From NCBI GenBank assembly GCA_036376135.1, contig DASVAW010000102.1, forward strand, positions 1-46,906: a DNA stretch of 46,906 nucleotides, read 5' to 3'. This DNA is from Candidatus Polarisedimenticolaceae bacterium. GTDB lineage: Bacteria > Acidobacteriota > Polarisedimenticolia > Polarisedimenticolales > DASRJG01. Shown in pieces: positions 1 to 46,906 of this stretch. The position numbers and the translations under genes were made by a program. How positions within the stretch are numbered: position 1 is the first letter of the stretch; each line of letters starts with the position of its first letter. Below the pieces are notes generated by a model, which had not been told where the DNA came from, searched no databases, and was given only the letters and a program-made list of their open reading frames with translations.

Positions 1-453
1 CCGCTCAACGAGATCGTCCTCGACTTCTTCGACAAGCTGAAGTCGATCTCCCGCGGCTACGCCTCGCTCGACTACCACCTCGCCGGCTACAAGCCCGACC
101 GCCTGGTGAAGATGGACCTGCTCGTCAACGGCGACCCGATCGACGCGCTCGCCGTGATCGTGCACGAGGACAAGGCGGAGCTGAAGGGGCGCGCGCTCGC
201 GGTGAAGCTCAAGGAGCTCATCCCCCGCCAGCTCTACGAGGTCGCGATCCAGGCGGCGGTCGGGTCGAAGATCCTCTGCCGGACCAACGTGAAGGCGATG
301 GGGAAGAACGTCCTGGCCAAGTGTTACGGCGGCGACATCTCCCGCAAGCGCAAGCTCCTCGAGAAGCAGAAGGAAGGCAAGAAGCGCATGAAGCGCGTCG
401 GGCGGGTGGACATCCCGCAGGACGCGTTCCTGGCGATTCTCAAGGTGGACTGA
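1..453 (+). CDS. lepA: Elongation factor 4 (LepA), C-terminal part
   Basis: This is the last 150 codons of the back-translocating ribosomal GTPase LepA (EF4). The reading frame is open from base 1, so the 5' end with the GTPase and beta-barrel domains lies outside the window. What remains is the LepA-specific C-terminal domain that contacts the peptidyl-transferase side of the A-site tRNA. It carries the family signatures [14 protein letters not shown]-like [12 protein letters not shown], the ARE-less [11 protein letters not shown](V)G stretch and the basic [15 protein letters not shown] tail. The end (LAILKVD) matches the usual LepA C-terminus, so the 3' end is complete. The next gene follows 45 bases later on the same strand. 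Identification is by motif recognition and is firm. Confidence 0.96.
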
Positions 454-498
454 AGGCCGCTGCGTTATCCTCGCGTCACGCTCGCGAGGGATCGCACC

Positions 499-3432
499 GT
501 GGCTCGAATCGTCGTCGCCCTGTTCCTCTCTTCCACGCTCGCCGCCGCCGCGGAGACGCCCGTCCTGAACGCCGCCAGGGCCGTCGTTCTCGAGAACGTC
601 GCCTGGAAGGTCGGGGACGCGACGCTGCGGATCGAGAAGGGGTGGGCGGCACCGTTCGCCTCGAAGGACGGGAAGCCGCTCGAGGTCGCCTTCGCGGGAC
701 GCGCGACGCTCGAGTGCCTCCCCCGCGAACGGGTCGAAGCGAACTACCTCGCGGTCTTCACCGGATCCCCCGCGCTCTCGCTCGAGGTGGACGCGGCCGT
801 GCTCGCGCTCGGCGACCCGGGGGCGGCGGAACGCTTGCTCTCCGGCCCCGTTGCCGCGGACTCCCCCACGGCGCCCGCCGCGGCAGAGTCGTTCGCGCGT
901 GCGTGGCTTGACTCGCCTGAACGGCGCGGGCTCGAGCTGGAGCTGCTTCGGTGGCGTTCGGCGTTCGACGATCCCGTCGTGAATCGCTTTCAGGCCCTGG
1001 CCGTTCGAACTCCGCGCTTCGGTACGGTGTACGCCGCCGTCGACCCGGAGTCCGAGGAGCCCTTCCAGCTCGGCCGGTTCGTGCCGCTGCCGCTCGGCGA
1101 TCACGAACTCGAGATCGCGCGACGCCAGATCGGTCGGGAGCGATGGGACGGACGTTACCTGGATCTCGACGTCCGCGACCTGGGGGACTGGGACCGATGG
1201 GTCCGGTATGCACCGCGACTTCCCGGGGGCGGCGTGGACTCCGGCGGCGACGGCTACGACATCGAGGACTACGTCATCGATGCACGCGTGATGCCCGGTG
1301 GCGAGACCCTTCGCGGCAAGGCGAGGATGCGGCTCCGCTGGTTGCACGACGGGCTGAAGACGGTTCGCTTCCGGCTCTTCCCGGACCTGAAGGTCGAGTC
1401 GGTCCGCGCCGGGGACGGCCGCGAGCTTCCGTTCCGCCAGGTTCGGGGTTCCTTCGCCGTCGCGCTGGCCGAGCCCTCGAGAACCGACTTACCCGCGACG
1501 GTCGAGGTGGAGTACGTCGGCGCCGCGCTCGAGAAGGACGCCGCCGGGTACTGGTGGCTGCGTTCCACGGGAGGTTGGTACCCGCAAGGCGGGTCCACGA
1601 GGGCGACGTTCGACGTCACGCTGCGTCGACCGAAGCGGCTCGACCTGTTCGCGGCGGGGCGCCGCGTGGACGGCGGCGAGAACGACGGCGAGGCGTGGGA
1701 GCGGCGCGTCCTCGACGTGCCCGGGCTCGCCTTCTCCTTCGAGGTCGGGAAGTTCGACGTCCTGACGGACCGCGCGGGAGACGTCGAGTTGACGTTCGCC
1801 TTCGGCCGGTCCCCCCGGCCGGTGCCGAACCCCTTGCAGCAGACCGTTGCGACCCACGTGAAGCAGGCCCTGTACGTCTACGAGACCCTGTTCGGCGCCT
1901 ATCCCTACCCCACGCTCACGTTCGTGACGGTCCCGCGCTACTTCTCGCAGGGTTACCCGGGTTTCATCAGCTTCGCCCACCCGCTCCTCGTCGGGGATCC
2001 GCGCTACTCCATCTCGACGGATCGCGGGGAAGCCGTCGAGACGCTCGCCCACGAGCTGGCCCACCAGTGGTGGGGAAACAAGCTCGGCTGGCGCGGCTAT
2101 CGGGACCAGTGGCTCAGCGAAGCGCTCGCGACGTACGCGTCGACGTGGTTTACCTACGCCCTGTTCCGCGGCGACGAGACGTACCTTCGGGACCGTTGCG
2201 GGAAGTGGCACGCCGAGCTCAACGCGATGAGCGACGCGGGCCGCCCGATCGGAATGGTCGGCCCGATGGTCCTCGGCGAGCGCCTCGACTCGAGCCTGGC
2301 CCACGCCTACGCCCCGATCGTGTACGGCAAGGGGGTGCTCGTCTTCAATACGCTCGTCCACGAGATCGGCGAGGACGCGTTCCTTCGAATCCTCCGTTCG
2401 CTCGCGGACGAGGTCCGCCACGGGACGATCGACTCGTCGAGCTTCTTCCAGGCTATCGAACGGGCCTCCGGGCGGGACCTGGGCCCGTTCATCCGAACGT
2501 TCGTCGAGGGAACGCTGCGGCCCCACCTCGACATCGAGAAGGTGGCCGTCGCCGCCGACGGAGGCCGCTGGAAGATCCGGGGCGAAGTCGAGGTCACGGC
2601 GAGCCGACAGCCCCGCGTGGTGGCTCGCCTCGACGCGTCGGCGCGCTGGTCGGTCGCCCCGGCCCGCCCGCCTGCCGAGGAACCACTCGAGATTACCCGG
2701 CTGGTCGTGCCGTGGGTGGCGCGAACGGGCGAGGGCGAGCCGGCGAAGCGACTCGAAGGCGCCGTGGCGCTTCCCGTCCCGTCGGGGGCGTTCGAGATCG
2801 TCGTCGAGCACGAGCCGAAGGAATTCCGCATCAACGCGATGGGCCTCGTCTACGCGGACCGGCGCGACGAATCGACGGCGGCCGGCAAGGACGAGCTCCT
2901 TCGTCGCGGGACTCGCCGCGCCCTCGAAGGGCGGGACGAGGAAGCCGAAGCCGATTTCCGGGCCGTCCTCGCGCACCCGCCCGAGCCGGGGCGCGGAGCG
3001 GCGCTTCAGGCGCGGTACGCGGACGGCGGAGCGCACGTCGGCCTCGCCCGCGTGGCGCTGGACCGCGGCCGCGACGAGGAGGCGCGCGCGGAGCTGGAGC
3101 TCGCGACGGAGGTTCTGGGTGCGGGGCACCGCCACGCGTTCGACGCGGAACGGAACCTGCTCCGCGCGCGACTCGAGCTCCGCTCGGAGGAAGCGGAGGC
3201 CGCGTACGCGCGGCTTGCAAAACGCCTCTACCTCCCGTTCCGACAACGCGCGACCGAAACGACGTCCGAGCGGGCCCGGCGGGTCCGGTTCGCCAGCGGC
3301 GAGGCGGGAACCGCCGAGTCCTACGCGGTCCTGGCCCTCGCCGCGCGGCTGACGAACCGCCAGGAGGTCGCGGACTTGGCCGCTCAGGAGGCGGTCAAGC
3401 GCGGCGCCGATCTCTCCGCGTTCCCTTGGTAG
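499..3432 (+). CDS. Secreted M1-type zinc metallopeptidase, first tandem copy
   Basis: A 977-aa protein starting at GTG with a Sec signal peptide (hydrophobic core near residues 4-17, likely cut after AAAA). The zinc site HELAHQWW lies near residue 518, followed after 18 residues by the third ligand in WLSEAL, giving the HEXXHX18E arrangement of M1/gluzincin peptidases. The classical M1 exopeptidase motif GXMEN is not visible; the equivalent place reads SQGYPGFISF, so N-terminal aminopeptidase activity should not be assumed. Beta-sandwich domains flank the catalytic part and a helical, TPR-like region forms the last 150 residues. The next gene is a paralogue of the same length 47 bases downstream, and the two leaders share a CGCTCGCGAGG stretch, consistent with tandem duplication. 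Probable role is periplasmic or extracellular protein degradation. Confidence 0.9.
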   Translation: MARIVVALFLSSTLAAAAETPVLNAARAVVLENVAWKVGDATLRIEKGWAAPFASKDGKPLEVAFAGRATLECLPRERVEANYLAVFTGSPALSLEVDAAVLALGDPGAAERLLSGPVAADSPTAPAAAESFARAWLDSPERRGLELELLRWRSAFDDPVVNRFQALAVRTPRFGTVYAAVDPESEEPFQLGRFVPLPLGDHELEIARRQIGRERWDGRYLDLDVRDLGDWDRWVRYAPRLPGGGVDSGGDGYDIEDYVIDARVMPGGETLRGKARMRLRWLHDGLKTVRFRLFPDLKVESVRAGDGRELPFRQVRGSFAVALAEPSRTDLPATVEVEYVGAALEKDAAGYWWLRSTGGWYPQGGSTRATFDVTLRRPKRLDLFAAGRRVDGGENDGEAWERRVLDVPGLAFSFEVGKFDVLTDRAGDVELTFAFGRSPRPVPNPLQQTVATHVKQALYVYETLFGAYPYPTLTFVTVPRYFSQGYPGFISFAHPLLVGDPRYSISTDRGEAVETLAHELAHQWWGNKLGWRGYRDQWLSEALATYASTWFTYALFRGDETYLRDRCGKWHAELNAMSDAGRPIGMVGPMVLGERLDSSLAHAYAPIVYGKGVLVFNTLVHEIGEDAFLRILRSLADEVRHGTIDSSSFFQAIERASGRDLGPFIRTFVEGTLRPHLDIEKVAVAADGGRWKIRGEVEVTASRQPRVVARLDASARWSVAPARPPAEEPLEITRLVVPWVARTGEGEPAKRLEGAVALPVPSGAFEIVVEHEPKEFRINAMGLVYADRRDESTAAGKDELLRRGTRRALEGRDEEAEADFRAVLAHPPEPGRGAALQARYADGGAHVGLARVALDRGRDEEARAELELATEVLGAGHRHAFDAERNLLRARLELRSEEAEAAYARLAKRLYLPFRQRATETTSERARRVRFASGEAGTAESYAVLALAARLTNRQEVADLAAQEAVKRGADLSAFPW

Positions 3433-3479
3433 CTATGCCCGCGCACGATCCGCGCTCGACGCTCGCGAGGAGACGAACC

Positions 3480-6449
3480 ATGGCCCTACGGGTCGCCGCC
3501 TTTTTCCTTTCGTTCACGCTCGCCGCCGCCGCGGAGCCGCCCGTCCTCGACGCCGCCAGGGCCGTCGTGCTCGAAAACGTCGCCTGGAAGGTCGGGGACG
3601 CGACGTTGCGAATCGAGAAGGCCGTCGCAGCACCCTTCGCGTCCTCCGACGGTCCACCGCTCGAGGTCGCGCTCTACGGGAGGGCGACCCTCGAGTGCGC
3701 CCCGCGGGAACCGGTCGAAGCGGCCTACCTCGAGGTCTTCACCGGAATGCGCGAGATCCGGCTCGATGGCGACGCCGCGGTGCTGACCACCGCCGACCCC
3801 ACGCTCGTCGAGCGGCTTCTTCGGGACAAACCCTCGACTGCGGCGGCGGAGGGACTGTCGGGCGCCGAAGCATTCGCGAAGGAATGGCCTGCGTCCCCGG
3901 AGTACCGGCGCCTCGGCATCGACCTCGCGCGCTGGCGTTCGCGAGCGGGCGACAGCGGCCTCGCCGGATTCACGGCGGTCGTCGTGCGTACGGGCGCGTT
4001 CGGTCGGGTCTACGCGGCGCTCGACCCGGAGGATCTCGAGCCGTTCGCCCTCGGCCGATTCGTTCCGGTACCGATCGGCGACCACGACGCCGACACGTTG
4101 CGCCGGGCGATTCAGCGCGAGCGTCATGCGGGCCGGTACCTGGAATTCAACGTCGCCGACGTCGGCGACTGGGATTCGTGGGTCCGGTCCGCTCCGCGCG
4201 ACGCCGCCGGGGAGCCGGCTCGAGGGGCGGCGGGATTCGACGTCGAGCGATACGAGCTCGACGTCCGCATCCAGAAGGGGGGCGAATTCCTGCGCGGCCT
4301 CGCGACGGTGCGGCTGCGCTGGACGGCACCTGCTCGTCGCACGGCCAAGTTCTCGATGTTGTCGGACCTCAAGGCGACCGCGGTGCGGGATGGCAGCGGC
4401 ACTCCGCTTCCGTTCGTGCAGGTGAGGGGCGTCCTGGCCGTCGCCTTCCCCGCACCCTCGGCGCCGGGAACCCCGGCGGAGCTCTCGATCGACTACCAGG
4501 GCGCCGCGCTCGAGAAGGGAGACGGCGGCTACTGGTGGTCTCGGAGCACCAGCGGCTGGTACCCCTCGGGCGGCGACTCCCGCTCCACCTACGACGTCAC
4601 ACTCCGGTGGCCCGAACGGCTCGACCTCGTCGCCTCGGGGAAGCGGATCGACGGCGGGACCGACGGGGACGATCTCTGGGAGCGCCGCGTTCTCGAGACG
4701 CCGGGGCTCGCGTTCTCCTTCGAGGTCGGACACTTCGACGTCGTCCGCGAGAAGTATCGCGACGTCGACGTGACCTTCGCGTTCGGTGCCGCACCGGACC
4801 CTGTCGCGAAGGACCGGCAGAAGGCCGTCATCGAGACCACGCTCGAGGCCCTGAAGGCCTTCGAGTCGCTCTTCGGCGACTACCCATTCCCGACGCTCAC
4901 CGTCGTGACCGTGCCGCGGGGGTTCTCGCAGGGATTCCCGGGATTCGTGAGCCTCGCTCACGGGTTGTTCGAAGAGGGCGGCGGCTGGCGAGTCCTCGGG
5001 GGCATCCCGTACGACCCGCGGAAGGGAATGGCGATCGCGACCATCGCCCACGAGCTCTCCCATCAGTGGTGGGGCAACAAGGTCGGGTGGTGGAGCTACA
5101 GGGACCAGTGGCTCAGCGAGGCGCTCGCGAACTTCTCGGGCACGTGGTTCACGTATTATCGGCTCAATCGCGACGACGAGTACCTGGCAGGTCGCGGATG
5201 GATGTGGCGGCAGGGATTCGACGACCTTTCCGACGGCGGCCGGCCGGTCGGCGAGCTGGGTCCCGTTGTGCTGGGAGACCGCCTCGATTCCAGCCTGAGC
5301 GACGACGCGTACCGCGTGACCGTCTATGACAAGGGAGCGCTTGTCTTCAACACGCTCGTGCAGGAGATCGGAGAGGCGGACTTCCTCCGCATGCTGCACC
5401 TGCTCGCCGACCGGGTGAACCACCGCCGCATCGACACCCCGACGTTCTTCAAGGCGATCGAGCGGATGTCGGGGCTCGACCTGAAGCCGTTCGTGGCGAC
5501 CTTCGTCGAGGGCACGGTCTATCCCCAGATCGCCGCGCGTCACGAGATCGTCCCCGGGCAGAACGGGGGCTGGCTCGCTCGCGGCGAGGCGACGGTGACC
5601 GGGTCGAGCCTCGCGAAAGCGATGTTGCGACGCGACGCCGCAGGGCGATGGGACGTCGCGATCCTCGCGACCGCCCCTCCGCCGCTGGCCGTGACGCGCC
5701 TCACGGTGCCGTGGCGCGCCGGGTTCGGGGAAAAATCGGAGGACGTCGCGGACGGCCGCGTCACCCTCCAGGTCCCGTCTGGGACATTCGAAGTCGCCTT
5801 CGACCGAAAGCCCACGACGTTCCGCCTCGATCCCATGGGGACCGTGTTCGCCGACTGGAAGTCCGAATCGGGGAGCACCGCCAAGGCGGCCCTCGTGGCG
5901 CAAGGCATGCGCGCGACGCTCGGCGGGCGCCACGAGGCGGCTGCCGAGCTGTTCCGGAAAGGGCTCGCCGTGCCTCCGGGCGACGGGAGGGATGCGGCGG
6001 ACGCCGCCCGCCACGTGGACGGCGGCGCACACGTCGGGTTGGCCCGCGCCGCGCTCGGCCTCGGCAACGACGCGGAGGCGCGGGAGCAGCTCGAGCAGGC
6101 GGACAAGCTCCTCACGGGCTGGCTGAGCAACCGCTTCCGCGACGAGCGGGACCTGCTGCGAGCGCGACTCGAAATACGCGCGGGCGATGCCGAGGCCGCC
6201 TACGACCGGCTTGCGCGACGGCTCTATCTGCCGTTCCGCCAGAGCGCGGGGGAAACCACCGTCGAACAGGCCCGTCGGGTGAAGTTCTCCGACGGCCGGG
6301 TTGGAACCGCGGAGTCGTATGCGGTTCTCGCGCTGGCCGCGAAGCTGACGAAACGCCCCGAGGTTTCGGAGATGGCCGCCGCGGAAGCCGCAAAACGCGG
6401 AGCCGACCTCTCCGCGCTCGAGGACGCGGAGCCGGAGCGCGGCCGCTAA
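3480..6449 (+). CDS. Secreted M1-type zinc metallopeptidase, second tandem copy
   Basis: A 989-aa paralogue of the preceding gene, beginning at ATG with a matching signal peptide. The first 40 mature residues are nearly identical between the copies (both carry VVLENVAWKVGDATLRIEK). The zinc site is HELSHQWW near residue 524, with the glutamate in WLSEAL 18 residues after the second histidine. GXMEN is again replaced, here by SQGFPGFVSL. The C-terminal region repeats the KRLYLPFRQ-type helical segment of copy one. The open frame extends far upstream, but the signal peptide and similarity to copy one fix the ATG at 3480. The stop overlaps the stop of the convergent methyltransferase gene by four bases. 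Substrate is unknown. Confidence 0.9.
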   Translation: MALRVAAFFLSFTLAAAAEPPVLDAARAVVLENVAWKVGDATLRIEKAVAAPFASSDGPPLEVALYGRATLECAPREPVEAAYLEVFTGMREIRLDGDAAVLTTADPTLVERLLRDKPSTAAAEGLSGAEAFAKEWPASPEYRRLGIDLARWRSRAGDSGLAGFTAVVVRTGAFGRVYAALDPEDLEPFALGRFVPVPIGDHDADTLRRAIQRERHAGRYLEFNVADVGDWDSWVRSAPRDAAGEPARGAAGFDVERYELDVRIQKGGEFLRGLATVRLRWTAPARRTAKFSMLSDLKATAVRDGSGTPLPFVQVRGVLAVAFPAPSAPGTPAELSIDYQGAALEKGDGGYWWSRSTSGWYPSGGDSRSTYDVTLRWPERLDLVASGKRIDGGTDGDDLWERRVLETPGLAFSFEVGHFDVVREKYRDVDVTFAFGAAPDPVAKDRQKAVIETTLEALKAFESLFGDYPFPTLTVVTVPRGFSQGFPGFVSLAHGLFEEGGGWRVLGGIPYDPRKGMAIATIAHELSHQWWGNKVGWWSYRDQWLSEALANFSGTWFTYYRLNRDDEYLAGRGWMWRQGFDDLSDGGRPVGELGPVVLGDRLDSSLSDDAYRVTVYDKGALVFNTLVQEIGEADFLRMLHLLADRVNHRRIDTPTFFKAIERMSGLDLKPFVATFVEGTVYPQIAARHEIVPGQNGGWLARGEATVTGSSLAKAMLRRDAAGRWDVAILATAPPPLAVTRLTVPWRAGFGEKSEDVADGRVTLQVPSGTFEVAFDRKPTTFRLDPMGTVFADWKSESGSTAKAALVAQGMRATLGGRHEAAAELFRKGLAVPPGDGRDAADAARHVDGGAHVGLARAALGLGNDAEAREQLEQADKLLTGWLSNRFRDERDLLRARLEIRAGDAEAAYDRLARRLYLPFRQSAGETTVEQARRVKFSDGRVGTAESYAVLALAAKLTKRPEVSEMAAAEAAKRGADLSALEDAEPERGR

Positions 6450-7120
6450 CCCTTCCGCCTCCCCTCGAACAGCAGGTTCGCGAACGGCGTCCCCGCTCCC
6501 ATCGGCCGCACGGTGACCTCGAACCCCGCGCGCTCGAGTTTCATGCGCCACGCGGTCGCGGTACGCCAATGAAACCGTTGCGACAGGTCGCCCCGCGCGA
6601 TCGCGGCGAAACGCTCGCCCAGGCGCACCGCCCAGAACGGCCACCCCGCCGCCGCATCGGCCTCGCGCAGGAGCAGCAGGCCCCCATCCGACAGCGCGGC
6701 CGACGCGCGGTCGATCAGCCGGTCCTGCTCCGCCTCGTCGAGGTAGTGCAGGACGTCGAGGATCGTCACGACCGAACACTCCGGGATCGCGACCTCCCCG
6801 GCGTGGCCTCGCACGATCGTCGCGTCGCCGCGCAGCGCCGTCCGGGCGACCGTCGCGGCGGCCTCGCGCGGCTCGATGCCGTGGAGCTCGAGCCGGTGCC
6901 CCGTGACGCCGCGCGCCTCGGCGAGCAGCGCCAGGAGGATGCCCCGGCCGCACCCGACGTCCACGAGACGGCCCTGCGTCGGAAGCGCCACGGACTCGAC
7001 GATCCCCCGGTAGAGCGGATCCCCGGCGAGCTTGCCCTTCACGAAATGGAAGTCGAAGCGCCCCGCCGACGCGTAGCGCGCGGCGGCCCGGTCGACGACC
7101 TCGGGGGGAAGCGCGGTCAC
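6446..7120 (-). CDS. Class I SAM-dependent methyltransferase of the aryl-polyene-like locus
   Basis: A 224-aa protein with a Rossmann methyltransferase fold. Motif I reads VDVGCGRG near residue 54, an acidic/post-I region follows in HGIEP, and VVTILDVLHYLDE corresponds to motifs II/III. It starts at a GTG that overlaps the TGA of the upstream deacetylase gene (GTGA), which suggests translational coupling and sets the start even though the frame is open further upstream. It is last in the leftward arm AMP ligase, deacetylase, methyltransferase. Aryl polyene clusters commonly carry methyltransferases that modify the aromatic head group, so methylation of the lipid product is an inference from context. 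The acceptor cannot be read from sequence. Confidence 0.82.
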   Translation of the reverse strand: MTALPPEVVDRAAARYASAGRFDFHFVKGKLAGDPLYRGIVESVALPTQGRLVDVGCGRGILLALLAEARGVTGHRLELHGIEPREAAATVARTALRGDATIVRGHAGEVAIPECSVVTILDVLHYLDEAEQDRLIDRASAALSDGGLLLLREADAAAGWPFWAVRLGERFAAIARGDLSQRFHWRTATAWRMKLERAGFEVTVRPMGAGTPFANLLFEGRRKG

Positions 7121-7869
7121 GGCAGCGGCACCGCGCGAAGCCCCGCGCGATCGATCGCGTCGAGCACGCGCGGGAGCGCGTCGAGGACGACGCGATGCCC
7201 GGGGCCGTCGTGCAGGACCAACACGTCCCCGGCACGCAATCCCCGCGTGAGCCGCGCGGCGACCCGCGAGGCGTTGGTGTCGACGGCGTCGAAGCCGCGA
7301 CGCGTCCACGAGGCGAGGGAGATCCCGCGCCGTCGCAGCTGCGGATCGAGCCACGGCGGGCGAAGCCCGGCGGGTGCCCGGAACCAACGCGGCGCGCGCC
7401 CCGCGAGCGCCCCGATCTCGCGCTGCGCGCGATCGATCTCGCGCCCGACGGCTCCGGGAGGGAGCACCGAGAAGGCGTGCGAGTGGCTCCACGTGTGGTT
7501 CTCGACGCGATGCCCCCGCCGCACGATCGCGCGCACGACCTCCGGGTGCGCGACCGCGCGCGCGCCGACGAGGAAGAACGAGGCGCGCGCGCCGCGCGCT
7601 TCGAGCAGGTCGAGCACGCGCGGGGTCACGTCGGGGTCGGGACCGTCGTCGAACGAGACCGCGACCTCGCCCCGCGCCGCCGCGTCGGGCCCGAGCCGCA
7701 CGAGGTTGTCGCCGAGAAGGCGGCTGCGCGGCCAGAGCGCCGCGCCGTAGATCGCGGCGTGGTCGGCGACGCAGGCCGCGACGACCCACGGCCAGCTCGA
7801 CGGCGCGAGCGCGACCGTCGCGAGCCCCGCCGCGTGCAGCGCCGCGGACGCCTTCAGCAGCGCGGTCAC
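7117..7869 (-). CDS. Membrane-anchored polysaccharide deacetylase (NodB domain, CE4)
   Basis: A 250-aa protein with about 45 N-terminal hydrophobic residues (one or two membrane segments) followed by a NodB homology domain. The CE4 motifs are intact. Motif 1 is FDDGPD at residues 73-78, with the general-base and metal-binding aspartates. Motif 2 is HTWSH at 125-129, giving the two metal-binding histidines. Motif 3 is in RAPAG and a C-terminal LVLHDG matches motif 5. The enzyme should remove N- or O-acyl groups from a sugar, on the periplasmic side if the N-terminus is an anchor. The GTG start overlaps the stop of the AMP ligase gene, and the downstream methyltransferase overlaps in the same way. 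A deacetylase is not a core aryl polyene enzyme; it may act on the sugar added by the cluster's GT2 enzyme. Confidence 0.88.
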   Translation of the reverse strand: MTALLKASAALHAAGLATVALAPSSWPWVVAACVADHAAIYGAALWPRSRLLGDNLVRLGPDAAARGEVAVSFDDGPDPDVTPRVLDLLEARGARASFFLVGARAVAHPEVVRAIVRRGHRVENHTWSHSHAFSVLPPGAVGREIDRAQREIGALAGRAPRWFRAPAGLRPPWLDPQLRRRGISLASWTRRGFDAVDTNASRVAARLTRGLRAGDVLVLHDGPGHRVVLDALPRVLDAIDRAGLRAVPLP

Positions 7870-9170
7870 GCGAGCGCGCTCAGCGCGGCGCGGTCGAGCT
7901 TGCCGCGTTCGGTGCGCGGGAGCTCCTCGACGAGCACGACGCTGCGGGGGACCTTGTGGGGGCTCAGTCGCTCGCGGCAGCGGGCGAGGAGCGTCTCGCG
8001 GTCCACGGCGCCGGGCTCGCACGCGACGACCGCCCGCAACACGTCCCCGTCGCCGATCACGACGACCTCACGCACGCCGTCGCAGGCCGCGATCACCGCC
8101 TCCACCTCGCGGGGGTGGACCTTGCGGCCGCGGACGCTGATCACGTCGTCCCGGCCGAGCAGGCGCCACTCCCCGTCGGCGGTCCGCTCCGCGGCGTCGC
8201 GGGTCCGGTACACGCCGCCGGAGACCGCGGCGGAGGCGACGACGACGGTCCCCGACTCGGGATCGAGGGTGACGCGCACGCCGTCCATGGGTGTTCCCAC
8301 CGTGCCGCGCTCCCCCGCGCCGCCGAGCCGGTCGTAGCAGATCCCGCCCGTCTCGCTCGAGCCGTAGAAGACGTGCACGGGAAGGCCGAAACGCTCGCGG
8401 AAGCGGCGCGCCGTCGCGGGGTCGAGCGGGGCCCCCGCCGTGAGCACGAGGCGCACGGATCGCGGCGGAGGCGGAGGGGATTCGAGCCGGACGAGCGCCT
8501 GGAGGAACGCCGGCACGGTCGGGAAGACCGTCGCGCGCCACCGCTCGGCCGCCTCGAGCGCCGCCCACGGCCCCGCCCCCGGATCCGGGAGGACGGCGGG
8601 GCAGCCGCGCGTGAGGACGGGGACCGCGACGCTCGACAGTCCGTAGGAGTGGGACATCGGGATCGCGCCGAGGATCCGGTCCGCCGCCCCGATCCCCATC
8701 GTCGAGGCGATCTGCGCCTCGTCGGCGACGAGGTTCGCGGCGGTGGCCTCCACCCCGCGGGGCTCGCCGGTCGATCCCGAGGTCAGCTTCAGCGCCGCGA
8801 TCCCAGGGTACGCGCGCGGTCTCCCCTCGCACGCTCGCCACGACCACGTCCCGCGCCACGAGAGCACCGCGCTCGCGCCGAGGCGATCGGCGACGCGCGC
8901 GACCTCCGCCCCGGGCATGCGCGCATCCGCGAGGATCGCGGCGAGCCCGGCACGGCGCAGCGCGAGGAACCCCGCGAGGAACGGGACGCCGTCCGGGGCC
9001 TGCAGGACGGCCGCCCCGGAGCGCGACGCGGAATCGACAGCCTCCCGCGCCTCGCGCGCCGCTGCGTCGAGCACGTCCCGCGAGATCTCCCGCTCGGGTC
9101 CGAGCACGGCGGGGGCGCCGGCGTCGGCGCGCCGCAGGGCGTCGAAGGCGTGCACGAGGACGTCGGTCAT
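7866..9170 (-). CDS. AMP-dependent acyl/aryl ligase (ANL superfamily), ApeH-like
   Basis: A 434-aa adenylate-forming enzyme. The phosphate-binding loop is TSGSTGEPRG at 130-139, the A5 motif YGSSETGG is at 269-276, the hinge region reads RDDVISVRGRKVHPREVE, and the catalytic lysine is K424 in the C-terminal RGKLDRAAL. It is shorter than typical acyl-CoA synthetases (500-550 aa) but close to the compact ligases of aryl polyene clusters, which activate a starter acid and load it on the acyl carrier protein. It is divergently oriented from an acyl carrier protein gene, separated by 63 bases. It is followed by overlapping deacetylase and methyltransferase genes. Aromatic starter specificity is an inference. 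Confidence 0.85.
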   Translation of the reverse strand: MTDVLVHAFDALRRADAGAPAVLGPEREISRDVLDAAAREAREAVDSASRSGAAVLQAPDGVPFLAGFLALRRAGLAAILADARMPGAEVARVADRLGASAVLSWRGTWSWRACEGRPRAYPGIAALKLTSGSTGEPRGVEATAANLVADEAQIASTMGIGAADRILGAIPMSHSYGLSSVAVPVLTRGCPAVLPDPGAGPWAALEAAERWRATVFPTVPAFLQALVRLESPPPPPRSVRLVLTAGAPLDPATARRFRERFGLPVHVFYGSSETGGICYDRLGGAGERGTVGTPMDGVRVTLDPESGTVVVASAAVSGGVYRTRDAAERTADGEWRLLGRDDVISVRGRKVHPREVEAVIAACDGVREVVVIGDGDVLRAVVACEPGAVDRETLLARCRERLSPHKVPRSVVLVEELPRTERGKLDRAALSALA

Positions 9171-9233
9171 CGTCGCAAATCCGCGTGTTATATTGCGTCT
9201 CTCTCGCCGAACGGCGCGGAACCGCAATCTAAC
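9171..9233. promoter_or_regulatory. Divergent promoter region between AMP ligase and acyl carrier protein
   Basis: This 63-bp AT-richer gap separates two divergent arms of the biosynthetic locus and must hold promoters for both. The clearest element is GTTATATT at 9187-9194. Read rightward it gives a TATATT -10 candidate; read leftward it gives TATAAC. I see no convincing -35 box for either direction, so the assignment is positional. A short GCCG/CGGC hairpin at about 9206-9215 sits in the leader of the carrier protein gene. Confidence 0.4.
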
Positions 9234-9521
9234 ATGAGCCACGGCCCCGAACTTCGACTCCGGATCAAGGAACTCATCGTCGAGAGCCTCCGCTTCGACG
9301 GGATGGACCCCGCCTCGATCGAGGACGACGCGCCGCTCATGGGCGAAGGACTCGGCCTCGATTCGGTCGACGCGCTCGAGTTGATGGTCGCCCTCGAGAA
9401 GGAGTTCGGCGTCAAGCTCGAGAACGCCGAGGTCGGCCGCGCGGTCCTGAAGTCGGTCTCCACCCTCGCGGCCTTCATCGCCGAGCGTCGAGCGGCCGTG
9501 GGGAAGCCGGGTGAGGCCTGA
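9234..9521 (+). CDS. Acyl carrier protein
   Basis: A 95-aa four-helix carrier protein. The phosphopantetheine attachment site is S44 in the context GLGLDSVDALELM, which matches the DSxD/E signature of acyl and polyketide carrier proteins. Acidic helix II/III residues (ALEKEFGVKLEN) are typical of dedicated type II systems. It is the first gene of the rightward arm and overlaps the following ketosynthase by 11 bases. It should carry the growing chain for the ketosynthase pair and dehydratase of this locus. No phosphopantetheinyl transferase is visible in the window, so activation probably relies on a genomic enzyme elsewhere. Aryl polyene clusters usually have two carrier proteins; only one is present here. 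Confidence 0.92.
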   Translation: MSHGPELRLRIKELIVESLRFDGMDPASIEDDAPLMGEGLGLDSVDALELMVALEKEFGVKLENAEVGRAVLKSVSTLAAFIAERRAAVGKPGEA

Positions 9522-10734
9522 GTCGACGGTCGTCGTCACCGGACTGGGCGCGGTAACCGCCCTCGGGGGATCGGCCGGCTCCACCTGGCGCGGCCTCCGG
9601 GCGGGACGCACCGCCATCGCCCCGTTCTCCCGCTTCGACGCCGCGCCGTTCCGGACGCACCTCGCCGGAGAGGCCGATGTCCCCGCAGGGGAATCGGACC
9701 TCCGTGCGGAGCGACTGACACTCGCGGATCGCTTCGCGCTCGCCGCGACGCGCGAGGCGCTCGAACAGTCCGGCCTCGACCTTCACGCGGCGCGGGCGAC
9801 CCTCGGCGTCTTCTTCGGAAGCTCGACGGGCGGGATGTGGGAAACCGAGGTCTTTTTCGAGCGCGCCCTCGCCTCGGAGATGCGCCGGCTGCGCGCCGAT
9901 CTTCTCGCGCAGCAGCAGTACAACGCCCCGGGCGACGCGGTCGCGCGGCGGTTCGGGGCCGAGGGCCCGGTCGAAACGGTCTCGGCCGCGTGCGCGTCGG
10001 GATCGATGGCGCTCGGGATGGCGCTCCACGCCCTCAGGCGCGGCGACTGCGACGTCGCGATCGCCGGCGCCGCGGACTCCCTCTGCCGCATCACCTACGG
10101 CGGATTCAACGCGCTGCGTTCGGTGGACCCCGAGCCCTGCGCGCCGTTCCGCGCGCGGCGACAGGGGCTTTCGATCGGCGAGGGCGCGGGCGTGGTCGTG
10201 CTCGAGCGACGCGAGGCGGCGTTGTCCCGAGGTGCCTTGCCCCTCGCGGAGCTGTGCGGCGCGGCGTGGTCCTGCGACGCGCACCACATGACCGCGCCTG
10301 CGCCGGACGGGTCCGGCGCGGCGCGCGCCCTGCGCTCGGCCCTCGCGGATGCGGGGGTCGGCGCCGAGGCGCTCGACTTCGTCAACGCCCACGGAACGGG
10401 GACCCCCCTCAACGACGCCGCCGAGGCACGCGCGATCCGCGAGGTGCTGGGCGACCGCGTCCTCCTCGTGCCCGTCGTGTCGACGAAGTCGATGGTGGGG
10501 CACCTCCTCGGCGCGGCCGGCGCCGTCGAGGCGGTGGTGACGATCCTCTGTCTCGCCGAGCGCGAGGTCCATCCGATGCCCTCCGCCGGCGCGATCGACG
10601 CCGAGATCGGGCTCGAGCTGGTGATCGGGACGCCGCGTGCGCTGCCGCACGCGCGCTTCGCGGCTTCGCTGAACCTCGCCTTCGGCGGCGCGAACGCCGC
10701 ACTCGTGCTCGCCCGCGCCGACGCGAGGGGCTGA
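9511..10734 (+). CDS. Beta-ketoacyl-ACP synthase (FabF/ApeO-like), catalytically complete
   Basis: A 407-aa thiolase-fold ketosynthase starting at GTG inside the end of the carrier protein gene. All catalytic elements are present: nucleophile C161 in SAACASGS, H294 in HGTGTP, the lysine in STKSMVGH, and H331 in GHLLGAAG. It therefore should perform decarboxylative Claisen condensation of malonyl-ACP onto the acyl primer. The next gene is a related protein that lacks the triad, so the two probably form a KS/chain-length-factor heterodimer, as in aromatic type II polyketide and aryl polyene systems. Housekeeping FabF is the alternative identity, but the neighbourhood (GT2, MMPL, LPLAT, ligase) argues for a specialised lipid. 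Confidence 0.93.
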   Translation: MRPESTVVVTGLGAVTALGGSAGSTWRGLRAGRTAIAPFSRFDAAPFRTHLAGEADVPAGESDLRAERLTLADRFALAATREALEQSGLDLHAARATLGVFFGSSTGGMWETEVFFERALASEMRRLRADLLAQQQYNAPGDAVARRFGAEGPVETVSAACASGSMALGMALHALRRGDCDVAIAGAADSLCRITYGGFNALRSVDPEPCAPFRARRQGLSIGEGAGVVVLERREAALSRGALPLAELCGAAWSCDAHHMTAPAPDGSGAARALRSALADAGVGAEALDFVNAHGTGTPLNDAAEARAIREVLGDRVLLVPVVSTKSMVGHLLGAAGAVEAVVTILCLAEREVHPMPSAGAIDAEIGLELVIGTPRALPHARFAASLNLAFGGANAALVLARADARG

Positions 10735-10736
10735 CG

Positions 10737-11930
10737 GTGGCATCGGTCGTCACGGGAATCGGCCATGTCGGCGCCTCGGGGCTCGGGCTCGACGCGATCC
10801 GGCGCGCCCTCACGGAAGGCACGCCGCGCCCGGCGGTGGTCGACGCCTCCGCCGGCTGGCACGTTCCCGGGTCCGCGCGCACCGCGCTCCTCTGCGCGGA
10901 GGCGAACCTGACCCCGTGGGTGTCCCCGGCCGCGGCGCGGCGGATGAGCCGCCCCTCCCGCCTCGCCGTCGCCGCCGCGCGGATGGCCCTCGAGTCGGCG
11001 ACCGCCGGGTGCGAGCCGGACGGCGTCGTGTTGGCGACCGCCTTCGGCCCGGCGGCGTTCACCGAGAAGCTGCTCCGCGAGATCCTCGCCGATCCCGAGA
11101 CCGCCTCGCCGTTCCTGTTCACCGAATGCGTCGCGAACGCCCCGACCGCCGAGGTCGCGATCGCCCTCGCGGCCCGTGGGACGAACTGGACGATCACGCA
11201 GCGCGAAGCCGGCCCGTTGCTCGCCCTCGCCCGCGCGGCATCGGAGATCGACGAAGGCCGGGCGAGGGCGGTCGTCGCCGGCGCGGTCGAGGAGATGACG
11301 CCGATGCTGCACGGCGTTCTCGACCGGTTCCGTGCCCTCGCGAGGCCCACCCCGGACGGCGAGGCCGCACGTCCCTTCGACGCCCGCCGGAACGGGTTCC
11401 TCGTCGCCGAAGGCGCGACGATGTTCCTGGTGGAGGACGAACACGACGCCACCCGCCGCGGCGCGCGGCCGCTCGCCCGCGTGATCGCGAGCGGCGCCGC
11501 CTTCGATCCGACGGCCACGCCGGGAACGTGGGGAAGGAACGGAGCCGGGCTCGGGCGCGCGATGCGACGCTCGCTCGAGCGAGCGGGGATCGACCGGACG
11601 ACGATCGGCGCCGTCGTCTCGGGTGCGTCGGGAGCGGTGGACGGGGATCGCGCGGAAGCGGAGGCGCTGGGCGCGATGTTCGAGGGGACGGCCGTTCCCC
11701 CGGTCCTCGCCCCCAAGGCGGTCGTGGGAGAGTTCGCGGGAGCGTATCTCGCGGCGCCGTTCCTCGCCGTCGAACCGTCGACCTTCCCGGCCACCCCGGG
11801 TTTCCGTACCCCGGATCCGGCCCTGGGCGTCGTCCCGTGGCAGGGGGGCCCGATCTCCGCCTCGCGCGTCCTCGTCACCGGGCTGGCGTCGGGGGGCGCC
11901 GCCGCCTGGGTCGTCCTGGAGCGTCCGTGA
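10737..11930 (+). CDS. Degenerate ketosynthase / chain-length-factor-like protein
   Basis: A 397-aa protein with the thiolase fold but no ketosynthase triad. Aligning its NAPTAEVAIAL stretch with NAPGDAVARRF of the preceding enzyme places E157 (in TQREAG) at the nucleophilic cysteine. The HGTGTP histidine is replaced within SGASGAV, and the GHLLGAAG histidine is replaced by glutamate in VVGEFAGA. The protein starts two bases after the upstream stop and ends in a GTGA overlap with the GT2 gene, so the two ketosynthase-type proteins should be made together. By analogy with type II PKS and aryl polyene KS/CLF pairs, it likely shapes the chain-length pocket or stabilises the active partner. A glutamate rather than the usual CLF glutamine at the cysteine position is unusual. 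Confidence 0.83.
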   Translation: MASVVTGIGHVGASGLGLDAIRRALTEGTPRPAVVDASAGWHVPGSARTALLCAEANLTPWVSPAAARRMSRPSRLAVAAARMALESATAGCEPDGVVLATAFGPAAFTEKLLREILADPETASPFLFTECVANAPTAEVAIALAARGTNWTITQREAGPLLALARAASEIDEGRARAVVAGAVEEMTPMLHGVLDRFRALARPTPDGEAARPFDARRNGFLVAEGATMFLVEDEHDATRRGARPLARVIASGAAFDPTATPGTWGRNGAGLGRAMRRSLERAGIDRTTIGAVVSGASGAVDGDRAEAEALGAMFEGTAVPPVLAPKAVVGEFAGAYLAAPFLAVEPSTFPATPGFRTPDPALGVVPWQGGPISASRVLVTGLASGGAAAWVVLERP

Positions 11931-12628
11931 TCGCGCGGGTCGCCGCGGCGATCCCGGCGTACCAGGCTGCGGCCACGGTCGCCGCCGTCGTGACCGGTAC
12001 GCGGCCGCTCGTGGCCGAGCTCATCGTGGTGGACGACGGTTCGACCGACGGCACGGGGAATGCCGCCCGCGCCGCCGGGGCCGAGGTGCTCGTGCACGCG
12101 AGCAACCTCGGCAAGGGGCGGGCGCTGCGGACGGCGTTCGACGCGCTCTTCGCGCGGGGCGCCGACGCCGTCGTGACCCTCGACGCGGACGGGCAACATC
12201 GCCCCGACCAGATCCCCAGACTGATCGACGGCGCCTCGGGGGGAGCCGACCTCGTGCTCGGGACGCGCGACCACGTCTTCTCCGCCATGTCCCCGGTGCG
12301 GCGGGCGAGCAATCGGGTTTCGTCGTTCGTGATCTCGGCGGTCGCCGGCGTGCAGCTGCGCGACATCCAGACGGGCTTCCGCCTCTACACCCGCAGGCTC
12401 GTCGACGCGTGCGGCTTTCCCGAGCCGCGTTTCGAGGCGGAGAGCGCGGTGATCATCCGCGCGGCGCGACGGGGCCTCCGGATCGAGATCGTTCCCGTGA
12501 GGATGGACCTCGTCGACGGCCGCGCGACGAGCCACTACCGCCCGCTCGTGGACAGCCTGCGCATCGCGTTCGCCGTCGCGAAAGCCCGGCTCGAGCCTGC
12601 GGCGGAGCACCCGCGGGAGCGTCCCTGA
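11927..12628 (+). CDS. Family 2 glycosyltransferase (DPM1-like)
   Basis: A 233-aa GT-A glycosyltransferase with no membrane segments. The nucleotide-binding DDGSTDG lies at about 36-42 and the metal-binding DAD triad at 86-88 in LDADGQHRPDQI. The later segment DIQTGFRLY is typical of the dolichol-phosphate mannose synthase-like GT2 branch. The length suits single-domain GT2 enzymes of aryl polyene clusters. It starts at a GTG overlapping the TGA of the chain-length-factor-like gene, with GGAGCG just upstream as ribosome-binding site. It probably transfers a sugar to the lipid product or its anchor; the deacetylase in the leftward arm could then act on that sugar. The donor is unknown. Confidence 0.88.
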   Translation: MIARVAAAIPAYQAAATVAAVVTGTRPLVAELIVVDDGSTDGTGNAARAAGAEVLVHASNLGKGRALRTAFDALFARGADAVVTLDADGQHRPDQIPRLIDGASGGADLVLGTRDHVFSAMSPVRRASNRVSSFVISAVAGVQLRDIQTGFRLYTRRLVDACGFPEPRFEAESAVIIRAARRGLRIEIVPVRMDLVDGRATSHYRPLVDSLRIAFAVAKARLEPAAEHPRERP

Positions 12629-12666
12629 GCCGCGCGGCGCGGGGTCTCGCGACCCGGGTCGCGACG

Positions 12667-15600
12667 GTGCTCACCGGTCGCGCGGGAGCGATCCTGCTCG
12701 CGGCGGGCGCGGTGACGGCGCTCGCGCTCCTCCCCGCGTCGAGGCTCACGCTCGAGTCCGATCTCCCCTCGCTGCTTCCCGAAGGGTCACGGGCCGCCGA
12801 CGACTACCGGGTGTTCCTCGACTCCTTCGGCGGGCTCGAGAAGGTCTTCGTCCTCCTCGAAGCGCCGGAGGGCGCCGCCCCCGAGGCCCTCGGCGAGGCG
12901 GCGTTCGCGTTGGCCGACCGCCTCTCGGCCTGCCCTGAGGTGCGGTCGGCCCGGGCGGGGCTCGGCGACGACGACGAGCGTTTCTTCCTCGACTCGATCG
13001 CGCCGAATGCGCCGCTGCTGGAACCCGCCGGCCGCGTCGCGGCCGCTCTCGCCCCGGGAGCGGTCGAAGCGCGCATCGACGCCTTGCGCCTGGCTCTGGC
13101 GTCCCCCGGCGGCTCGGCGACGGCCTCGTTGGCCGCCGCCGATCCGCTCGGCCTCGCCGCCGAGCGCCTCGGTCGCGAAGGTGCCGGCTCCAGCCTTCCG
13201 GTCGATCCGACGACCGGAGCGTTCCTGTCCGGGGACGGCCGCGCGGCGCTGGTGATCGTGACTCCCGCGCGCGCCGAGACGGACGCCGCGGGGGGGCGCG
13301 CGTTGCGGGTCGCGCTCGACGCCGCCTGGGACGACGTCCGCGGCGCGCTCCCGGCACACGTCACGATGCGCGCGACCGGCGGTCCGCTCTACGCCGCGCA
13401 CGACGAGGAGGCGATCCGGAGGGATCTCGTGCGCGTGTCGGGAGGGGCCGTCCTGGGCGTGGGACTGCTCATCGTCCTCGTCTGCGGCGGGATCGCGATC
13501 CCGCTCGCCGCCGCGGCCGCGGTGGGGTGCGGCCTCGCGTGGACCGCCGCGGCGGCCGGTTTCGGCCTCGGCTCGGTGACCGCGGTCGGGGTCGGCTTCG
13601 GGGCGATCCTGATCGGGATGGGGGACGACTACGTCAACCATCTCGGCGCGGACTACCGGGACCGGGTGCTTCGCGGAACCTCCCGGTTGCGCGCGACGGC
13701 GGGGGCCCTTCGCCGCGCCGCGCCGGGGACGATCGCCTCGGCGCTGACGACGTCGGCGGCGTTCGGGGTCCTCTCGCTCGCGCATTTCCGGCCCCTGCGG
13801 GAGCTCGGCATCGTCGTGGCGATCGGGATGCTGCTGATGCTCGCCTCGGCGTACCTCGTCGCCGCGCCGGTGCTCGTGCTGACGCTGTCGCGTGCTCCGC
13901 GGAAGGCTTCCCTGCTCGGCCGGCTCTCCGGCGCCGGCTGGCGCGCGCTCGGCGCCGCGGTCGACGCGACGGTGGGGCTCGCGCGACGGCATCCGCGCGG
14001 GACGCTCGTCACCGCCATGGTCGCGACGCTCGTCGCGGCCCCGGGGCTTGCGCGCCTCTCCCTGGATACCGACCCCCGGCGACTGCGACCCGACGACCAT
14101 CCCGGAGTGGAGGCCGCCGGTCGTCTCGCACGCCTGTTCGGCGTCGGCATGGAGACGACCACGGTAGTGGTGCGCGCGCCGGACCTCGTCACGGCCCTCG
14201 ACCGCGCCGAAGCGGTCGCCGCGCGCCTTCGCCGCGAGGTCGGCGACCGGGGGGAGGTCCGCTCTCCCTCGGACTGGCTCGTTGCGGGGGAGCGCCTCGA
14301 GGCGCGGCGCCGCGCCCTCGCCCCGTTCGATCCCGCCGGAGCGGCCGACCGCCTCGGCGCGTCGCTCGACCGCGCCGGGTTCAGCGTGGCGCCGTTCGCA
14401 GGGACGATCGCCGCCCTCCGGGTCCTCGGCGGCGCGCCCGCCGAACCGCTGCCGCCTCGCGAACGCTGGCCCGACTGGCTGCGCGACGCCGTGCGTGAGG
14501 ACGCCTCGGGAGCCGCCGTGGCGGTGCACGTCCGCCACGCCGCGACCCTTCCGGGATGGGAGCACGGTCCTCCCGAACCCCTCGTGCGGGACTTGGGAGA
14601 GGCGGCCGTCGCCTCGATCCCGCGGCTGGGTGCGGATCTGCGGCGCGTGGCCATGTCCGACCTGCGCCGCCTGGGTGGGATCGCCCTCGCGATCGTTGCC
14701 GGAATGATCCTGTTGTCGTTCCGCGGGCGGCCCTTTCCCGCGGTGCTCGCGCTGACCCCGGCGGTGCTCGGCGCGGTGTGGACCTTCGGGGTCTGGGGGT
14801 GGCTCGGCCGGCCGATCGACCTGTTCGCCCTGGCCGTCATCCCGATCCTCCTGGGGCTCGGCGACGATCACGGACTCCACGTCGTGCACCGCGCCCAGAC
14901 GGTCCCTTTCGAAGGGCTCGCCGGGGCGGCGGCCGGAAGCGGGCGTGCGATGGTCCTCAGCACGCTCACGACCTGCGCGGGATTCGCGTCGCTGCTCCTC
15001 TCCGCCGTGCCCGGGTTGCGGGACGGCGGCGCCCTCGTCGCGCTCGGCCTCGCGTGCGGCCTGGCCGCGGCGCTCCTGGTCCTGCCGGCGATCGGCGCGC
15101 TGCGCTCCGAGGGGGCGGAACCGGCACCCCCGCCCCACGCCCCCGAAGGGGGTCGCGCCCGTCGCTGGCTCGGACGGTTCCACGTCACGGGGGTCTTCTG
15201 GTTCCGATTCCACCTGTTCGGCGTCCGCCACTTCTCGTGGGGTGCGCGGGTCGGCGTGCCGGCCTTCACGGTGGTGTTCTTCGTCGCGCTGCGACGGATC
15301 CGGCGAGCGGTGGCGTCGAATCTCGAGGCGGTGCTGGGACCCTGCGGCCCGATCGAGCGCGAGCGCCGGATCTGGCGCACGTTCCTCTCCTTCGCCTGGT
15401 GCCTCACCGAGCGCTACGAGAATCTGGCCGGGGTCGCGAAGATGCGGTTCGAGATCGAGGGGCTCGAGCACTGGACCCCGATGGCGGATTCCCCCGGGGG
15501 GTTCGTGATGCTGACCGCGCACGTCGGCAACTGGGAGAGCGCCTCGATGCTTCCCGCCTCGAGATTCGACCGTCGCGTCCACGTCGTGCGGGAGGAGGAG

Positions 15601-16056
15601 CTCGACCCGCGTGCGCAGGAGTTCGTCCGGGGGCTGCTCACCTCCCGCGGAGCGACCCCGTATCTCACCCATTTCGCGACCCACGACACGTCCCTGGGAC
15701 TGGAGCTCGTGGACGCGTTGCGCGCCGGGGACGTCGTGGCGCTGCAGGGGGACCGCCCACGGCAGGCCGGTCGCTCGATCGAGGGAACGTTGTTCGGAAG
15801 GTCGTTCCGGATCCCCAACGGGGTGCCCGCGCTCGCGCGCGCCGCGGGAGTGCCGCTGCTTCCCGTGTTCGTCCTGCGCGAGGGACGGCGCCGATACCGG
15901 ATCGTCTTCCACGAGCCGATCCGGTTCGCGCCGGGGCTCTCGCGGGCCGACTCGGAGGCGGCGTTCGCCGCCCGGGTCGGCGCGAACCTGGAGGCGGCGA
16001 TCCGGCGCGCCCCCGAGCAGTGGTTCTGTTTCAGGGAGCTGTGGCCGCCGTCATGA
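12667..16056 (+). CDS. MMPL/RND-type exporter fused to an LpxL-like acyltransferase
   Basis: One uninterrupted frame of about 1129 codons encodes two functions. Residues 1-815 are an MMPL-type exporter: an N-terminal membrane helix, a periplasmic loop, a helix bundle at about 260-405, a second half starting near 445, and a second bundle at about 665-812. The paired motifs GMGDDY and GLGDDHG are visible. After a proline-rich linker (EPAPPPHAPEGG), residues 830-1129 form a lysophospholipid/lipid A-type acyltransferase with the HX4E motif HVGNWE near 952 and QGDRP further on. Between the two halves there is no ATG, GTG or TTG in frame until 15256, inside the acyltransferase domain, which supports a true fusion. 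The start is uncertain. GTG 12667 is the first canonical codon, but CTG 12625, overlapping the GT2 stop and preceded by GGGAG, would give a better basic N-terminus. Confidence 0.85.
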   Translation: MLTGRAGAILLAAGAVTALALLPASRLTLESDLPSLLPEGSRAADDYRVFLDSFGGLEKVFVLLEAPEGAAPEALGEAAFALADRLSACPEVRSARAGLGDDDERFFLDSIAPNAPLLEPAGRVAAALAPGAVEARIDALRLALASPGGSATASLAAADPLGLAAERLGREGAGSSLPVDPTTGAFLSGDGRAALVIVTPARAETDAAGGRALRVALDAAWDDVRGALPAHVTMRATGGPLYAAHDEEAIRRDLVRVSGGAVLGVGLLIVLVCGGIAIPLAAAAAVGCGLAWTAAAAGFGLGSVTAVGVGFGAILIGMGDDYVNHLGADYRDRVLRGTSRLRATAGALRRAAPGTIASALTTSAAFGVLSLAHFRPLRELGIVVAIGMLLMLASAYLVAAPVLVLTLSRAPRKASLLGRLSGAGWRALGAAVDATVGLARRHPRGTLVTAMVATLVAAPGLARLSLDTDPRRLRPDDHPGVEAAGRLARLFGVGMETTTVVVRAPDLVTALDRAEAVAARLRREVGDRGEVRSPSDWLVAGERLEARRRALAPFDPAGAADRLGASLDRAGFSVAPFAGTIAALRVLGGAPAEPLPPRERWPDWLRDAVREDASGAAVAVHVRHAATLPGWEHGPPEPLVRDLGEAAVASIPRLGADLRRVAMSDLRRLGGIALAIVAGMILLSFRGRPFPAVLALTPAVLGAVWTFGVWGWLGRPIDLFALAVIPILLGLGDDHGLHVVHRAQTVPFEGLAGAAAGSGRAMVLSTLTTCAGFASLLLSAVPGLRDGGALVALGLACGLAAALLVLPAIGALRSEGAEPAPPPHAPEGGRARRWLGRFHVTGVFWFRFHLFGVRHFSWGARVGVPAFTVVFFVALRRIRRAVASNLEAVLGPCGPIERERRIWRTFLSFAWCLTERYENLAGVAKMRFEIEGLEHWTPMADSPGGFVMLTAHVGNWESASMLPASRFDRRVHVVREEELDPRAQEFVRGLLTSRGATPYLTHFATHDTSLGLELVDALRAGDVVALQGDRPRQAGRSIEGTLFGRSFRIPNGVPALARAAGVPLLPVFVLREGRRRYRIVFHEPIRFAPGLSRADSEAAFAARVGANLEAAIRRAPEQWFCFRELWPPS

Positions 16057-16741
16057 CGCCCAGCCGGGCGCGTGCGAGAAGGCGCCCGCCCGCCTCCAGC
16101 CGTCCCTCGAACAACGCCAGCGGCGGCGCGGACGGCATCGCGCGCGCCTGAACGACGAGAGGCACACCCGCCGGCAGCGCCGACACCTCGAAGACCGCGT
16201 CGGCGACGCTGACGAGCCATCCCCGCACCGGTCCGCCGGAAACCGCCCCCGCCTGCGCCATCGCCTCCAGCGCGAGCACGACGGGGGCGAACCCCTCTTC
16301 GGCGTGGCGGGGATCGATGCGCGCGAGGCAGCGAACGACGTCGCCCCGCTCGAGCAGACGCTCGATCAGGCGCATCGCCCCGCGATGCGGGATCAACGTC
16401 TCGATGTCGGGGGACGGAGCGGGCTCCGGCTCCGGCGCGTCGAAGCCGACCCGGTCGCGCACGGTCCCCACCCGCACGAGCCCGTCGCTCGCGATCGTTC
16501 CGCCCACGCGCACGGCGAAACGACGGCGATCCTCGGAGGTCGCCGCCTCGACCGCGACCTCCGCGGTCTCGCCCGGCAGGATGACGCGGCGGAAACGTGC
16601 GCGCTCGAGGCCGACGAGCGCGAGCCCGGTTTCGCGCAGCAGCCGGTCGACGCCGTCGAGCTGCGCGACCGCCGGGAGGATCGGGGCGCCGGGGAAGTGG
16701 CCGTCGAACCACGGCTCCGAGCCGTCGAAGACGACGCGCAC
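16031..16741 (-). CDS. Two-domain hotdog dehydratase (ApeI-like plus ApeP-like fusion)
   Basis: A 236-aa protein made of two hotdog folds joined by a proline/glutamate linker at about 101-112. Domain 1 (1-100) has the FabZ/ApeI signature GHFPGAPILPAVAQLD, with catalytic H15 but aspartate D29 where FabZ has glutamate. Domain 2 (113-236) begins with ETLIPHRGAMRLIER, like ApeP-type dehydratases, and has the glutamate in LEAMAQ (E159), with H146 as possible histidine. The reaction would be dehydration of 3-hydroxyacyl-ACP to the trans-2-enoyl form, the step that builds a polyene. In aryl polyene clusters these are usually separate proteins. The gene starts at GTG four bases after the UbiE-like stop and its 3' end overlaps the exporter gene convergently by 26 bases. 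Confidence 0.84.
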   Translation of the reverse strand: MRVVFDGSEPWFDGHFPGAPILPAVAQLDGVDRLLRETGLALVGLERARFRRVILPGETAEVAVEAATSEDRRRFAVRVGGTIASDGLVRVGTVRDRVGFDAPEPEPAPSPDIETLIPHRGAMRLIERLLERGDVVRCLARIDPRHAEEGFAPVVLALEAMAQAGAVSGGPVRGWLVSVADAVFEVSALPAGVPLVVQARAMPSAPPLALFEGRLEAGGRLLARARLGVMTAATAP

Positions 16742-16745
16742 GGCG

Positions 16746-17507
16746 TCAGGCCGCCGAGGCCTTGTATTCGCCGAACACGCCGAAGTAGGTCTCGGTCGTC
16801 ACCCCGCGGAATCCGCCGGCTTCCATCGACGCGACGATCGTCTCGGGCGGAACGCACCGATGGACCGTGTCCCAGCAGTAGTGCATCAGGAGATCGGCCT
16901 TGTCGCTGCGCGCGGCGAGGCGCGCCACGAACGGGACCAGTGTCCCGAGGTAGATCCTCACCAGCCGGCGACCCAGGGCGGTCGAGGGCTTGCGGAAGTC
17001 CAGGATGAGGGCGGTCGCCCCCGGCCGGAGCACCCTTCGGTACTCCTCGAAAGTACCCTTCAGGTCGGCGACGTGACGGAGCGCGTACCCCATGCTGAGG
17101 AAATCGAACGAGGCGTCGGCGAAGGGAAGGCGCTCCGCGATCCCCTGCACGAGGGGAATCGGGAGGCGCCGCCGGGTCTGCGCGAGCATCCCGAAACTGG
17201 GGTCGAGGCCGGTCACCGAACCGGTCGGCCCCACCAGGGCCAGCGCGGCGGAGGCGACGGGGCCCGTCCCCACCGCGACGTCGAGGACGTGCATCCCCTC
17301 CCGCACCTGCGCCCGGCGGAGGGCATCCCTCCGGTACCAATCCCCCGAGCCGAACGACATCAGCCGGATGATCCGCTCGTAGTCCGGGGCCGTCTCGTCG
17401 AAGATGTCGCGTACGAAACGGCGCCGGCCCCTTTCGTCCTCGTAATAGGGGTCGAGGCGCGGGTGCGGCGCGACGGCGGCGTTTTCGGCCTCGTCCTTGC
17501 TTTTCAT
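16746..17507 (-). CDS. UbiE/MenG-like SAM-dependent methyltransferase
   Basis: A 253-aa class I methyltransferase with motif I VLDVAVGTG at 74-82 and the UbiE-type stretch GYALRHVADL, followed by VLRPGATALILDFRKP. The N-terminal part FVRDIFDETAPDYERIIRLMSFG also resembles the start of quinone methyltransferases. A role in menaquinone or ubiquinone biosynthesis is therefore possible. However, it is the first gene of a two-gene leftward unit with the fused dehydratase, only four bases apart, which ties it to the polyene-type locus. In that setting it would methylate an aromatic ring or hydroxyl. ATG at 17507 is preceded by a divergent intergenic region. Family assignment is firm; the substrate is open. 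Confidence 0.85.
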   Translation of the reverse strand: MKSKDEAENAAVAPHPRLDPYYEDERGRRRFVRDIFDETAPDYERIIRLMSFGSGDWYRRDALRRAQVREGMHVLDVAVGTGPVASAALALVGPTGSVTGLDPSFGMLAQTRRRLPIPLVQGIAERLPFADASFDFLSMGYALRHVADLKGTFEEYRRVLRPGATALILDFRKPSTALGRRLVRIYLGTLVPFVARLAARSDKADLLMHYCWDTVHRCVPPETIVASMEAGGFRGVTTETYFGVFGEYKASAA

Positions 17508-17609
17508 CGACCAGAGTGTAGCGCTACCGGTTGCGATGTCGGCTGCGGCTGGGCGAGAATCCGGTGTCTCGCCACGGGACCGTCGTTCGACCAGGAGGCC
17601 GAGAACCCC
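17508..17609. promoter_or_regulatory. Divergent intergenic region with a palindrome and a leader hairpin
   Basis: The gap between ubiE-like (left) and the beta-helix gene (right) contains a perfect 10-bp palindrome GTAGCGCTAC at 17518-17527, eleven bases before the methyltransferase start, a possible operator. It also contains a 7-bp inverted repeat, GGCGAGA at 17552-17558 with TCTCGCC at 17567-17573, which would form a hairpin in the leader of the rightward transcript. AGGAGG at 17593-17598 is the ribosome-binding site for the ATG at 17610. I could not identify convincing -35/-10 pairs. Confidence 0.45.
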
Positions 17610-19781
17610 ATGCGCATCGCCCTAGGCTTGGCGACCGTGCTGACGCTGGCCGCGTCGGCGGTCCCCGCGCGGGCCCAGTGCCCCCTCGACACGCAGACCA
17701 CCGACGCCAACGATCGGACCTGTTTCGTCGCCACGACCGGGAGCGACGCCGCGGCGGGAACGCGCGCGGCCCCGCTGCGGACGATCCAGTTCGCCATCGA
17801 CGTCGCCGCGGGGAGCACCGAGTTCCAGACCATCCGGGTGTTCCCGGGCACGTACACGGAGTGCCCCAACGCCTACTTCGGGGTCACGGTGCCGACGAAC
17901 CTCGACATCGTCGCCGACGACTTCATCACGAACGCCTCGCGCGCGACCACCATCCTCGACGGCACGACGATCTGCGGGAAGAACACCGCGACCCCCGCGC
18001 CGGTCGTGACGATCGGGGACCAGACCAAGCTGCGCGGGTTCACGATCAAGGGCGGCGGGGACTCGGGCGTCTTCGGCCGGGGCCACGTGCAGATCACCAA
18101 CAACGTGATCACCGGCAACAGCACGCCGCTCGAGGGCGGCGGCATCGCCGTCTACACGGGAAGCGCGATCGAGGATGCCGACTTCGATGCCGTCATCGCC
18201 TCGAATCGCATCGAGGCAAATGAGGCCGGGAGCGCGGGCGGAGGCGTGTACGTCTACGCGCTCTCCGACGAGACGCTCGCGAGCGACGTGACGATCCAGT
18301 CGAACGAGATCCTCTCGAACGTGGTGCGCAACGGCACCGACCTCGACGCGATCTACGGCGGCGGGCTCGCCGTCTTCACCGACACGATCGAGCCCACCGA
18401 GGTGTCGCGGGCGGTGATCACCGCGAACGTCATCGACGGGAACTCCGCGCAGGCGGGAACGACCGGCCTCACGACGTATGGAGGAGGGGTCCTCATCCAG
18501 AGCTTCGGGGCCGGGACCGAGACGATCGACCTGGGCGGCAGCACGACGGCGCTCGGAAACTCCATCCGCAACAACACCGTCGAGGACGGTTACGGCGGCG
18601 GAGTCGCGGTGCGCGGCCAGGCCTGGCCCGGCGCGACCCACCGGCTGCGGGTGCTGACCAACGCGGTCTCCGCCAACACGTCGGATCTCGGAGGCGGGGG
18701 GATGTTCCTCCTCGCGCTGACGCTGGACGTGAACTCGGCGACGACCCTGCAGGTGCTCGCGCGCGCGAACAGCGTCTCCGGAAACGAGGCGACCGCTCCG
18801 ATCGCGCCGGCGCCCGTGAATCCCGCCGGAGGCGGCGGGATCTACGCGGATTATTACAACGAGCGCAGCGTCGCCTCGGCGGCCACCCTCGAGATCCTCG
18901 GGAACACCCTTCGGAGCAACCTGTCCGACTCGTACGGCGCCGGCGCGGCCCTGTACTCCCGCGCGTACAACTCCTCGCTCCTGGACACCGATCTCGCCCC
19001 CGCCACCTCGACGATCACGTTCAAGAACAACCTCGTCGTGCTCAACGACGCCAAGGGTCCCGTCCCCGGCGGGGTGCGCGAGGGAGGAGGGGTCTACGCG
19101 GTCGGGGTCGGTTCGGGGCTGACGGGAACCGCAAACCTCGACCTTCACCTGAACACGTTCGGCCGCAACCTCGTGGACGCGGGTGGCGGCGGCGGGCTCT
19201 CGCTCGAGGGAATCACCACCCCCGACACGAACGGGGCGATCGGTTCGGTGAACCTCGAGGTCGAGAACTCGATCTTCCTCCTGAACGACGCCTACGGGAT
19301 CGGCGGACCCGCGGTGCCGGGGTTCACGAACGTCGCCGCCTCGATCCGCTACAACGACTTCTTCGGCAACGCCCAGGCCCCGATCTCGCCGAACCTCGAA
19401 ACTTCGGCGACGAACTCGCTCACCGTGGATCCCGAGCTGGACGTGAACTACCTCGCCCCGTTCTGCTCTCCCACGATCGACGCCGGCGACCCGTCGTCGG
19501 GGACGTTCGTGGACGGGAAGCTGCAGGAGGAGGCGCAGCCCAACGCGCGGCGCGCCAACCTCGGTCACACCGGGCTGACCTCCTCGGCGACGGTCACCCT
19601 CCCCGACGTCGACGGGAGCGGTCGCGTCGACGGGGTGGACGTGCTCGAGCTGGCGTTCCGGTTCGCCTCGAGCTCCAGCCAGGCGCGCTACCACGCGAGC
19701 TCGGACCGGGACGGAGACGGGGACGTGGACGGCGAGGACCTTTCCTATGTCGCGGCCTACTTCGGCCGCACCTGCCCGTAG
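17610..19781 (+). CDS. Secreted right-handed beta-helix protein with C-terminal dockerin
   Basis: A 723-aa exported protein (signal peptide ending ARA). After the signal comes a DUF1565-like start (VATTGSD, then PLRTIQFAID and VFPGTYTE). A long parallel beta-helix follows, with repeated units such as NNVITGNS and GGGVYVY over about residues 90-640. The last 60 residues hold two dockerin-type calcium loops. The first is DVDGSGRVDGVD, with ligands at positions 1, 3, 5, 9 and 12; the second is DRDGDGDVDGED. Each is followed by a helix (VLELAFRF, LSYVAAYFG), which matches type I dockerins. The next gene, 14 bases downstream, is a cohesin-like lipoprotein. The helix may bind or cleave polysaccharide, but no catalytic residues are recognisable. 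AGGAGG precedes the ATG. Confidence 0.9.
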   Translation: MRIALGLATVLTLAASAVPARAQCPLDTQTTDANDRTCFVATTGSDAAAGTRAAPLRTIQFAIDVAAGSTEFQTIRVFPGTYTECPNAYFGVTVPTNLDIVADDFITNASRATTILDGTTICGKNTATPAPVVTIGDQTKLRGFTIKGGGDSGVFGRGHVQITNNVITGNSTPLEGGGIAVYTGSAIEDADFDAVIASNRIEANEAGSAGGGVYVYALSDETLASDVTIQSNEILSNVVRNGTDLDAIYGGGLAVFTDTIEPTEVSRAVITANVIDGNSAQAGTTGLTTYGGGVLIQSFGAGTETIDLGGSTTALGNSIRNNTVEDGYGGGVAVRGQAWPGATHRLRVLTNAVSANTSDLGGGGMFLLALTLDVNSATTLQVLARANSVSGNEATAPIAPAPVNPAGGGGIYADYYNERSVASAATLEILGNTLRSNLSDSYGAGAALYSRAYNSSLLDTDLAPATSTITFKNNLVVLNDAKGPVPGGVREGGGVYAVGVGSGLTGTANLDLHLNTFGRNLVDAGGGGGLSLEGITTPDTNGAIGSVNLEVENSIFLLNDAYGIGGPAVPGFTNVAASIRYNDFFGNAQAPISPNLETSATNSLTVDPELDVNYLAPFCSPTIDAGDPSSGTFVDGKLQEEAQPNARRANLGHTGLTSSATVTLPDVDGSGRVDGVDVLELAFRFASSSSQARYHASSDRDGDGDVDGEDLSYVAAYFGRTCP

Positions 19782-19795
19782 ACGAGAGGGACGGC

Positions 19796-20389
19796 ATGAA
19801 CCGCAGATCGATCCTCCGGAGCTTCGCCTACGCGGCGTTCTTCGCGTGCGTCCTCACCACCTCGTTCGCCTGCGGCGGAGGAGGGGGCGACGACACGCCG
19901 TCGGGCATCCTCACCGCGACGTTCACCCCGGACAATCCGAACCCCGGCGCGAACACCGTCTCGATGCAGGCGGGAAGCAGCTCGGCGACCGACTTCAACA
20001 TCGACGTCTCGGTCACGCAGACCAACGACGTTTTCGGGGCGGCCTTCGACGTCACCTTCCCCAGCGCGAGCGTCTCCTACCAGTCGTTCGACATGACCGG
20101 CTCCCTGCTGAACGGCGCGGGGGTGACGGTCTCCACCACCGTCGATCCGTTCGCACCCGGGCGGCTGATCGTCGCCGTCACCCGCGTGCAGAACGTGGGC
20201 GGGACCGTTCCGAGCGTCGACGTGGGGGCGACCGCCAAGCTGATCACGCTGCGCTTCCGGGCGCGGACGGCTTTCCTGCCGACGGCGATCTCCTTCGACG
20301 CGACGCAGCCGCGGCAGGTCCGCAACGAGTTGAACCAGTCGATCCCGGTGACGTGGTCGTCCGGGTCGGCCGCCGCGGCCATCAACTGA
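19796..20389 (+). CDS. Cohesin-like domain lipoprotein
   Basis: A 197-aa exported protein with a basic N-terminus, hydrophobic core and a cysteine at SFACGGGGG, which looks like a lipoprotein signal, although the residues before the cysteine are not a classical LAGC box. After a low-complexity glycine/aspartate spacer the remaining 160 residues look like a cohesin beta-sandwich: an opening strand (FNIDVSVTQ), FGAAFDVTFPSASVSY, a G-rich turn after SLLNGAG, a strand with RLIVAVTR, and a closing strand TAKLITLRFRA. Cohesins bind dockerins, and the gene directly upstream encodes a dockerin protein. This suggests that it is a surface receptor for that protein. Recognition is by fold pattern and context, so a related carbohydrate-binding or BACON-like sandwich remains possible. 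Confidence 0.72.
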   Translation: MNRRSILRSFAYAAFFACVLTTSFACGGGGGDDTPSGILTATFTPDNPNPGANTVSMQAGSSSATDFNIDVSVTQTNDVFGAAFDVTFPSASVSYQSFDMTGSLLNGAGVTVSTTVDPFAPGRLIVAVTRVQNVGGTVPSVDVGATAKLITLRFRARTAFLPTAISFDATQPRQVRNELNQSIPVTWSSGSAAAAIN

Positions 20390-20395
20390 CCCGTC

Positions 20396-20432
20396 GTTCC
20401 CGGGCCCGGAGGATCACTTCGGGCCCGGGAAC
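20396..20432. terminator. Convergent hairpin between cohesin lipoprotein and S9 peptidase genes
   Basis: A perfect 13-bp inverted repeat (GTTCCCGGGCCCG at 20396-20408, CGGGCCCGGGAAC at 20420-20432) with an 11-base loop lies between the two converging genes. The stop codon of the S9 gene (20414-20416) sits in the loop, so the right arm is also coding sequence. No T-run follows on either strand, so it would be an incomplete intrinsic terminator, or a transcript-end stabiliser used with Rho. Confidence 0.55.
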
Positions 20433-22999
20433 AGCTCCTCCCAGCCTTCGGGCTGTCCCTTCAGCCAGCGGTCGAACCAGGCGACGATCCCCCTCGACCA
20501 GACGACGCGTTTTCCGTGGTCGAGGATCCAGTGGTCCTGGCCGTCGACCGTCAGGAGCTCGACCGGGGCCCCCGCGAGCTTGAGCGCCGTATAGAACGAC
20601 TCGCTCTCGCCGACGGGCACGTTGGTGTCCGCCGAGCCGTGCGTGAGCAGGATCGGCGTCTTCACCTTGTCCGCGCGGTAGAGCGGGCTGCGATCGACGA
20701 AGAGCTCCTTGTTGTTCCACGGGAACGACCCGGCCGCGCTGACCGCGCCGTACCAGTATCCCCAGTATCCCTCCCCCCAATACGTCGCGATCGAGGAGAT
20801 CCCCGCGTGGGAGACGGCGGCGGCGTAGAGGTCCGATTTCGTGACGAGCAGCATCGTCATGAACCCGCCGTACGACGCCCCGATGCACCCGACGCGCTTC
20901 GCGTCGACCGCCGGGTGCGCCTCGAGGAACCGGCGCGTCCCCTCGAGGATCTCCTCGGAGGTCGCCGCCCCCCAGTCGTTGACGTGAGCGGCCGAGAAGG
21001 CCTGCCCGTAGCCGACCGCCCCCGAGGGCTGCGGCACGTACACGACGTACCCCTGCGAGGCCCACCACTCCTTCGGGTACCGCCCGCCCCACTCGCGCGA
21101 CACGGGGGTCACGCCGCCGTAGAAGTTCACGATCGCGGGATACGACCCCTTGCGGCTCGCGTCGTAGCCCGGCGGGAAGTAGACCCGGCCGTCGATCGTG
21201 CGTCCGTTCGCCGCCTTGAAGACGAACGGCGCGACCGTCCCCTTGCGGGTCGAGGCGAGCGCCTCGACCGCGGGGGCCGCGAGGACGCGCGCCGGCCCGC
21301 CGGCCAGATCGACCGCGACCACGCGCTCGGGTTCCCACGGCGACGAGCCGGCGATCACGGCGACCGGGGCGTGGGTGGCGAACGCGACGTTCTCGGTCAC
21401 GTCCACGCCGGCGTCGAGCTTCGTGAACCGCTTCGAGGCGGGCTCCCAGCGCCACAACCCCTCGAAGTCCTTCTCCGCGGCCTCGAAGTAGATGTTCCCG
21501 TCCGCGACGTTCCACTGGACCGCGAGCACCGACGGGTCGAACCCCTTCGTGATCGGCTCGGCCGATCCGCTCACGGGGTCCCACACGTAGAGGTCGCCTT
21601 CGGCCTCGCTGGGGATCACCCCCGGCTTCACCGCGTGTCCGAGGGAGTCGAACTCCGACGGGCCGCCGCGCACGAGGATGCGGCGGCCGTCCGACGACCA
21701 GGCGACGGCGTCGGTGCCCCAGCCGTCCCGGAGCTTGCGGGAGGCGAGGGTCGCGAGGTCGACCTCCCACAGCTCGTTGCGCGAATACGGACGCCGCTCG
21801 AGGTCCTCGACGTTGCGGAGGAACAGCAGGCGGGCGCCGTCGGGGGAGATCGACGCGGCCGACGAGGTCAACGAGCCCGCGGTGAGGCGCCGCCGCATGC
21901 CGGTGGCGACGTCGAGGACGTGCAGCACCTGTTTGTCCCGCCAGCCGGCCTGCCGGTCCTGCAGGTTGATCCGCAGCTTGACGCCGCGCTTGTCGGGCTC
22001 GGCCTTCGCGGTCGTCGCGTAGACGACGCGGGACGCGTCGGGCGCCCACAGGTACCCCGCGAACGCCTCGACCCGCTCGAGCAGGGGCGACGTCGCCCCG
22101 GAGTCGAGGTCGGCGACCCACAACGTCGACAGCCGCTTGTCCCCCTGGGTCTCGGAGGTCACGTAGCTCAGGCGCGTTCCCTTCGGCACCCAGGCGACCT
22201 GCGACACCGGGAGACCGCGCCACGAGCGCTCGACCGCGCCGTTCCTCACGGAGCGCACCTCGAGCCACGACTCGGCGTCGTCGGTCCCCGGAAGCACGCG
22301 TTTCCAGGTGATCGCCACGCGCGCGCCGTCGGGCGAGACCGCAAGCCCCTCCGCATTGGGCACGTCGAGGACGTCCAGGATCTCGAGGGTTCTCTCGGGA
22401 TCGACGCCCGGGACCACCGCCTCGGCGCCCTTGAGGACCGCACCGACGCTCCACTCCCCGGCGCGCCCGGGGTCGTAGACGGTCTGGACGAGGAGCACGT
22501 GCGTGCCGGTGGGCAGGCGCAGCTTCCCCTTCGCCTCCGACTCGGGCCCCTCGGTTGCCGTCCCGCCGGTGGCGACCGGCTCTCCGTCGAGCCACGCACG
22601 GCGGGGGTGGCGTCCGACGAGCTCGAGGTCGGCGGCGACGAAACGTCCGGTCGTGAGATGCACCGAAAGCCAGGCGATCGCGGGAGTCTTCGGGTCGGGC
22701 GGGGTCAGGACGACCGCCCCTCCCTGCCCGGCGTCGGACCGTTTCCATCCCAGCGCGTCGCCCGCCGCGGGGCGCGGGAACCCCCGCGGGAGGACCTCCT
22801 GCGCGAGCATCTCGGCGACGCCGAACTTCCCGCCCGGCTCGTCGGCGAAGGCGGGGAACGGCGCCCGGCGCGGCTCGAGCAGGAGCCAGGCGGGCACCGG
22901 CTTCGCGGGGACGTCGCTCACGGGCGCGTCCGCCGCGACGGCGGGAACGGCGTGGGCCGCGAACACCGCGGCGAGCAGCCACGACGAGGCTCGGCGCAT
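20414..22999 (-). CDS. Secreted S9 family (prolyl oligopeptidase-type) serine peptidase
   Basis: An 861-aa exported protein with a clear signal peptide ending AVAA. The N-terminal two thirds is a TolB/DPP-like beta-propeller, with repeated WxSDGxRI-type and SPDGARV strands. The C-terminal third is an alpha/beta hydrolase. The nucleophile is in GASYGGF (Ser near 707), the acid in HGSADTNVP (near 790) and the histidine in GQDHWI (near 823), giving the S9 order Ser-Asp-His. It most resembles acylaminoacyl/dipeptidyl peptidases of S9B/S9C. It should release di- or oligopeptides in the periplasm. AAGGA sits upstream of the ATG. It is divergent from the phospholipase D-like gene and convergent with the cohesin gene. 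Confidence 0.92.
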   Translation of the reverse strand: MRRASSWLLAAVFAAHAVPAVAADAPVSDVPAKPVPAWLLLEPRRAPFPAFADEPGGKFGVAEMLAQEVLPRGFPRPAAGDALGWKRSDAGQGGAVVLTPPDPKTPAIAWLSVHLTTGRFVAADLELVGRHPRRAWLDGEPVATGGTATEGPESEAKGKLRLPTGTHVLLVQTVYDPGRAGEWSVGAVLKGAEAVVPGVDPERTLEILDVLDVPNAEGLAVSPDGARVAITWKRVLPGTDDAESWLEVRSVRNGAVERSWRGLPVSQVAWVPKGTRLSYVTSETQGDKRLSTLWVADLDSGATSPLLERVEAFAGYLWAPDASRVVYATTAKAEPDKRGVKLRINLQDRQAGWRDKQVLHVLDVATGMRRRLTAGSLTSSAASISPDGARLLFLRNVEDLERRPYSRNELWEVDLATLASRKLRDGWGTDAVAWSSDGRRILVRGGPSEFDSLGHAVKPGVIPSEAEGDLYVWDPVSGSAEPITKGFDPSVLAVQWNVADGNIYFEAAEKDFEGLWRWEPASKRFTKLDAGVDVTENVAFATHAPVAVIAGSSPWEPERVVAVDLAGGPARVLAAPAVEALASTRKGTVAPFVFKAANGRTIDGRVYFPPGYDASRKGSYPAIVNFYGGVTPVSREWGGRYPKEWWASQGYVVYVPQPSGAVGYGQAFSAAHVNDWGAATSEEILEGTRRFLEAHPAVDAKRVGCIGASYGGFMTMLLVTKSDLYAAAVSHAGISSIATYWGEGYWGYWYGAVSAAGSFPWNNKELFVDRSPLYRADKVKTPILLTHGSADTNVPVGESESFYTALKLAGAPVELLTVDGQDHWILDHGKRVVWSRGIVAWFDRWLKGQPEGWEELFPGPK

Positions 23000-23061
23000 G
23001 GGAGTTCCTTTCGGGAATGGCCTACGAGCATGGGGACCGTGAAGATACCATCCGCGGGCCC

Positions 23062-24435
23062 ATGAAGCGGACCGCGATCGCAGCCTCACTGGCGGGGGTT
23101 CTCGCGCTGGCGAGGCCGGCGTCCGCGGACCGTTTCCGGCTGCTCGACGACCCCCAGGAAGCCGCCCGGGTCCGCGTCCGGATGATCCACGAGGCGCGGG
23201 CGTCGATCGACGCCATGTACTTCATCGTCGGCGACGACTCGGTATCGCTCGCGGTGCTCACGCTGCTTCGCGACGCCGCGCGGCGGGGCGTCGCGGTGCG
23301 CCTCGTCGTCGACGGCCACTTCAACCGGATCCCGAAGGAAGTGCAGGCCCAGCTCATCGACGAGGGGGTCCAGATCCGCGAGTACCACCCCTTCCGGCTC
23401 TACAAACCCCGCTGGTGGTCGCGTCGCCTGCACGACAAGTTGCTCGTCACCGACGGCGCGCGGCTCGTCACGGGCGGCCGGAACATCGAATCGCCGTATT
23501 ACGGCCGGGGCGAGGAGGTCGGCCGCCGCGACTACCTCGACCGCGACGCGTGGGTCGAGGGGGGCTCCGCGGCGAACGCGAGCGCCTATTTCGATGCGCT
23601 CTGGAACGGGCCGAAGGTCCGCAAGGCCAACCTCGCGCAATTCAAGCGCTCGAGGCTCGAAAAGCGCTGCGAGCTCCTCCCGGCGGAAGCCGACCGCGAC
23701 CGTTGCGAGCGGCTCCGGACGGAGGCGCTCGCCGATCTCCACGCCGCGGACCGCCTCCTCGACGACCATCGCGACCGCCTCGAGCGGAACCCCTGGTTCA
23801 CCTCCGATCGCCCGGTCGGCGAGGGGAGCGCGGAGGTCGGTCCCGTGCGGTTCGTGCACGACCCCGCCGCGGGGAAAAGCCCCGGGGACGGCATCGGCGC
23901 GGCGCTCCTCGAGCTTCTCGATCGAGCGGAGACCTCGGTCGTCATCGAGTCGCCGTACCTCGTCCCGTCGAAGGCCCTCCGGGAGGGGCTGAAGCGTGCC
24001 GTCGCCCGCGGCGTTCGGGTGCGCATCCTCACGAACTCCCTGGCCGTGACCGACAATCTGCTCGCCCAGGCGGGGTACGTGGGAGACAAGGACAACGTGG
24101 TCCGCTGGGGGATCGAGTTGTGGGAATACGCCGGACCCGAGTGCCTCCACTCGAAGTCGGCGGTCTTCGACGGGCGCTGGGTCGTGGTGGGCTCGTTCAA
24201 CCTCGACCCCCGTTCGGAGTTCCTCAACACCGAGACCGCGGTGATCGTCGACGACCCCGACGCGGCGAACGTCGCGAGCCTCGCCATGGACGCCCACCTG
24301 GCTCGCGCGTACCGCATCGACCCCCGGGGGAAACCCGTCCCCGGCCCCGTCGAACCCGAGGAGGTCGGCTGCGGCAAGCGCATGCAGCTCGGATTGCTTC
24401 GCCTGCTCGCGCCGTTCATCCGGAAGCAGATCTGA
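23062..24435 (+). CDS. Exported phospholipase D-like protein with two HKD motifs
   Basis: A 457-aa protein with a signal peptide (cut near ASA-D). Two phospholipase D half-domains are visible. The first has LHDKLLVTDGARLVTGGRN with H124, and the second has CLHSKSAVFDGRWVVVGSFN with its histidine near 363. Both HKD motifs keep histidine, lysine and aspartate, and are followed by the GG/GS residues of the family. The length and the signal peptide resemble cardiolipin-synthase-like or YmdC/ClsC-type proteins, although no membrane helices beyond the signal are seen. Activity may be phosphatidyl transfer or hydrolysis in the periplasm. The substrate cannot be told. It has its own 62-bp divergent region with the S9 gene. 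Confidence 0.88.
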   Translation: MKRTAIAASLAGVLALARPASADRFRLLDDPQEAARVRVRMIHEARASIDAMYFIVGDDSVSLAVLTLLRDAARRGVAVRLVVDGHFNRIPKEVQAQLIDEGVQIREYHPFRLYKPRWWSRRLHDKLLVTDGARLVTGGRNIESPYYGRGEEVGRRDYLDRDAWVEGGSAANASAYFDALWNGPKVRKANLAQFKRSRLEKRCELLPAEADRDRCERLRTEALADLHAADRLLDDHRDRLERNPWFTSDRPVGEGSAEVGPVRFVHDPAAGKSPGDGIGAALLELLDRAETSVVIESPYLVPSKALREGLKRAVARGVRVRILTNSLAVTDNLLAQAGYVGDKDNVVRWGIELWEYAGPECLHSKSAVFDGRWVVVGSFNLDPRSEFLNTETAVIVDDPDAANVASLAMDAHLARAYRIDPRGKPVPGPVEPEEVGCGKRMQLGLLRLLAPFIRKQI

Positions 24436-24458
24436 GTCCTGCGGGGGCGGCCACCGTG

Positions 24459-24497
24459 AAAAAAGTTGGGCCCGCGCCGGGGGGGTGGCGCGGGCCC
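24459..24497 (-). terminator. Leftward intrinsic terminator-like hairpin 1
   Basis: A perfect 11-bp stem (GGGCCCGCGCC at 24468-24478, GGCGCGGGCCC at 24487-24497) with an 8-base loop is followed, in leftward reading, by CAAC and a run of six T. The U-run is on the leftward transcript; the rightward transcript has none after the stem. It would end leftward transcription just before it enters the phospholipase D-like gene antisense. Confidence 0.6.
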
Positions 24498-24601
24498 TGG
24501 CAGGAAGAGGAGGGTGGAAGACCTGGGACATGGAGGAATACGCCGGAAGAGCGATTTCGTTGCTCGCTTCGGCGACGACCGCGGATTTCGTGCAGCGGGG
24601 T

Positions 24602-24636
24602 AAAAAGCGGGCGAGCGGAACTGACGTCCCGCCCGC
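24602..24636 (-). terminator. Leftward intrinsic terminator-like hairpin 2
   Basis: A 7-bp GC stem (GCGGGCG at 24607-24613 with CGCCCGC at 24630-24636), extended by three pairs after a small bulge, is followed leftward by five T. Like the hairpin 105 bases to its left, it has the polarity of a leftward terminator, though no annotated leftward gene ends nearby. The LysR gene ends about 750 bases to the right. Confidence 0.5.
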
Positions 24637-24817
24637 CTCGAGTATGGGGAGGTCAGATGGACTTCTACGCCGGGGTGCGGCATCGACCCAAGCCCGGAAA
24701 ATGCCGACCTCGGAGATCTGCTGCATTGGACCCGCGTTTCGCTGCAAAACGTTGCTTCAACGGCATGACCTTGGTGGAGCGGGAAGTTCCGGGTTAGCCT
24801 CGTCTGCAGGAGACGCC

Positions 24818-25171
24818 ATGAAACCCTGCATCCCGTTCATCCTCGGCGCGGCTCTGATCGCCAACGCTCCCCCCGCCATCGCGGAAGAGAAGCCCGCCCC
24901 CGTGAAGTCCGTCGGGAAGGTCTCGAAGGACATCTGGGAGGACACGAAGGCGGTCGGCAAGGACATCGGCAAGGGCGCGACCGAGTTGGGGAAGGACACC
25001 GCCGAGGTGTCCAAGGACGTCTGGAAGAAGGTGAGCAAGGCGTCGGTCGCCGCCGCGAAGGACGTCCGCGACGCGACGGTTCAATTCTGGAACGCCAAGA
25101 TCGTGGGCAAGGAGCGCGAGCGCGACCGGCTCAAGAAAGAAAACGCCAAGCTGCGCGAGGAGACGGAGTGA
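24818..25171 (+). CDS. Small exported LEA/YtxH-like helical protein
   Basis: A 117-aa protein with a signal peptide (cut near AIA-E). The mature part is highly charged and helical, with repeating units such as SKDIWEDTKAVGKD, GKDIGKGATELGKD and SKDVWKKVSKA, a spacing of about 11 residues reminiscent of late-embryogenesis-abundant or YtxH-like proteins. It ends in a coiled-coil segment (ERDRLKKENAKLREE). The GTG of the next gene overlaps its TGA (GTGA), so the two are co-translated. The next protein ends in a closely similar coiled coil. Function is unknown; a periplasmic stress or envelope-structuring role is a guess. A longer in-frame start exists upstream, but the signal peptide fixes ATG 24818. 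Confidence 0.72.
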   Translation: MKPCIPFILGAALIANAPPAIAEEKPAPVKSVGKVSKDIWEDTKAVGKDIGKGATELGKDTAEVSKDVWKKVSKASVAAAKDVRDATVQFWNAKIVGKERERDRLKKENAKLREETE

Positions 25172-25407
25172 CCGGTCGCCTCGCTCGGATCGCCTTCACC
25201 GCCGTCCTCGTCTCGTGCGGAAGCGACGAGCGCCGCCCCGCCCAGGACCTGATCGACCGCGAGAAGGACCCCGAGGCCCGTCGGGAGCTCGAAGCGATCC
25301 GCGATGCCGTCGAGCGCGAGATGCGGGAGCGGGAGGCCGCCCTCGACCGCGAGATCGAGCGGCTCCGCGAGGAAAACGCCGAGCTCAGGGAGAAGGCGGC
25401 GAGGTAG
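25168..25407 (+). CDS. Small coiled-coil lipoprotein
   Basis: A 79-aa protein starting at GTG overlapping the previous stop. Its hydrophobic N-terminus ends in LVSC, an acceptable lipobox, so it is probably a lipoprotein. Nearly all of the rest is a charged helix with heptad character, ending in EIERLREENAELREKAAR. That tail resembles the end of the upstream protein (LKKENAKLREE), so the two may pair. Its 3' end overlaps the convergent LysR gene by 23 bases. No known family was recognised. Confidence 0.65.
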   Translation: MTGRLARIAFTAVLVSCGSDERRPAQDLIDREKDPEARRELEAIRDAVEREMREREAALDREIERLREENAELREKAAR

Positions 25408-26320
25408 CGGTCCTCGGCTGCGCCAACAGGCCGAGAAACCGCAGCGTCCCCTCGCCCAGCGGAACCCCCTCGCGAATCGCGCGCGCGTAGCGGATCGGCG
25501 GCACGCCCGCGATCCGCGCGCGCCGCACCGGGGCTCCCTTTCCTTCGCTGTCGAACGCGATCGCGGGAACCAGCGCCACGCCCACACCGGCCGCGACGAA
25601 GCGGCGTACCAACGAGAGGTTTCCGACCTCCACGGTGGGGCGGAAGGGAATCCCCTCCGCCTCGAAGGCCCGCTCCACGTGACGCCGGAACTCCGAACCG
25701 GGCTGGAGGGAGACGAACCGCTCCGCCGCGAGATCCTCGAGGGTGCGGGGCCCCCGCGGAAGGCGGCGTGCGGCGGGGACGAGGAGGTCGATGGGGCTCT
25801 CCAGCAGCGGTTCGAATGCGAGCCCGGGAATCCCCGGCGCCGCGGGTCCGCGCGCCACCAGCGCCACGTCGATCTCGCCGTCGCGCAAGGCCTGGAGCAG
25901 TCGGGGCGTGGGCCCCTCCAACAGGCGCACGCCCAGCGCCCGCTCCCGCGAGAGAAGCTCGGCGAGGACCCGGGGCAGCAGCTCCCTTCCCAGTGCGTCC
26001 CCCGCCCCCACGCGGATCTCCCCCGGTCCGGAGACCGGGACGCCGGCGGCGACGTCGAGCGCCTCGAGCGAGCGAAGCGCCGCCTCCGCGAGCGGGAGCA
26101 GGCGGGCCCCCTCGGGGGTCAGCGTCATCCCGCGGGCGCCGCGACGAAACAACTTCGTGTCCCAGGCCCGCTCGAGGGCGGAGAGGCGCGCGCTGAGGCT
26201 GGGCTGGGTCCGTCCGAGCTCGGCCGCCGCGCGCACCACGCTTCCGGTGCGGGCGGTCGCGACGAAGGCCCGGAGGGCCGGGGCGTCGGTTCGCGGATCG
26301 GGGAGCGGCACGGAGCCCAT
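25385..26320 (-). CDS. LysR-type transcriptional regulator
   Basis: A 311-aa LTTR. The N-terminal winged helix (about residues 12-75) reads ALRAFVATARTGSVVRAAAELG, split by the recognition helix RTQPSLSARLSALE and then LFRRGARGMTLTPEG, the standard LysR signature. The rest is the two-lobed effector domain, ending in a proline-rich tail. It is divergent from purL with 93 bases between the starts, and repeats in that gap are candidate operators. LTTRs often regulate the divergent gene, so control of purL or autoregulation are both possible. The effector is unknown. The 3' end overlaps the small lipoprotein gene. Confidence 0.93.
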   Translation of the reverse strand: MGSVPLPDPRTDAPALRAFVATARTGSVVRAAAELGRTQPSLSARLSALERAWDTKLFRRGARGMTLTPEGARLLPLAEAALRSLEALDVAAGVPVSGPGEIRVGAGDALGRELLPRVLAELLSRERALGVRLLEGPTPRLLQALRDGEIDVALVARGPAAPGIPGLAFEPLLESPIDLLVPAARRLPRGPRTLEDLAAERFVSLQPGSEFRRHVERAFEAEGIPFRPTVEVGNLSLVRRFVAAGVGVALVPAIAFDSEGKGAPVRRARIAGVPPIRYARAIREGVPLGEGTLRFLGLLAQPRTATSPPSP

Positions 26321-26413
26321 GATATCGAAGTATCCGATTGGTCTGATCCATAGAATCGATTGGTTCGATGGGTCGCGCCGGCGCTACCCTGCGCCTCTTC
26401 CCGGAGGTTTCCG
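26321..26413. promoter_or_regulatory. lysR-purL intergenic region with repeated CGATTGGT sites
   Basis: The divergent region contains two direct copies of CGATTGGT at 26335-26342 and 26357-26364, 22 bp (two helical turns) apart. These are bracketed by ATCGAA (26324-26329) and TTCGAT (26364-26369), which form an inverted pair. This spacing suits tetrameric LysR binding. A TAGAAT element at 26351-26356 could be a rightward -10 but lacks a good -35. GGAGG at 26402-26406 is the purL ribosome-binding site. Confidence 0.5.
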
Positions 26414-29410
26414 ATGGTCCAAAGGCTCGAGATCGGCCTGAAGCCCGGGCGGCGCGACCCGCGGGGCGAGGACGTCGCCCGCACGGTGCGCGGGTTTCTC
26501 GGCATCCCCGTCGAGCGGATCCGCACCCGCGACGTTTACCGCATCGACGCGGAGATCACGGTGGAGGAGGCCCGTCGGGTCCTTCACGAGCTGACCGACC
26601 CGGTCCTTCAGACCGGCGCCCTCGGCCGGATCGACGACGGCCCGTTCGATCGGGCGATCGAGGTGGCGTTCAAGCCGGGGGTGACCGACCCGGTCGGCAA
26701 GTCCGCGCGGATCGCCGTCGAGGACACGCTCGGGCGGAAGCTCCCGGAGGGGGCCGCCGTCTTCACCTCGACCCTCTACCTCTGCGACGGCGTCGACGCC
26801 GGCGAGGCCGAGCGCATCGCGCTCGAGCTCCTCGCGAATCCGGTCATCCAGACGGTGACCCTGCAGCCGTACGCGGCGTGGCGGGAATCCGCGCCGGACG
26901 TCTCGGTCCCCCGCGTCGCCGCGCACTCCCGGCCGCTCGCGGAGCGGGTCTCGCTCGCGGGAGACGACGACGCGCTGATGGAGCTGAGTCGTCGACGCCT
27001 GCTCGCGCTGACCCTCGCCGAGATGCGTGCCGTGCGCGACCACTTCCGCGCCGCCGCCGCCGATCCGCGCCGTGCCGCGTTGGGCCTGGGGGCCGATCCC
27101 ACCGACGTGGAGATCGAGGCGATCGCCCAGACCTGGAGCGAGCACTGCAAGCACAAGATCTTCAACGCGACGATCACCTACGAGGAGCCGGGCGGCGCCC
27201 CCGAGGTCGTGCGCTCGCTGTTCAAGACCTACGTGCGCGGCGCGACCGACGCGGTCGGGGCGGACTGGCTCGTCTCCGTCTTCCACGACAACGCCGGGGT
27301 CGTCGCCTTCGACGGGCGGGACCACCTCGTCTACAAGGTCGAGACCCACAACTCCCCCTCCGCGCTCGACCCGTACGGAGGCGCGATGACCGGGATCGTC
27401 GGAGTGAACCGCGATCCCTTCGGGACCGGGCTCGGCGCCGACCTGCTCGCCAACGTCTGGGGGTACTGCTTCGCCTCCCCGTACCACGACGGCCCGCTTC
27501 CCAGGGGGCTGCTCCACCCCCGCCGCATCCGCGACGGGGTGCACCACGGCGTGATCGACGGAGGAAACCAGAGCGGGATCCCCTACGGGCGCGGCTGGGA
27601 GGTCTTCGACGCACGTTTCCTCGGGAAGCCCCTGGTCTTCTGCGGCACGGTCGGGCGGCTCCCGGCGACGATCGCGGGACGTCCGGGACACGAGAAGGGA
27701 GCGCGGCCGGGGGACCTCATCGTGATGTGCGGAGGCCGCATCGGCGCGGACGGGATCCACGGCGCGACCTTCTCCTCCGCCGCGCTCGACGAGTCCGCCC
27801 CGATCCAGGCGGTGCAGATCGGCGACCCGATCACCCAGAAACGGATGTTCGACTTCCTCACGGAGGCGCGCGACCTCGGCCTCTACGAGGCGATCACCGA
27901 CAACGGCGCCGGCGGACTGTCCTCGTCGATCGGCGAGATGGCGGAGGTCCCCGGAGGCGCGGAGCTCGACCTCGCGAAGGCCCCGCTCAAGTACGCCGGC
28001 CTCGCCCCCTGGGAGATCCTGCTCTCCGAGGCGCAGGAGCGGATGTCGCTGGCGGTCGCTCCTTCGAAGATCGACGCGTTCCTCGCCCTCGCGCGGCGCC
28101 GCGAGGTCGAGGCGTGCGTCCTCGGCACGTTCACCGACTCCGGACACTTCCACGTGCGCCACGGCGACGAGACGGTCGCGTTCCTGCAGATGGAGTTCCT
28201 GCACGAGGGGGATCCCGACCTCGACCTGCGCGCGCGCTGGGCGGCGCCGACCTGGCCGGAGCCCCCGACCGTCGATCGCGGCCCGCTCGGGAAGGCGCTC
28301 GCCGGGATGGTCTCCCGCCTCAACCTCGCCTCCGGCGAGGCCAAGGCCCGCCACTACGACCACGAGGTCAAGGGGCTCACCGTCGTGAAACCGTGGGTGG
28401 GGGTGAAGTCCGACGTCCCCTCGGAGGCGTCGGTCTTCCTCGCGCGCCACGGCGGCCGACGCGGCTACGTCCTCTCCGAAGGGGTGAATCCCTTCTACTC
28501 GGACCTCGACACGTACTGGATGGCGATGTCGGTGGTCGACGAAGCGGTGCGCAAGCAGCTTTGCGCCGGGGCGACCCTCGACCGCATCGCGCTGCTGGAC
28601 AACTTCTGCTGGCCCGACCCGGTCGAATCCCCTTCGGTCCCCGACGGCGCCTACAAGGCGGCGCAGCTCGTGCGGGCGTGCCGCGGCCTCGCCGACGCGG
28701 TGAAGGCCTACGCCGCGCCGCTGGTCTCCGGCAAGGACTCGATGAAGAACGACTCGACGATGGGCGGCGTGCGGATCTCGGTCCCGCCGACCCTGCTCGT
28801 CTCGGCGATCGGCCAGATCCCCGACGCCGCCGAGGCGCTGTCGCTCGACCTCAAGGCGCCCGGCGACGTCGTCTACCTCCTCGGGACGACGCGCGACGAG
28901 ACCGGCGGCAGCGAGTACCTCCGGTGGCTGGGAGTGTGCGACGGTGCGTCGCTCGAGACGGGGAAGCCCGCCCCCTACGTAGGGAACAAGGTCCCGAAGC
29001 TCGACCCCGCCGAGACCCTGCCGCTCTACCGCGCCCTCGAAGGCTCCGTCCGCGCAGGGATCGTCCGCTCGGCATCCACCCCCGCGAAGGGGGGCCTCGC
29101 CCTCGCCCTCGTGCGCAAGGCGATGGCCGGGGAGCTGGGGCTCGACCTCGATCTCGCGCCCTGTCCCGACCTCGCGGCGCTCCCCGCGGACGTCGCGATG
29201 TTCTCCGAGTCGAACGGACGCTTCGTGGTCACCGTCGCCGCCGACGACGCCGCGGCCTTCGAGCGGCGGTTCGCGGGGCTTGCCTGCCGGCGTGCCGGCG
29301 TCGTGACCGCCGCGGCGCGCCTGCGCGTCCGCAACGGCGACCTCGTGCTCCTCGACGAGGACGTGCTCGCACTCAAGAAGGCCTGGAAGGAGGCGCTCGC
29401 CGATGCGTGA
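26414..29410 (+). CDS. purL: Phosphoribosylformylglycinamidine synthase, large subunit with PurS-like N-terminus
   Basis: A 998-aa synthetase subunit of purine step four, converting FGAR, glutamine and ATP to FGAM. Residues 1 to about 165 contain two PurS-like units (starting RLEIGLKPG and RAIEVAFKPG). The linker and catalytic region follow with the signature WSEHCKHKIF near 240, then KVETHNSPSA and GGNQSGIP, which bind substrate and ATP. The second half keeps SGKDSMKND and GGLALALVRKA, typical of duplicated AIRS-like folds. The size lies between small PurL (about 750 aa) and full PurLQ (about 1300 aa), and the glutaminase is encoded separately just downstream with an 8-base overlap. ATG 26414 is chosen for its GGAGG at 8 bases; an upstream in-frame start adds only 18 unlikely residues. 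Confidence 0.95.
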   Translation: MVQRLEIGLKPGRRDPRGEDVARTVRGFLGIPVERIRTRDVYRIDAEITVEEARRVLHELTDPVLQTGALGRIDDGPFDRAIEVAFKPGVTDPVGKSARIAVEDTLGRKLPEGAAVFTSTLYLCDGVDAGEAERIALELLANPVIQTVTLQPYAAWRESAPDVSVPRVAAHSRPLAERVSLAGDDDALMELSRRRLLALTLAEMRAVRDHFRAAAADPRRAALGLGADPTDVEIEAIAQTWSEHCKHKIFNATITYEEPGGAPEVVRSLFKTYVRGATDAVGADWLVSVFHDNAGVVAFDGRDHLVYKVETHNSPSALDPYGGAMTGIVGVNRDPFGTGLGADLLANVWGYCFASPYHDGPLPRGLLHPRRIRDGVHHGVIDGGNQSGIPYGRGWEVFDARFLGKPLVFCGTVGRLPATIAGRPGHEKGARPGDLIVMCGGRIGADGIHGATFSSAALDESAPIQAVQIGDPITQKRMFDFLTEARDLGLYEAITDNGAGGLSSSIGEMAEVPGGAELDLAKAPLKYAGLAPWEILLSEAQERMSLAVAPSKIDAFLALARRREVEACVLGTFTDSGHFHVRHGDETVAFLQMEFLHEGDPDLDLRARWAAPTWPEPPTVDRGPLGKALAGMVSRLNLASGEAKARHYDHEVKGLTVVKPWVGVKSDVPSEASVFLARHGGRRGYVLSEGVNPFYSDLDTYWMAMSVVDEAVRKQLCAGATLDRIALLDNFCWPDPVESPSVPDGAYKAAQLVRACRGLADAVKAYAAPLVSGKDSMKNDSTMGGVRISVPPTLLVSAIGQIPDAAEALSLDLKAPGDVVYLLGTTRDETGGSEYLRWLGVCDGASLETGKPAPYVGNKVPKLDPAETLPLYRALEGSVRAGIVRSASTPAKGGLALALVRKAMAGELGLDLDLAPCPDLAALPADVAMFSESNGRFVVTVAADDAAAFERRFAGLACRRAGVVTAAARLRVRNGDLVLLDEDVLALKKAWKEALADA

Positions 29411-30257
29411 GAGGTTCGACGCGCTCCCCGAGTCCGAGAAGGCCCGGCGTCGCGCCGAGGTCCGGGTGCTGGTCCTCACGGGGCTCGGCCTCAACTGCGA
29501 GGCGGAGACCGAGGCGGCGTTCCGCTCCGCCGGGGCCTCCCCCGAGCTCGTGCACCTGCTCGACCTGCTCGACGGCACCGCGAAGCGGCGACTGTCGGAT
29601 TATCCGGTGCTCGCGTTCATCGGCGGGTTCGCCTTCGGCGACCACCTCGGCGCCGGCTCCGTCTTCGCGAACAAGATCCGCTTCCGCCTCTACGACGACC
29701 TCCTTCGCTTCGTGGAGCGCGGCGGGCTGGCGCTGGGGGTGTGCAACGGCTTCCAGACGATGACGCGACTCGGATTGCTACCGGGGCTGGACGGCGACTA
29801 CCGGACGCCGCGCGCGACCCTCGCGCCGAACGACCGCCCCGGCTACCGCGACGCATGGGTGACCCTCGGCTTCGATGCGACCTCGCCGTGCGTGTGGACC
29901 CGCGGCCTCGATCGGATGGAGCTTCCCTCGCGCCACGGCGAGGGGAAGTTCCTCGCCGACGACGACGTGCGCGCGCGGCTCGAAGCCAACGGCCAGGTGG
30001 TCTGCCGCTACCTCGGTCCGGACGGCTCTCCGACGCAGGAGTGGCCGTTCAACCCGAACGGCTCCCCCGATGCCGTCGCCGGGATCTGCGATCCGTCGGG
30101 GCGCCTGTTCGGGCTGATGCCCCACCCCGACGCGTACCTCTACCCGTTCCACCACCCGCAGTGGACGCGGCGGAAGCTCGACGGACCGCTCCCCGTCGAG
30201 GGGGACGGCATGAAGATCTTCCGGAACGGCGTGGACGCGGCGGCCGGGGCGCTGTGA
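29403..30257 (+). CDS. purQ: Phosphoribosylformylglycinamidine synthase, glutaminase subunit
   Basis: A 284-aa class I glutamine amidotransferase that supplies ammonia to PurL. The nucleophile is the cysteine of LGVCNGFQTM near residue 114, and the oxyanion region is IGGFAFGDHLGAG. The C-terminal histidine is in LMPHPDAYLYP, where the usual catalytic glutamate position (PHPE) reads aspartate. It is longer than small PurQ (about 225 aa) because of a 20-residue N-terminal helix and a tail after the PHPD motif, resembling the amidotransferase end of large PurL proteins. The start overlaps the purL stop by 8 bases (ATGCGTGA), so production is coupled. Confidence 0.93.
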   Translation: MRERFDALPESEKARRRAEVRVLVLTGLGLNCEAETEAAFRSAGASPELVHLLDLLDGTAKRRLSDYPVLAFIGGFAFGDHLGAGSVFANKIRFRLYDDLLRFVERGGLALGVCNGFQTMTRLGLLPGLDGDYRTPRATLAPNDRPGYRDAWVTLGFDATSPCVWTRGLDRMELPSRHGEGKFLADDDVRARLEANGQVVCRYLGPDGSPTQEWPFNPNGSPDAVAGICDPSGRLFGLMPHPDAYLYPFHHPQWTRRKLDGPLPVEGDGMKIFRNGVDAAAGAL

Positions 30258-30263
30258 GACGGC

Positions 30264-30722
30264 TCAGAATTCTCGCGCGCGAAGGGTCGCCTCGAGCGCC
30301 GGGAGGACGGCGAGGTCCTTCGGGCGACGCGCCGCGCGCTTGCTTTCGATGATCCGATCGAGCGGGAGCACGGGCACGTCGACGCCGGCGACGTCCATCC
30401 GCGTCGCACCGGCGAACTCCTCGGCGAACGACCTCATGCCGCTCATGTGCACGACGAGATCGAAGAGGGCGACGTTTTCCCCGACGAGGAGCGGCGGCGA
30501 CGCCGCCGTCGGGGCGACGTAGGCGCCTCCGACCTCGTGAAGCGCGGAGCGGAACCCCGCGCCGTCCAGGTCTTCGATCCAGAGATCCACATCGACGGTG
30601 GCGGTCGGGGCCCCCTGGAGCGCGGCGGCCGACAACCCGACCACGAGGTACCGGACACCCCTCTCGTTCAGCTCACGCAGGAACGCGAGCTCTCTATCGC
30701 GAATCAGGCCAGGGGCGTCCAC
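30264..30722 (-). CDS. Nucleotidyltransferase-fold protein
   Basis: A 152-aa protein with the polymerase-beta nucleotidyltransferase pattern: YLVVGLSAAALQG followed by ATVDVDLWIED, where D44 and D46 form the metal-binding DxD, and a further acidic strand in ALFDLVVHMSG. It resembles the stand-alone nucleotidyltransferases found in toxin-antitoxin or AbiEii-like settings. The GTG start lies inside the 3' end of a 63-codon gene (29-base overlap), the usual layout of a two-gene toxin-antitoxin unit. It converges on purQ with 6 bases between stops. Target and activity are unknown. Confidence 0.75.
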   Translation of the reverse strand: MDAPGLIRDRELAFLRELNERGVRYLVVGLSAAALQGAPTATVDVDLWIEDLDGAGFRSALHEVGGAYVAPTAASPPLLVGENVALFDLVVHMSGMRSFAEEFAGATRMDVAGVDVPVLPLDRIIESKRAARRPKDLAVLPALEATLRAREF

Positions 30723-30885
30723 GGGTCAGTGCCAGCTCCAGTCGTTCGATCGGGGGCATGTCGAGGCACAGGAGCGCATGCCACACGTCCTCGAAGTCGA
30801 GCTCGGGGTGACGCGACAGGATTAGCCGCGCCCGCTCGAGCCGGGCCTCGGCCTTCCGCACTTCCTCGGCGACGGCGGCGTTCAC
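30694..30885 (-). CDS. 63-aa hypothetical protein, partner of the nucleotidyltransferase
   Basis: A short acidic/helical protein with a strongly helical first half (EEVRKAEARLERARLIL) and a conserved-looking core DFEDVWHALLCLDMPPIERLE. It starts at GTG 30885; an in-frame TAG five codons upstream limits the start. It overlaps the nucleotidyltransferase gene by 29 bases and must be co-transcribed with it. I do not recognise the family. Size and arrangement suggest an antitoxin or adaptor for the downstream protein, as an inference from context. Confidence 0.6.
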   Translation of the reverse strand: MNAAVAEEVRKAEARLERARLILSRHPELDFEDVWHALLCLDMPPIERLELALTRGRPWPDSR

Positions 30886-30913
30886 GCCCGGAATGTACTA
30901 CGAGGGCGGCGCT

Positions 30914-31621
30914 CTAGCCGCCCCCCAGCTTCGCCCGATACGCCTCGAGGACGATCCGGCAGCCGGCCTCGAGTCCGACCGCGGGGCCGTTGACGACGAG
31001 GTCGTATCCGAGAGGGTCGTCGATCTCGCGACGGAAGACCTGGCGCACGAAGGCCCGGCGCGCGGCGTCGTCCTCGTCGATGCGGCGCGTCGCCTCGGCG
31101 ATCGAGATCTTCGCTTCCTTCGAGAACGCGTCGATGCGCACCCCGCGATCGCCGAGGATCCGCACCCGCAGCCCGAACGTCGGATCGAGCACGAACTGCG
31201 CCCCGCGCCCGAAGAGCACCGCGCTCCCCCGCCGCCCGATCGACGACACGACGCGCATGAGCTCGACTTCGTAGGAGGCCCGGGAGAGATGGCCGGGGAT
31301 GAGCAGGTGCGCGAGGTAGTCGTACATCCCGGAGGCGCCCCGCTCGTCGTCGTGGACCAGCACCCGCTCGCGCATCGTGGCGTGGTCGACGATCGACGTC
31401 AGGATCTCCCTGTCGAACAGCTGCCAGTCGAGCTTCCGGGCGATCCGTTCCGCGATCTCGCGCCCGAACGCCCCGAGCTGCGTGGAGACGGCGACCCACG
31501 GCCCCTCGCGGGGCTTCTTCCAGGCCGGCTCCTCGTCGCGCGGGTGCTGGATCTCCCAGAGCCGCTGCTGGCGATCGAGGAGCTGTTCGATGTGGTCGAT
31601 CGAGGCGGTGGAGTGCGCCAT
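30914..31621 (-). CDS. Cytidylate kinase-like family protein
   Basis: A 235-aa protein of the cytidylate-kinase-like P-loop family, which is distinct from Cmk. The nucleotide-binding region reads VSTQLGAFGREIAERIARKL at about 45-64, in place of a standard GKS P-loop. DWQLFDREIL, SAVLFGRGAQFVL and the arginine-rich lid (SIAEATRRIDEDDAARRAFVRQ) follow as in family members. A basic N-terminal extension of about 40 residues precedes it. The actual phosphate acceptor is not known for this family. It lies 53 bases downstream of the MFS gene on the same strand and may be the last gene of that transcript. Confidence 0.85.
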   Translation of the reverse strand: MAHSTASIDHIEQLLDRQQRLWEIQHPRDEEPAWKKPREGPWVAVSTQLGAFGREIAERIARKLDWQLFDREILTSIVDHATMRERVLVHDDERGASGMYDYLAHLLIPGHLSRASYEVELMRVVSSIGRRGSAVLFGRGAQFVLDPTFGLRVRILGDRGVRIDAFSKEAKISIAEATRRIDEDDAARRAFVRQVFRREIDDPLGYDLVVNGPAVGLEAGCRIVLEAYRAKLGGG

Positions 31622-31674
31622 GACGGGCCTCCTTCGGGAAGGTGGGACCGTCACGATTCTAGGCCTCGGGGCGG

Positions 31675-32922
31675 TCAGCCGTCCAAGGCGTAGCGCCGGA
31701 CCGCGGGGGCGCGCCAGGCGACCCACGCCGTGAAGAGGACGGTGAGCACGCCGCCGGAGACGACCGACACGGTCGCGCCGAGCGCCACCGTCGCGAACAG
31801 CGACGCCACCAGCCCCGATTCCATCTCCCCCAGCTGCGGTCCCCCCATGAAGAAGATCATGTTCACGGAGGTCATCCGGCCCCGCAGCTCGTCGGGGGTG
31901 ATCAGCTGGCGGATCGTCTGGCGGATGACGGTCGAGACGAGGTCGGCGAAGCCGGAGGCGAACAACGCGAGGAACGTGAGCAGGAAGCTGCGCGAGAGCC
32001 CGTAGACGATCGTCGCCGCGCCGAACGCCGCGACCGCGCCGAGGAACCACGGGCCCTGCCTGCGCGGGAGGGGCCTCACCGAGGCGATCAACGAGCCGAC
32101 GAGCGCCCCGAGCCCCGGCGCCGCGCGCAGCCACCCGAACCCGACCGGCCCCACCTTCAGGATCTGGTCCGCGAAGATCGGGAGCAGCGACGTCGCCGCG
32201 GAGAAAAACGTCGCGACGAAGTCGACCGCCATCGTCCAGACCATGATCGGCGTGCCGAAGACGAATCGCAGCCCCTGGCGCAGGGCGACGAGCGGCGGCT
32301 CGAAGGAGCCCGGCTCCCCCTCGGGTTTCCCCGACGTCCGCATTCCCGCGACGGCGGCGATCACCCCCGCGAAGGACAGCGCGTTGATCCCGTAGATCCA
32401 CGCGAGGCCCTTCGTCCCCCCGTCGGACGTCGCGATCATCAGCCCCGCGAGCGCGGGCCCGCCGATCATCGCGGCGTGGAAGATGGTCAGATTCATCGAC
32501 AGCGCGGCGGGGAGCTCGGCGCGGGGAACGAGCTTCGGGATCAGCGCCTGGCGTGCGGGATTGTCGAACGAGCCCGCCGCCGAGGTCAGCGCGGTCACGG
32601 CGTAGAGGGCCGCGAGGGTCTCGCCGCCCGTCCACGTGAGCCACGCGAGGATCGACGCGGCGATCAGCATCGCGCTCTGCGTGATCGCCATGATCCGTCG
32701 CCGGTCGCGGCGGTCGGCGACGACCCCGCCCCACAACGACAGCGAGAGGATCGGGATCATGCGCACCAGCCCGACGGTCCCGAGCGCGAGCGGCGATTTC
32801 GTCAGCAGGTAGATGTGCCAGTCGATGGCCGCGTACTGCATCTGCGAGCCGGTCAACGACACGAGCTGGGACGTCCAGAGCCACCGGAAATCCCGGTGGC
32901 TCAGGACGCGGTAGGGCCTCAC
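31675..32922 (-). CDS. MFS exporter (EntS/MFS_3-type)
   Basis: A 415-aa membrane protein with about 12 hydrophobic segments. The N-terminus YRVLSHRDFRWLWTSQLVSL and the loop GGVVADRRDRRRIM (motif A, GxxxDRxxRR) are typical of MFS_3 family exporters such as EntS. A second positively charged loop, ELRGRMTSVNM, starts the C-terminal half's closing helices. It starts at GTG, only four bases after the DUF1579 stop, in a leftward run ArsR-SRPBCC-SRPBCC-DUF1579-MFS. Export of a small hydrophobic compound is likely; the compound is unknown. Confidence 0.88.
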   Translation of the reverse strand: MRPYRVLSHRDFRWLWTSQLVSLTGSQMQYAAIDWHIYLLTKSPLALGTVGLVRMIPILSLSLWGGVVADRRDRRRIMAITQSAMLIAASILAWLTWTGGETLAALYAVTALTSAAGSFDNPARQALIPKLVPRAELPAALSMNLTIFHAAMIGGPALAGLMIATSDGGTKGLAWIYGINALSFAGVIAAVAGMRTSGKPEGEPGSFEPPLVALRQGLRFVFGTPIMVWTMAVDFVATFFSAATSLLPIFADQILKVGPVGFGWLRAAPGLGALVGSLIASVRPLPRRQGPWFLGAVAAFGAATIVYGLSRSFLLTFLALFASGFADLVSTVIRQTIRQLITPDELRGRMTSVNMIFFMGGPQLGEMESGLVASLFATVALGATVSVVSGGVLTVLFTAWVAWRAPAVRRYALDG

Positions 32923-32926
32923 GCGA

Positions 32927-33469
32927 TCAGGCCGTGCGCTTGTACTCGACGAGCATCATGCGGAAGAGCTTCCGCCCCGGTCCCCGGGTCCACATCTCGT
33001 ACGAGTGACGATCGCGATCCTTGATGCGGACCTTGCAGAGGAACTTGACGGTCTTGCCGTCCGGCCCGCAGGACTTCCCTTCGAACTCCATCACCTTGGG
33101 GGTCGGCTTCCCGATGCCGACGCTGTCCATGATCCCCGTGCCGAAGGAGTCCATCCACGTGCCCACGTACCGCTGCCGGACGTTGTCGTACCCGGTGAAG
33201 CCGATCCCCTCGAAGGGCATCCCCATCGAGGTCCCCTTGTAGATCTGCTCGAGGTAGCGGCCGCCCAGGACCCAGCGGTGGACCGAGGTCCCCTCGCTGA
33301 CCTGCTCCGGCAGCCCCGGCCCCATGACGAATGTCGTCTTGGTCGCGAACGTCCCGACCATCGGCTCGAGTCGAGCGTGCCCCTTCGACGGGGTCATCGC
33401 CTTCTGCCAGAGCGCCATCATCGCCGCTTCGTCGTTGGCCTTCGTCTTCTTCTTCGTCTTCGCAGCCAT
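32927..33469 (-). CDS. DUF1579 family protein
   Basis: A 180-aa soluble protein with a lysine-rich start. The core matches DUF1579: MVGTFATKTTFVMG, an early beta strand, then HRWVLGGRYLEQIYKG, FEGIGFTGYDNVRQRYVGTWMDS and a final strand RMMLVEYKR. The fold is a lipocalin/START-like beta barrel that probably binds a small hydrophobic ligand. AGGTGA precedes the ATG. It sits in the ArsR-controlled leftward cluster next to two SRPBCC proteins, which also bind hydrophobic ligands. No catalytic role is known. Confidence 0.87.
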   Translation of the reverse strand: MAAKTKKKTKANDEAAMMALWQKAMTPSKGHARLEPMVGTFATKTTFVMGPGLPEQVSEGTSVHRWVLGGRYLEQIYKGTSMGMPFEGIGFTGYDNVRQRYVGTWMDSFGTGIMDSVGIGKPTPKVMEFEGKSCGPDGKTVKFLCKVRIKDRDRHSYEMWTRGPGRKLFRMMLVEYKRTA

Positions 33470-33490
33470 CGGTCACCTCCGCCGCGCAGA

Positions 33491-34063
33491 CTATCGCGGG
33501 ACGAGCCCGACGCGCATCGTCCCGGCGAGCGGCTCGGGGGACTCCCCCTTCGCCCAGTCCACCGGCCCCTTCACGAAGCGCTGCTTCAGGTGCGGCAGCA
33601 CGAAAGTGCTCCACGCCTTGTCGAAGTACGCGTACGCCGCGTCCCAGTCCGTCCCCTCCCCCCAACCGAGATGGGTGAACCGCAGCCTCGTGCGCCCCTC
33701 GCCCGCCGGTTGAAGCTCGACGACGACCATCGTGCGCTGCCCACGGATCGCCGGGATGGACGGCGGCGCGTTCCAGGTGAACGCGAGCCGCCGCTCCGGC
33801 TCGAAGGCCAGGATGCGCATCCCGTCGGCCCCGCGCATCCCCGGCTCCGCCTTCGGGTTGAAGAAGATCTCGTACGCTCCGTCCACCCGGGGCTCGATGT
33901 GTGCGCCGGGGGCGAAGAAGCTCGTGACCCCGGCCTCGGTCGTCCAGACCTTCCAGACCTCGGAGACCGGAGCGGGAAGCTCGAACTCCGCGCGCAGGAT
34001 CCGATCGGAGGCCGCGGCCCCCGTCACCGTGAAGATCGCCGCCAGCACGCACGCCGCCCTCAT
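33491..34063 (-). CDS. Exported SRPBCC/AHSA1-domain protein
   Basis: A 190-aa protein with a signal peptide (core near residues 4-17) followed by one START-like AHSA1 domain: FELPAPVSEVWKVWTT, the glycine loop around VDGAYEIFFNP, and TRLRFTHLGWGEG with the C-terminal helix FDKAWSTFVLPHLKQRF. An exported version of this fold is less common than cytosolic ones. Its ATG overlaps the TGA of the upstream SRPBCC gene (ATGA), so the pair is coupled. The role may be binding a lipid or hydrophobic compound in the periplasm, consistent with the MFS exporter in the same run. Confidence 0.85.
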   Translation of the reverse strand: MRAACVLAAIFTVTGAAASDRILRAEFELPAPVSEVWKVWTTEAGVTSFFAPGAHIEPRVDGAYEIFFNPKAEPGMRGADGMRILAFEPERRLAFTWNAPPSIPAIRGQRTMVVVELQPAGEGRTRLRFTHLGWGEGTDWDAAYAYFDKAWSTFVLPHLKQRFVKGPVDWAKGESPEPLAGTMRVGLVPR

Positions 34064-34533
34064 CGCGCACCTCCCGCCGCCGCCGTGTAACGGCCGAGCA
34101 CCCCTTCCCATCCGCCGCTGTACCCCTCGCGGGTCGCGGCGGCCTCGGCGCCGAGCTTCTGCCATCCGCGATGCTCGAGTTCGACGCGCGTGCCGTCCCC
34201 CTCGGGAACGAAGCGGACCTCGAGCTCCTGGGCCGTGTCGGCCCCGCGGCCGGGGTGCCAGGTCACGACGAATCGCCCCGGCGGCTCCCAGGCGAGGATC
34301 GTCCCCCAGACCGAGCGCTCCCCCGCGTCGCTTTCCTCGAAGAGGGCGCCCCCCACGCGCGGCTCGAAACCGCATCGGACCGCCTTCCCCTCGAACACCG
34401 AGTGGGTCGCCAGCGGCCACCACGACGCCATCCTCGCGGTGAAAAGGTCGAAGGCCTGTGCCGGCGGGATCGGCACGACCCGCGTCTTGCGCAGCGGCTC
34501 GAGGTACGGGGCGATCGGCTCAACGTTTCCCAC
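34060..34533 (-). CDS. Cytosolic SRPBCC/AHSA1-domain protein
   Basis: A 157-aa AHSA1-type START domain without a signal peptide. Typical features are VPIPPAQAFDLFTARMASWWP, GFEPRVGGALFEESDAGE, and WGTILAWEPPGRFVVTWHPG, then GTRVELEHRGWQKLG. It starts at GTG and overlaps the upstream ArsR gene by 14 bases. ArsR-AHSA1 pairs are very common in bacteria, where the regulator controls the downstream START-domain genes. The ligand is unknown. Confidence 0.9.
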   Translation of the reverse strand: MGNVEPIAPYLEPLRKTRVVPIPPAQAFDLFTARMASWWPLATHSVFEGKAVRCGFEPRVGGALFEESDAGERSVWGTILAWEPPGRFVVTWHPGRGADTAQELEVRFVPEGDGTRVELEHRGWQKLGAEAAATREGYSGGWEGVLGRYTAAAGGAR

Positions 34534-34825
34534 GGCGCGCCTCCTCCTCGAACGCCCCGAGGGCGTCGCTCCAGAGCGCGTCGAGATAGCGGCGGAGCTC
34601 CTTCAGCCCCTTCACCTCGACGCGGTAGATCCGGCGCGTGCCTTCGGCCCTGGCCTTGACGAGCCCGGCCTCCTCGAGGACGCGCAGGTGCTGGGAGACC
34701 GCCGGGCGCGAGACGTCGAGCCCGTCCGCGAGCTCCCCCACGGCCCGCGGCCCCTTGCGCAGCCGTTCGTAGACGGCGCGGCGCGTGGGGTCGGCGAGGG
34801 CCTCGAGCGCTCTTTGGTAAGCCAT
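34520..34825 (-). CDS. ArsR-family winged-helix repressor
   Basis: A 101-aa regulator: ALADPTRRAVYERLRKGPRA, then the recognition helix VSRPAVSQHLRVLEEAGLV and the wing RRIYRVEVKG. No CXC metal-binding motif is present, so metal sensing is unlikely; this belongs to the ArsR group linked to AHSA1 genes. ATG 34825 sits only six bases from a -10 candidate, so its mRNA is probably leaderless. Inverted repeats overlap the promoter and start codon and suit autorepression. It heads the leftward SRPBCC-SRPBCC-DUF1579-MFS run. Confidence 0.92.
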   Translation of the reverse strand: MAYQRALEALADPTRRAVYERLRKGPRAVGELADGLDVSRPAVSQHLRVLEEAGLVKARAEGTRRIYRVEVKGLKELRRYLDALWSDALGAFEEEARRGKR

Positions 34826-34860
34826 GGCTAACTGTTACTGCCGGCTTACCGAGTTGTCAA
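34816..34860 (-). promoter_or_regulatory. Leaderless promoter and inverted-repeat operator of the arsR cluster
   Basis: Reading leftward, a perfect TTGACA -35 box (34855-34860) is followed after 17 bases by TAACAG (34832-34837) and, six bases later, by the ATG. This places the transcript start at or next to the start codon. The 8-bp arms GGTAAGCC (34816-34823) and GGCTTACC (34843-34850) form an inverted repeat. One arm lies between -35 and -10 and the other touches the start codon. AGCCATGGCT at 34820-34829 is a further 10-bp palindrome. Confidence 0.65.
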
Positions 34861-34867
34861 GGAAAAA

Positions 34868-35461
34868 TCAGGGCCGCTCGAGCCAGTCCAGCGCCGCCTC
34901 GAGCCGGTCGTTCCCCCAGAACAACTCGTCTCCGGCGAACCAGGTGGGAGCACCGAACACCCCGCGACGCTCCGCCTCGTCCGTCCGGGCTCGGAGCAGG
35001 TCCTTGGCCGGCTGCGCGCCCGCGGCCGCGAGGGCGCGTCCCGGGTCGAGGCCGAGCGGCTCGAGGCACGCCGCGATCGTCGCGGGTTCGGCGATCTCGC
35101 GGTCCCGGGCGAAGTTCGCGTCGAACACCGCCCGGACGAACGCCGGAATCCAGGGCTCACCCTCGTGCGCGCAGCAGACCCGGGCGGCGAGAAGTCCGTT
35201 CCGGGGGAACGACGAAGGCCTCCGGAACGGGATGCCCAGCCCCGCGCAGATCCTCTCGACGTCGCGCCACATGTACGCGCCCCGCCGCGGGTTCAGGTTG
35301 AACGGGGAGTCGCTCCACCCCTGCAGCCGGAAGATCGGGCCGAGAAGGAACGGCCGGTACGCGAGCGCGACCCCGCGTGAGGCGGCGAGCGCCTCGACGC
35401 GCATCGCCGCCGGGTAGGAGTAGGTCGATCCGAAGTCGAACCAGAACTCGAGGGTGCGCAC
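34868..35461 (-). CDS. DsbA-fold 2-hydroxychromene-2-carboxylate isomerase-like protein
   Basis: A 197-aa thioredoxin-fold protein of the HCCA isomerase/kappa GST family. It opens with LEFWFDFGSTYSYPAA, where the serine after FG matches the glutathione-activating serine of the family. It lacks the CxxC of DsbA. FRRPSSFPRNGLLAARV and VFGAPTWFAGDELFWGNDRL are the other family motifs. Known members isomerise an aromatic degradation intermediate with glutathione, but many homologues have unknown substrates. The GTG start lies two bases after the aminotransferase stop, so it is the last gene of the vitamin B6/aminotransferase run. Confidence 0.85.
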   Translation of the reverse strand: MRTLEFWFDFGSTYSYPAAMRVEALAASRGVALAYRPFLLGPIFRLQGWSDSPFNLNPRRGAYMWRDVERICAGLGIPFRRPSSFPRNGLLAARVCCAHEGEPWIPAFVRAVFDANFARDREIAEPATIAACLEPLGLDPGRALAAAGAQPAKDLLRARTDEAERRGVFGAPTWFAGDELFWGNDRLEAALDWLERP

Positions 35462-35463
35462 CG

Positions 35464-36357
35464 CTACCGCGCCGGCGCCTCCGCCGGGTAGTTCACCTTC
35501 GTCCCCTCGGCGACGCGCAGCTTCCGGAACTCCGCCAGGATCCGCTGCGTCATCGGACCGGGCTTCCCGGTGCCGATCGTGCGGCCGTCGATCATGACGA
35601 CGGGAACGATCTCGGCTCCGGTCCCGGTGAGGAAGACCTCGTCGGCGTTGTAGAGGTCGTGCAGACCCATCTTCGTCTCGCTCGACGGGATGCCCTGCGC
35701 CTTCGCGATGTCGAGGACCGCGTCGCGGGTGATGCCGCCGAGCGCCCCTTCGAGGAGGTCGGGGGTCTTCAGCGTGCCGTTCGCCCAGATGAAGATGTTG
35801 TCCGCCGTGCACTCGGCGACGCGCCCCTGGTGGTTGAGCATCACCGCCTCGACCGCCCCCGCGCGCTTCGCATCGAGCTTGGCCATGATGTTGTTCAGGT
35901 AGTTCAGCGACTTGATGCGGACGTCGAGCGCCTGGATCGGGATGCGGCGCACGTGCGAGGTCACGAGCGGCACGCCCTTGTCGTAGAACTCCTGCGGGTA
36001 GAGCTTGATCGAGGCGACGATGATCACGACCGTCGACCGCGGGCAGTTGGCGGGGTCGATGCCGAGGTCCCCCGGGCCGCGCGAGACGACGAGGCGGATG
36101 TAGGCGTTTTTCTGCTCGTTCGCCGAAACCGTCTCGCAGACGGCCTGCATCATCTCGTCCTGCGTCATCGGGATCTCGAGGGCGAGGGTCTTCGCCGAGC
36201 GGTACAGGCGCTCGATGTGCTCCCTGAGCCGGAACACGTTCCCCTCGTAGACGCGGATCCCCTCGAACACGCCGTCGCCGTAGAGGAACCCGTGGTCGAA
36301 CACGGAGATCCGGGCGTCGTCCTTCGGATGGAGCTTGCCGTCGACGTAGATCTTCAC
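35464..36357 (-). CDS. ilvE: Branched-chain amino acid aminotransferase (class IV PLP enzyme)
   Basis: A 297-aa fold-type IV aminotransferase. The N-terminal domain carries SVFDHGFLYGDGVFEGIRVYEG. The PLP lysine lies in the SLNYLNNIMAKLDA region (IKSLNYL). EAVMLNHQGRVAECTADNIFIW contains the conserved glutamate, and FLTGTGAEIVPV is the phosphate-binding turn. It transfers the amino group of valine, leucine or isoleucine to 2-oxoglutarate; a D-amino acid or aminodeoxychorismate role is less likely but not excluded. It starts at GTG and follows pdxT with only two bases between, so PLP synthesis and a PLP user share one transcript. Confidence 0.9.
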   Translation of the reverse strand: MKIYVDGKLHPKDDARISVFDHGFLYGDGVFEGIRVYEGNVFRLREHIERLYRSAKTLALEIPMTQDEMMQAVCETVSANEQKNAYIRLVVSRGPGDLGIDPANCPRSTVVIIVASIKLYPQEFYDKGVPLVTSHVRRIPIQALDVRIKSLNYLNNIMAKLDAKRAGAVEAVMLNHQGRVAECTADNIFIWANGTLKTPDLLEGALGGITRDAVLDIAKAQGIPSSETKMGLHDLYNADEVFLTGTGAEIVPVVMIDGRTIGTGKPGPMTQRILAEFRKLRVAEGTKVNYPAEAPAR

Positions 36358-36359
36358 TG

Positions 36360-36956
36360 CTAGAACCTCCTGAGCGTCGTGGGCTCCGATGCAAGCATCG
36401 AATCCAGGAAATACCGGTGGACCTTGGCCTCGGCGGTGAGCTCCGGGTGGAACGTCAACGCGGTCACGCGCCCCTGGCGGACCGCCACGGGCTCCCCCTC
36501 GAGGCGGGCGAGGACCTCGACGTCGCGCCCGAGCTCGACGAACCGGGGCGCGCGGATGAACACCGCCTCGACCTCTCCGCCGAACGCGGGAGAGGCGAGG
36601 CGCGTCTCGAACGAGTCGATCTGGCGGCCGTAGCCGTTCCGCTCGACGACCGCGTCCAGCAGACCCAGGCTCGGCTGCGCCGGATGCCGCACCTCGCGGG
36701 CGAGCAGGATCGCTCCGGCGCACGTGCCGAGGATCGAATTCCCGCGGGCGTGGAACGCACGAAGCTCCTCGAACCAGGGCTCGTCCTCCATCAGGTTGAG
36801 CAGCGTCGTGCTCTCGCCGCCGGGGATCACGAGCCCGTCGAGGGCGTGAAGCTCGGCGACCCTGCGCACCTCGACGGCGGTCGCGCCGACGCGACCGAGC
36901 GCGCGCACGTGCGCGGCGAAGTCCCCCTGCAAGGCGAGCACGCCGACCGTCGCCAC
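36360..36956 (-). CDS. pdxT: Pyridoxal 5'-phosphate synthase glutaminase subunit
   Basis: A 198-aa class I amidotransferase that feeds ammonia to PdxS. The opening VGVLALQGDFAAH and the motif IPGGESTTL are diagnostic of PdxT. The nucleophilic cysteine is in ILGTCAGAILLA and the catalytic His/Glu pair in ALTFHPELT. The GTG start shares a base with the pdxS stop (TAGTG). Length is normal for the family. With pdxS it makes the DXP-independent vitamin B6 pathway, using ribose 5-phosphate, glyceraldehyde 3-phosphate and glutamine. Confidence 0.96.
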   Translation of the reverse strand: MATVGVLALQGDFAAHVRALGRVGATAVEVRRVAELHALDGLVIPGGESTTLLNLMEDEPWFEELRAFHARGNSILGTCAGAILLAREVRHPAQPSLGLLDAVVERNGYGRQIDSFETRLASPAFGGEVEAVFIRAPRFVELGRDVEVLARLEGEPVAVRQGRVTALTFHPELTAEAKVHRYFLDSMLASEPTTLRRF

Positions 36957-37846
36957 TACCAGCCCCGCGTCTGCATCAGCTCCGACTCCGGGAGCTTGCC
37001 GGTCTCGAGACCGGGCATCGCCTCGCCGAGTCCCTTCGAGACCTCGGCGACGACCTTCCAGTCGCGGTGGTGGGTCACGGCGCGGACGATCGCCTTCGCG
37101 CGCTTGGCGGGATCGGCGGACTTGAAGATGCCCGACCCGACGAACACCGCCTCGGCGCCCAGGTGCATCATCAGCGCCGCGTCGGCCGGAGTCGCCACCC
37201 CGCCCGCCGCGAAGTTCGGAACGGGGAGCTTGCCTTCCGCCGCCACGAGCCGGACGAGGTCGTACGGGGCGCCGAGGTTCTTCGCCTCGGTCATCATCTC
37301 CTCCGGCCCGAGCGTGGTGAGCCGCTTGATCCCCGAGACGACGGCGCGCATGTGGCGCACGGCCTCGACGATGTTGCCGGTCCCGGCCTCGCCCTTCGTC
37401 CGGAGCATCGCCGCGCCTTCGCCGATCCGCCGCAGCGCCTCGCCGAGATCGCGGCAGCCGCACACGAAGGGCACCGAGAAGGCGAACTTGTCCACGTGGT
37501 ACGCCTCGTCCGCGGGCGTGAGGACCTCGCTCTCGTCGATGTAGTCGACGCCCAGCGACTCGAGCACCCGCGCCTCGGCGAAGTGCCCGATGCGGCACTT
37601 CGCCATCACCGGGATCGAGACCGCGTCCATGATCTCGAGGATCATCTCCGGGTCGGACATCCGGGCGACGCCGCCGTCCTTGCGGATGTCGGAGGGGACG
37701 CGCTCGAGCGCCATCACCGCCGCGGCGCCCGCGTCCTCCGCGAGCTTCGCCTGCGACGCGTCCACGACGTCCATGATGACGCCGCCCTTGAGCATCTCGG
37801 CGAGCCCGGTCTTGAGCCTCAACGTTCCCTTGTTGCCTTCGGTCAT
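36956..37846 (-). CDS. pdxS: Pyridoxal 5'-phosphate synthase lyase subunit
   Basis: A 296-aa TIM-barrel protein that condenses ribose 5-phosphate, glyceraldehyde 3-phosphate and ammonia to PLP. The family signatures are complete: [52 protein letters not shown] and [10 protein letters not shown], including the catalytic lysines in MDVV-region and KGEAGTG. GAGGTGG precedes the ATG. It follows the MocR regulator by 12 bases and overlaps pdxT, so the regulator and both subunits should be co-transcribed. Confidence 0.97.
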
Positions 37847-37858
37847 GGGGCCACCTCG

Positions 37859-39373
37859 TCAGACGAGCGGCACGGCTTCCATCGCCGCGCCCTCGCGTTC
37901 ACGCCAGCCGCCCGGGACGCGCTCGCGCAGCAGCGCTCCCAGGACGGAAATCCCTCGTTCGATCTGTTCGGGGGTCACGGCCGAGAAGGTCAGCCGCATC
38001 GTGTTCCTGCCGCCGCCGTCGAAATGGAACAACGACCCGGGGTTGAGCAGCACGCCGCGCTCGCGCGCCGAGGCCGCGATCTCGTCGCCGTCGACCCCCC
38101 GGGGGAGCGTCACCCAGACGAACAACCCCCCTTCGGGGCTCGACACCTCGACGCCCTCGGGGAACGAGGCGGCGATCGCCCGCAGCATCGTGTCCCGGCG
38201 GCTGCGGTAGGCGACGCGCGTCGCCTCCAGATGATCGGCCAGCGAGCCCTCCTCGAGGAACGCGTGCAGCGCCGCCTGCAGCAGCAGGCTCGTGCCGTGG
38301 TCCTCGATCTGCTTGAGGAGCGCGAGCCGCGAAAGCACCGGTCCGGGCGCCGCGAGCCACCCGATGCGCAGCCCCGGAAGGAGCTTCTTCGAGAAGGTGC
38401 TCAGGTGGATCACGTGCCCGCCGCCGTCGAGGGCGTGCAGCGTCGGGATGTCCTCGCCCTCGAGGCGCAGGTCGCCCGCCCAGTCGTCCTCGACGACGGG
38501 ACAGTAGTGCCGGCGCGCGAGGTCGAGGATCTCCCGCCGGCGACCCTCGGGCATGACCCGGGTCGTGGGGTTGTGGAACGTCGGCTGCAGGTAGAGCAGG
38601 CGCGGGCGGTGGCGCTCGAGCGCGCGCTCGAGGAGGTCGGGGCGCATGCCGTGCGCGTCCGACGGGACGCCCACCAGCCGCGCGTCGAGCGAGGCGAGCA
38701 CGCTCAGGGCGCCGGTGTAGGTCGGCTCGTCGAGGACGACGGCGTCCCCCGGATCGACGAACGCCCGGAAGACGAGCTCGATCGCCTGCTGCGAGCCGTT
38801 GGTGATCAGGATGTCCTCGGCCGCGGCGCGGCTGCCCCGACGGCGGAGATCCGCGGCGATCGCCTCGCGCAGCGGCGGGTACCCCGCGGGAGGACCGTAG
38901 GCCAGGACGTCCCCCCCCTTCTCCTTGAGCACGCGGTTCATCGCGCGCCGGAACGCCTCGGCGGGCATAAGGTCGGGTGCGGGGAACGAGCCGGCGAACG
39001 AGATCCCTTCGTTGGAGATCGCGACGCGGTAGACCGACGCGAGCCCGGCGACTCCCGGACCCTCGACCGCGCGCGAGAAGGCGGTGAACCACGACGCGCT
39101 TTCGGCCCCGCGCTCGACGGGAGCAGGCGCTCCGACGAGGAAGGTCCCTCGGCCCGTGTGGCTGCGCGCGACCCCTTCCTCGACGAGCAGGTCGTACGCC
39201 GCAACCACCGTGTTCCGGTTGACCCCCAGCTGGAGCGCGAGGTCGCGCGTGGGCGGGAGCTTCCGCCCCGCCAGCACGCGACCTTCCTCGAGCGCGCGGC
39301 GGATGCCGTCGGCGATCTGCCGGTAGACCGGCGTCTCCGCGTCGAGGTCGATCTTGAGGCCGGGTACGGTCAC
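37859..39373 (-). CDS. pdxR: MocR/PdxR-type PLP-dependent GntR regulator
   Basis: A 504-aa fusion of a GntR winged helix (residues about 10-80; TPVYRQIADGIRRALEEG, LPPTRDLALQLGVNRNTVVAAY) with a fold-type I aminotransferase domain. The PLP lysine is in STFSKKLLPGLRIGW. TNGSQQAIELV and QPTFHNPTTRVM are typical of MocR proteins. Members next to pdxS/pdxT (PdxR) sense PLP and control vitamin B6 synthesis; this gene sits 12 bases upstream of pdxS on the same strand, so that role is the likely one. The start is GTG 39373, with GGGAG five bases upstream. Tandem direct repeats just above the promoter fit the known preference of these regulators. Confidence 0.88.
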   Translation of the reverse strand: MTVPGLKIDLDAETPVYRQIADGIRRALEEGRVLAGRKLPPTRDLALQLGVNRNTVVAAYDLLVEEGVARSHTGRGTFLVGAPAPVERGAESASWFTAFSRAVEGPGVAGLASVYRVAISNEGISFAGSFPAPDLMPAEAFRRAMNRVLKEKGGDVLAYGPPAGYPPLREAIAADLRRRGSRAAAEDILITNGSQQAIELVFRAFVDPGDAVVLDEPTYTGALSVLASLDARLVGVPSDAHGMRPDLLERALERHRPRLLYLQPTFHNPTTRVMPEGRRREILDLARRHYCPVVEDDWAGDLRLEGEDIPTLHALDGGGHVIHLSTFSKKLLPGLRIGWLAAPGPVLSRLALLKQIEDHGTSLLLQAALHAFLEEGSLADHLEATRVAYRSRRDTMLRAIAASFPEGVEVSSPEGGLFVWVTLPRGVDGDEIAASARERGVLLNPGSLFHFDGGGRNTMRLTFSAVTPEQIERGISVLGALLRERVPGGWREREGAAMEAVPLV

Positions 39374-39415
39374 TTGGACTCCCTGAACCGGTCTACTTGG
39401 CCTAGCCCTGACCAG

Positions 39416-39443
39416 ATAATACGACGATTCTGCGCCGCTGCAA
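39416..39443 (-). promoter_or_regulatory. Promoter of the mocR-pdxS-pdxT operon
   Basis: Reading leftward, TATTAT (39416-39421) is a good -10 box (5 of 6), preceded by 16 bases and TTGCAG (39438-39443) as a weak -35. Transcription would start near 39409 and give a leader of about 36 bases before the GTG. The weak -35 directly abuts two tandem direct repeats, which suggests activator-dependent use. The -10 is followed by TCTGGTCAG, carrying a further copy of the repeat core in inverted orientation. Confidence 0.6.
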
Positions 39444-39463
39444 CTGGTCCAATCTGGTCCAAT
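39444..39463. repeat. Two tandem decamers, candidate MocR operator
   Basis: CTGGTCCAAT occurs twice back to back (39444-39453 and 39454-39463), an exact 10-bp direct repeat with one helical turn spacing. It lies between the divergent mocR and exoD-type genes, immediately upstream of the mocR -35. Direct repeats with helical phasing are typical operator architecture for MocR regulators, so this is probably where the adjacent regulator binds. Confidence 0.65.
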
Positions 39464-39485
39464 CGATCTGTTAGAGTCTCGCGCG

Positions 39486-40127
39486 GTGAAGAACTGGGAA
39501 GAGCTGCACGAGGCCTTGCGGGATTGCGCGCGCCGCGCCCGCGACAAACACCTCACGATCGGGGAGGTCCTCGACGGTCTGGGGGAGGCGAGCTATCCGT
39601 TCCTGGCGATCCTCTTCGCCGTTCCGATGCTCGTCCCGGTGAGCCTCGGCCCCGTCGCCACCGCCGCCGGCATCAGCCTCGCGGCGCTGGGATTCCAGTT
39701 GATGACCGGGCGTCCGGAGCCTTGGCTCCCGAGGCGCGTCCGCGCCATCGTCCTCCCCGAGAAGGTCTGGCTCGTCCTGATCGGCGGGGCGCTGCGGCTG
39801 TTCACCTTCTGCCGGAGTTTCACGCGCCCCCGCGGCGAGCGATGGGTGACCGGACGGCGCGGCCGGATCCTCGGCGGCGCGGTCATCGGCACCGCGGGGT
39901 TCCTGATCGCGATCCCCTTCATCGGCGTGCCGCTGAACAACACGATCCCCGGGTTCGCCGCCGTCTTCGCGTGCATCGCCGAGCTCGAGCGGGACGCGGC
40001 GATGCTCTGGGTCGCGCTCGCGTGGCTCGTGCTCTCGGTCGCCTACTTCACGTTCGTCGTGTGGCTCGTCTTCGTCGTCGGCGTGAACGCCTTCGAGTGG
40101 CTGGGCTGGGGGAAGGGCTCCGCCTAG
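39486..40127 (+). CDS. ExoD family membrane protein
   Basis: A 213-aa membrane protein of the ExoD family, named for exopolysaccharide production and alkali tolerance in rhizobia. Family signatures are LTIGEVLDGLGEASYPFLAILFAVP, the PVSLGPVATAAGISLAALGFQLM hydrophobic pair, and IPFIGVPLNNTIPGFAA. About five membrane segments are visible. The GTG start lies 22 bases from the MocR tandem repeats, so it could share that control. Its TAG stop overlaps the stop of the convergent DUF2785 gene through the palindrome CTAG. The molecular function of the family is unknown. Confidence 0.88.
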   Translation: MKNWEELHEALRDCARRARDKHLTIGEVLDGLGEASYPFLAILFAVPMLVPVSLGPVATAAGISLAALGFQLMTGRPEPWLPRRVRAIVLPEKVWLVLIGGALRLFTFCRSFTRPRGERWVTGRRGRILGGAVIGTAGFLIAIPFIGVPLNNTIPGFAAVFACIAELERDAAMLWVALAWLVLSVAYFTFVVWLVFVVGVNAFEWLGWGKGSA

Positions 40128-40972
40128 CGCTTCAGCGCCTCCGCGAGGGCGGCCTTCGCCTCCTCCGCCGCGCCGGACAGGTCGAGGCCGACGTAAAGCG
40201 ACAGAAGCGCGGCCTTCGCGTTCAGGGCCGCCGCGTGTTTCGCGGGATCGAACGGCGTCGCCTTCCAGACCGCCGCCTCGAGCGCCGCCAGGCGATTGGC
40301 CCAGGATGCAAACGCCGCGACGTCGAAGTCCTTCCGCCGCGTGAGGGAGACCACCGCCGCCGCCAGGCGCTCGGGCTCTGCGCGCACGAACGGCTCCGTC
40401 GTCGTCTCGAGCTTCGCGGCGATCGCCTCGAGGATCCGCGCGGCCTGCGCCGGCGCGAGGTGCGGGCTGCGACCGAGGAACTTCAGCCAGTCGGCGGTGT
40501 GCGCGGCCGCATGCGCCCAGCCCGCCCCCTCGACCCAGCCGCGCAGGTCCTTCTCCCCGGCGAGGTACGTCAACGCCGCGTCGAGGTCGGCGTCGAACGC
40601 CGCCTTGTCGCGCCAGGGCTGCTTCAGGTCGGCGGCCGCGGCGATCGACAGCGCCAGCGCCGAGAACGAGCGCAGGAACACGCGGTCGTCCCCCGTCGCT
40701 CCGAGGCCGCATCGCAGGTGGTCCCGCCAGCGCGCCGTCGCCGCCGCGAGCGCGGCGTCGGAGACCTTCCGCTCGCGGTAGACCCACGCGACCACCGTTT
40801 CGAACCCCACGCCGTCGCGCACGTCCGGATCGCGCGAGGCGAACAGGGCGTCGAGCTCGAGGAACGCGGCGTCGGAAGGCGCGATCGACTTCCACGCCGC
40901 GGCGTCCCGCGTCGTCGGGAGGGTGCACGCGTCGAGGGAGGCGGCGGCGGCGAGCACGACGGCGGCGATCAC
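40124..40972 (-). CDS. DUF2785 family exported protein
   Basis: A 282-aa all-helical protein. The first 16 residues are a short signal-like segment ending AAAAS-LDAC. The diagnostic stretch is LRGWVEGAGWAHAAAHTADWLKFLG, which matches DUF2785, with ALTYLAGEKD before it and a later DFDVAAFASWANRL. It starts at GTG overlapping the hflX stop (GTGA), making it the last gene in the arcC-M61-hflX-DUF2785 run. No activity is known for the family; conserved His residues of GWAHAAAH could bind metal, as a guess. Confidence 0.82.
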   Translation of the reverse strand: MIAAVVLAAAASLDACTLPTTRDAAAWKSIAPSDAAFLELDALFASRDPDVRDGVGFETVVAWVYRERKVSDAALAAATARWRDHLRCGLGATGDDRVFLRSFSALALSIAAAADLKQPWRDKAAFDADLDAALTYLAGEKDLRGWVEGAGWAHAAAHTADWLKFLGRSPHLAPAQAARILEAIAAKLETTTEPFVRAEPERLAAAVVSLTRRKDFDVAAFASWANRLAALEAAVWKATPFDPAKHAAALNAKAALLSLYVGLDLSGAAEEAKAALAEALKR

Positions 40973-42693
40973 GGGGCCGACGTTACCGCGGCAAGCGCCC
41001 TCGGTCGCGCCGGGAGCAGCGCGTCGATCTTCCGGAGCAGGGAATCGAGCCCGAGCCGGGTCGTCGCGGAGATGGCGAGGGCGCCGTGCCCGCGCGCGAG
41101 GGACGCGCGTTCCTCCTCGGGGACGAGGTCGATCTTGTTGAGGACCGTCAGGCGCGGAATCTCGTGGTACCCGAGGTCGGTCAGGATCCCCACGACGGCG
41201 GCGATCTGCTGCGGATGGTTCGGGTGCGAGGCGTCCACGAGGTGGACCAGCAGGTCCGAGCCCTCGATCTCCTCGAGCGTCGCGCGGAACGCGGCGACGA
41301 GGTCCTTCGGGAGATCGCGGATGAACCCCACGGTGTCGTTGATCACCACGTCGCGCTCGCGCGGCAGCCGCAGGCGCCGCGACGACGGATCGAGGGTCGC
41401 GAACATCCGGTGCTCGACGAAGACCTCGCTCTTGGTGAGGACGTTGAGCAGCGTGCTCTTCCCCGCGTTGGTGTAGCCCACGAGCGACACGACCGGGACG
41501 TCGCGCTCGCGCCGGCGCGAGCGCCGCTGCTCGCGCCGCGTCCGTTCCGCGTCGAGCATCTTCTCCAGGTTGCGGATACGGTCGCGTACGCGCCGGCGGT
41601 CGACCTCGAGCTTCTGCTCGCCGGGACCGCGGCCGCCGATGCCCCCCTCCAGGCGCGACAGCCCCGAGTCGCCGCGCGTCATGAGGCGCGGCAGCAGGTA
41701 CTTGAGCTGCGCGAGCTCCACCTGGATCTTCCCCTCGTGGGTGCGGGCGCGGCGCGCGAAGATGTCGAGGATCAGCTGCGAGCGGTCGAGCACCTTGAGC
41801 GCGGTCGCCTCGGCGATCGCGCGCGCCTGCGCGGGGGTGAGGTCCTGGTCAGCGACGATGAAGTCGGCCTGCAGGCGCGTCGCCCGGACCATCAGCTCCT
41901 CGAGCCGCCCGGCCCCCATCCACGTCCGCGAGTCGTAGGACTGGCGGCGCTGGAGGATGCGGTCGACGACGGCGAGATCGCTCGAATCCGCCAGCTCGGC
42001 GAGCTCGTCGAGCGACTCCTCCGCGGCGTCGCGTTTTCCGGTCGTGACGTGGACGAGGATCGCGCGGCCGGCCTTCCCCGAGACCTTGGTCCTCGAGCGC
42101 CTCCGCTCGAACTCCTTCTCGAGCGCGCGGATCATGTCGAGGAAGTCGTCGTCGAGCTCGTACGCGGGGCGCGGGGGGAACAGGCGGTACCGGGCGCCGT
42201 CGGCGACGACGTCCCGGGACTCCCGGCGGCTCTCCTGCGGCGCCGACGGTTCGGCCTTCACCGACTCGTCGGCGGGGAGCAGGTGAGCGACGCGCACGGG
42301 GCCCGCCTCGCCCTCGGAACCGAGCGCGATCGCGGCCATCGCGTCGAGGCGGTGCAGCGCGATCGGCGTCAGGTCGGAAGGCGCGAGCGCCTCGTCCTTC
42401 TCCCGCGTGTAGACCCAGCGCAGGGTGCTGAACCGCTCGCGCCCCTTGGGCGCGCTCGGCTCGCGCGGGACCGCGACGCGTTTGGCGTCCCCCACGGCGA
42501 CCGCCTCCACGCGCCCGAGCCGGTCGATGAGGACGCCCACACGACGGCCCACGAGCCGGTCGAGCTGCACGATCTCCCGCGCCAGGTCGTGCGACACGAC
42601 GACCCCCGCGGGGATCCGGCGGCGGTAGAGGCGCTCGAGGCGGTCCTTCTGGATGGGGGAGAGTCCGGTCAGGTGGCCGTGAATTTCGGGAAT
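40969..42693 (-). CDS. hflX: Ribosome-associated GTPase HflX, long form, probable ATT start
   Basis: A 574-aa HflX, a GTPase that splits stalled ribosomes. Parts visible: an N-terminal segment with IHGHLTGLSPIQ and LERLYRRR, the MobB-like domain, the HflX domain with the GRLEEL glycine-rich region and GGIGGRGPGEQKLEVDRR, and the G domain with GYTNAGKST near 401, DTVGF and NKID. The first canonical start is GTG 42597, but the frame upstream keeps HflX-type sequence back to an ATT at 42691-42693. That ATT lies nine bases after a perfect AGGAGG; no ATG, GTG or TTG exists in frame between the upstream TAG (42721-42723) and 42597. I therefore place the start at ATT. If wrong, the protein is 32 residues shorter and lacks conserved sequence. 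Confidence 0.85.
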   Translation of the reverse strand: MPEIHGHLTGLSPIQKDRLERLYRRRIPAGVVVSHDLAREIVQLDRLVGRRVGVLIDRLGRVEAVAVGDAKRVAVPREPSAPKGRERFSTLRWVYTREKDEALAPSDLTPIALHRLDAMAAIALGSEGEAGPVRVAHLLPADESVKAEPSAPQESRRESRDVVADGARYRLFPPRPAYELDDDFLDMIRALEKEFERRRSRTKVSGKAGRAILVHVTTGKRDAAEESLDELAELADSSDLAVVDRILQRRQSYDSRTWMGAGRLEELMVRATRLQADFIVADQDLTPAQARAIAEATALKVLDRSQLILDIFARRARTHEGKIQVELAQLKYLLPRLMTRGDSGLSRLEGGIGGRGPGEQKLEVDRRRVRDRIRNLEKMLDAERTRREQRRSRRRERDVPVVSLVGYTNAGKSTLLNVLTKSEVFVEHRMFATLDPSSRRLRLPRERDVVINDTVGFIRDLPKDLVAAFRATLEEIEGSDLLVHLVDASHPNHPQQIAAVVGILTDLGYHEIPRLTVLNKIDLVPEEERASLARGHGALAISATTRLGLDSLLRKIDALLPARPRALAAVTSAP

Positions 42694-42702
42694 CGGGCGG
42701 TA

Positions 42703-42708
42703 CCTCCT
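42703..42708 (-). promoter_or_regulatory. AGGAGG ribosome-binding site in front of an ATT codon
   Basis: A perfect consensus Shine-Dalgarno sequence lies nine bases before ATT at 42691-42693 in the hflX frame. It is too far (over 100 bases) from the first canonical in-frame start codon to serve it, so it decides the start of hflX. It lies in the 59-bp gap after the M61 peptidase gene. Confidence 0.7.
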
Positions 42709-42752
42709 GCGGTCGATGTTCTACGGTCGGCGCGGGAATTGCGCAACGTGGT

Positions 42753-44645
42753 TCACGGCTTCGCCCGGTCGCCCCCCTCCCGGGAGGTCGAACCCGGCGC
42801 GACCGGCGGCCGGAGCGGGGTCGCGATCGCGGTGAGCAGGTCCGGCACCGAAGGGTCGCGCTCGAGGCGCGGGTAACGCTCTCCCCCCGCGTAGTCGATC
42901 GCGAACGTGCGGAAGAACTCGCCGTTCCGGACGAGCACCTCGAACGGTTTTTTCGCCTTCACGGCCTCGCGCAGCCAGACCGGCTTGAAGCGCCGTCCGT
43001 TCACCGCGACGAGCTCCATGCCGGGTCCCACCCCCGCGGCGTCCGCGGCCCCGGCGCCGACGTCGACGAACGTCCCGGTCTTCGTGTCGACGACCGCGCC
43101 GATCGACCAGGTCAGGTCGAGCTGCTCCTTGACCGACTCGGCCGCCTTGGTGATCCGCGGGACCTCGGGTCCATAGGCGAGCTTCCACCCCGCCGCGGTG
43201 AGGCCGCCGAGCGGGGCGCGCTCGGCGACCCGCCGCACCCTCGCGTCGAAGAAGCCGCGCCAGTCGTACGCGACGACGTCCTGGAGCCCGGAGACGAGAT
43301 CCTCGTACGTGTACGGCTTCACCTCGGGTTTCCCCTCGCCGCGGAAGAAGGCCTGCAGGAAGTCCTCGAGGCTTTTCTTCCCCTGCGACCGGGAGCGGAT
43401 CACGACGTCCGCCTCGAGCCAGATCAGCACGCTCTCGGGGTAGAAGTCGGTGGAGCGGCGCCGGCTCTTCCACCCCGTCGACGCCTCGTAGAGCGACTGC
43501 GCGGAGGCGGCGGTGTCCACGATCGGCCGCCACGCCCTTCCGGCGCGCGCATCCTGCTCGGCGGCGGTGAGCGCGAGCTCCTCGCGGAAGTCCTCGACCG
43601 TGGCGAACCCCGCGCGCGCCGTGAGCACGGCGTCGAGGTAGCTCGTCAACCCCTCGTAGACCCACAGCAGCGAGCTGTCGATCGTCGCGCCGAAGTCGTC
43701 GAAGGTGACGCCGTCGGGACGGCGGTACTTCCCGCACCAGGCGTGCACCATCTCGTGGGCCAAAAGGCCGCGGCTGAGGATCATCACGTCCTCGTCGAGG
43801 AAGAAGCGCTCGCGGACGCGGTTGTCGCTCGACTCGTGGTGCTCGAGGCCGAAGTGCGCGACGTGGTCGCTCAGCGCGAGCAGGAAGCGGTACTTCCGGT
43901 ACGGCCGCCCGCCGAACATCGCGCCGGTCTCGTCCACGAGCCGCCGCAGCGACGCCTCGAACGCCTTCGGGACGGCGAGCGCCTCCTCGGAGTCGGCCGC
44001 GATCGTGAGGAAGTGTCTCCCGGCGTCGTCGAGCGCGAGCTCCTTCACGTGTTGCCCCGCGATCACCGGCGAGTCGATCAGGGTCGCGAGGGAGACCGTC
44101 TCGAAGGTCACGACGTCGCCGTCGCGTTTCGCGGCGGCGAGCGCGCTCCCGTGTTTCCATCCCGCCGGCAGCCGGATCGACGGCTCGACCTGGACCTCGC
44201 CGCCCTTTTTCCCTTCGGGGTAGAGCGCCACGTAGTTCCACGAGAACACGGCGAGCTTCCCCGAAGCGGCGACCCCTCCGGTGAACTTCCCGTCCTCGGA
44301 CGGGGAGAGGTACTCGACCGCGATCTCGAGCCGGTCGGCCCCCTCGGGGACCGTGCAGCGGAACCGGTAGAGGTCGAGCGGATCCCGCTCCCATCGGACG
44401 GGTTTCCCCCCCGCGGTCATCCGGATCCCCGCGAGGTCGGCGATCGGCCCCGTCGGCCCGTGCTCGCCGGGGAGCCACTTCGCGTAGCGCAGGGTCGTCT
44501 CGCCCGGCGCCGCCGGGATCGACAGCGTCGCGAGGAACAGCCGCCGCGGCGCCTCCGTCGCGTCCACGGCGATCCGGATCGGCGCGTCGGCGGCGAACGC
44601 CGAGGCGGTGAGGAACAACGTCGCGAACGTCGCGAATCGATTCAC
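42753..44645 (-). CDS. Exported M61 (glycyl aminopeptidase-like) metallopeptidase with PDZ domain
   Basis: A 630-aa protein with a signal peptide ending AFA. The N-terminal beta domain includes LRYAKWLPGEHGP, typical of M61. The catalytic domain has the zinc motif HEMVHAW near residue 296-302, with the downstream glutamate in WVYEGLTSYL. FGLEHHESSD precedes it, where M61 enzymes also keep a conserved motif. A PDZ domain follows at about 500-590 (VDVGAGAADAAGVGPGMELVAVNGRRF). The GTG start has AGGAG upstream. It lies 19 bases after arcC and 59 before hflX. Family members cleave N-terminal glycine or act broadly; specificity is unknown. Confidence 0.92.
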   Translation of the reverse strand: MNRFATFATLFLTASAFAADAPIRIAVDATEAPRRLFLATLSIPAAPGETTLRYAKWLPGEHGPTGPIADLAGIRMTAGGKPVRWERDPLDLYRFRCTVPEGADRLEIAVEYLSPSEDGKFTGGVAASGKLAVFSWNYVALYPEGKKGGEVQVEPSIRLPAGWKHGSALAAAKRDGDVVTFETVSLATLIDSPVIAGQHVKELALDDAGRHFLTIAADSEEALAVPKAFEASLRRLVDETGAMFGGRPYRKYRFLLALSDHVAHFGLEHHESSDNRVRERFFLDEDVMILSRGLLAHEMVHAWCGKYRRPDGVTFDDFGATIDSSLLWVYEGLTSYLDAVLTARAGFATVEDFREELALTAAEQDARAGRAWRPIVDTAASAQSLYEASTGWKSRRRSTDFYPESVLIWLEADVVIRSRSQGKKSLEDFLQAFFRGEGKPEVKPYTYEDLVSGLQDVVAYDWRGFFDARVRRVAERAPLGGLTAAGWKLAYGPEVPRITKAAESVKEQLDLTWSIGAVVDTKTGTFVDVGAGAADAAGVGPGMELVAVNGRRFKPVWLREAVKAKKPFEVLVRNGEFFRTFAIDYAGGERYPRLERDPSVPDLLTAIATPLRPPVAPGSTSREGGDRAKP

Positions 44646-44664
44646 GATGGGAGCTCCTGTCCGT

Positions 44665-45627
44665 TCAGATCTTCCCCACGAAGTGCGTCCCGGCGCGCCC
44701 TTCGATGGCGAGCGGGAGGCTCTCCGGGTTCGTGATGAGCGCGCGCCGCCCGCCTCCGCGCAGGAACTGGATCACGGCCTCGATCTTGGGGCCCATGCTT
44801 CCGGCCGCGAAGTGCCCCTGGGCGAAGTAGTCCTCGACCTCCTCGAGCGTCACGGCGCCGAGCGGCCGCTGCTCGGGCGTTCCGAAGTTCACGTACACCT
44901 GCGGCACCGCCGTGAGGATGATGAGCAGCGCCGCGCCGATGTCCGAGGCGAGCACGCTCGAGGTGAGGTCCTTGTCGATGACCGCCTCGACCCCGACGTA
45001 GTGGTTGTGCTCGTCCTTGGTGATCGGGATGCCCCCGCCTCCCGAGGCGATCACGATGTGCCCGTGCCGGGCCGCGTCGCGGATCATCTCGCGCTGCACG
45101 ACGCGCACCGGCCGCGGGGAGGGAACGACCCGCCGCCACCCGCGCCCCGCGTCCTCCTTGATCTTCCAGTTCCGCTCGTCGCGGCGGCGCTCGGCCTCCT
45201 CCTTCGGGAGGAACGGACCGATCGGCTTGGTGGGGTTCGAGAACGCGGGGTCCTTCGCGTCGACGAGCACCTGCGTGACCATCGTGACGACGTAGCGGCG
45301 GATGTCGCGCTTGCGCAGCTCGTTGAGGAGGGACTGCTGGAGGATGTACCCGAGGCTCCCCTCGGTCATCGCGACGAGCACGTCGAGGGGCATGTCCGGG
45401 ACCTCGGTCTTGGAGAGCTCCTGCTGGAGGAGCAGCGCCCCGACCTGCGGACCGTTCCCGTGGGTGATGACCAGGTGATAGTCGCGCTCGACGAGGCTCA
45501 TCAGCAGCGTCGCGATCACTTCGGCGTTGCGCTCGTGCTCGCCGATCGTCCCCGTCTCCCCCTTCTGCATGAACGCGTGGCCGCCCATCGCGACGAGCAC
45601 GATGGGTCTTCCGTGCGGTTCGCCCAT
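44665..45627 (-). CDS. arcC: Carbamate kinase
   Basis: A 320-aa amino acid kinase-fold enzyme making ATP from carbamoyl phosphate and ADP, or the reverse. Conserved parts are VLVAMGGHAFMQKG, ITHGNGPQVGALLLQQ, VTMVTQVLVDAKDPAF, IASGGGGIPI and the lysine loop DKDLTSSVLAS. GGAGG precedes the ATG. Arginine deiminase and ornithine carbamoyltransferase, its usual partners, are not in the window, so the source of carbamoyl phosphate is not apparent. It is the first gene of the leftward arcC-M61-hflX-DUF2785 run. Confidence 0.95.
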   Translation of the reverse strand: MGEPHGRPIVLVAMGGHAFMQKGETGTIGEHERNAEVIATLLMSLVERDYHLVITHGNGPQVGALLLQQELSKTEVPDMPLDVLVAMTEGSLGYILQQSLLNELRKRDIRRYVVTMVTQVLVDAKDPAFSNPTKPIGPFLPKEEAERRRDERNWKIKEDAGRGWRRVVPSPRPVRVVQREMIRDAARHGHIVIASGGGGIPITKDEHNHYVGVEAVIDKDLTSSVLASDIGAALLIILTAVPQVYVNFGTPEQRPLGAVTLEEVEDYFAQGHFAAGSMGPKIEAVIQFLRGGGRRALITNPESLPLAIEGRAGTHFVGKI

Positions 45628-45692
45628 GGATCCTCCGGCGGGGAGTATAGAGGGGGTGGAAGCCCGGATTCACGAGACAGGGCGGCCGGCGA
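45628..45692 (-). promoter_or_regulatory. Putative arcC operon promoter region
   Basis: The 65-bp gap after the AbiEii-like gene contains, read leftward, TATACT at 45644-45649, a good -10 box 17 bases before the arcC ATG region. The matching -35 position reads TGAATC, which is weak. GGAGG follows in the leader. This would let the arcC run be transcribed independently of the AbiE pair upstream. Confidence 0.45.
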
Positions 45693-46616
45693 TCATGCGT
45701 GGGTGCCTCCACGCGACCACGGCCCGCCCAGCGCCCAGCTTCCTACGAATCGCTCGCCGCGAGCGACCGCGAGGAGGATGGGTCCGGCGAAGACGGCGAT
45801 CGCGTCGATCACGGCCGGGAGTTCCGGCGGTGGAGCGCTGCCGAGGAGCCGCCGGGTGAATCCCGCCCATTGAGCCGACTTCCCCGGAATCGCCGCGAAC
45901 TCCCGGGTCAGGGCCAAGGGAAGCTCGCGCGGCACCTCCGTCCGACGCCGGGCAAAGGTGGCCTTGATGGCATCCGCGAGCACCGCCCCATCAAACGGCA
46001 GGCCGAGTGCGAGCGCATGCACGTCGAAGAAGTCCCGCATGCGGCTGTTGGCTGCGCCGAGGGCAACCATGGCGTGCACCTTCTCGGCAATCGCCGAGTC
46101 GGGCCGGTAGGCGCGCAGTCGCGGTCGCGGCAGATCCAGCAGGCTCGGGTACTCGATCCATTGGGGCTCCGGCACGACCGCGTCCCCGATACCGATGTCG
46201 ACCTGCACCCGGAGTCGGGCTTTCCCGATTCGCGCTGTGAGCTCCACCCGCTGCCCGCCGTAGGCGTCCTCGACGCGGATAGCGCCAACCCGCAGGGACG
46301 CCGGGTCGAACTCGATGCCGTCGGGCTCAACCTGCTGCCCGCAGATCACGAGGAAGGTGTTCCGCAGCGATTCGGCATCGAGCTCGCCGAATCCGAGCAG
46401 GTCGGCGTCGCGCGTGGGGCGGATCGTCTCGCCCAGCCAGACGTAGAGCAGCAACGCACCCTTCAGCACGAATCGGCCGGCGTGCGGCGATCGCGCGAGC
46501 CGGTACAGCAGCCGCTCGCTCGCATAACGCACGAGCACGAGGTTGGGATCGATGCCGAGCCTCTTCGCGTGCTGGACGAGCCGGACCTGGACGGACTGAG
46601 CCAGCCCCGTCGTCAC
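45693..46616 (-). CDS. AbiEii-type nucleotidyltransferase toxin
   Basis: A 307-aa protein of the AbiEii/AbiGii family. The N-terminal nucleotidyltransferase motif is FVLKGALLLYVW (K52, G53) followed by RPTRDADLLG with D70 and D72 as metal ligands. A third acidic strand follows in VQVDIGIGD, and then RAYRPDSAIAEKVHAMVALG and SRMRDFFDVHAL, the family's C-terminal motifs with the conserved lysine. Its GTG overlaps the stop of the AbiEi-like antitoxin gene (GTGA). AbiE systems block growth on phage infection or in plasmid contexts; the toxin is proposed to transfer nucleotides to a target. Its chain is intact. Confidence 0.9.
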   Translation of the reverse strand: MTTGLAQSVQVRLVQHAKRLGIDPNLVLVRYASERLLYRLARSPHAGRFVLKGALLLYVWLGETIRPTRDADLLGFGELDAESLRNTFLVICGQQVEPDGIEFDPASLRVGAIRVEDAYGGQRVELTARIGKARLRVQVDIGIGDAVVPEPQWIEYPSLLDLPRPRLRAYRPDSAIAEKVHAMVALGAANSRMRDFFDVHALALGLPFDGAVLADAIKATFARRRTEVPRELPLALTREFAAIPGKSAQWAGFTRRLLGSAPPPELPAVIDAIAVFAGPILLAVARGERFVGSWALGGPWSRGGTHA

Positions 46617-46906
46617 GCGACCACACTTTCCAGGTACGGACGCATGACGCGCTCGACGCGGCAGGCGCGGGCGGCGCGATCGAGGTCGGCCATCGTGAAG
46701 CGGCGATCGCGCCACGCCTCGCGCAGCGCCTCCACGGCAACGTCGATGCCGACACGGTTTCGGGCCTTGAAGAGGTCGGCGATCGTCTTGGCGACGCCGT
46801 AGACGCGAACGCGCTGGCGCTCGATCTCGTGGACCTCGATCCCTTCGCGAAAGTCGGGTCCGCTGAAGTGGACGATTCGCAGGCGGAGATTCGCGACCTT
46901 CGGCGA
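46613..46906 (-). CDS. AbiEi-type antitoxin, C-terminal part (cut by window edge)
   Basis: The last 97 codons of a leftward gene that enters from the right edge. The peptide begins RLRIVHFSGPDF, continues HEIERQRVRVYGVAKTIADL and FKARNRVGIDVAVEALREA, and ends VMRPYLESVVA, the hallmark of the AbiEi antitoxin C-terminal domain. The N-terminal winged helix that represses the operon is outside the window. The stop overlaps the toxin's GTG, the usual antitoxin-first order of AbiE pairs. It has no separate start in the window, so length cannot be judged. Confidence 0.88.
   Translation of the reverse strand, partial: SPKVANLRLRIVHFSGPDFREGIEVHEIERQRVRVYGVAKTIADLFKARNRVGIDVAVEALREAWRDRRFTMADLDRAARACRVERVMRPYLESVVA

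Follow-up and report, generated by a model that had tools for sequence, protein, structure and literature searches.

Does a frame that runs unbroken from an exporter into an acyltransferase encode one protein, or two whose boundary has been lost in assembly, and, if one, does the join matter for how a lipid is made and exported? The question is raised by positions 12667-16056 (+) of the window, as the whole 46,906-nucleotide stretch of DNA analysed is called here, where a single open frame specifies an MMPL/RND exporter and then an LpxL/PatA-type acyltransferase (AT), 1129 amino acids in all when counted from GTG 12667. The fusion itself is probably real and recurrent, and a coupling of acylation to export is a good hypothesis for what it would do. 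The features considered are collected in Table 1.

Table 1. Features of the fused gene and of the genes around it (positions in the window)
Feature	Position	Strand	Basis
Methyltransferase	6446..7117	-	domain search
Polysaccharide deacetylase	7117..7866	-	PF01522
AMP-ligase	7866..9170	-	PF00501; ApeH homologue
Acyl carrier protein (ACP), start uncertain	9261..9521	+	PF00550; ApeE 50%
Ketosynthase KS1	9511..10734	+	ApeO homologue
Second ketosynthase-like protein KS2, chain-length-factor position	10743..11930	+	domain search, E. coli Ape comparison
Glycosyltransferase family 2 (GT2), separate gene	11927..12628	+	homologue of N-terminal half of E. coli ApeJ
Fused gene, MMPL/RND exporter + LpxL/PatA-type acyltransferase	12667..16056	+	Pfam, frame, translation
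Exporter domain, RND/MMPL fold	12667..15108	+	Pfam, model, HpnN/MmpL5 matches; last helix model residues 782-814
DDY, TM4 region	13624..13632	+	sequence
DD in GLGDDHGLH, TM10 region	14863..14868	+	sequence; relatives have GIGVDDGLH
Actual join, ~7 residues from exporter helix to conserved AT start	15109..15129	+	alignments, model
Acyltransferase domain	15130..16053	+	Pfam PF03279; fold Z 24.6 to PatA (2.7 A, 242 residues), 23.0 to LpxM (4.4 A, 255 residues)
PPHAPEGG, conserved AT N-terminal tail	15130..15153	+	alignments; pLDDT under 50
HX4E catalytic motif HVGNWE	15520..15537	+	aligned ATs
FabA/FabZ-like dehydratase	16031..16741	-	PF07977; ApeI homologue
UbiE-type methyltransferase	16746..17507	-	PF01209

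One frame, two domains

The initial annotation had read the frame as free of stops from exporter to AT, and so it is: upstream, the nearest in-frame stop lies before 11485, and the frame then continues to the TGA at 16054-16056, with Pfam families PF03176 and PF03279 both found on the one chain. GTG 12667 is the first in-frame ATG, GTG or TTG past the glycosyltransferase stop (TGA 12626-12628), and CTG 12625, which overlaps that stop, is an alternative possible start. Also as first described, the frame holds no further ATG, GTG or TTG between TTG 15016 and GTG 15256, and the latter falls within the conserved N-terminal region of the AT. None of the three forward frames has a stop codon at 14990-15500 (a second scan, of 14979-15310, gave the same), so an indel error cannot be hiding the end of an exporter gene there and a missed frameshift at the junction is ruled out; the errors that could still hide a stop are a lost segment or a wrong base. 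GC3 is high throughout the junction and codon-position base composition continues unchanged across the boundary. With GC at 75% long open frames come cheaply, though a chance open frame is not the issue when homology identifies the two domains in one frame.

What are the two halves? Pfam MMPL matches the first in two stretches (E 5e-23, 82 bits against a gathering score of 20.5), and model residues 1-817 are structurally like HpnN, MmpL5, MmpL4 and other RND proteins, MmpL5 with Z of about 41-43 over 652-662 aligned residues. The best solved relative, by sequence and by Foldseek alike, is the hopanoid transporter HpnN, which has 19% identity to the exporter half and is without an acyltransferase. 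By Pfam and by fold this half is an MMPL/RND exporter, and a pigment-like lipid is its predicted cargo. Its DDY we take to match the MMPL proton-relay D-Y, and the DD of the TM10 region presumably has the role of its match in the relatives.

Pfam Lip_A_acyltrans is found on the second half (E 3.3e-18, 66.3 bits against a gathering score of 22.3), where the HX4E motif picked out by the initial annotation has its H and its E invariant in 13 of 13 aligned ATs and, in a larger alignment of 25, the H invariant and the E at 90% or more. Prediction of the whole chain by AlphaFold (mean pLDDT 86.9, pTM 0.66) gives an RND-like exporter and a short tether of low confidence (pLDDT under 50), the placing of the two domains relative to each other in that model not being used for any reading; modelled alone, the AT has pLDDT 87.7, pTM 0.86 and a fold like that of PatA and LpxM. 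PatA (the PIM acyltransferase) and LpxM, which share the fold and the HX4E-type motif, are both stand-alone, and the next family, PlsC, lies far below them at Z 9.0. The earlier label of LpxL-type therefore holds, by fold, as LpxL/PatA-type. Against the NCBIfam equivalog or subfamily cut-off of 209 bits for PatA, LpxL and LpxM the best scores are 64.9 (whole chain) and 68.6 (AT alone), and the AT belongs to the LpxL/PatA superfamily but is not PatA, LpxL or LpxM proper.

The one part of the initial description of this protein that did not survive is its ‘proline-rich linker’. In related genomes a conserved PPHAPE...LG.FHVTG.FW follows the start of the stand-alone ATs at a distance of between a few and some tens of residues, and in the window the PPHAPE segment, of low confidence in the full-chain and AT-alone models, comes ~7 residues past the last exporter helix. 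Since that segment is also present in stand-alone ATs, the supposed linker is mostly the AT's own flexible N-terminus, and a novel linker domain was rejected on the same ground. The C-termini of RND proteins are cytosolic, and PatA and LpxM act at the cytosolic face, so that the topology is consistent with a tethered inner-leaflet acyltransferase.

The surrounding cluster and known systems

The glycosyltransferase gene ends at 12628 in a frame different from that of the fusion gene, while at the other end the fusion gene and the convergent dehydratase gene share 26 bp at their 3′ ends (16031-16056). A ketosynthase pair, ACP, AMP-ligase, dehydratase, glycosyltransferase and AT, and exporter, the aryl polyene set, are present together. 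Further along the window, at 36363-39556 (-), a SNO glutamine amidotransferase is encoded beside a GntR/aminotransferase regulator-like protein, which we take to be a vitamin B6-type pair, and near the contig end 45696-46715 (-) encodes a member of the AbiEii-type nucleotidyltransferase toxin family (Pfam AbiEii, E 8.7e-48).

With the genes of E. coli CFT073 as the aryl polyene reference, counterparts were found for the window's ligase, ACP, KS1, KS2, glycosyltransferase, AT, exporter and dehydratase. Those for exporter and AT are weak: ApeM is homologous to the exporter with a BLAST E of 4e-5, and the AT part of ApeJ to the window's AT by hhalign family profile (probability 97.4%, E 1e-11); the glycosyltransferase part of ApeJ has 30% identity to the separate glycosyltransferase. 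The E. coli ketoreductase query ApeQ had no match in the window (best E 3.5), though a ketoreductase may be too divergent for that query or encoded elsewhere, nor had the query for the LolA-like periplasmic carrier, ApeL (best E 1.3), and because of these two results the cluster is called an aryl-polyene-like type II polyketide cluster rather than a proven aryl polyene producer.

That the two halves are separate proteins in known clusters, as the initial annotation had it, is so for E. coli, where, in the sections of PMC8253772 drawn on here, ApeJ is assigned as glycosyltransferase/acyltransferase and ApeM as RND exporter. E. coli thus has its AT fused to GT2 and its exporter free, whereas the window has its AT fused to the exporter and its GT2 free; the AT has therefore changed partner. 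The model given in the same sections is of acylation onto an anchor and then export by ApeM, with attachment to the lipid anchor and handover to the exporter described there as unresolved (PMC8253772). In the portion of PMC3949708 relevant here, adjacency of an acyltransferase gene to the exporter gene is described as conserved in arcuflavin-type clusters, and the arcuflavin, xanthomonadin and flexirubin clusters share with the window an exporter beside an acyltransferase, as well as a methyltransferase, a polysaccharide deacetylase, an AMP-ligase, an ACP and a dehydratase. Going by that portion, they differ from the window in that exporter and AT are separate genes and LolA is present (PMC3949708).

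Distribution and origins of the fusion

The window's fusion is known from one metagenome assembly, the one genome of its genus. Does the same architecture, for which a search had been proposed, occur elsewhere? Three overlapping scans covered 41 genomes of the window's class, 396 drawn from its phylum and 148 from the class of two genomes, G253 and G178, and a genome was kept when its AT matched at E <= 1e-60, weaker ones being left out. This gave 31 genomes, seven from the window-class scan, 23 from the G253/G178-class scan and one (G146) from the phylum scan. Exporter and AT are fused in three (the window, G253 and G178, the last also being locus L092, from isolate OFTM27, and having stops in the other frames near its join). 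In 17 a separate exporter gene lies directly upstream of the AT gene (G020, G337, G367, G379, G410, G411, G419, G437, G438, G441, G450, G454, G455, G456, G457, G460 and G466), in five a glycosyltransferase gene has that position (G146, G385, G409, G412, G439), and other arrangements account for six (G001, G019, G023, G026, G031, G428). Among these last, G428 has its exporter ~1 kb upstream of the AT, the locus of G023 is divided between two contigs and has an ACP upstream, and G001, of the same family as the window, has exporter and AT on opposite strands. Separate exporter and AT genes overlap by the four bases ATGA at L072, L075, L079, L080, L084 and G379. In Acidobacteriota, then, exporter and AT are usually encoded by two adjacent genes, in many cases with an ATGA overlap.

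A scan of contigs from named records gave 52 loci and placed the family in Acidobacteriota, Planctomycetota, Verrucomicrobiota and Rokubacteria, with one of the 52 fused, L092, already counted as G178. A sample of 392 genomes was taken from the phylum to which G499 belongs, G499 being the genome that contains locus L081, from a Planctomycetota record; the AT was found at E <= 1e-40 in four of them, and in no case does a match extend over the exporter tail. Loci carried under two identifiers proved to be the same DNA in 24 of 24 pairs checked, over up to 800 bases. Locus L098 (5428-6348), titled Deltaproteobacteria, matches G385 of the window's phylum over 800 bases and its title is probably mislabelled, and one genome of the G499 phylum, G559, has two AT copies, L153 and L157 (E 2e-105 and 1e-77).

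Did the three fusions descend from one? In the exporter tree (22 rows) each fused exporter is paired with an unfused one of its own family: the window with G001 at 100/99, G253 with G441, of the same genus, at 99/96, and G178 with G450 at 95/90. The AT tree (43 rows) likewise separates the three fused ATs, its bootstrap not being settled; there are long branches in both, L099 in the AT tree and L079 in that of the exporter. Forcing the three fusions together was rejected by the AU test for exporter (p 5e-53) and AT (p 0.0025), so that, with the trees, a single ancestral fusion is rejected. The fused linkers differ in length and in sequence. Given the AU tests and the pairing of every fused exporter with an unfused relative, the fusion arose about three times independently, most simply from a neighbour pair.

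The AT and dehydratase genes of G001 (L034) are inverted relative to the window's exporter. The window's exporter is sister to that of G001, but its AT is not sister to the G001 AT (p-AU 0.038), which might point to rearrangement or AT replacement near the join, though differing histories of AT and exporter are too weakly indicated to claim.

Artefact, accident or coupling?

Homologues encoded as two genes in close relatives had been expected, in the initial annotation, to speak against a fusion. Such homologues do exist, apart in G001 and adjacent in the 17, yet with the fused frame present on three separate branches they mark a derived fusion and not an error. The metagenome assembly is fragmented (179 contigs) and the ATs closest to the window's (59%) are separate genes, which does leave room for a consensus that has lost the stop of one gene and the start of the next. 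However, with no stop in any frame more than an indel would have been needed, and two other assemblies have the same architecture, on contigs of 637 kb and 279 kb; an artefact of assembly or sequencing is highly improbable. Might the chain be made fused and then cut, or the AT also be started internally, with the free AT as the working form? The tether is of low model confidence, and G253 and G178 have an in-frame GTG or TTG close to the join from which a free AT could be translated, but in the window the next such codon, GTG 15256, is already within the conserved N-terminal part of the AT, and this too seems improbable, if a little less so than an artefact.

A harder alternative is that the link is real and without functional meaning, overlapping neighbours being easily fused by loss of a stop and the enzymes working as before. 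In keeping with that, the fusion derives from two genes that lie close together or overlap, occurrence is sporadic (3/31) and varies within one genus, and the linkers are unlike one another. Set against it, the same join arose three times with both domains still intact, and in E. coli the AT is joined to a glycosyltransferase, so that it repeatedly joins partners of one pathway, the fusion count being for this one gene pair of the cluster. Neutral fusion is, on balance, unlikely, though it deserves to be taken seriously. The reading preferred here, with moderate confidence, is of a real, recurrent, lineage-specific fusion by which the final acylation step in the cytosol is tied to the exporter of its product, the coupling being the conjectural part. 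It has direct support in the one frame, in both domains being intact by motif and fold, in the cluster context and in the recurrence; substrate, direction and coupling we infer.

On that preferred reading, an exporter gene and the AT gene just behind it most likely lost the intervening stop and start. The tethered cytosolic HX4E AT would move an ACP-bound aryl-polyene or fatty chain onto a sugar-bearing acceptor, suggested by the adjoining polysaccharide deacetylase and glycosyltransferase genes. The glycosyltransferase would build this acceptor, and the deacetylase might free it. The acylated product would then enter the attached RND/MMPL exporter and pass towards the outer membrane, with the covalent tether holding the last cytosolic step at the exporter mouth. 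Covalent joining is not required, as most relatives keep two genes, including G001 and also G441, from the genus of the fused G253.

Contact between synthesis proteins and exporters has precedents in PpsE-MmpL7 (PMC1238737) and MmpL5-AcpM (PMC11633376), where, in the parts of those reports relevant here, the exporter physically holds a biosynthetic protein, as in the fusion, but non-covalently and with other partners. In the open-licence PMC literature no paper was found whose title or abstract opening names an exporter-acyltransferase fusion.

Significance

The fusion is a new domain partnership within a known kind of system. It can be asked, quite tentatively, whether glycosyltransferase, AT and MMPL exporter make up a single machine at the inner membrane, with the AT as a module that swaps partners in aryl-polyene-type clusters. 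It would have been joined to the glycosyltransferase in E. coli and, on about three occasions, to the exporter in Acidobacteriota, the reason being direct handover of the acylated glycolipid from enzyme to exporter; we would lean somewhat against so broad a claim. More immediately, a recurrent natural fusion names the two proteins most likely to be in contact at the step between lipid synthesis and export, and single-chain proteins together with matched unfused sister pairs (G253/G441, G178/G450) are material for testing coupled synthesis and export. For these bacteria, the recurrence in two related ones hints that lipid making and lipid export may share one spot.

Follow-up and report, generated by a model that had tools for sequence, protein, structure and literature searches.

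A dockerin-bearing beta-helix protein and a single-cohesin lipoprotein encoded by adjacent genes in Acidobacteriota

Cohesin-dockerin pairs outside the cellulosome

In Archaeoglobus fulgidus the products of ORF2375, which carries a dockerin at residues 432–506, and ORF2376, which carries a cohesin at residues 29–162, are reported to bind each other strongly and specifically (PMC9705933). This system is the closest precedent of a gene pair found in the window, a stretch of 46,906 nucleotides from the genome of a Candidatus Polarisedimenticolaceae bacterium (4.38 Mb in 179 contigs). In both cases consecutive ORFs in a non-cellulosomal setting encode one protein with a C-terminal dockerin and another with a cohesin near its N-terminus, and the window pair likewise consists of adjacent genes for a dockerin protein and a single-cohesin protein. 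The A. fulgidus cohesin (2xdh) matches the predicted structure of its counterpart in the window with a Z of 13.7 and an rmsd of 2.4 over 125 aligned residues, at 13% identity in the structural alignment. Unlike the host of the window pair, A. fulgidus is an archaeon without an outer membrane.

A second parallel is offered by OlpA and OlpC of Clostridium thermocellum (3ul4 and 4dh2; Z 13.5 and 12.9 against the window model), in which, too, a single-cohesin protein of the envelope directly takes up dockerin proteins. These clostridial proteins are anchored in the Gram-positive wall rather than by a lipid, and they belong to a cellulosome setting, whereas no many-cohesin scaffoldin is seen here. 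The cellulosomal type I and type II systems (2vn5/2vn6, 1ohz, 2b59) have the two domain families and the fold in common with the window pair, but the latter has one cohesin per protein and no carbohydrate-active enzyme, and its dockerin has Gly-Val and Gly-Glu at the contact positions, as against the Ser-Thr of classic type I dockerins. The cohesins found by profile in the host genome are all single, on five contigs, with no multi-cohesin scaffoldin among them and no tandem array in Pfam searches. Neither in the window pair nor among the genome's orphan dockerin proteins is a plant-polymer hydrolase joined to a dockerin, the domains encountered there being instead beta-helix, fn3/TIG, GSDH-like, TSP3 and reprolysin-like. 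Since its genome has neither a multi-cohesin scaffoldin nor a polysaccharide hydrolase among its dockerin proteins, the window pair is not a cellulosome.

The available excerpts of three reports (PMC9012536, PMC10553843, PMC8542988) describe cohesin and dockerin proteins beyond the Firmicutes in ANME archaea, their sulfate-reducing partners and Cloacimonadota, and mention adjacent cohesin and dockerin genes in Hot-Seep1. As far as these excerpts go, the systems resemble the window pair in being non-cellulosomal and in their presumed role of tethering proteins to cell surfaces, but differ from it in including multi-cohesin scaffoldin-like proteins; the same excerpts hold no description of a recurrent unit of two genes in which one product is a lipoprotein with a single cohesin. 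Nor was a description of cohesin-dockerin pairs from Acidobacteriota or Thermoanaerobaculia found in the papers searched, beyond which an earlier mention may exist. The preliminary description of this DNA remarked that, beyond the cellulosome-forming Firmicutes, pairs of this kind have received little study; this fits the literature searched, but needs amending in that the adjacent A. fulgidus pair has already been tested for binding (PMC9705933).

Cohesin-dockerin docking beyond the cellulosome would amount to a general, cargo-independent means of envelope anchoring in a phylum of diderm bacteria for which genetic tools are scarce. The loci also supply well-defined gene pairs, several of them paralogs within one genome, on which the evolution and insulation of dockerin specificity can be studied, and the pairs, if orthogonal, could be useful as binding modules.

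The two genes and their products

Both genes and all of their features described below lie on the forward strand. The first gene (17610..19781) encodes a secreted right-handed beta-helix/DUF1565 protein of 723 residues with a C-terminal dockerin, and the second (19796..20389) a lipoprotein of 197 residues with a single cohesin. Their adjacency, already remarked upon in the preliminary description, is borne out by the ORF coordinates: the stop of the first gene and the ATG of the second are 14 bases apart, and this gap (19782..19795) holds a likely ribosome-binding site, GAGAGGGA. With a divergent methyltransferase gene upstream (16746-17507, reverse strand) and a convergent S9 peptidase gene downstream (20414-23089, reverse strand), the pair constitutes a self-standing two-gene unit. 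Its neighborhood includes lepA, the S9 peptidase gene and purL, at least two of which are also found near the pair in three relatives (L041, L124 and L123); by these common neighbors the locus is old. The region directly upstream of the pair (7117-17507) encodes an AMP-ligase, a beta-ketoacyl synthase, an MMPL exporter accompanied by a lipid A-type acyltransferase, a FabA-like dehydratase and a UbiE-type methyltransferase, and resembles a cluster for a lipid pigment of the aryl-polyene type; a similar ligase is encoded near the pair in L123.

The first protein begins with a Sec signal peptide, MRIALGLATVLTLAASAVPARA (17610..17675), read from the sequence by inspection, about 10 bases upstream of whose start stands an AGGAGG motif. 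The beta-helix region (17736..18620) is covered by the Pfam matches DUF1565 (residues 43–326) and Beta_helix (residues 156–337), and the dockerin (19605..19763; residues 666–718) is recognized both by Pfam Dockerin_1 (PF00404), at 24.5 bits against a gathering cut-off of 22.9, and by a profile of related dockerins built without the window copy, at 87 bits (E 1e-25), where the best of 2000 shuffled sequences reached 12 bits. It contains two calcium loops, DVDGSGRVDGVD (19605-19640) and DRDGDGDVDGED (19704-19739), in each of which residues suited to ligate calcium occupy positions 1, 3, 5, 9 and 12, and the two-loop dockerin that had been proposed is thereby confirmed. The beta-helix type dockerin proteins of the window and of two relatives (L012 and L041) have a common cysteine near the end of the helix, in an F/L-C-S context, and a second one at the extreme C-terminus, past the dockerin (window codons 19461-19463 and 19773-19775); if joined by a disulfide, these two could hold the dockerin firmly to the helix.

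The second protein has a signal peptide and, likewise by inspection, the lipobox SFAC (19862..19873), which ends in the Cys26 expected of a bacterial lipoprotein and is followed by GGGGGDD. The nature of the remainder (19907..20386) was less apparent from direct searches, as the window copy by itself had no match above the cut-off to Pfam Cohesin (PF00963), and a single-sequence search of the PDB was equally empty. The family profile alone gave PDB matches, which were to cohesins (best E 2.5e-7, with cohesin matches down to E 0.02). A paralog on contig C80 of the same genome, related to the window lipoprotein at E 2e-16, scores 43.7 bits against Pfam Cohesin, and of the 19 relatives in the alignment behind those PDB matches (A1), 16 match this model. 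A profile from which the window copy had been left out recovered it at 133 bits (E 1.8e-39), the best of 2000 shuffles reaching 16 bits. The silence of Pfam is thus accounted for by divergence of this copy from the curated model, the homology being visible to the profile.

The predicted structure of the domain, a jelly-roll of 12 strands (pLDDT 95.6, pTM 0.90), agrees with the nine-stranded jelly-roll that characterizes cohesins. In a fold search with the model the best 48 of 50 entries were cohesins at Z 10.5-15.0 (with dozens of cohesins at Z 9-15), headed by CaCohA2 of Clostridium acetobutylicum (6kgc_A; Z 15.0, rmsd 2.7, 139 aligned), and Foldseek returned cohesins as well. The assignment of the body of the lipoprotein as a cohesin, suspected earlier from its letters, is therefore well supported by profile matches, the leave-one-out score and the predicted structure, and the same PDB profile matches and fold search rule out an unrelated beta-sandwich. 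A first scan of contigs for relatives of the lipoprotein returned none; with a profile from a subset of five members it yielded CALMJU010000016.1, from an uncultured Acidobacteria MAG of the same order, which by sequence is the same locus as one already in our set (L014).

Association of dockerins and cohesin lipoproteins across the phylum

The cohesin family is present in all ten genomes examined from the order. In these, a dockerin gene on the same strand ends no more than 400 bases upstream of 24 of the 35 small cohesin genes, where about 0.01 would be expected by chance, while none of the seven secretin-fused cohesins has a dockerin gene beside it. Among 199 genomes sampled from the phylum, 26 encode a small cohesin lipoprotein (at E values no higher than 1e-15) and every one of these has a dockerin, as compared with 13 of the remaining 173 (Fisher 3e-23; 17 of 17 when counted by genus, 2.7e-13); relatedness is ignored in both tests, the first-look candidates were scored in part only, and the dockerin profile, built from linked dockerins, favors such dockerins, so that all these figures serve as guides. 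The Pfam dockerin model, as an independent check, found a dockerin above its cut-off in each of the 20 cohesin-bearing genomes tried. In one family (f51) the cohesin and the dockerin are unlinked, and in each of the eight genomes sampled the searches returned one cohesin and one dockerin. A three-gene version also occurs (L021, L022, L024, L033 and L092), in which the dockerin protein and the cohesin lipoprotein are followed 0.5-1 kb further downstream by a second cohesin protein.

The secretin-fused cohesins raise the alternative that the true partner of the dockerin is the C-terminal cohesin of a type IV pilus or type II secretin, the dockerin acting as a secretion or docking signal. The host genome does encode such a secretin, but across the phylum the secretin cohesins do not track dockerins (Fisher p 0.2), for which reason they were rejected as main partner, and as they also fail to adjoin dockerin genes in the order (0/7), we give this alternative very little credence. 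The secretin gene of this genome (L114 6903-9332; G000:C97:6903-9332, forward strand) stands in an operon with genes for a PilB/GspE-type ATPase, PilM and two pseudopilins, and a literature search on secretins and cohesins returned no relevant title. Many Acidobacteriota have this type, most of them without any dockerin, and the job of its cohesin is thus probably something other than dockerin binding.

The lipoprotein could also be cohesin-folded and yet serve a different purpose, such as a structural one or the binding of carbohydrate, its linkage to the dockerin gene reflecting shared expression only. Cohesins without dockerins exist, as the secretin-fused type attests in 21 genomes of the phylum that lack the lipoprotein, only three of which have a dockerin. 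In contrast to the secretin type, the lipoprotein type did not turn up in any genome that lacks a dockerin, and the dockerin stays while the partners to which it is attached vary, both of which make such a separate job quite improbable.

This variation is considerable: in the 32 dockerin proteins whose genes adjoin one for a cohesin lipoprotein, fn3 domains occur in 14, other cargoes being GDSL lipase, kelch, trypsin-like, M10-like, TSP3 and beta-helix domains. Varied cargo with a constant dockerin is the pattern expected of a general anchoring device, and is less easily explained by one specific job for one cargo. As the arrangement recurs across the phylum with so many different cargoes, cellulosome-style docking probably holds individual proteins on the cell envelope of Acidobacteriota.

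That the two products of a pair are partners, as first supposed from the letters of the window, is further suggested by their co-divergence: over 34 cohesin-dockerin pairs the correlation between distance matrices is 0.64, compared with a maximum of 0.25 in 5000 permutations, though part of this is explained by the co-inheritance of linked genes, which alone produces correlated trees. A related pair of the same class (L017), whose genes lie in one frame, was also modeled by AlphaFold as one chain, giving a pLDDT of 85 and a pTM of 0.73, figures that belong to a chain from a relative with its four intervening stops read as Gly and a tether that favors contact, come with no negative control, and were produced by a predictor that has already seen cohesin-dockerin complexes. 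With the cohesin making up about 53% of this chain and the dockerin about 21%, we estimate that a pTM of about 0.54 would be expected if the dockerin were unplaced and 0.67-0.73 if it were placed; the value obtained is what a docked dockerin would be expected to give, and by this measure the model looks docked. A fold search with it covered the cohesin part only, the partner chains in the PDB being separate. Together with adjacency, co-occurrence and the binding reported for the A. fulgidus pair, which divides the two domains between neighboring ORFs in the same way, these comparisons and predictions point to a partnership of the two products.

Starting from what was computed directly, namely the identity of the dockerin and the cohesin, the lipobox, the conserved layout of two genes and the joint occurrence of the two domains, we consider it likely that the two genes form a small operon encoding a plug-and-socket anchor, in which calcium-dependent binding between dockerin and cohesin holds the beta-helix protein on the envelope. 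The beta-helix protein would be exported by Sec and its C-terminal dockerin would fold around two calcium ions, whereas the product of the second gene would contribute little beyond a lipid anchor, a Gly-rich tether and the one cohesin to which the dockerin presumably binds when calcium is present. So anchored, the beta-helix protein would sit on the envelope, most likely at the outer membrane and probably on its outer face, where it probably binds a polymer or a surface; across the phylum, this device would serve other cargoes as well.

Placement and specificity of the putative anchor

Under the E. coli sorting rule a lipoprotein with Gly, and not Asp, at position +2 of the lipobox goes to the outer membrane. 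The window copy has Gly at this position, the commonest state among its relatives (33 of 48, with Asp in none of the 48), and an outer-membrane placement fits its sequence by this rule. A lipobox alone does not tell which face of that membrane is occupied, and neither protein showed a recognizable signal for export to the surface; the lipoprotein might accordingly face the periplasm and keep the dockerin protein there, without any surface display. We regard such a periplasmic tether as rather unlikely, because beta-helix, kelch, fn3, GDSL lipase and peptidase cargoes are typical of extracellular proteins and because, to our knowledge, the dockerin systems of known location are extracellular, although neither point is decisive.

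The specificity of the proposed anchor may be considered from the full complement of the host genome. A search for other dockerins with the family profile brought the total to five (contigs C102, C80, C2, C117 and C133), two of which have a linked cohesin and three of which do not; dockerin-like Pfam matches on C137 and C99 were set aside, having no match to the family profile. Cohesins are represented by four small lipoproteins (C102, C80, C6 and C63) and the secretin cohesin on C97, so that beside the two linked pairs there are three dockerins and two cohesin lipoproteins without linkage, and cross-binding is possible. These numbers would suit a small network of interchangeable anchors, in which a cohesin lipoprotein can receive several, or even all, of the dockerins in its genome and no pair is private. 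Two observations count against it, and lead us to consider it doubtful: when partners are exchanged between paralogs within a genome, the cohesin-dockerin correlation almost always falls (the observed value is reached in 24 of 9216 swaps), and the two linked pairs of the host genome have dockerins of different subtypes, the first loop being degenerate in the C80 copy while both are good in that of the window. The latter difference hints at private specificity. We tentatively entertain, without being persuaded of it, the stronger proposal that Acidobacteriota possess a modular kit for surface display, in which many unrelated secreted proteins each have a private, orthogonal cohesin lipoprotein and several insulated one-to-one pairs operate in one envelope.

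The dockerin on C80 (G000:C80; L007 1085-1273) represents a second subtype, which keeps the second calcium loop and, given its degenerate first loop, may be limited to one site for calcium and one mode of binding; the cargo of its pairs is often fn3. One of the unlinked dockerin proteins of the genome (L118 2760-4580; G000:C117) combines a reprolysin-like metallopeptidase with TSP3 repeats.
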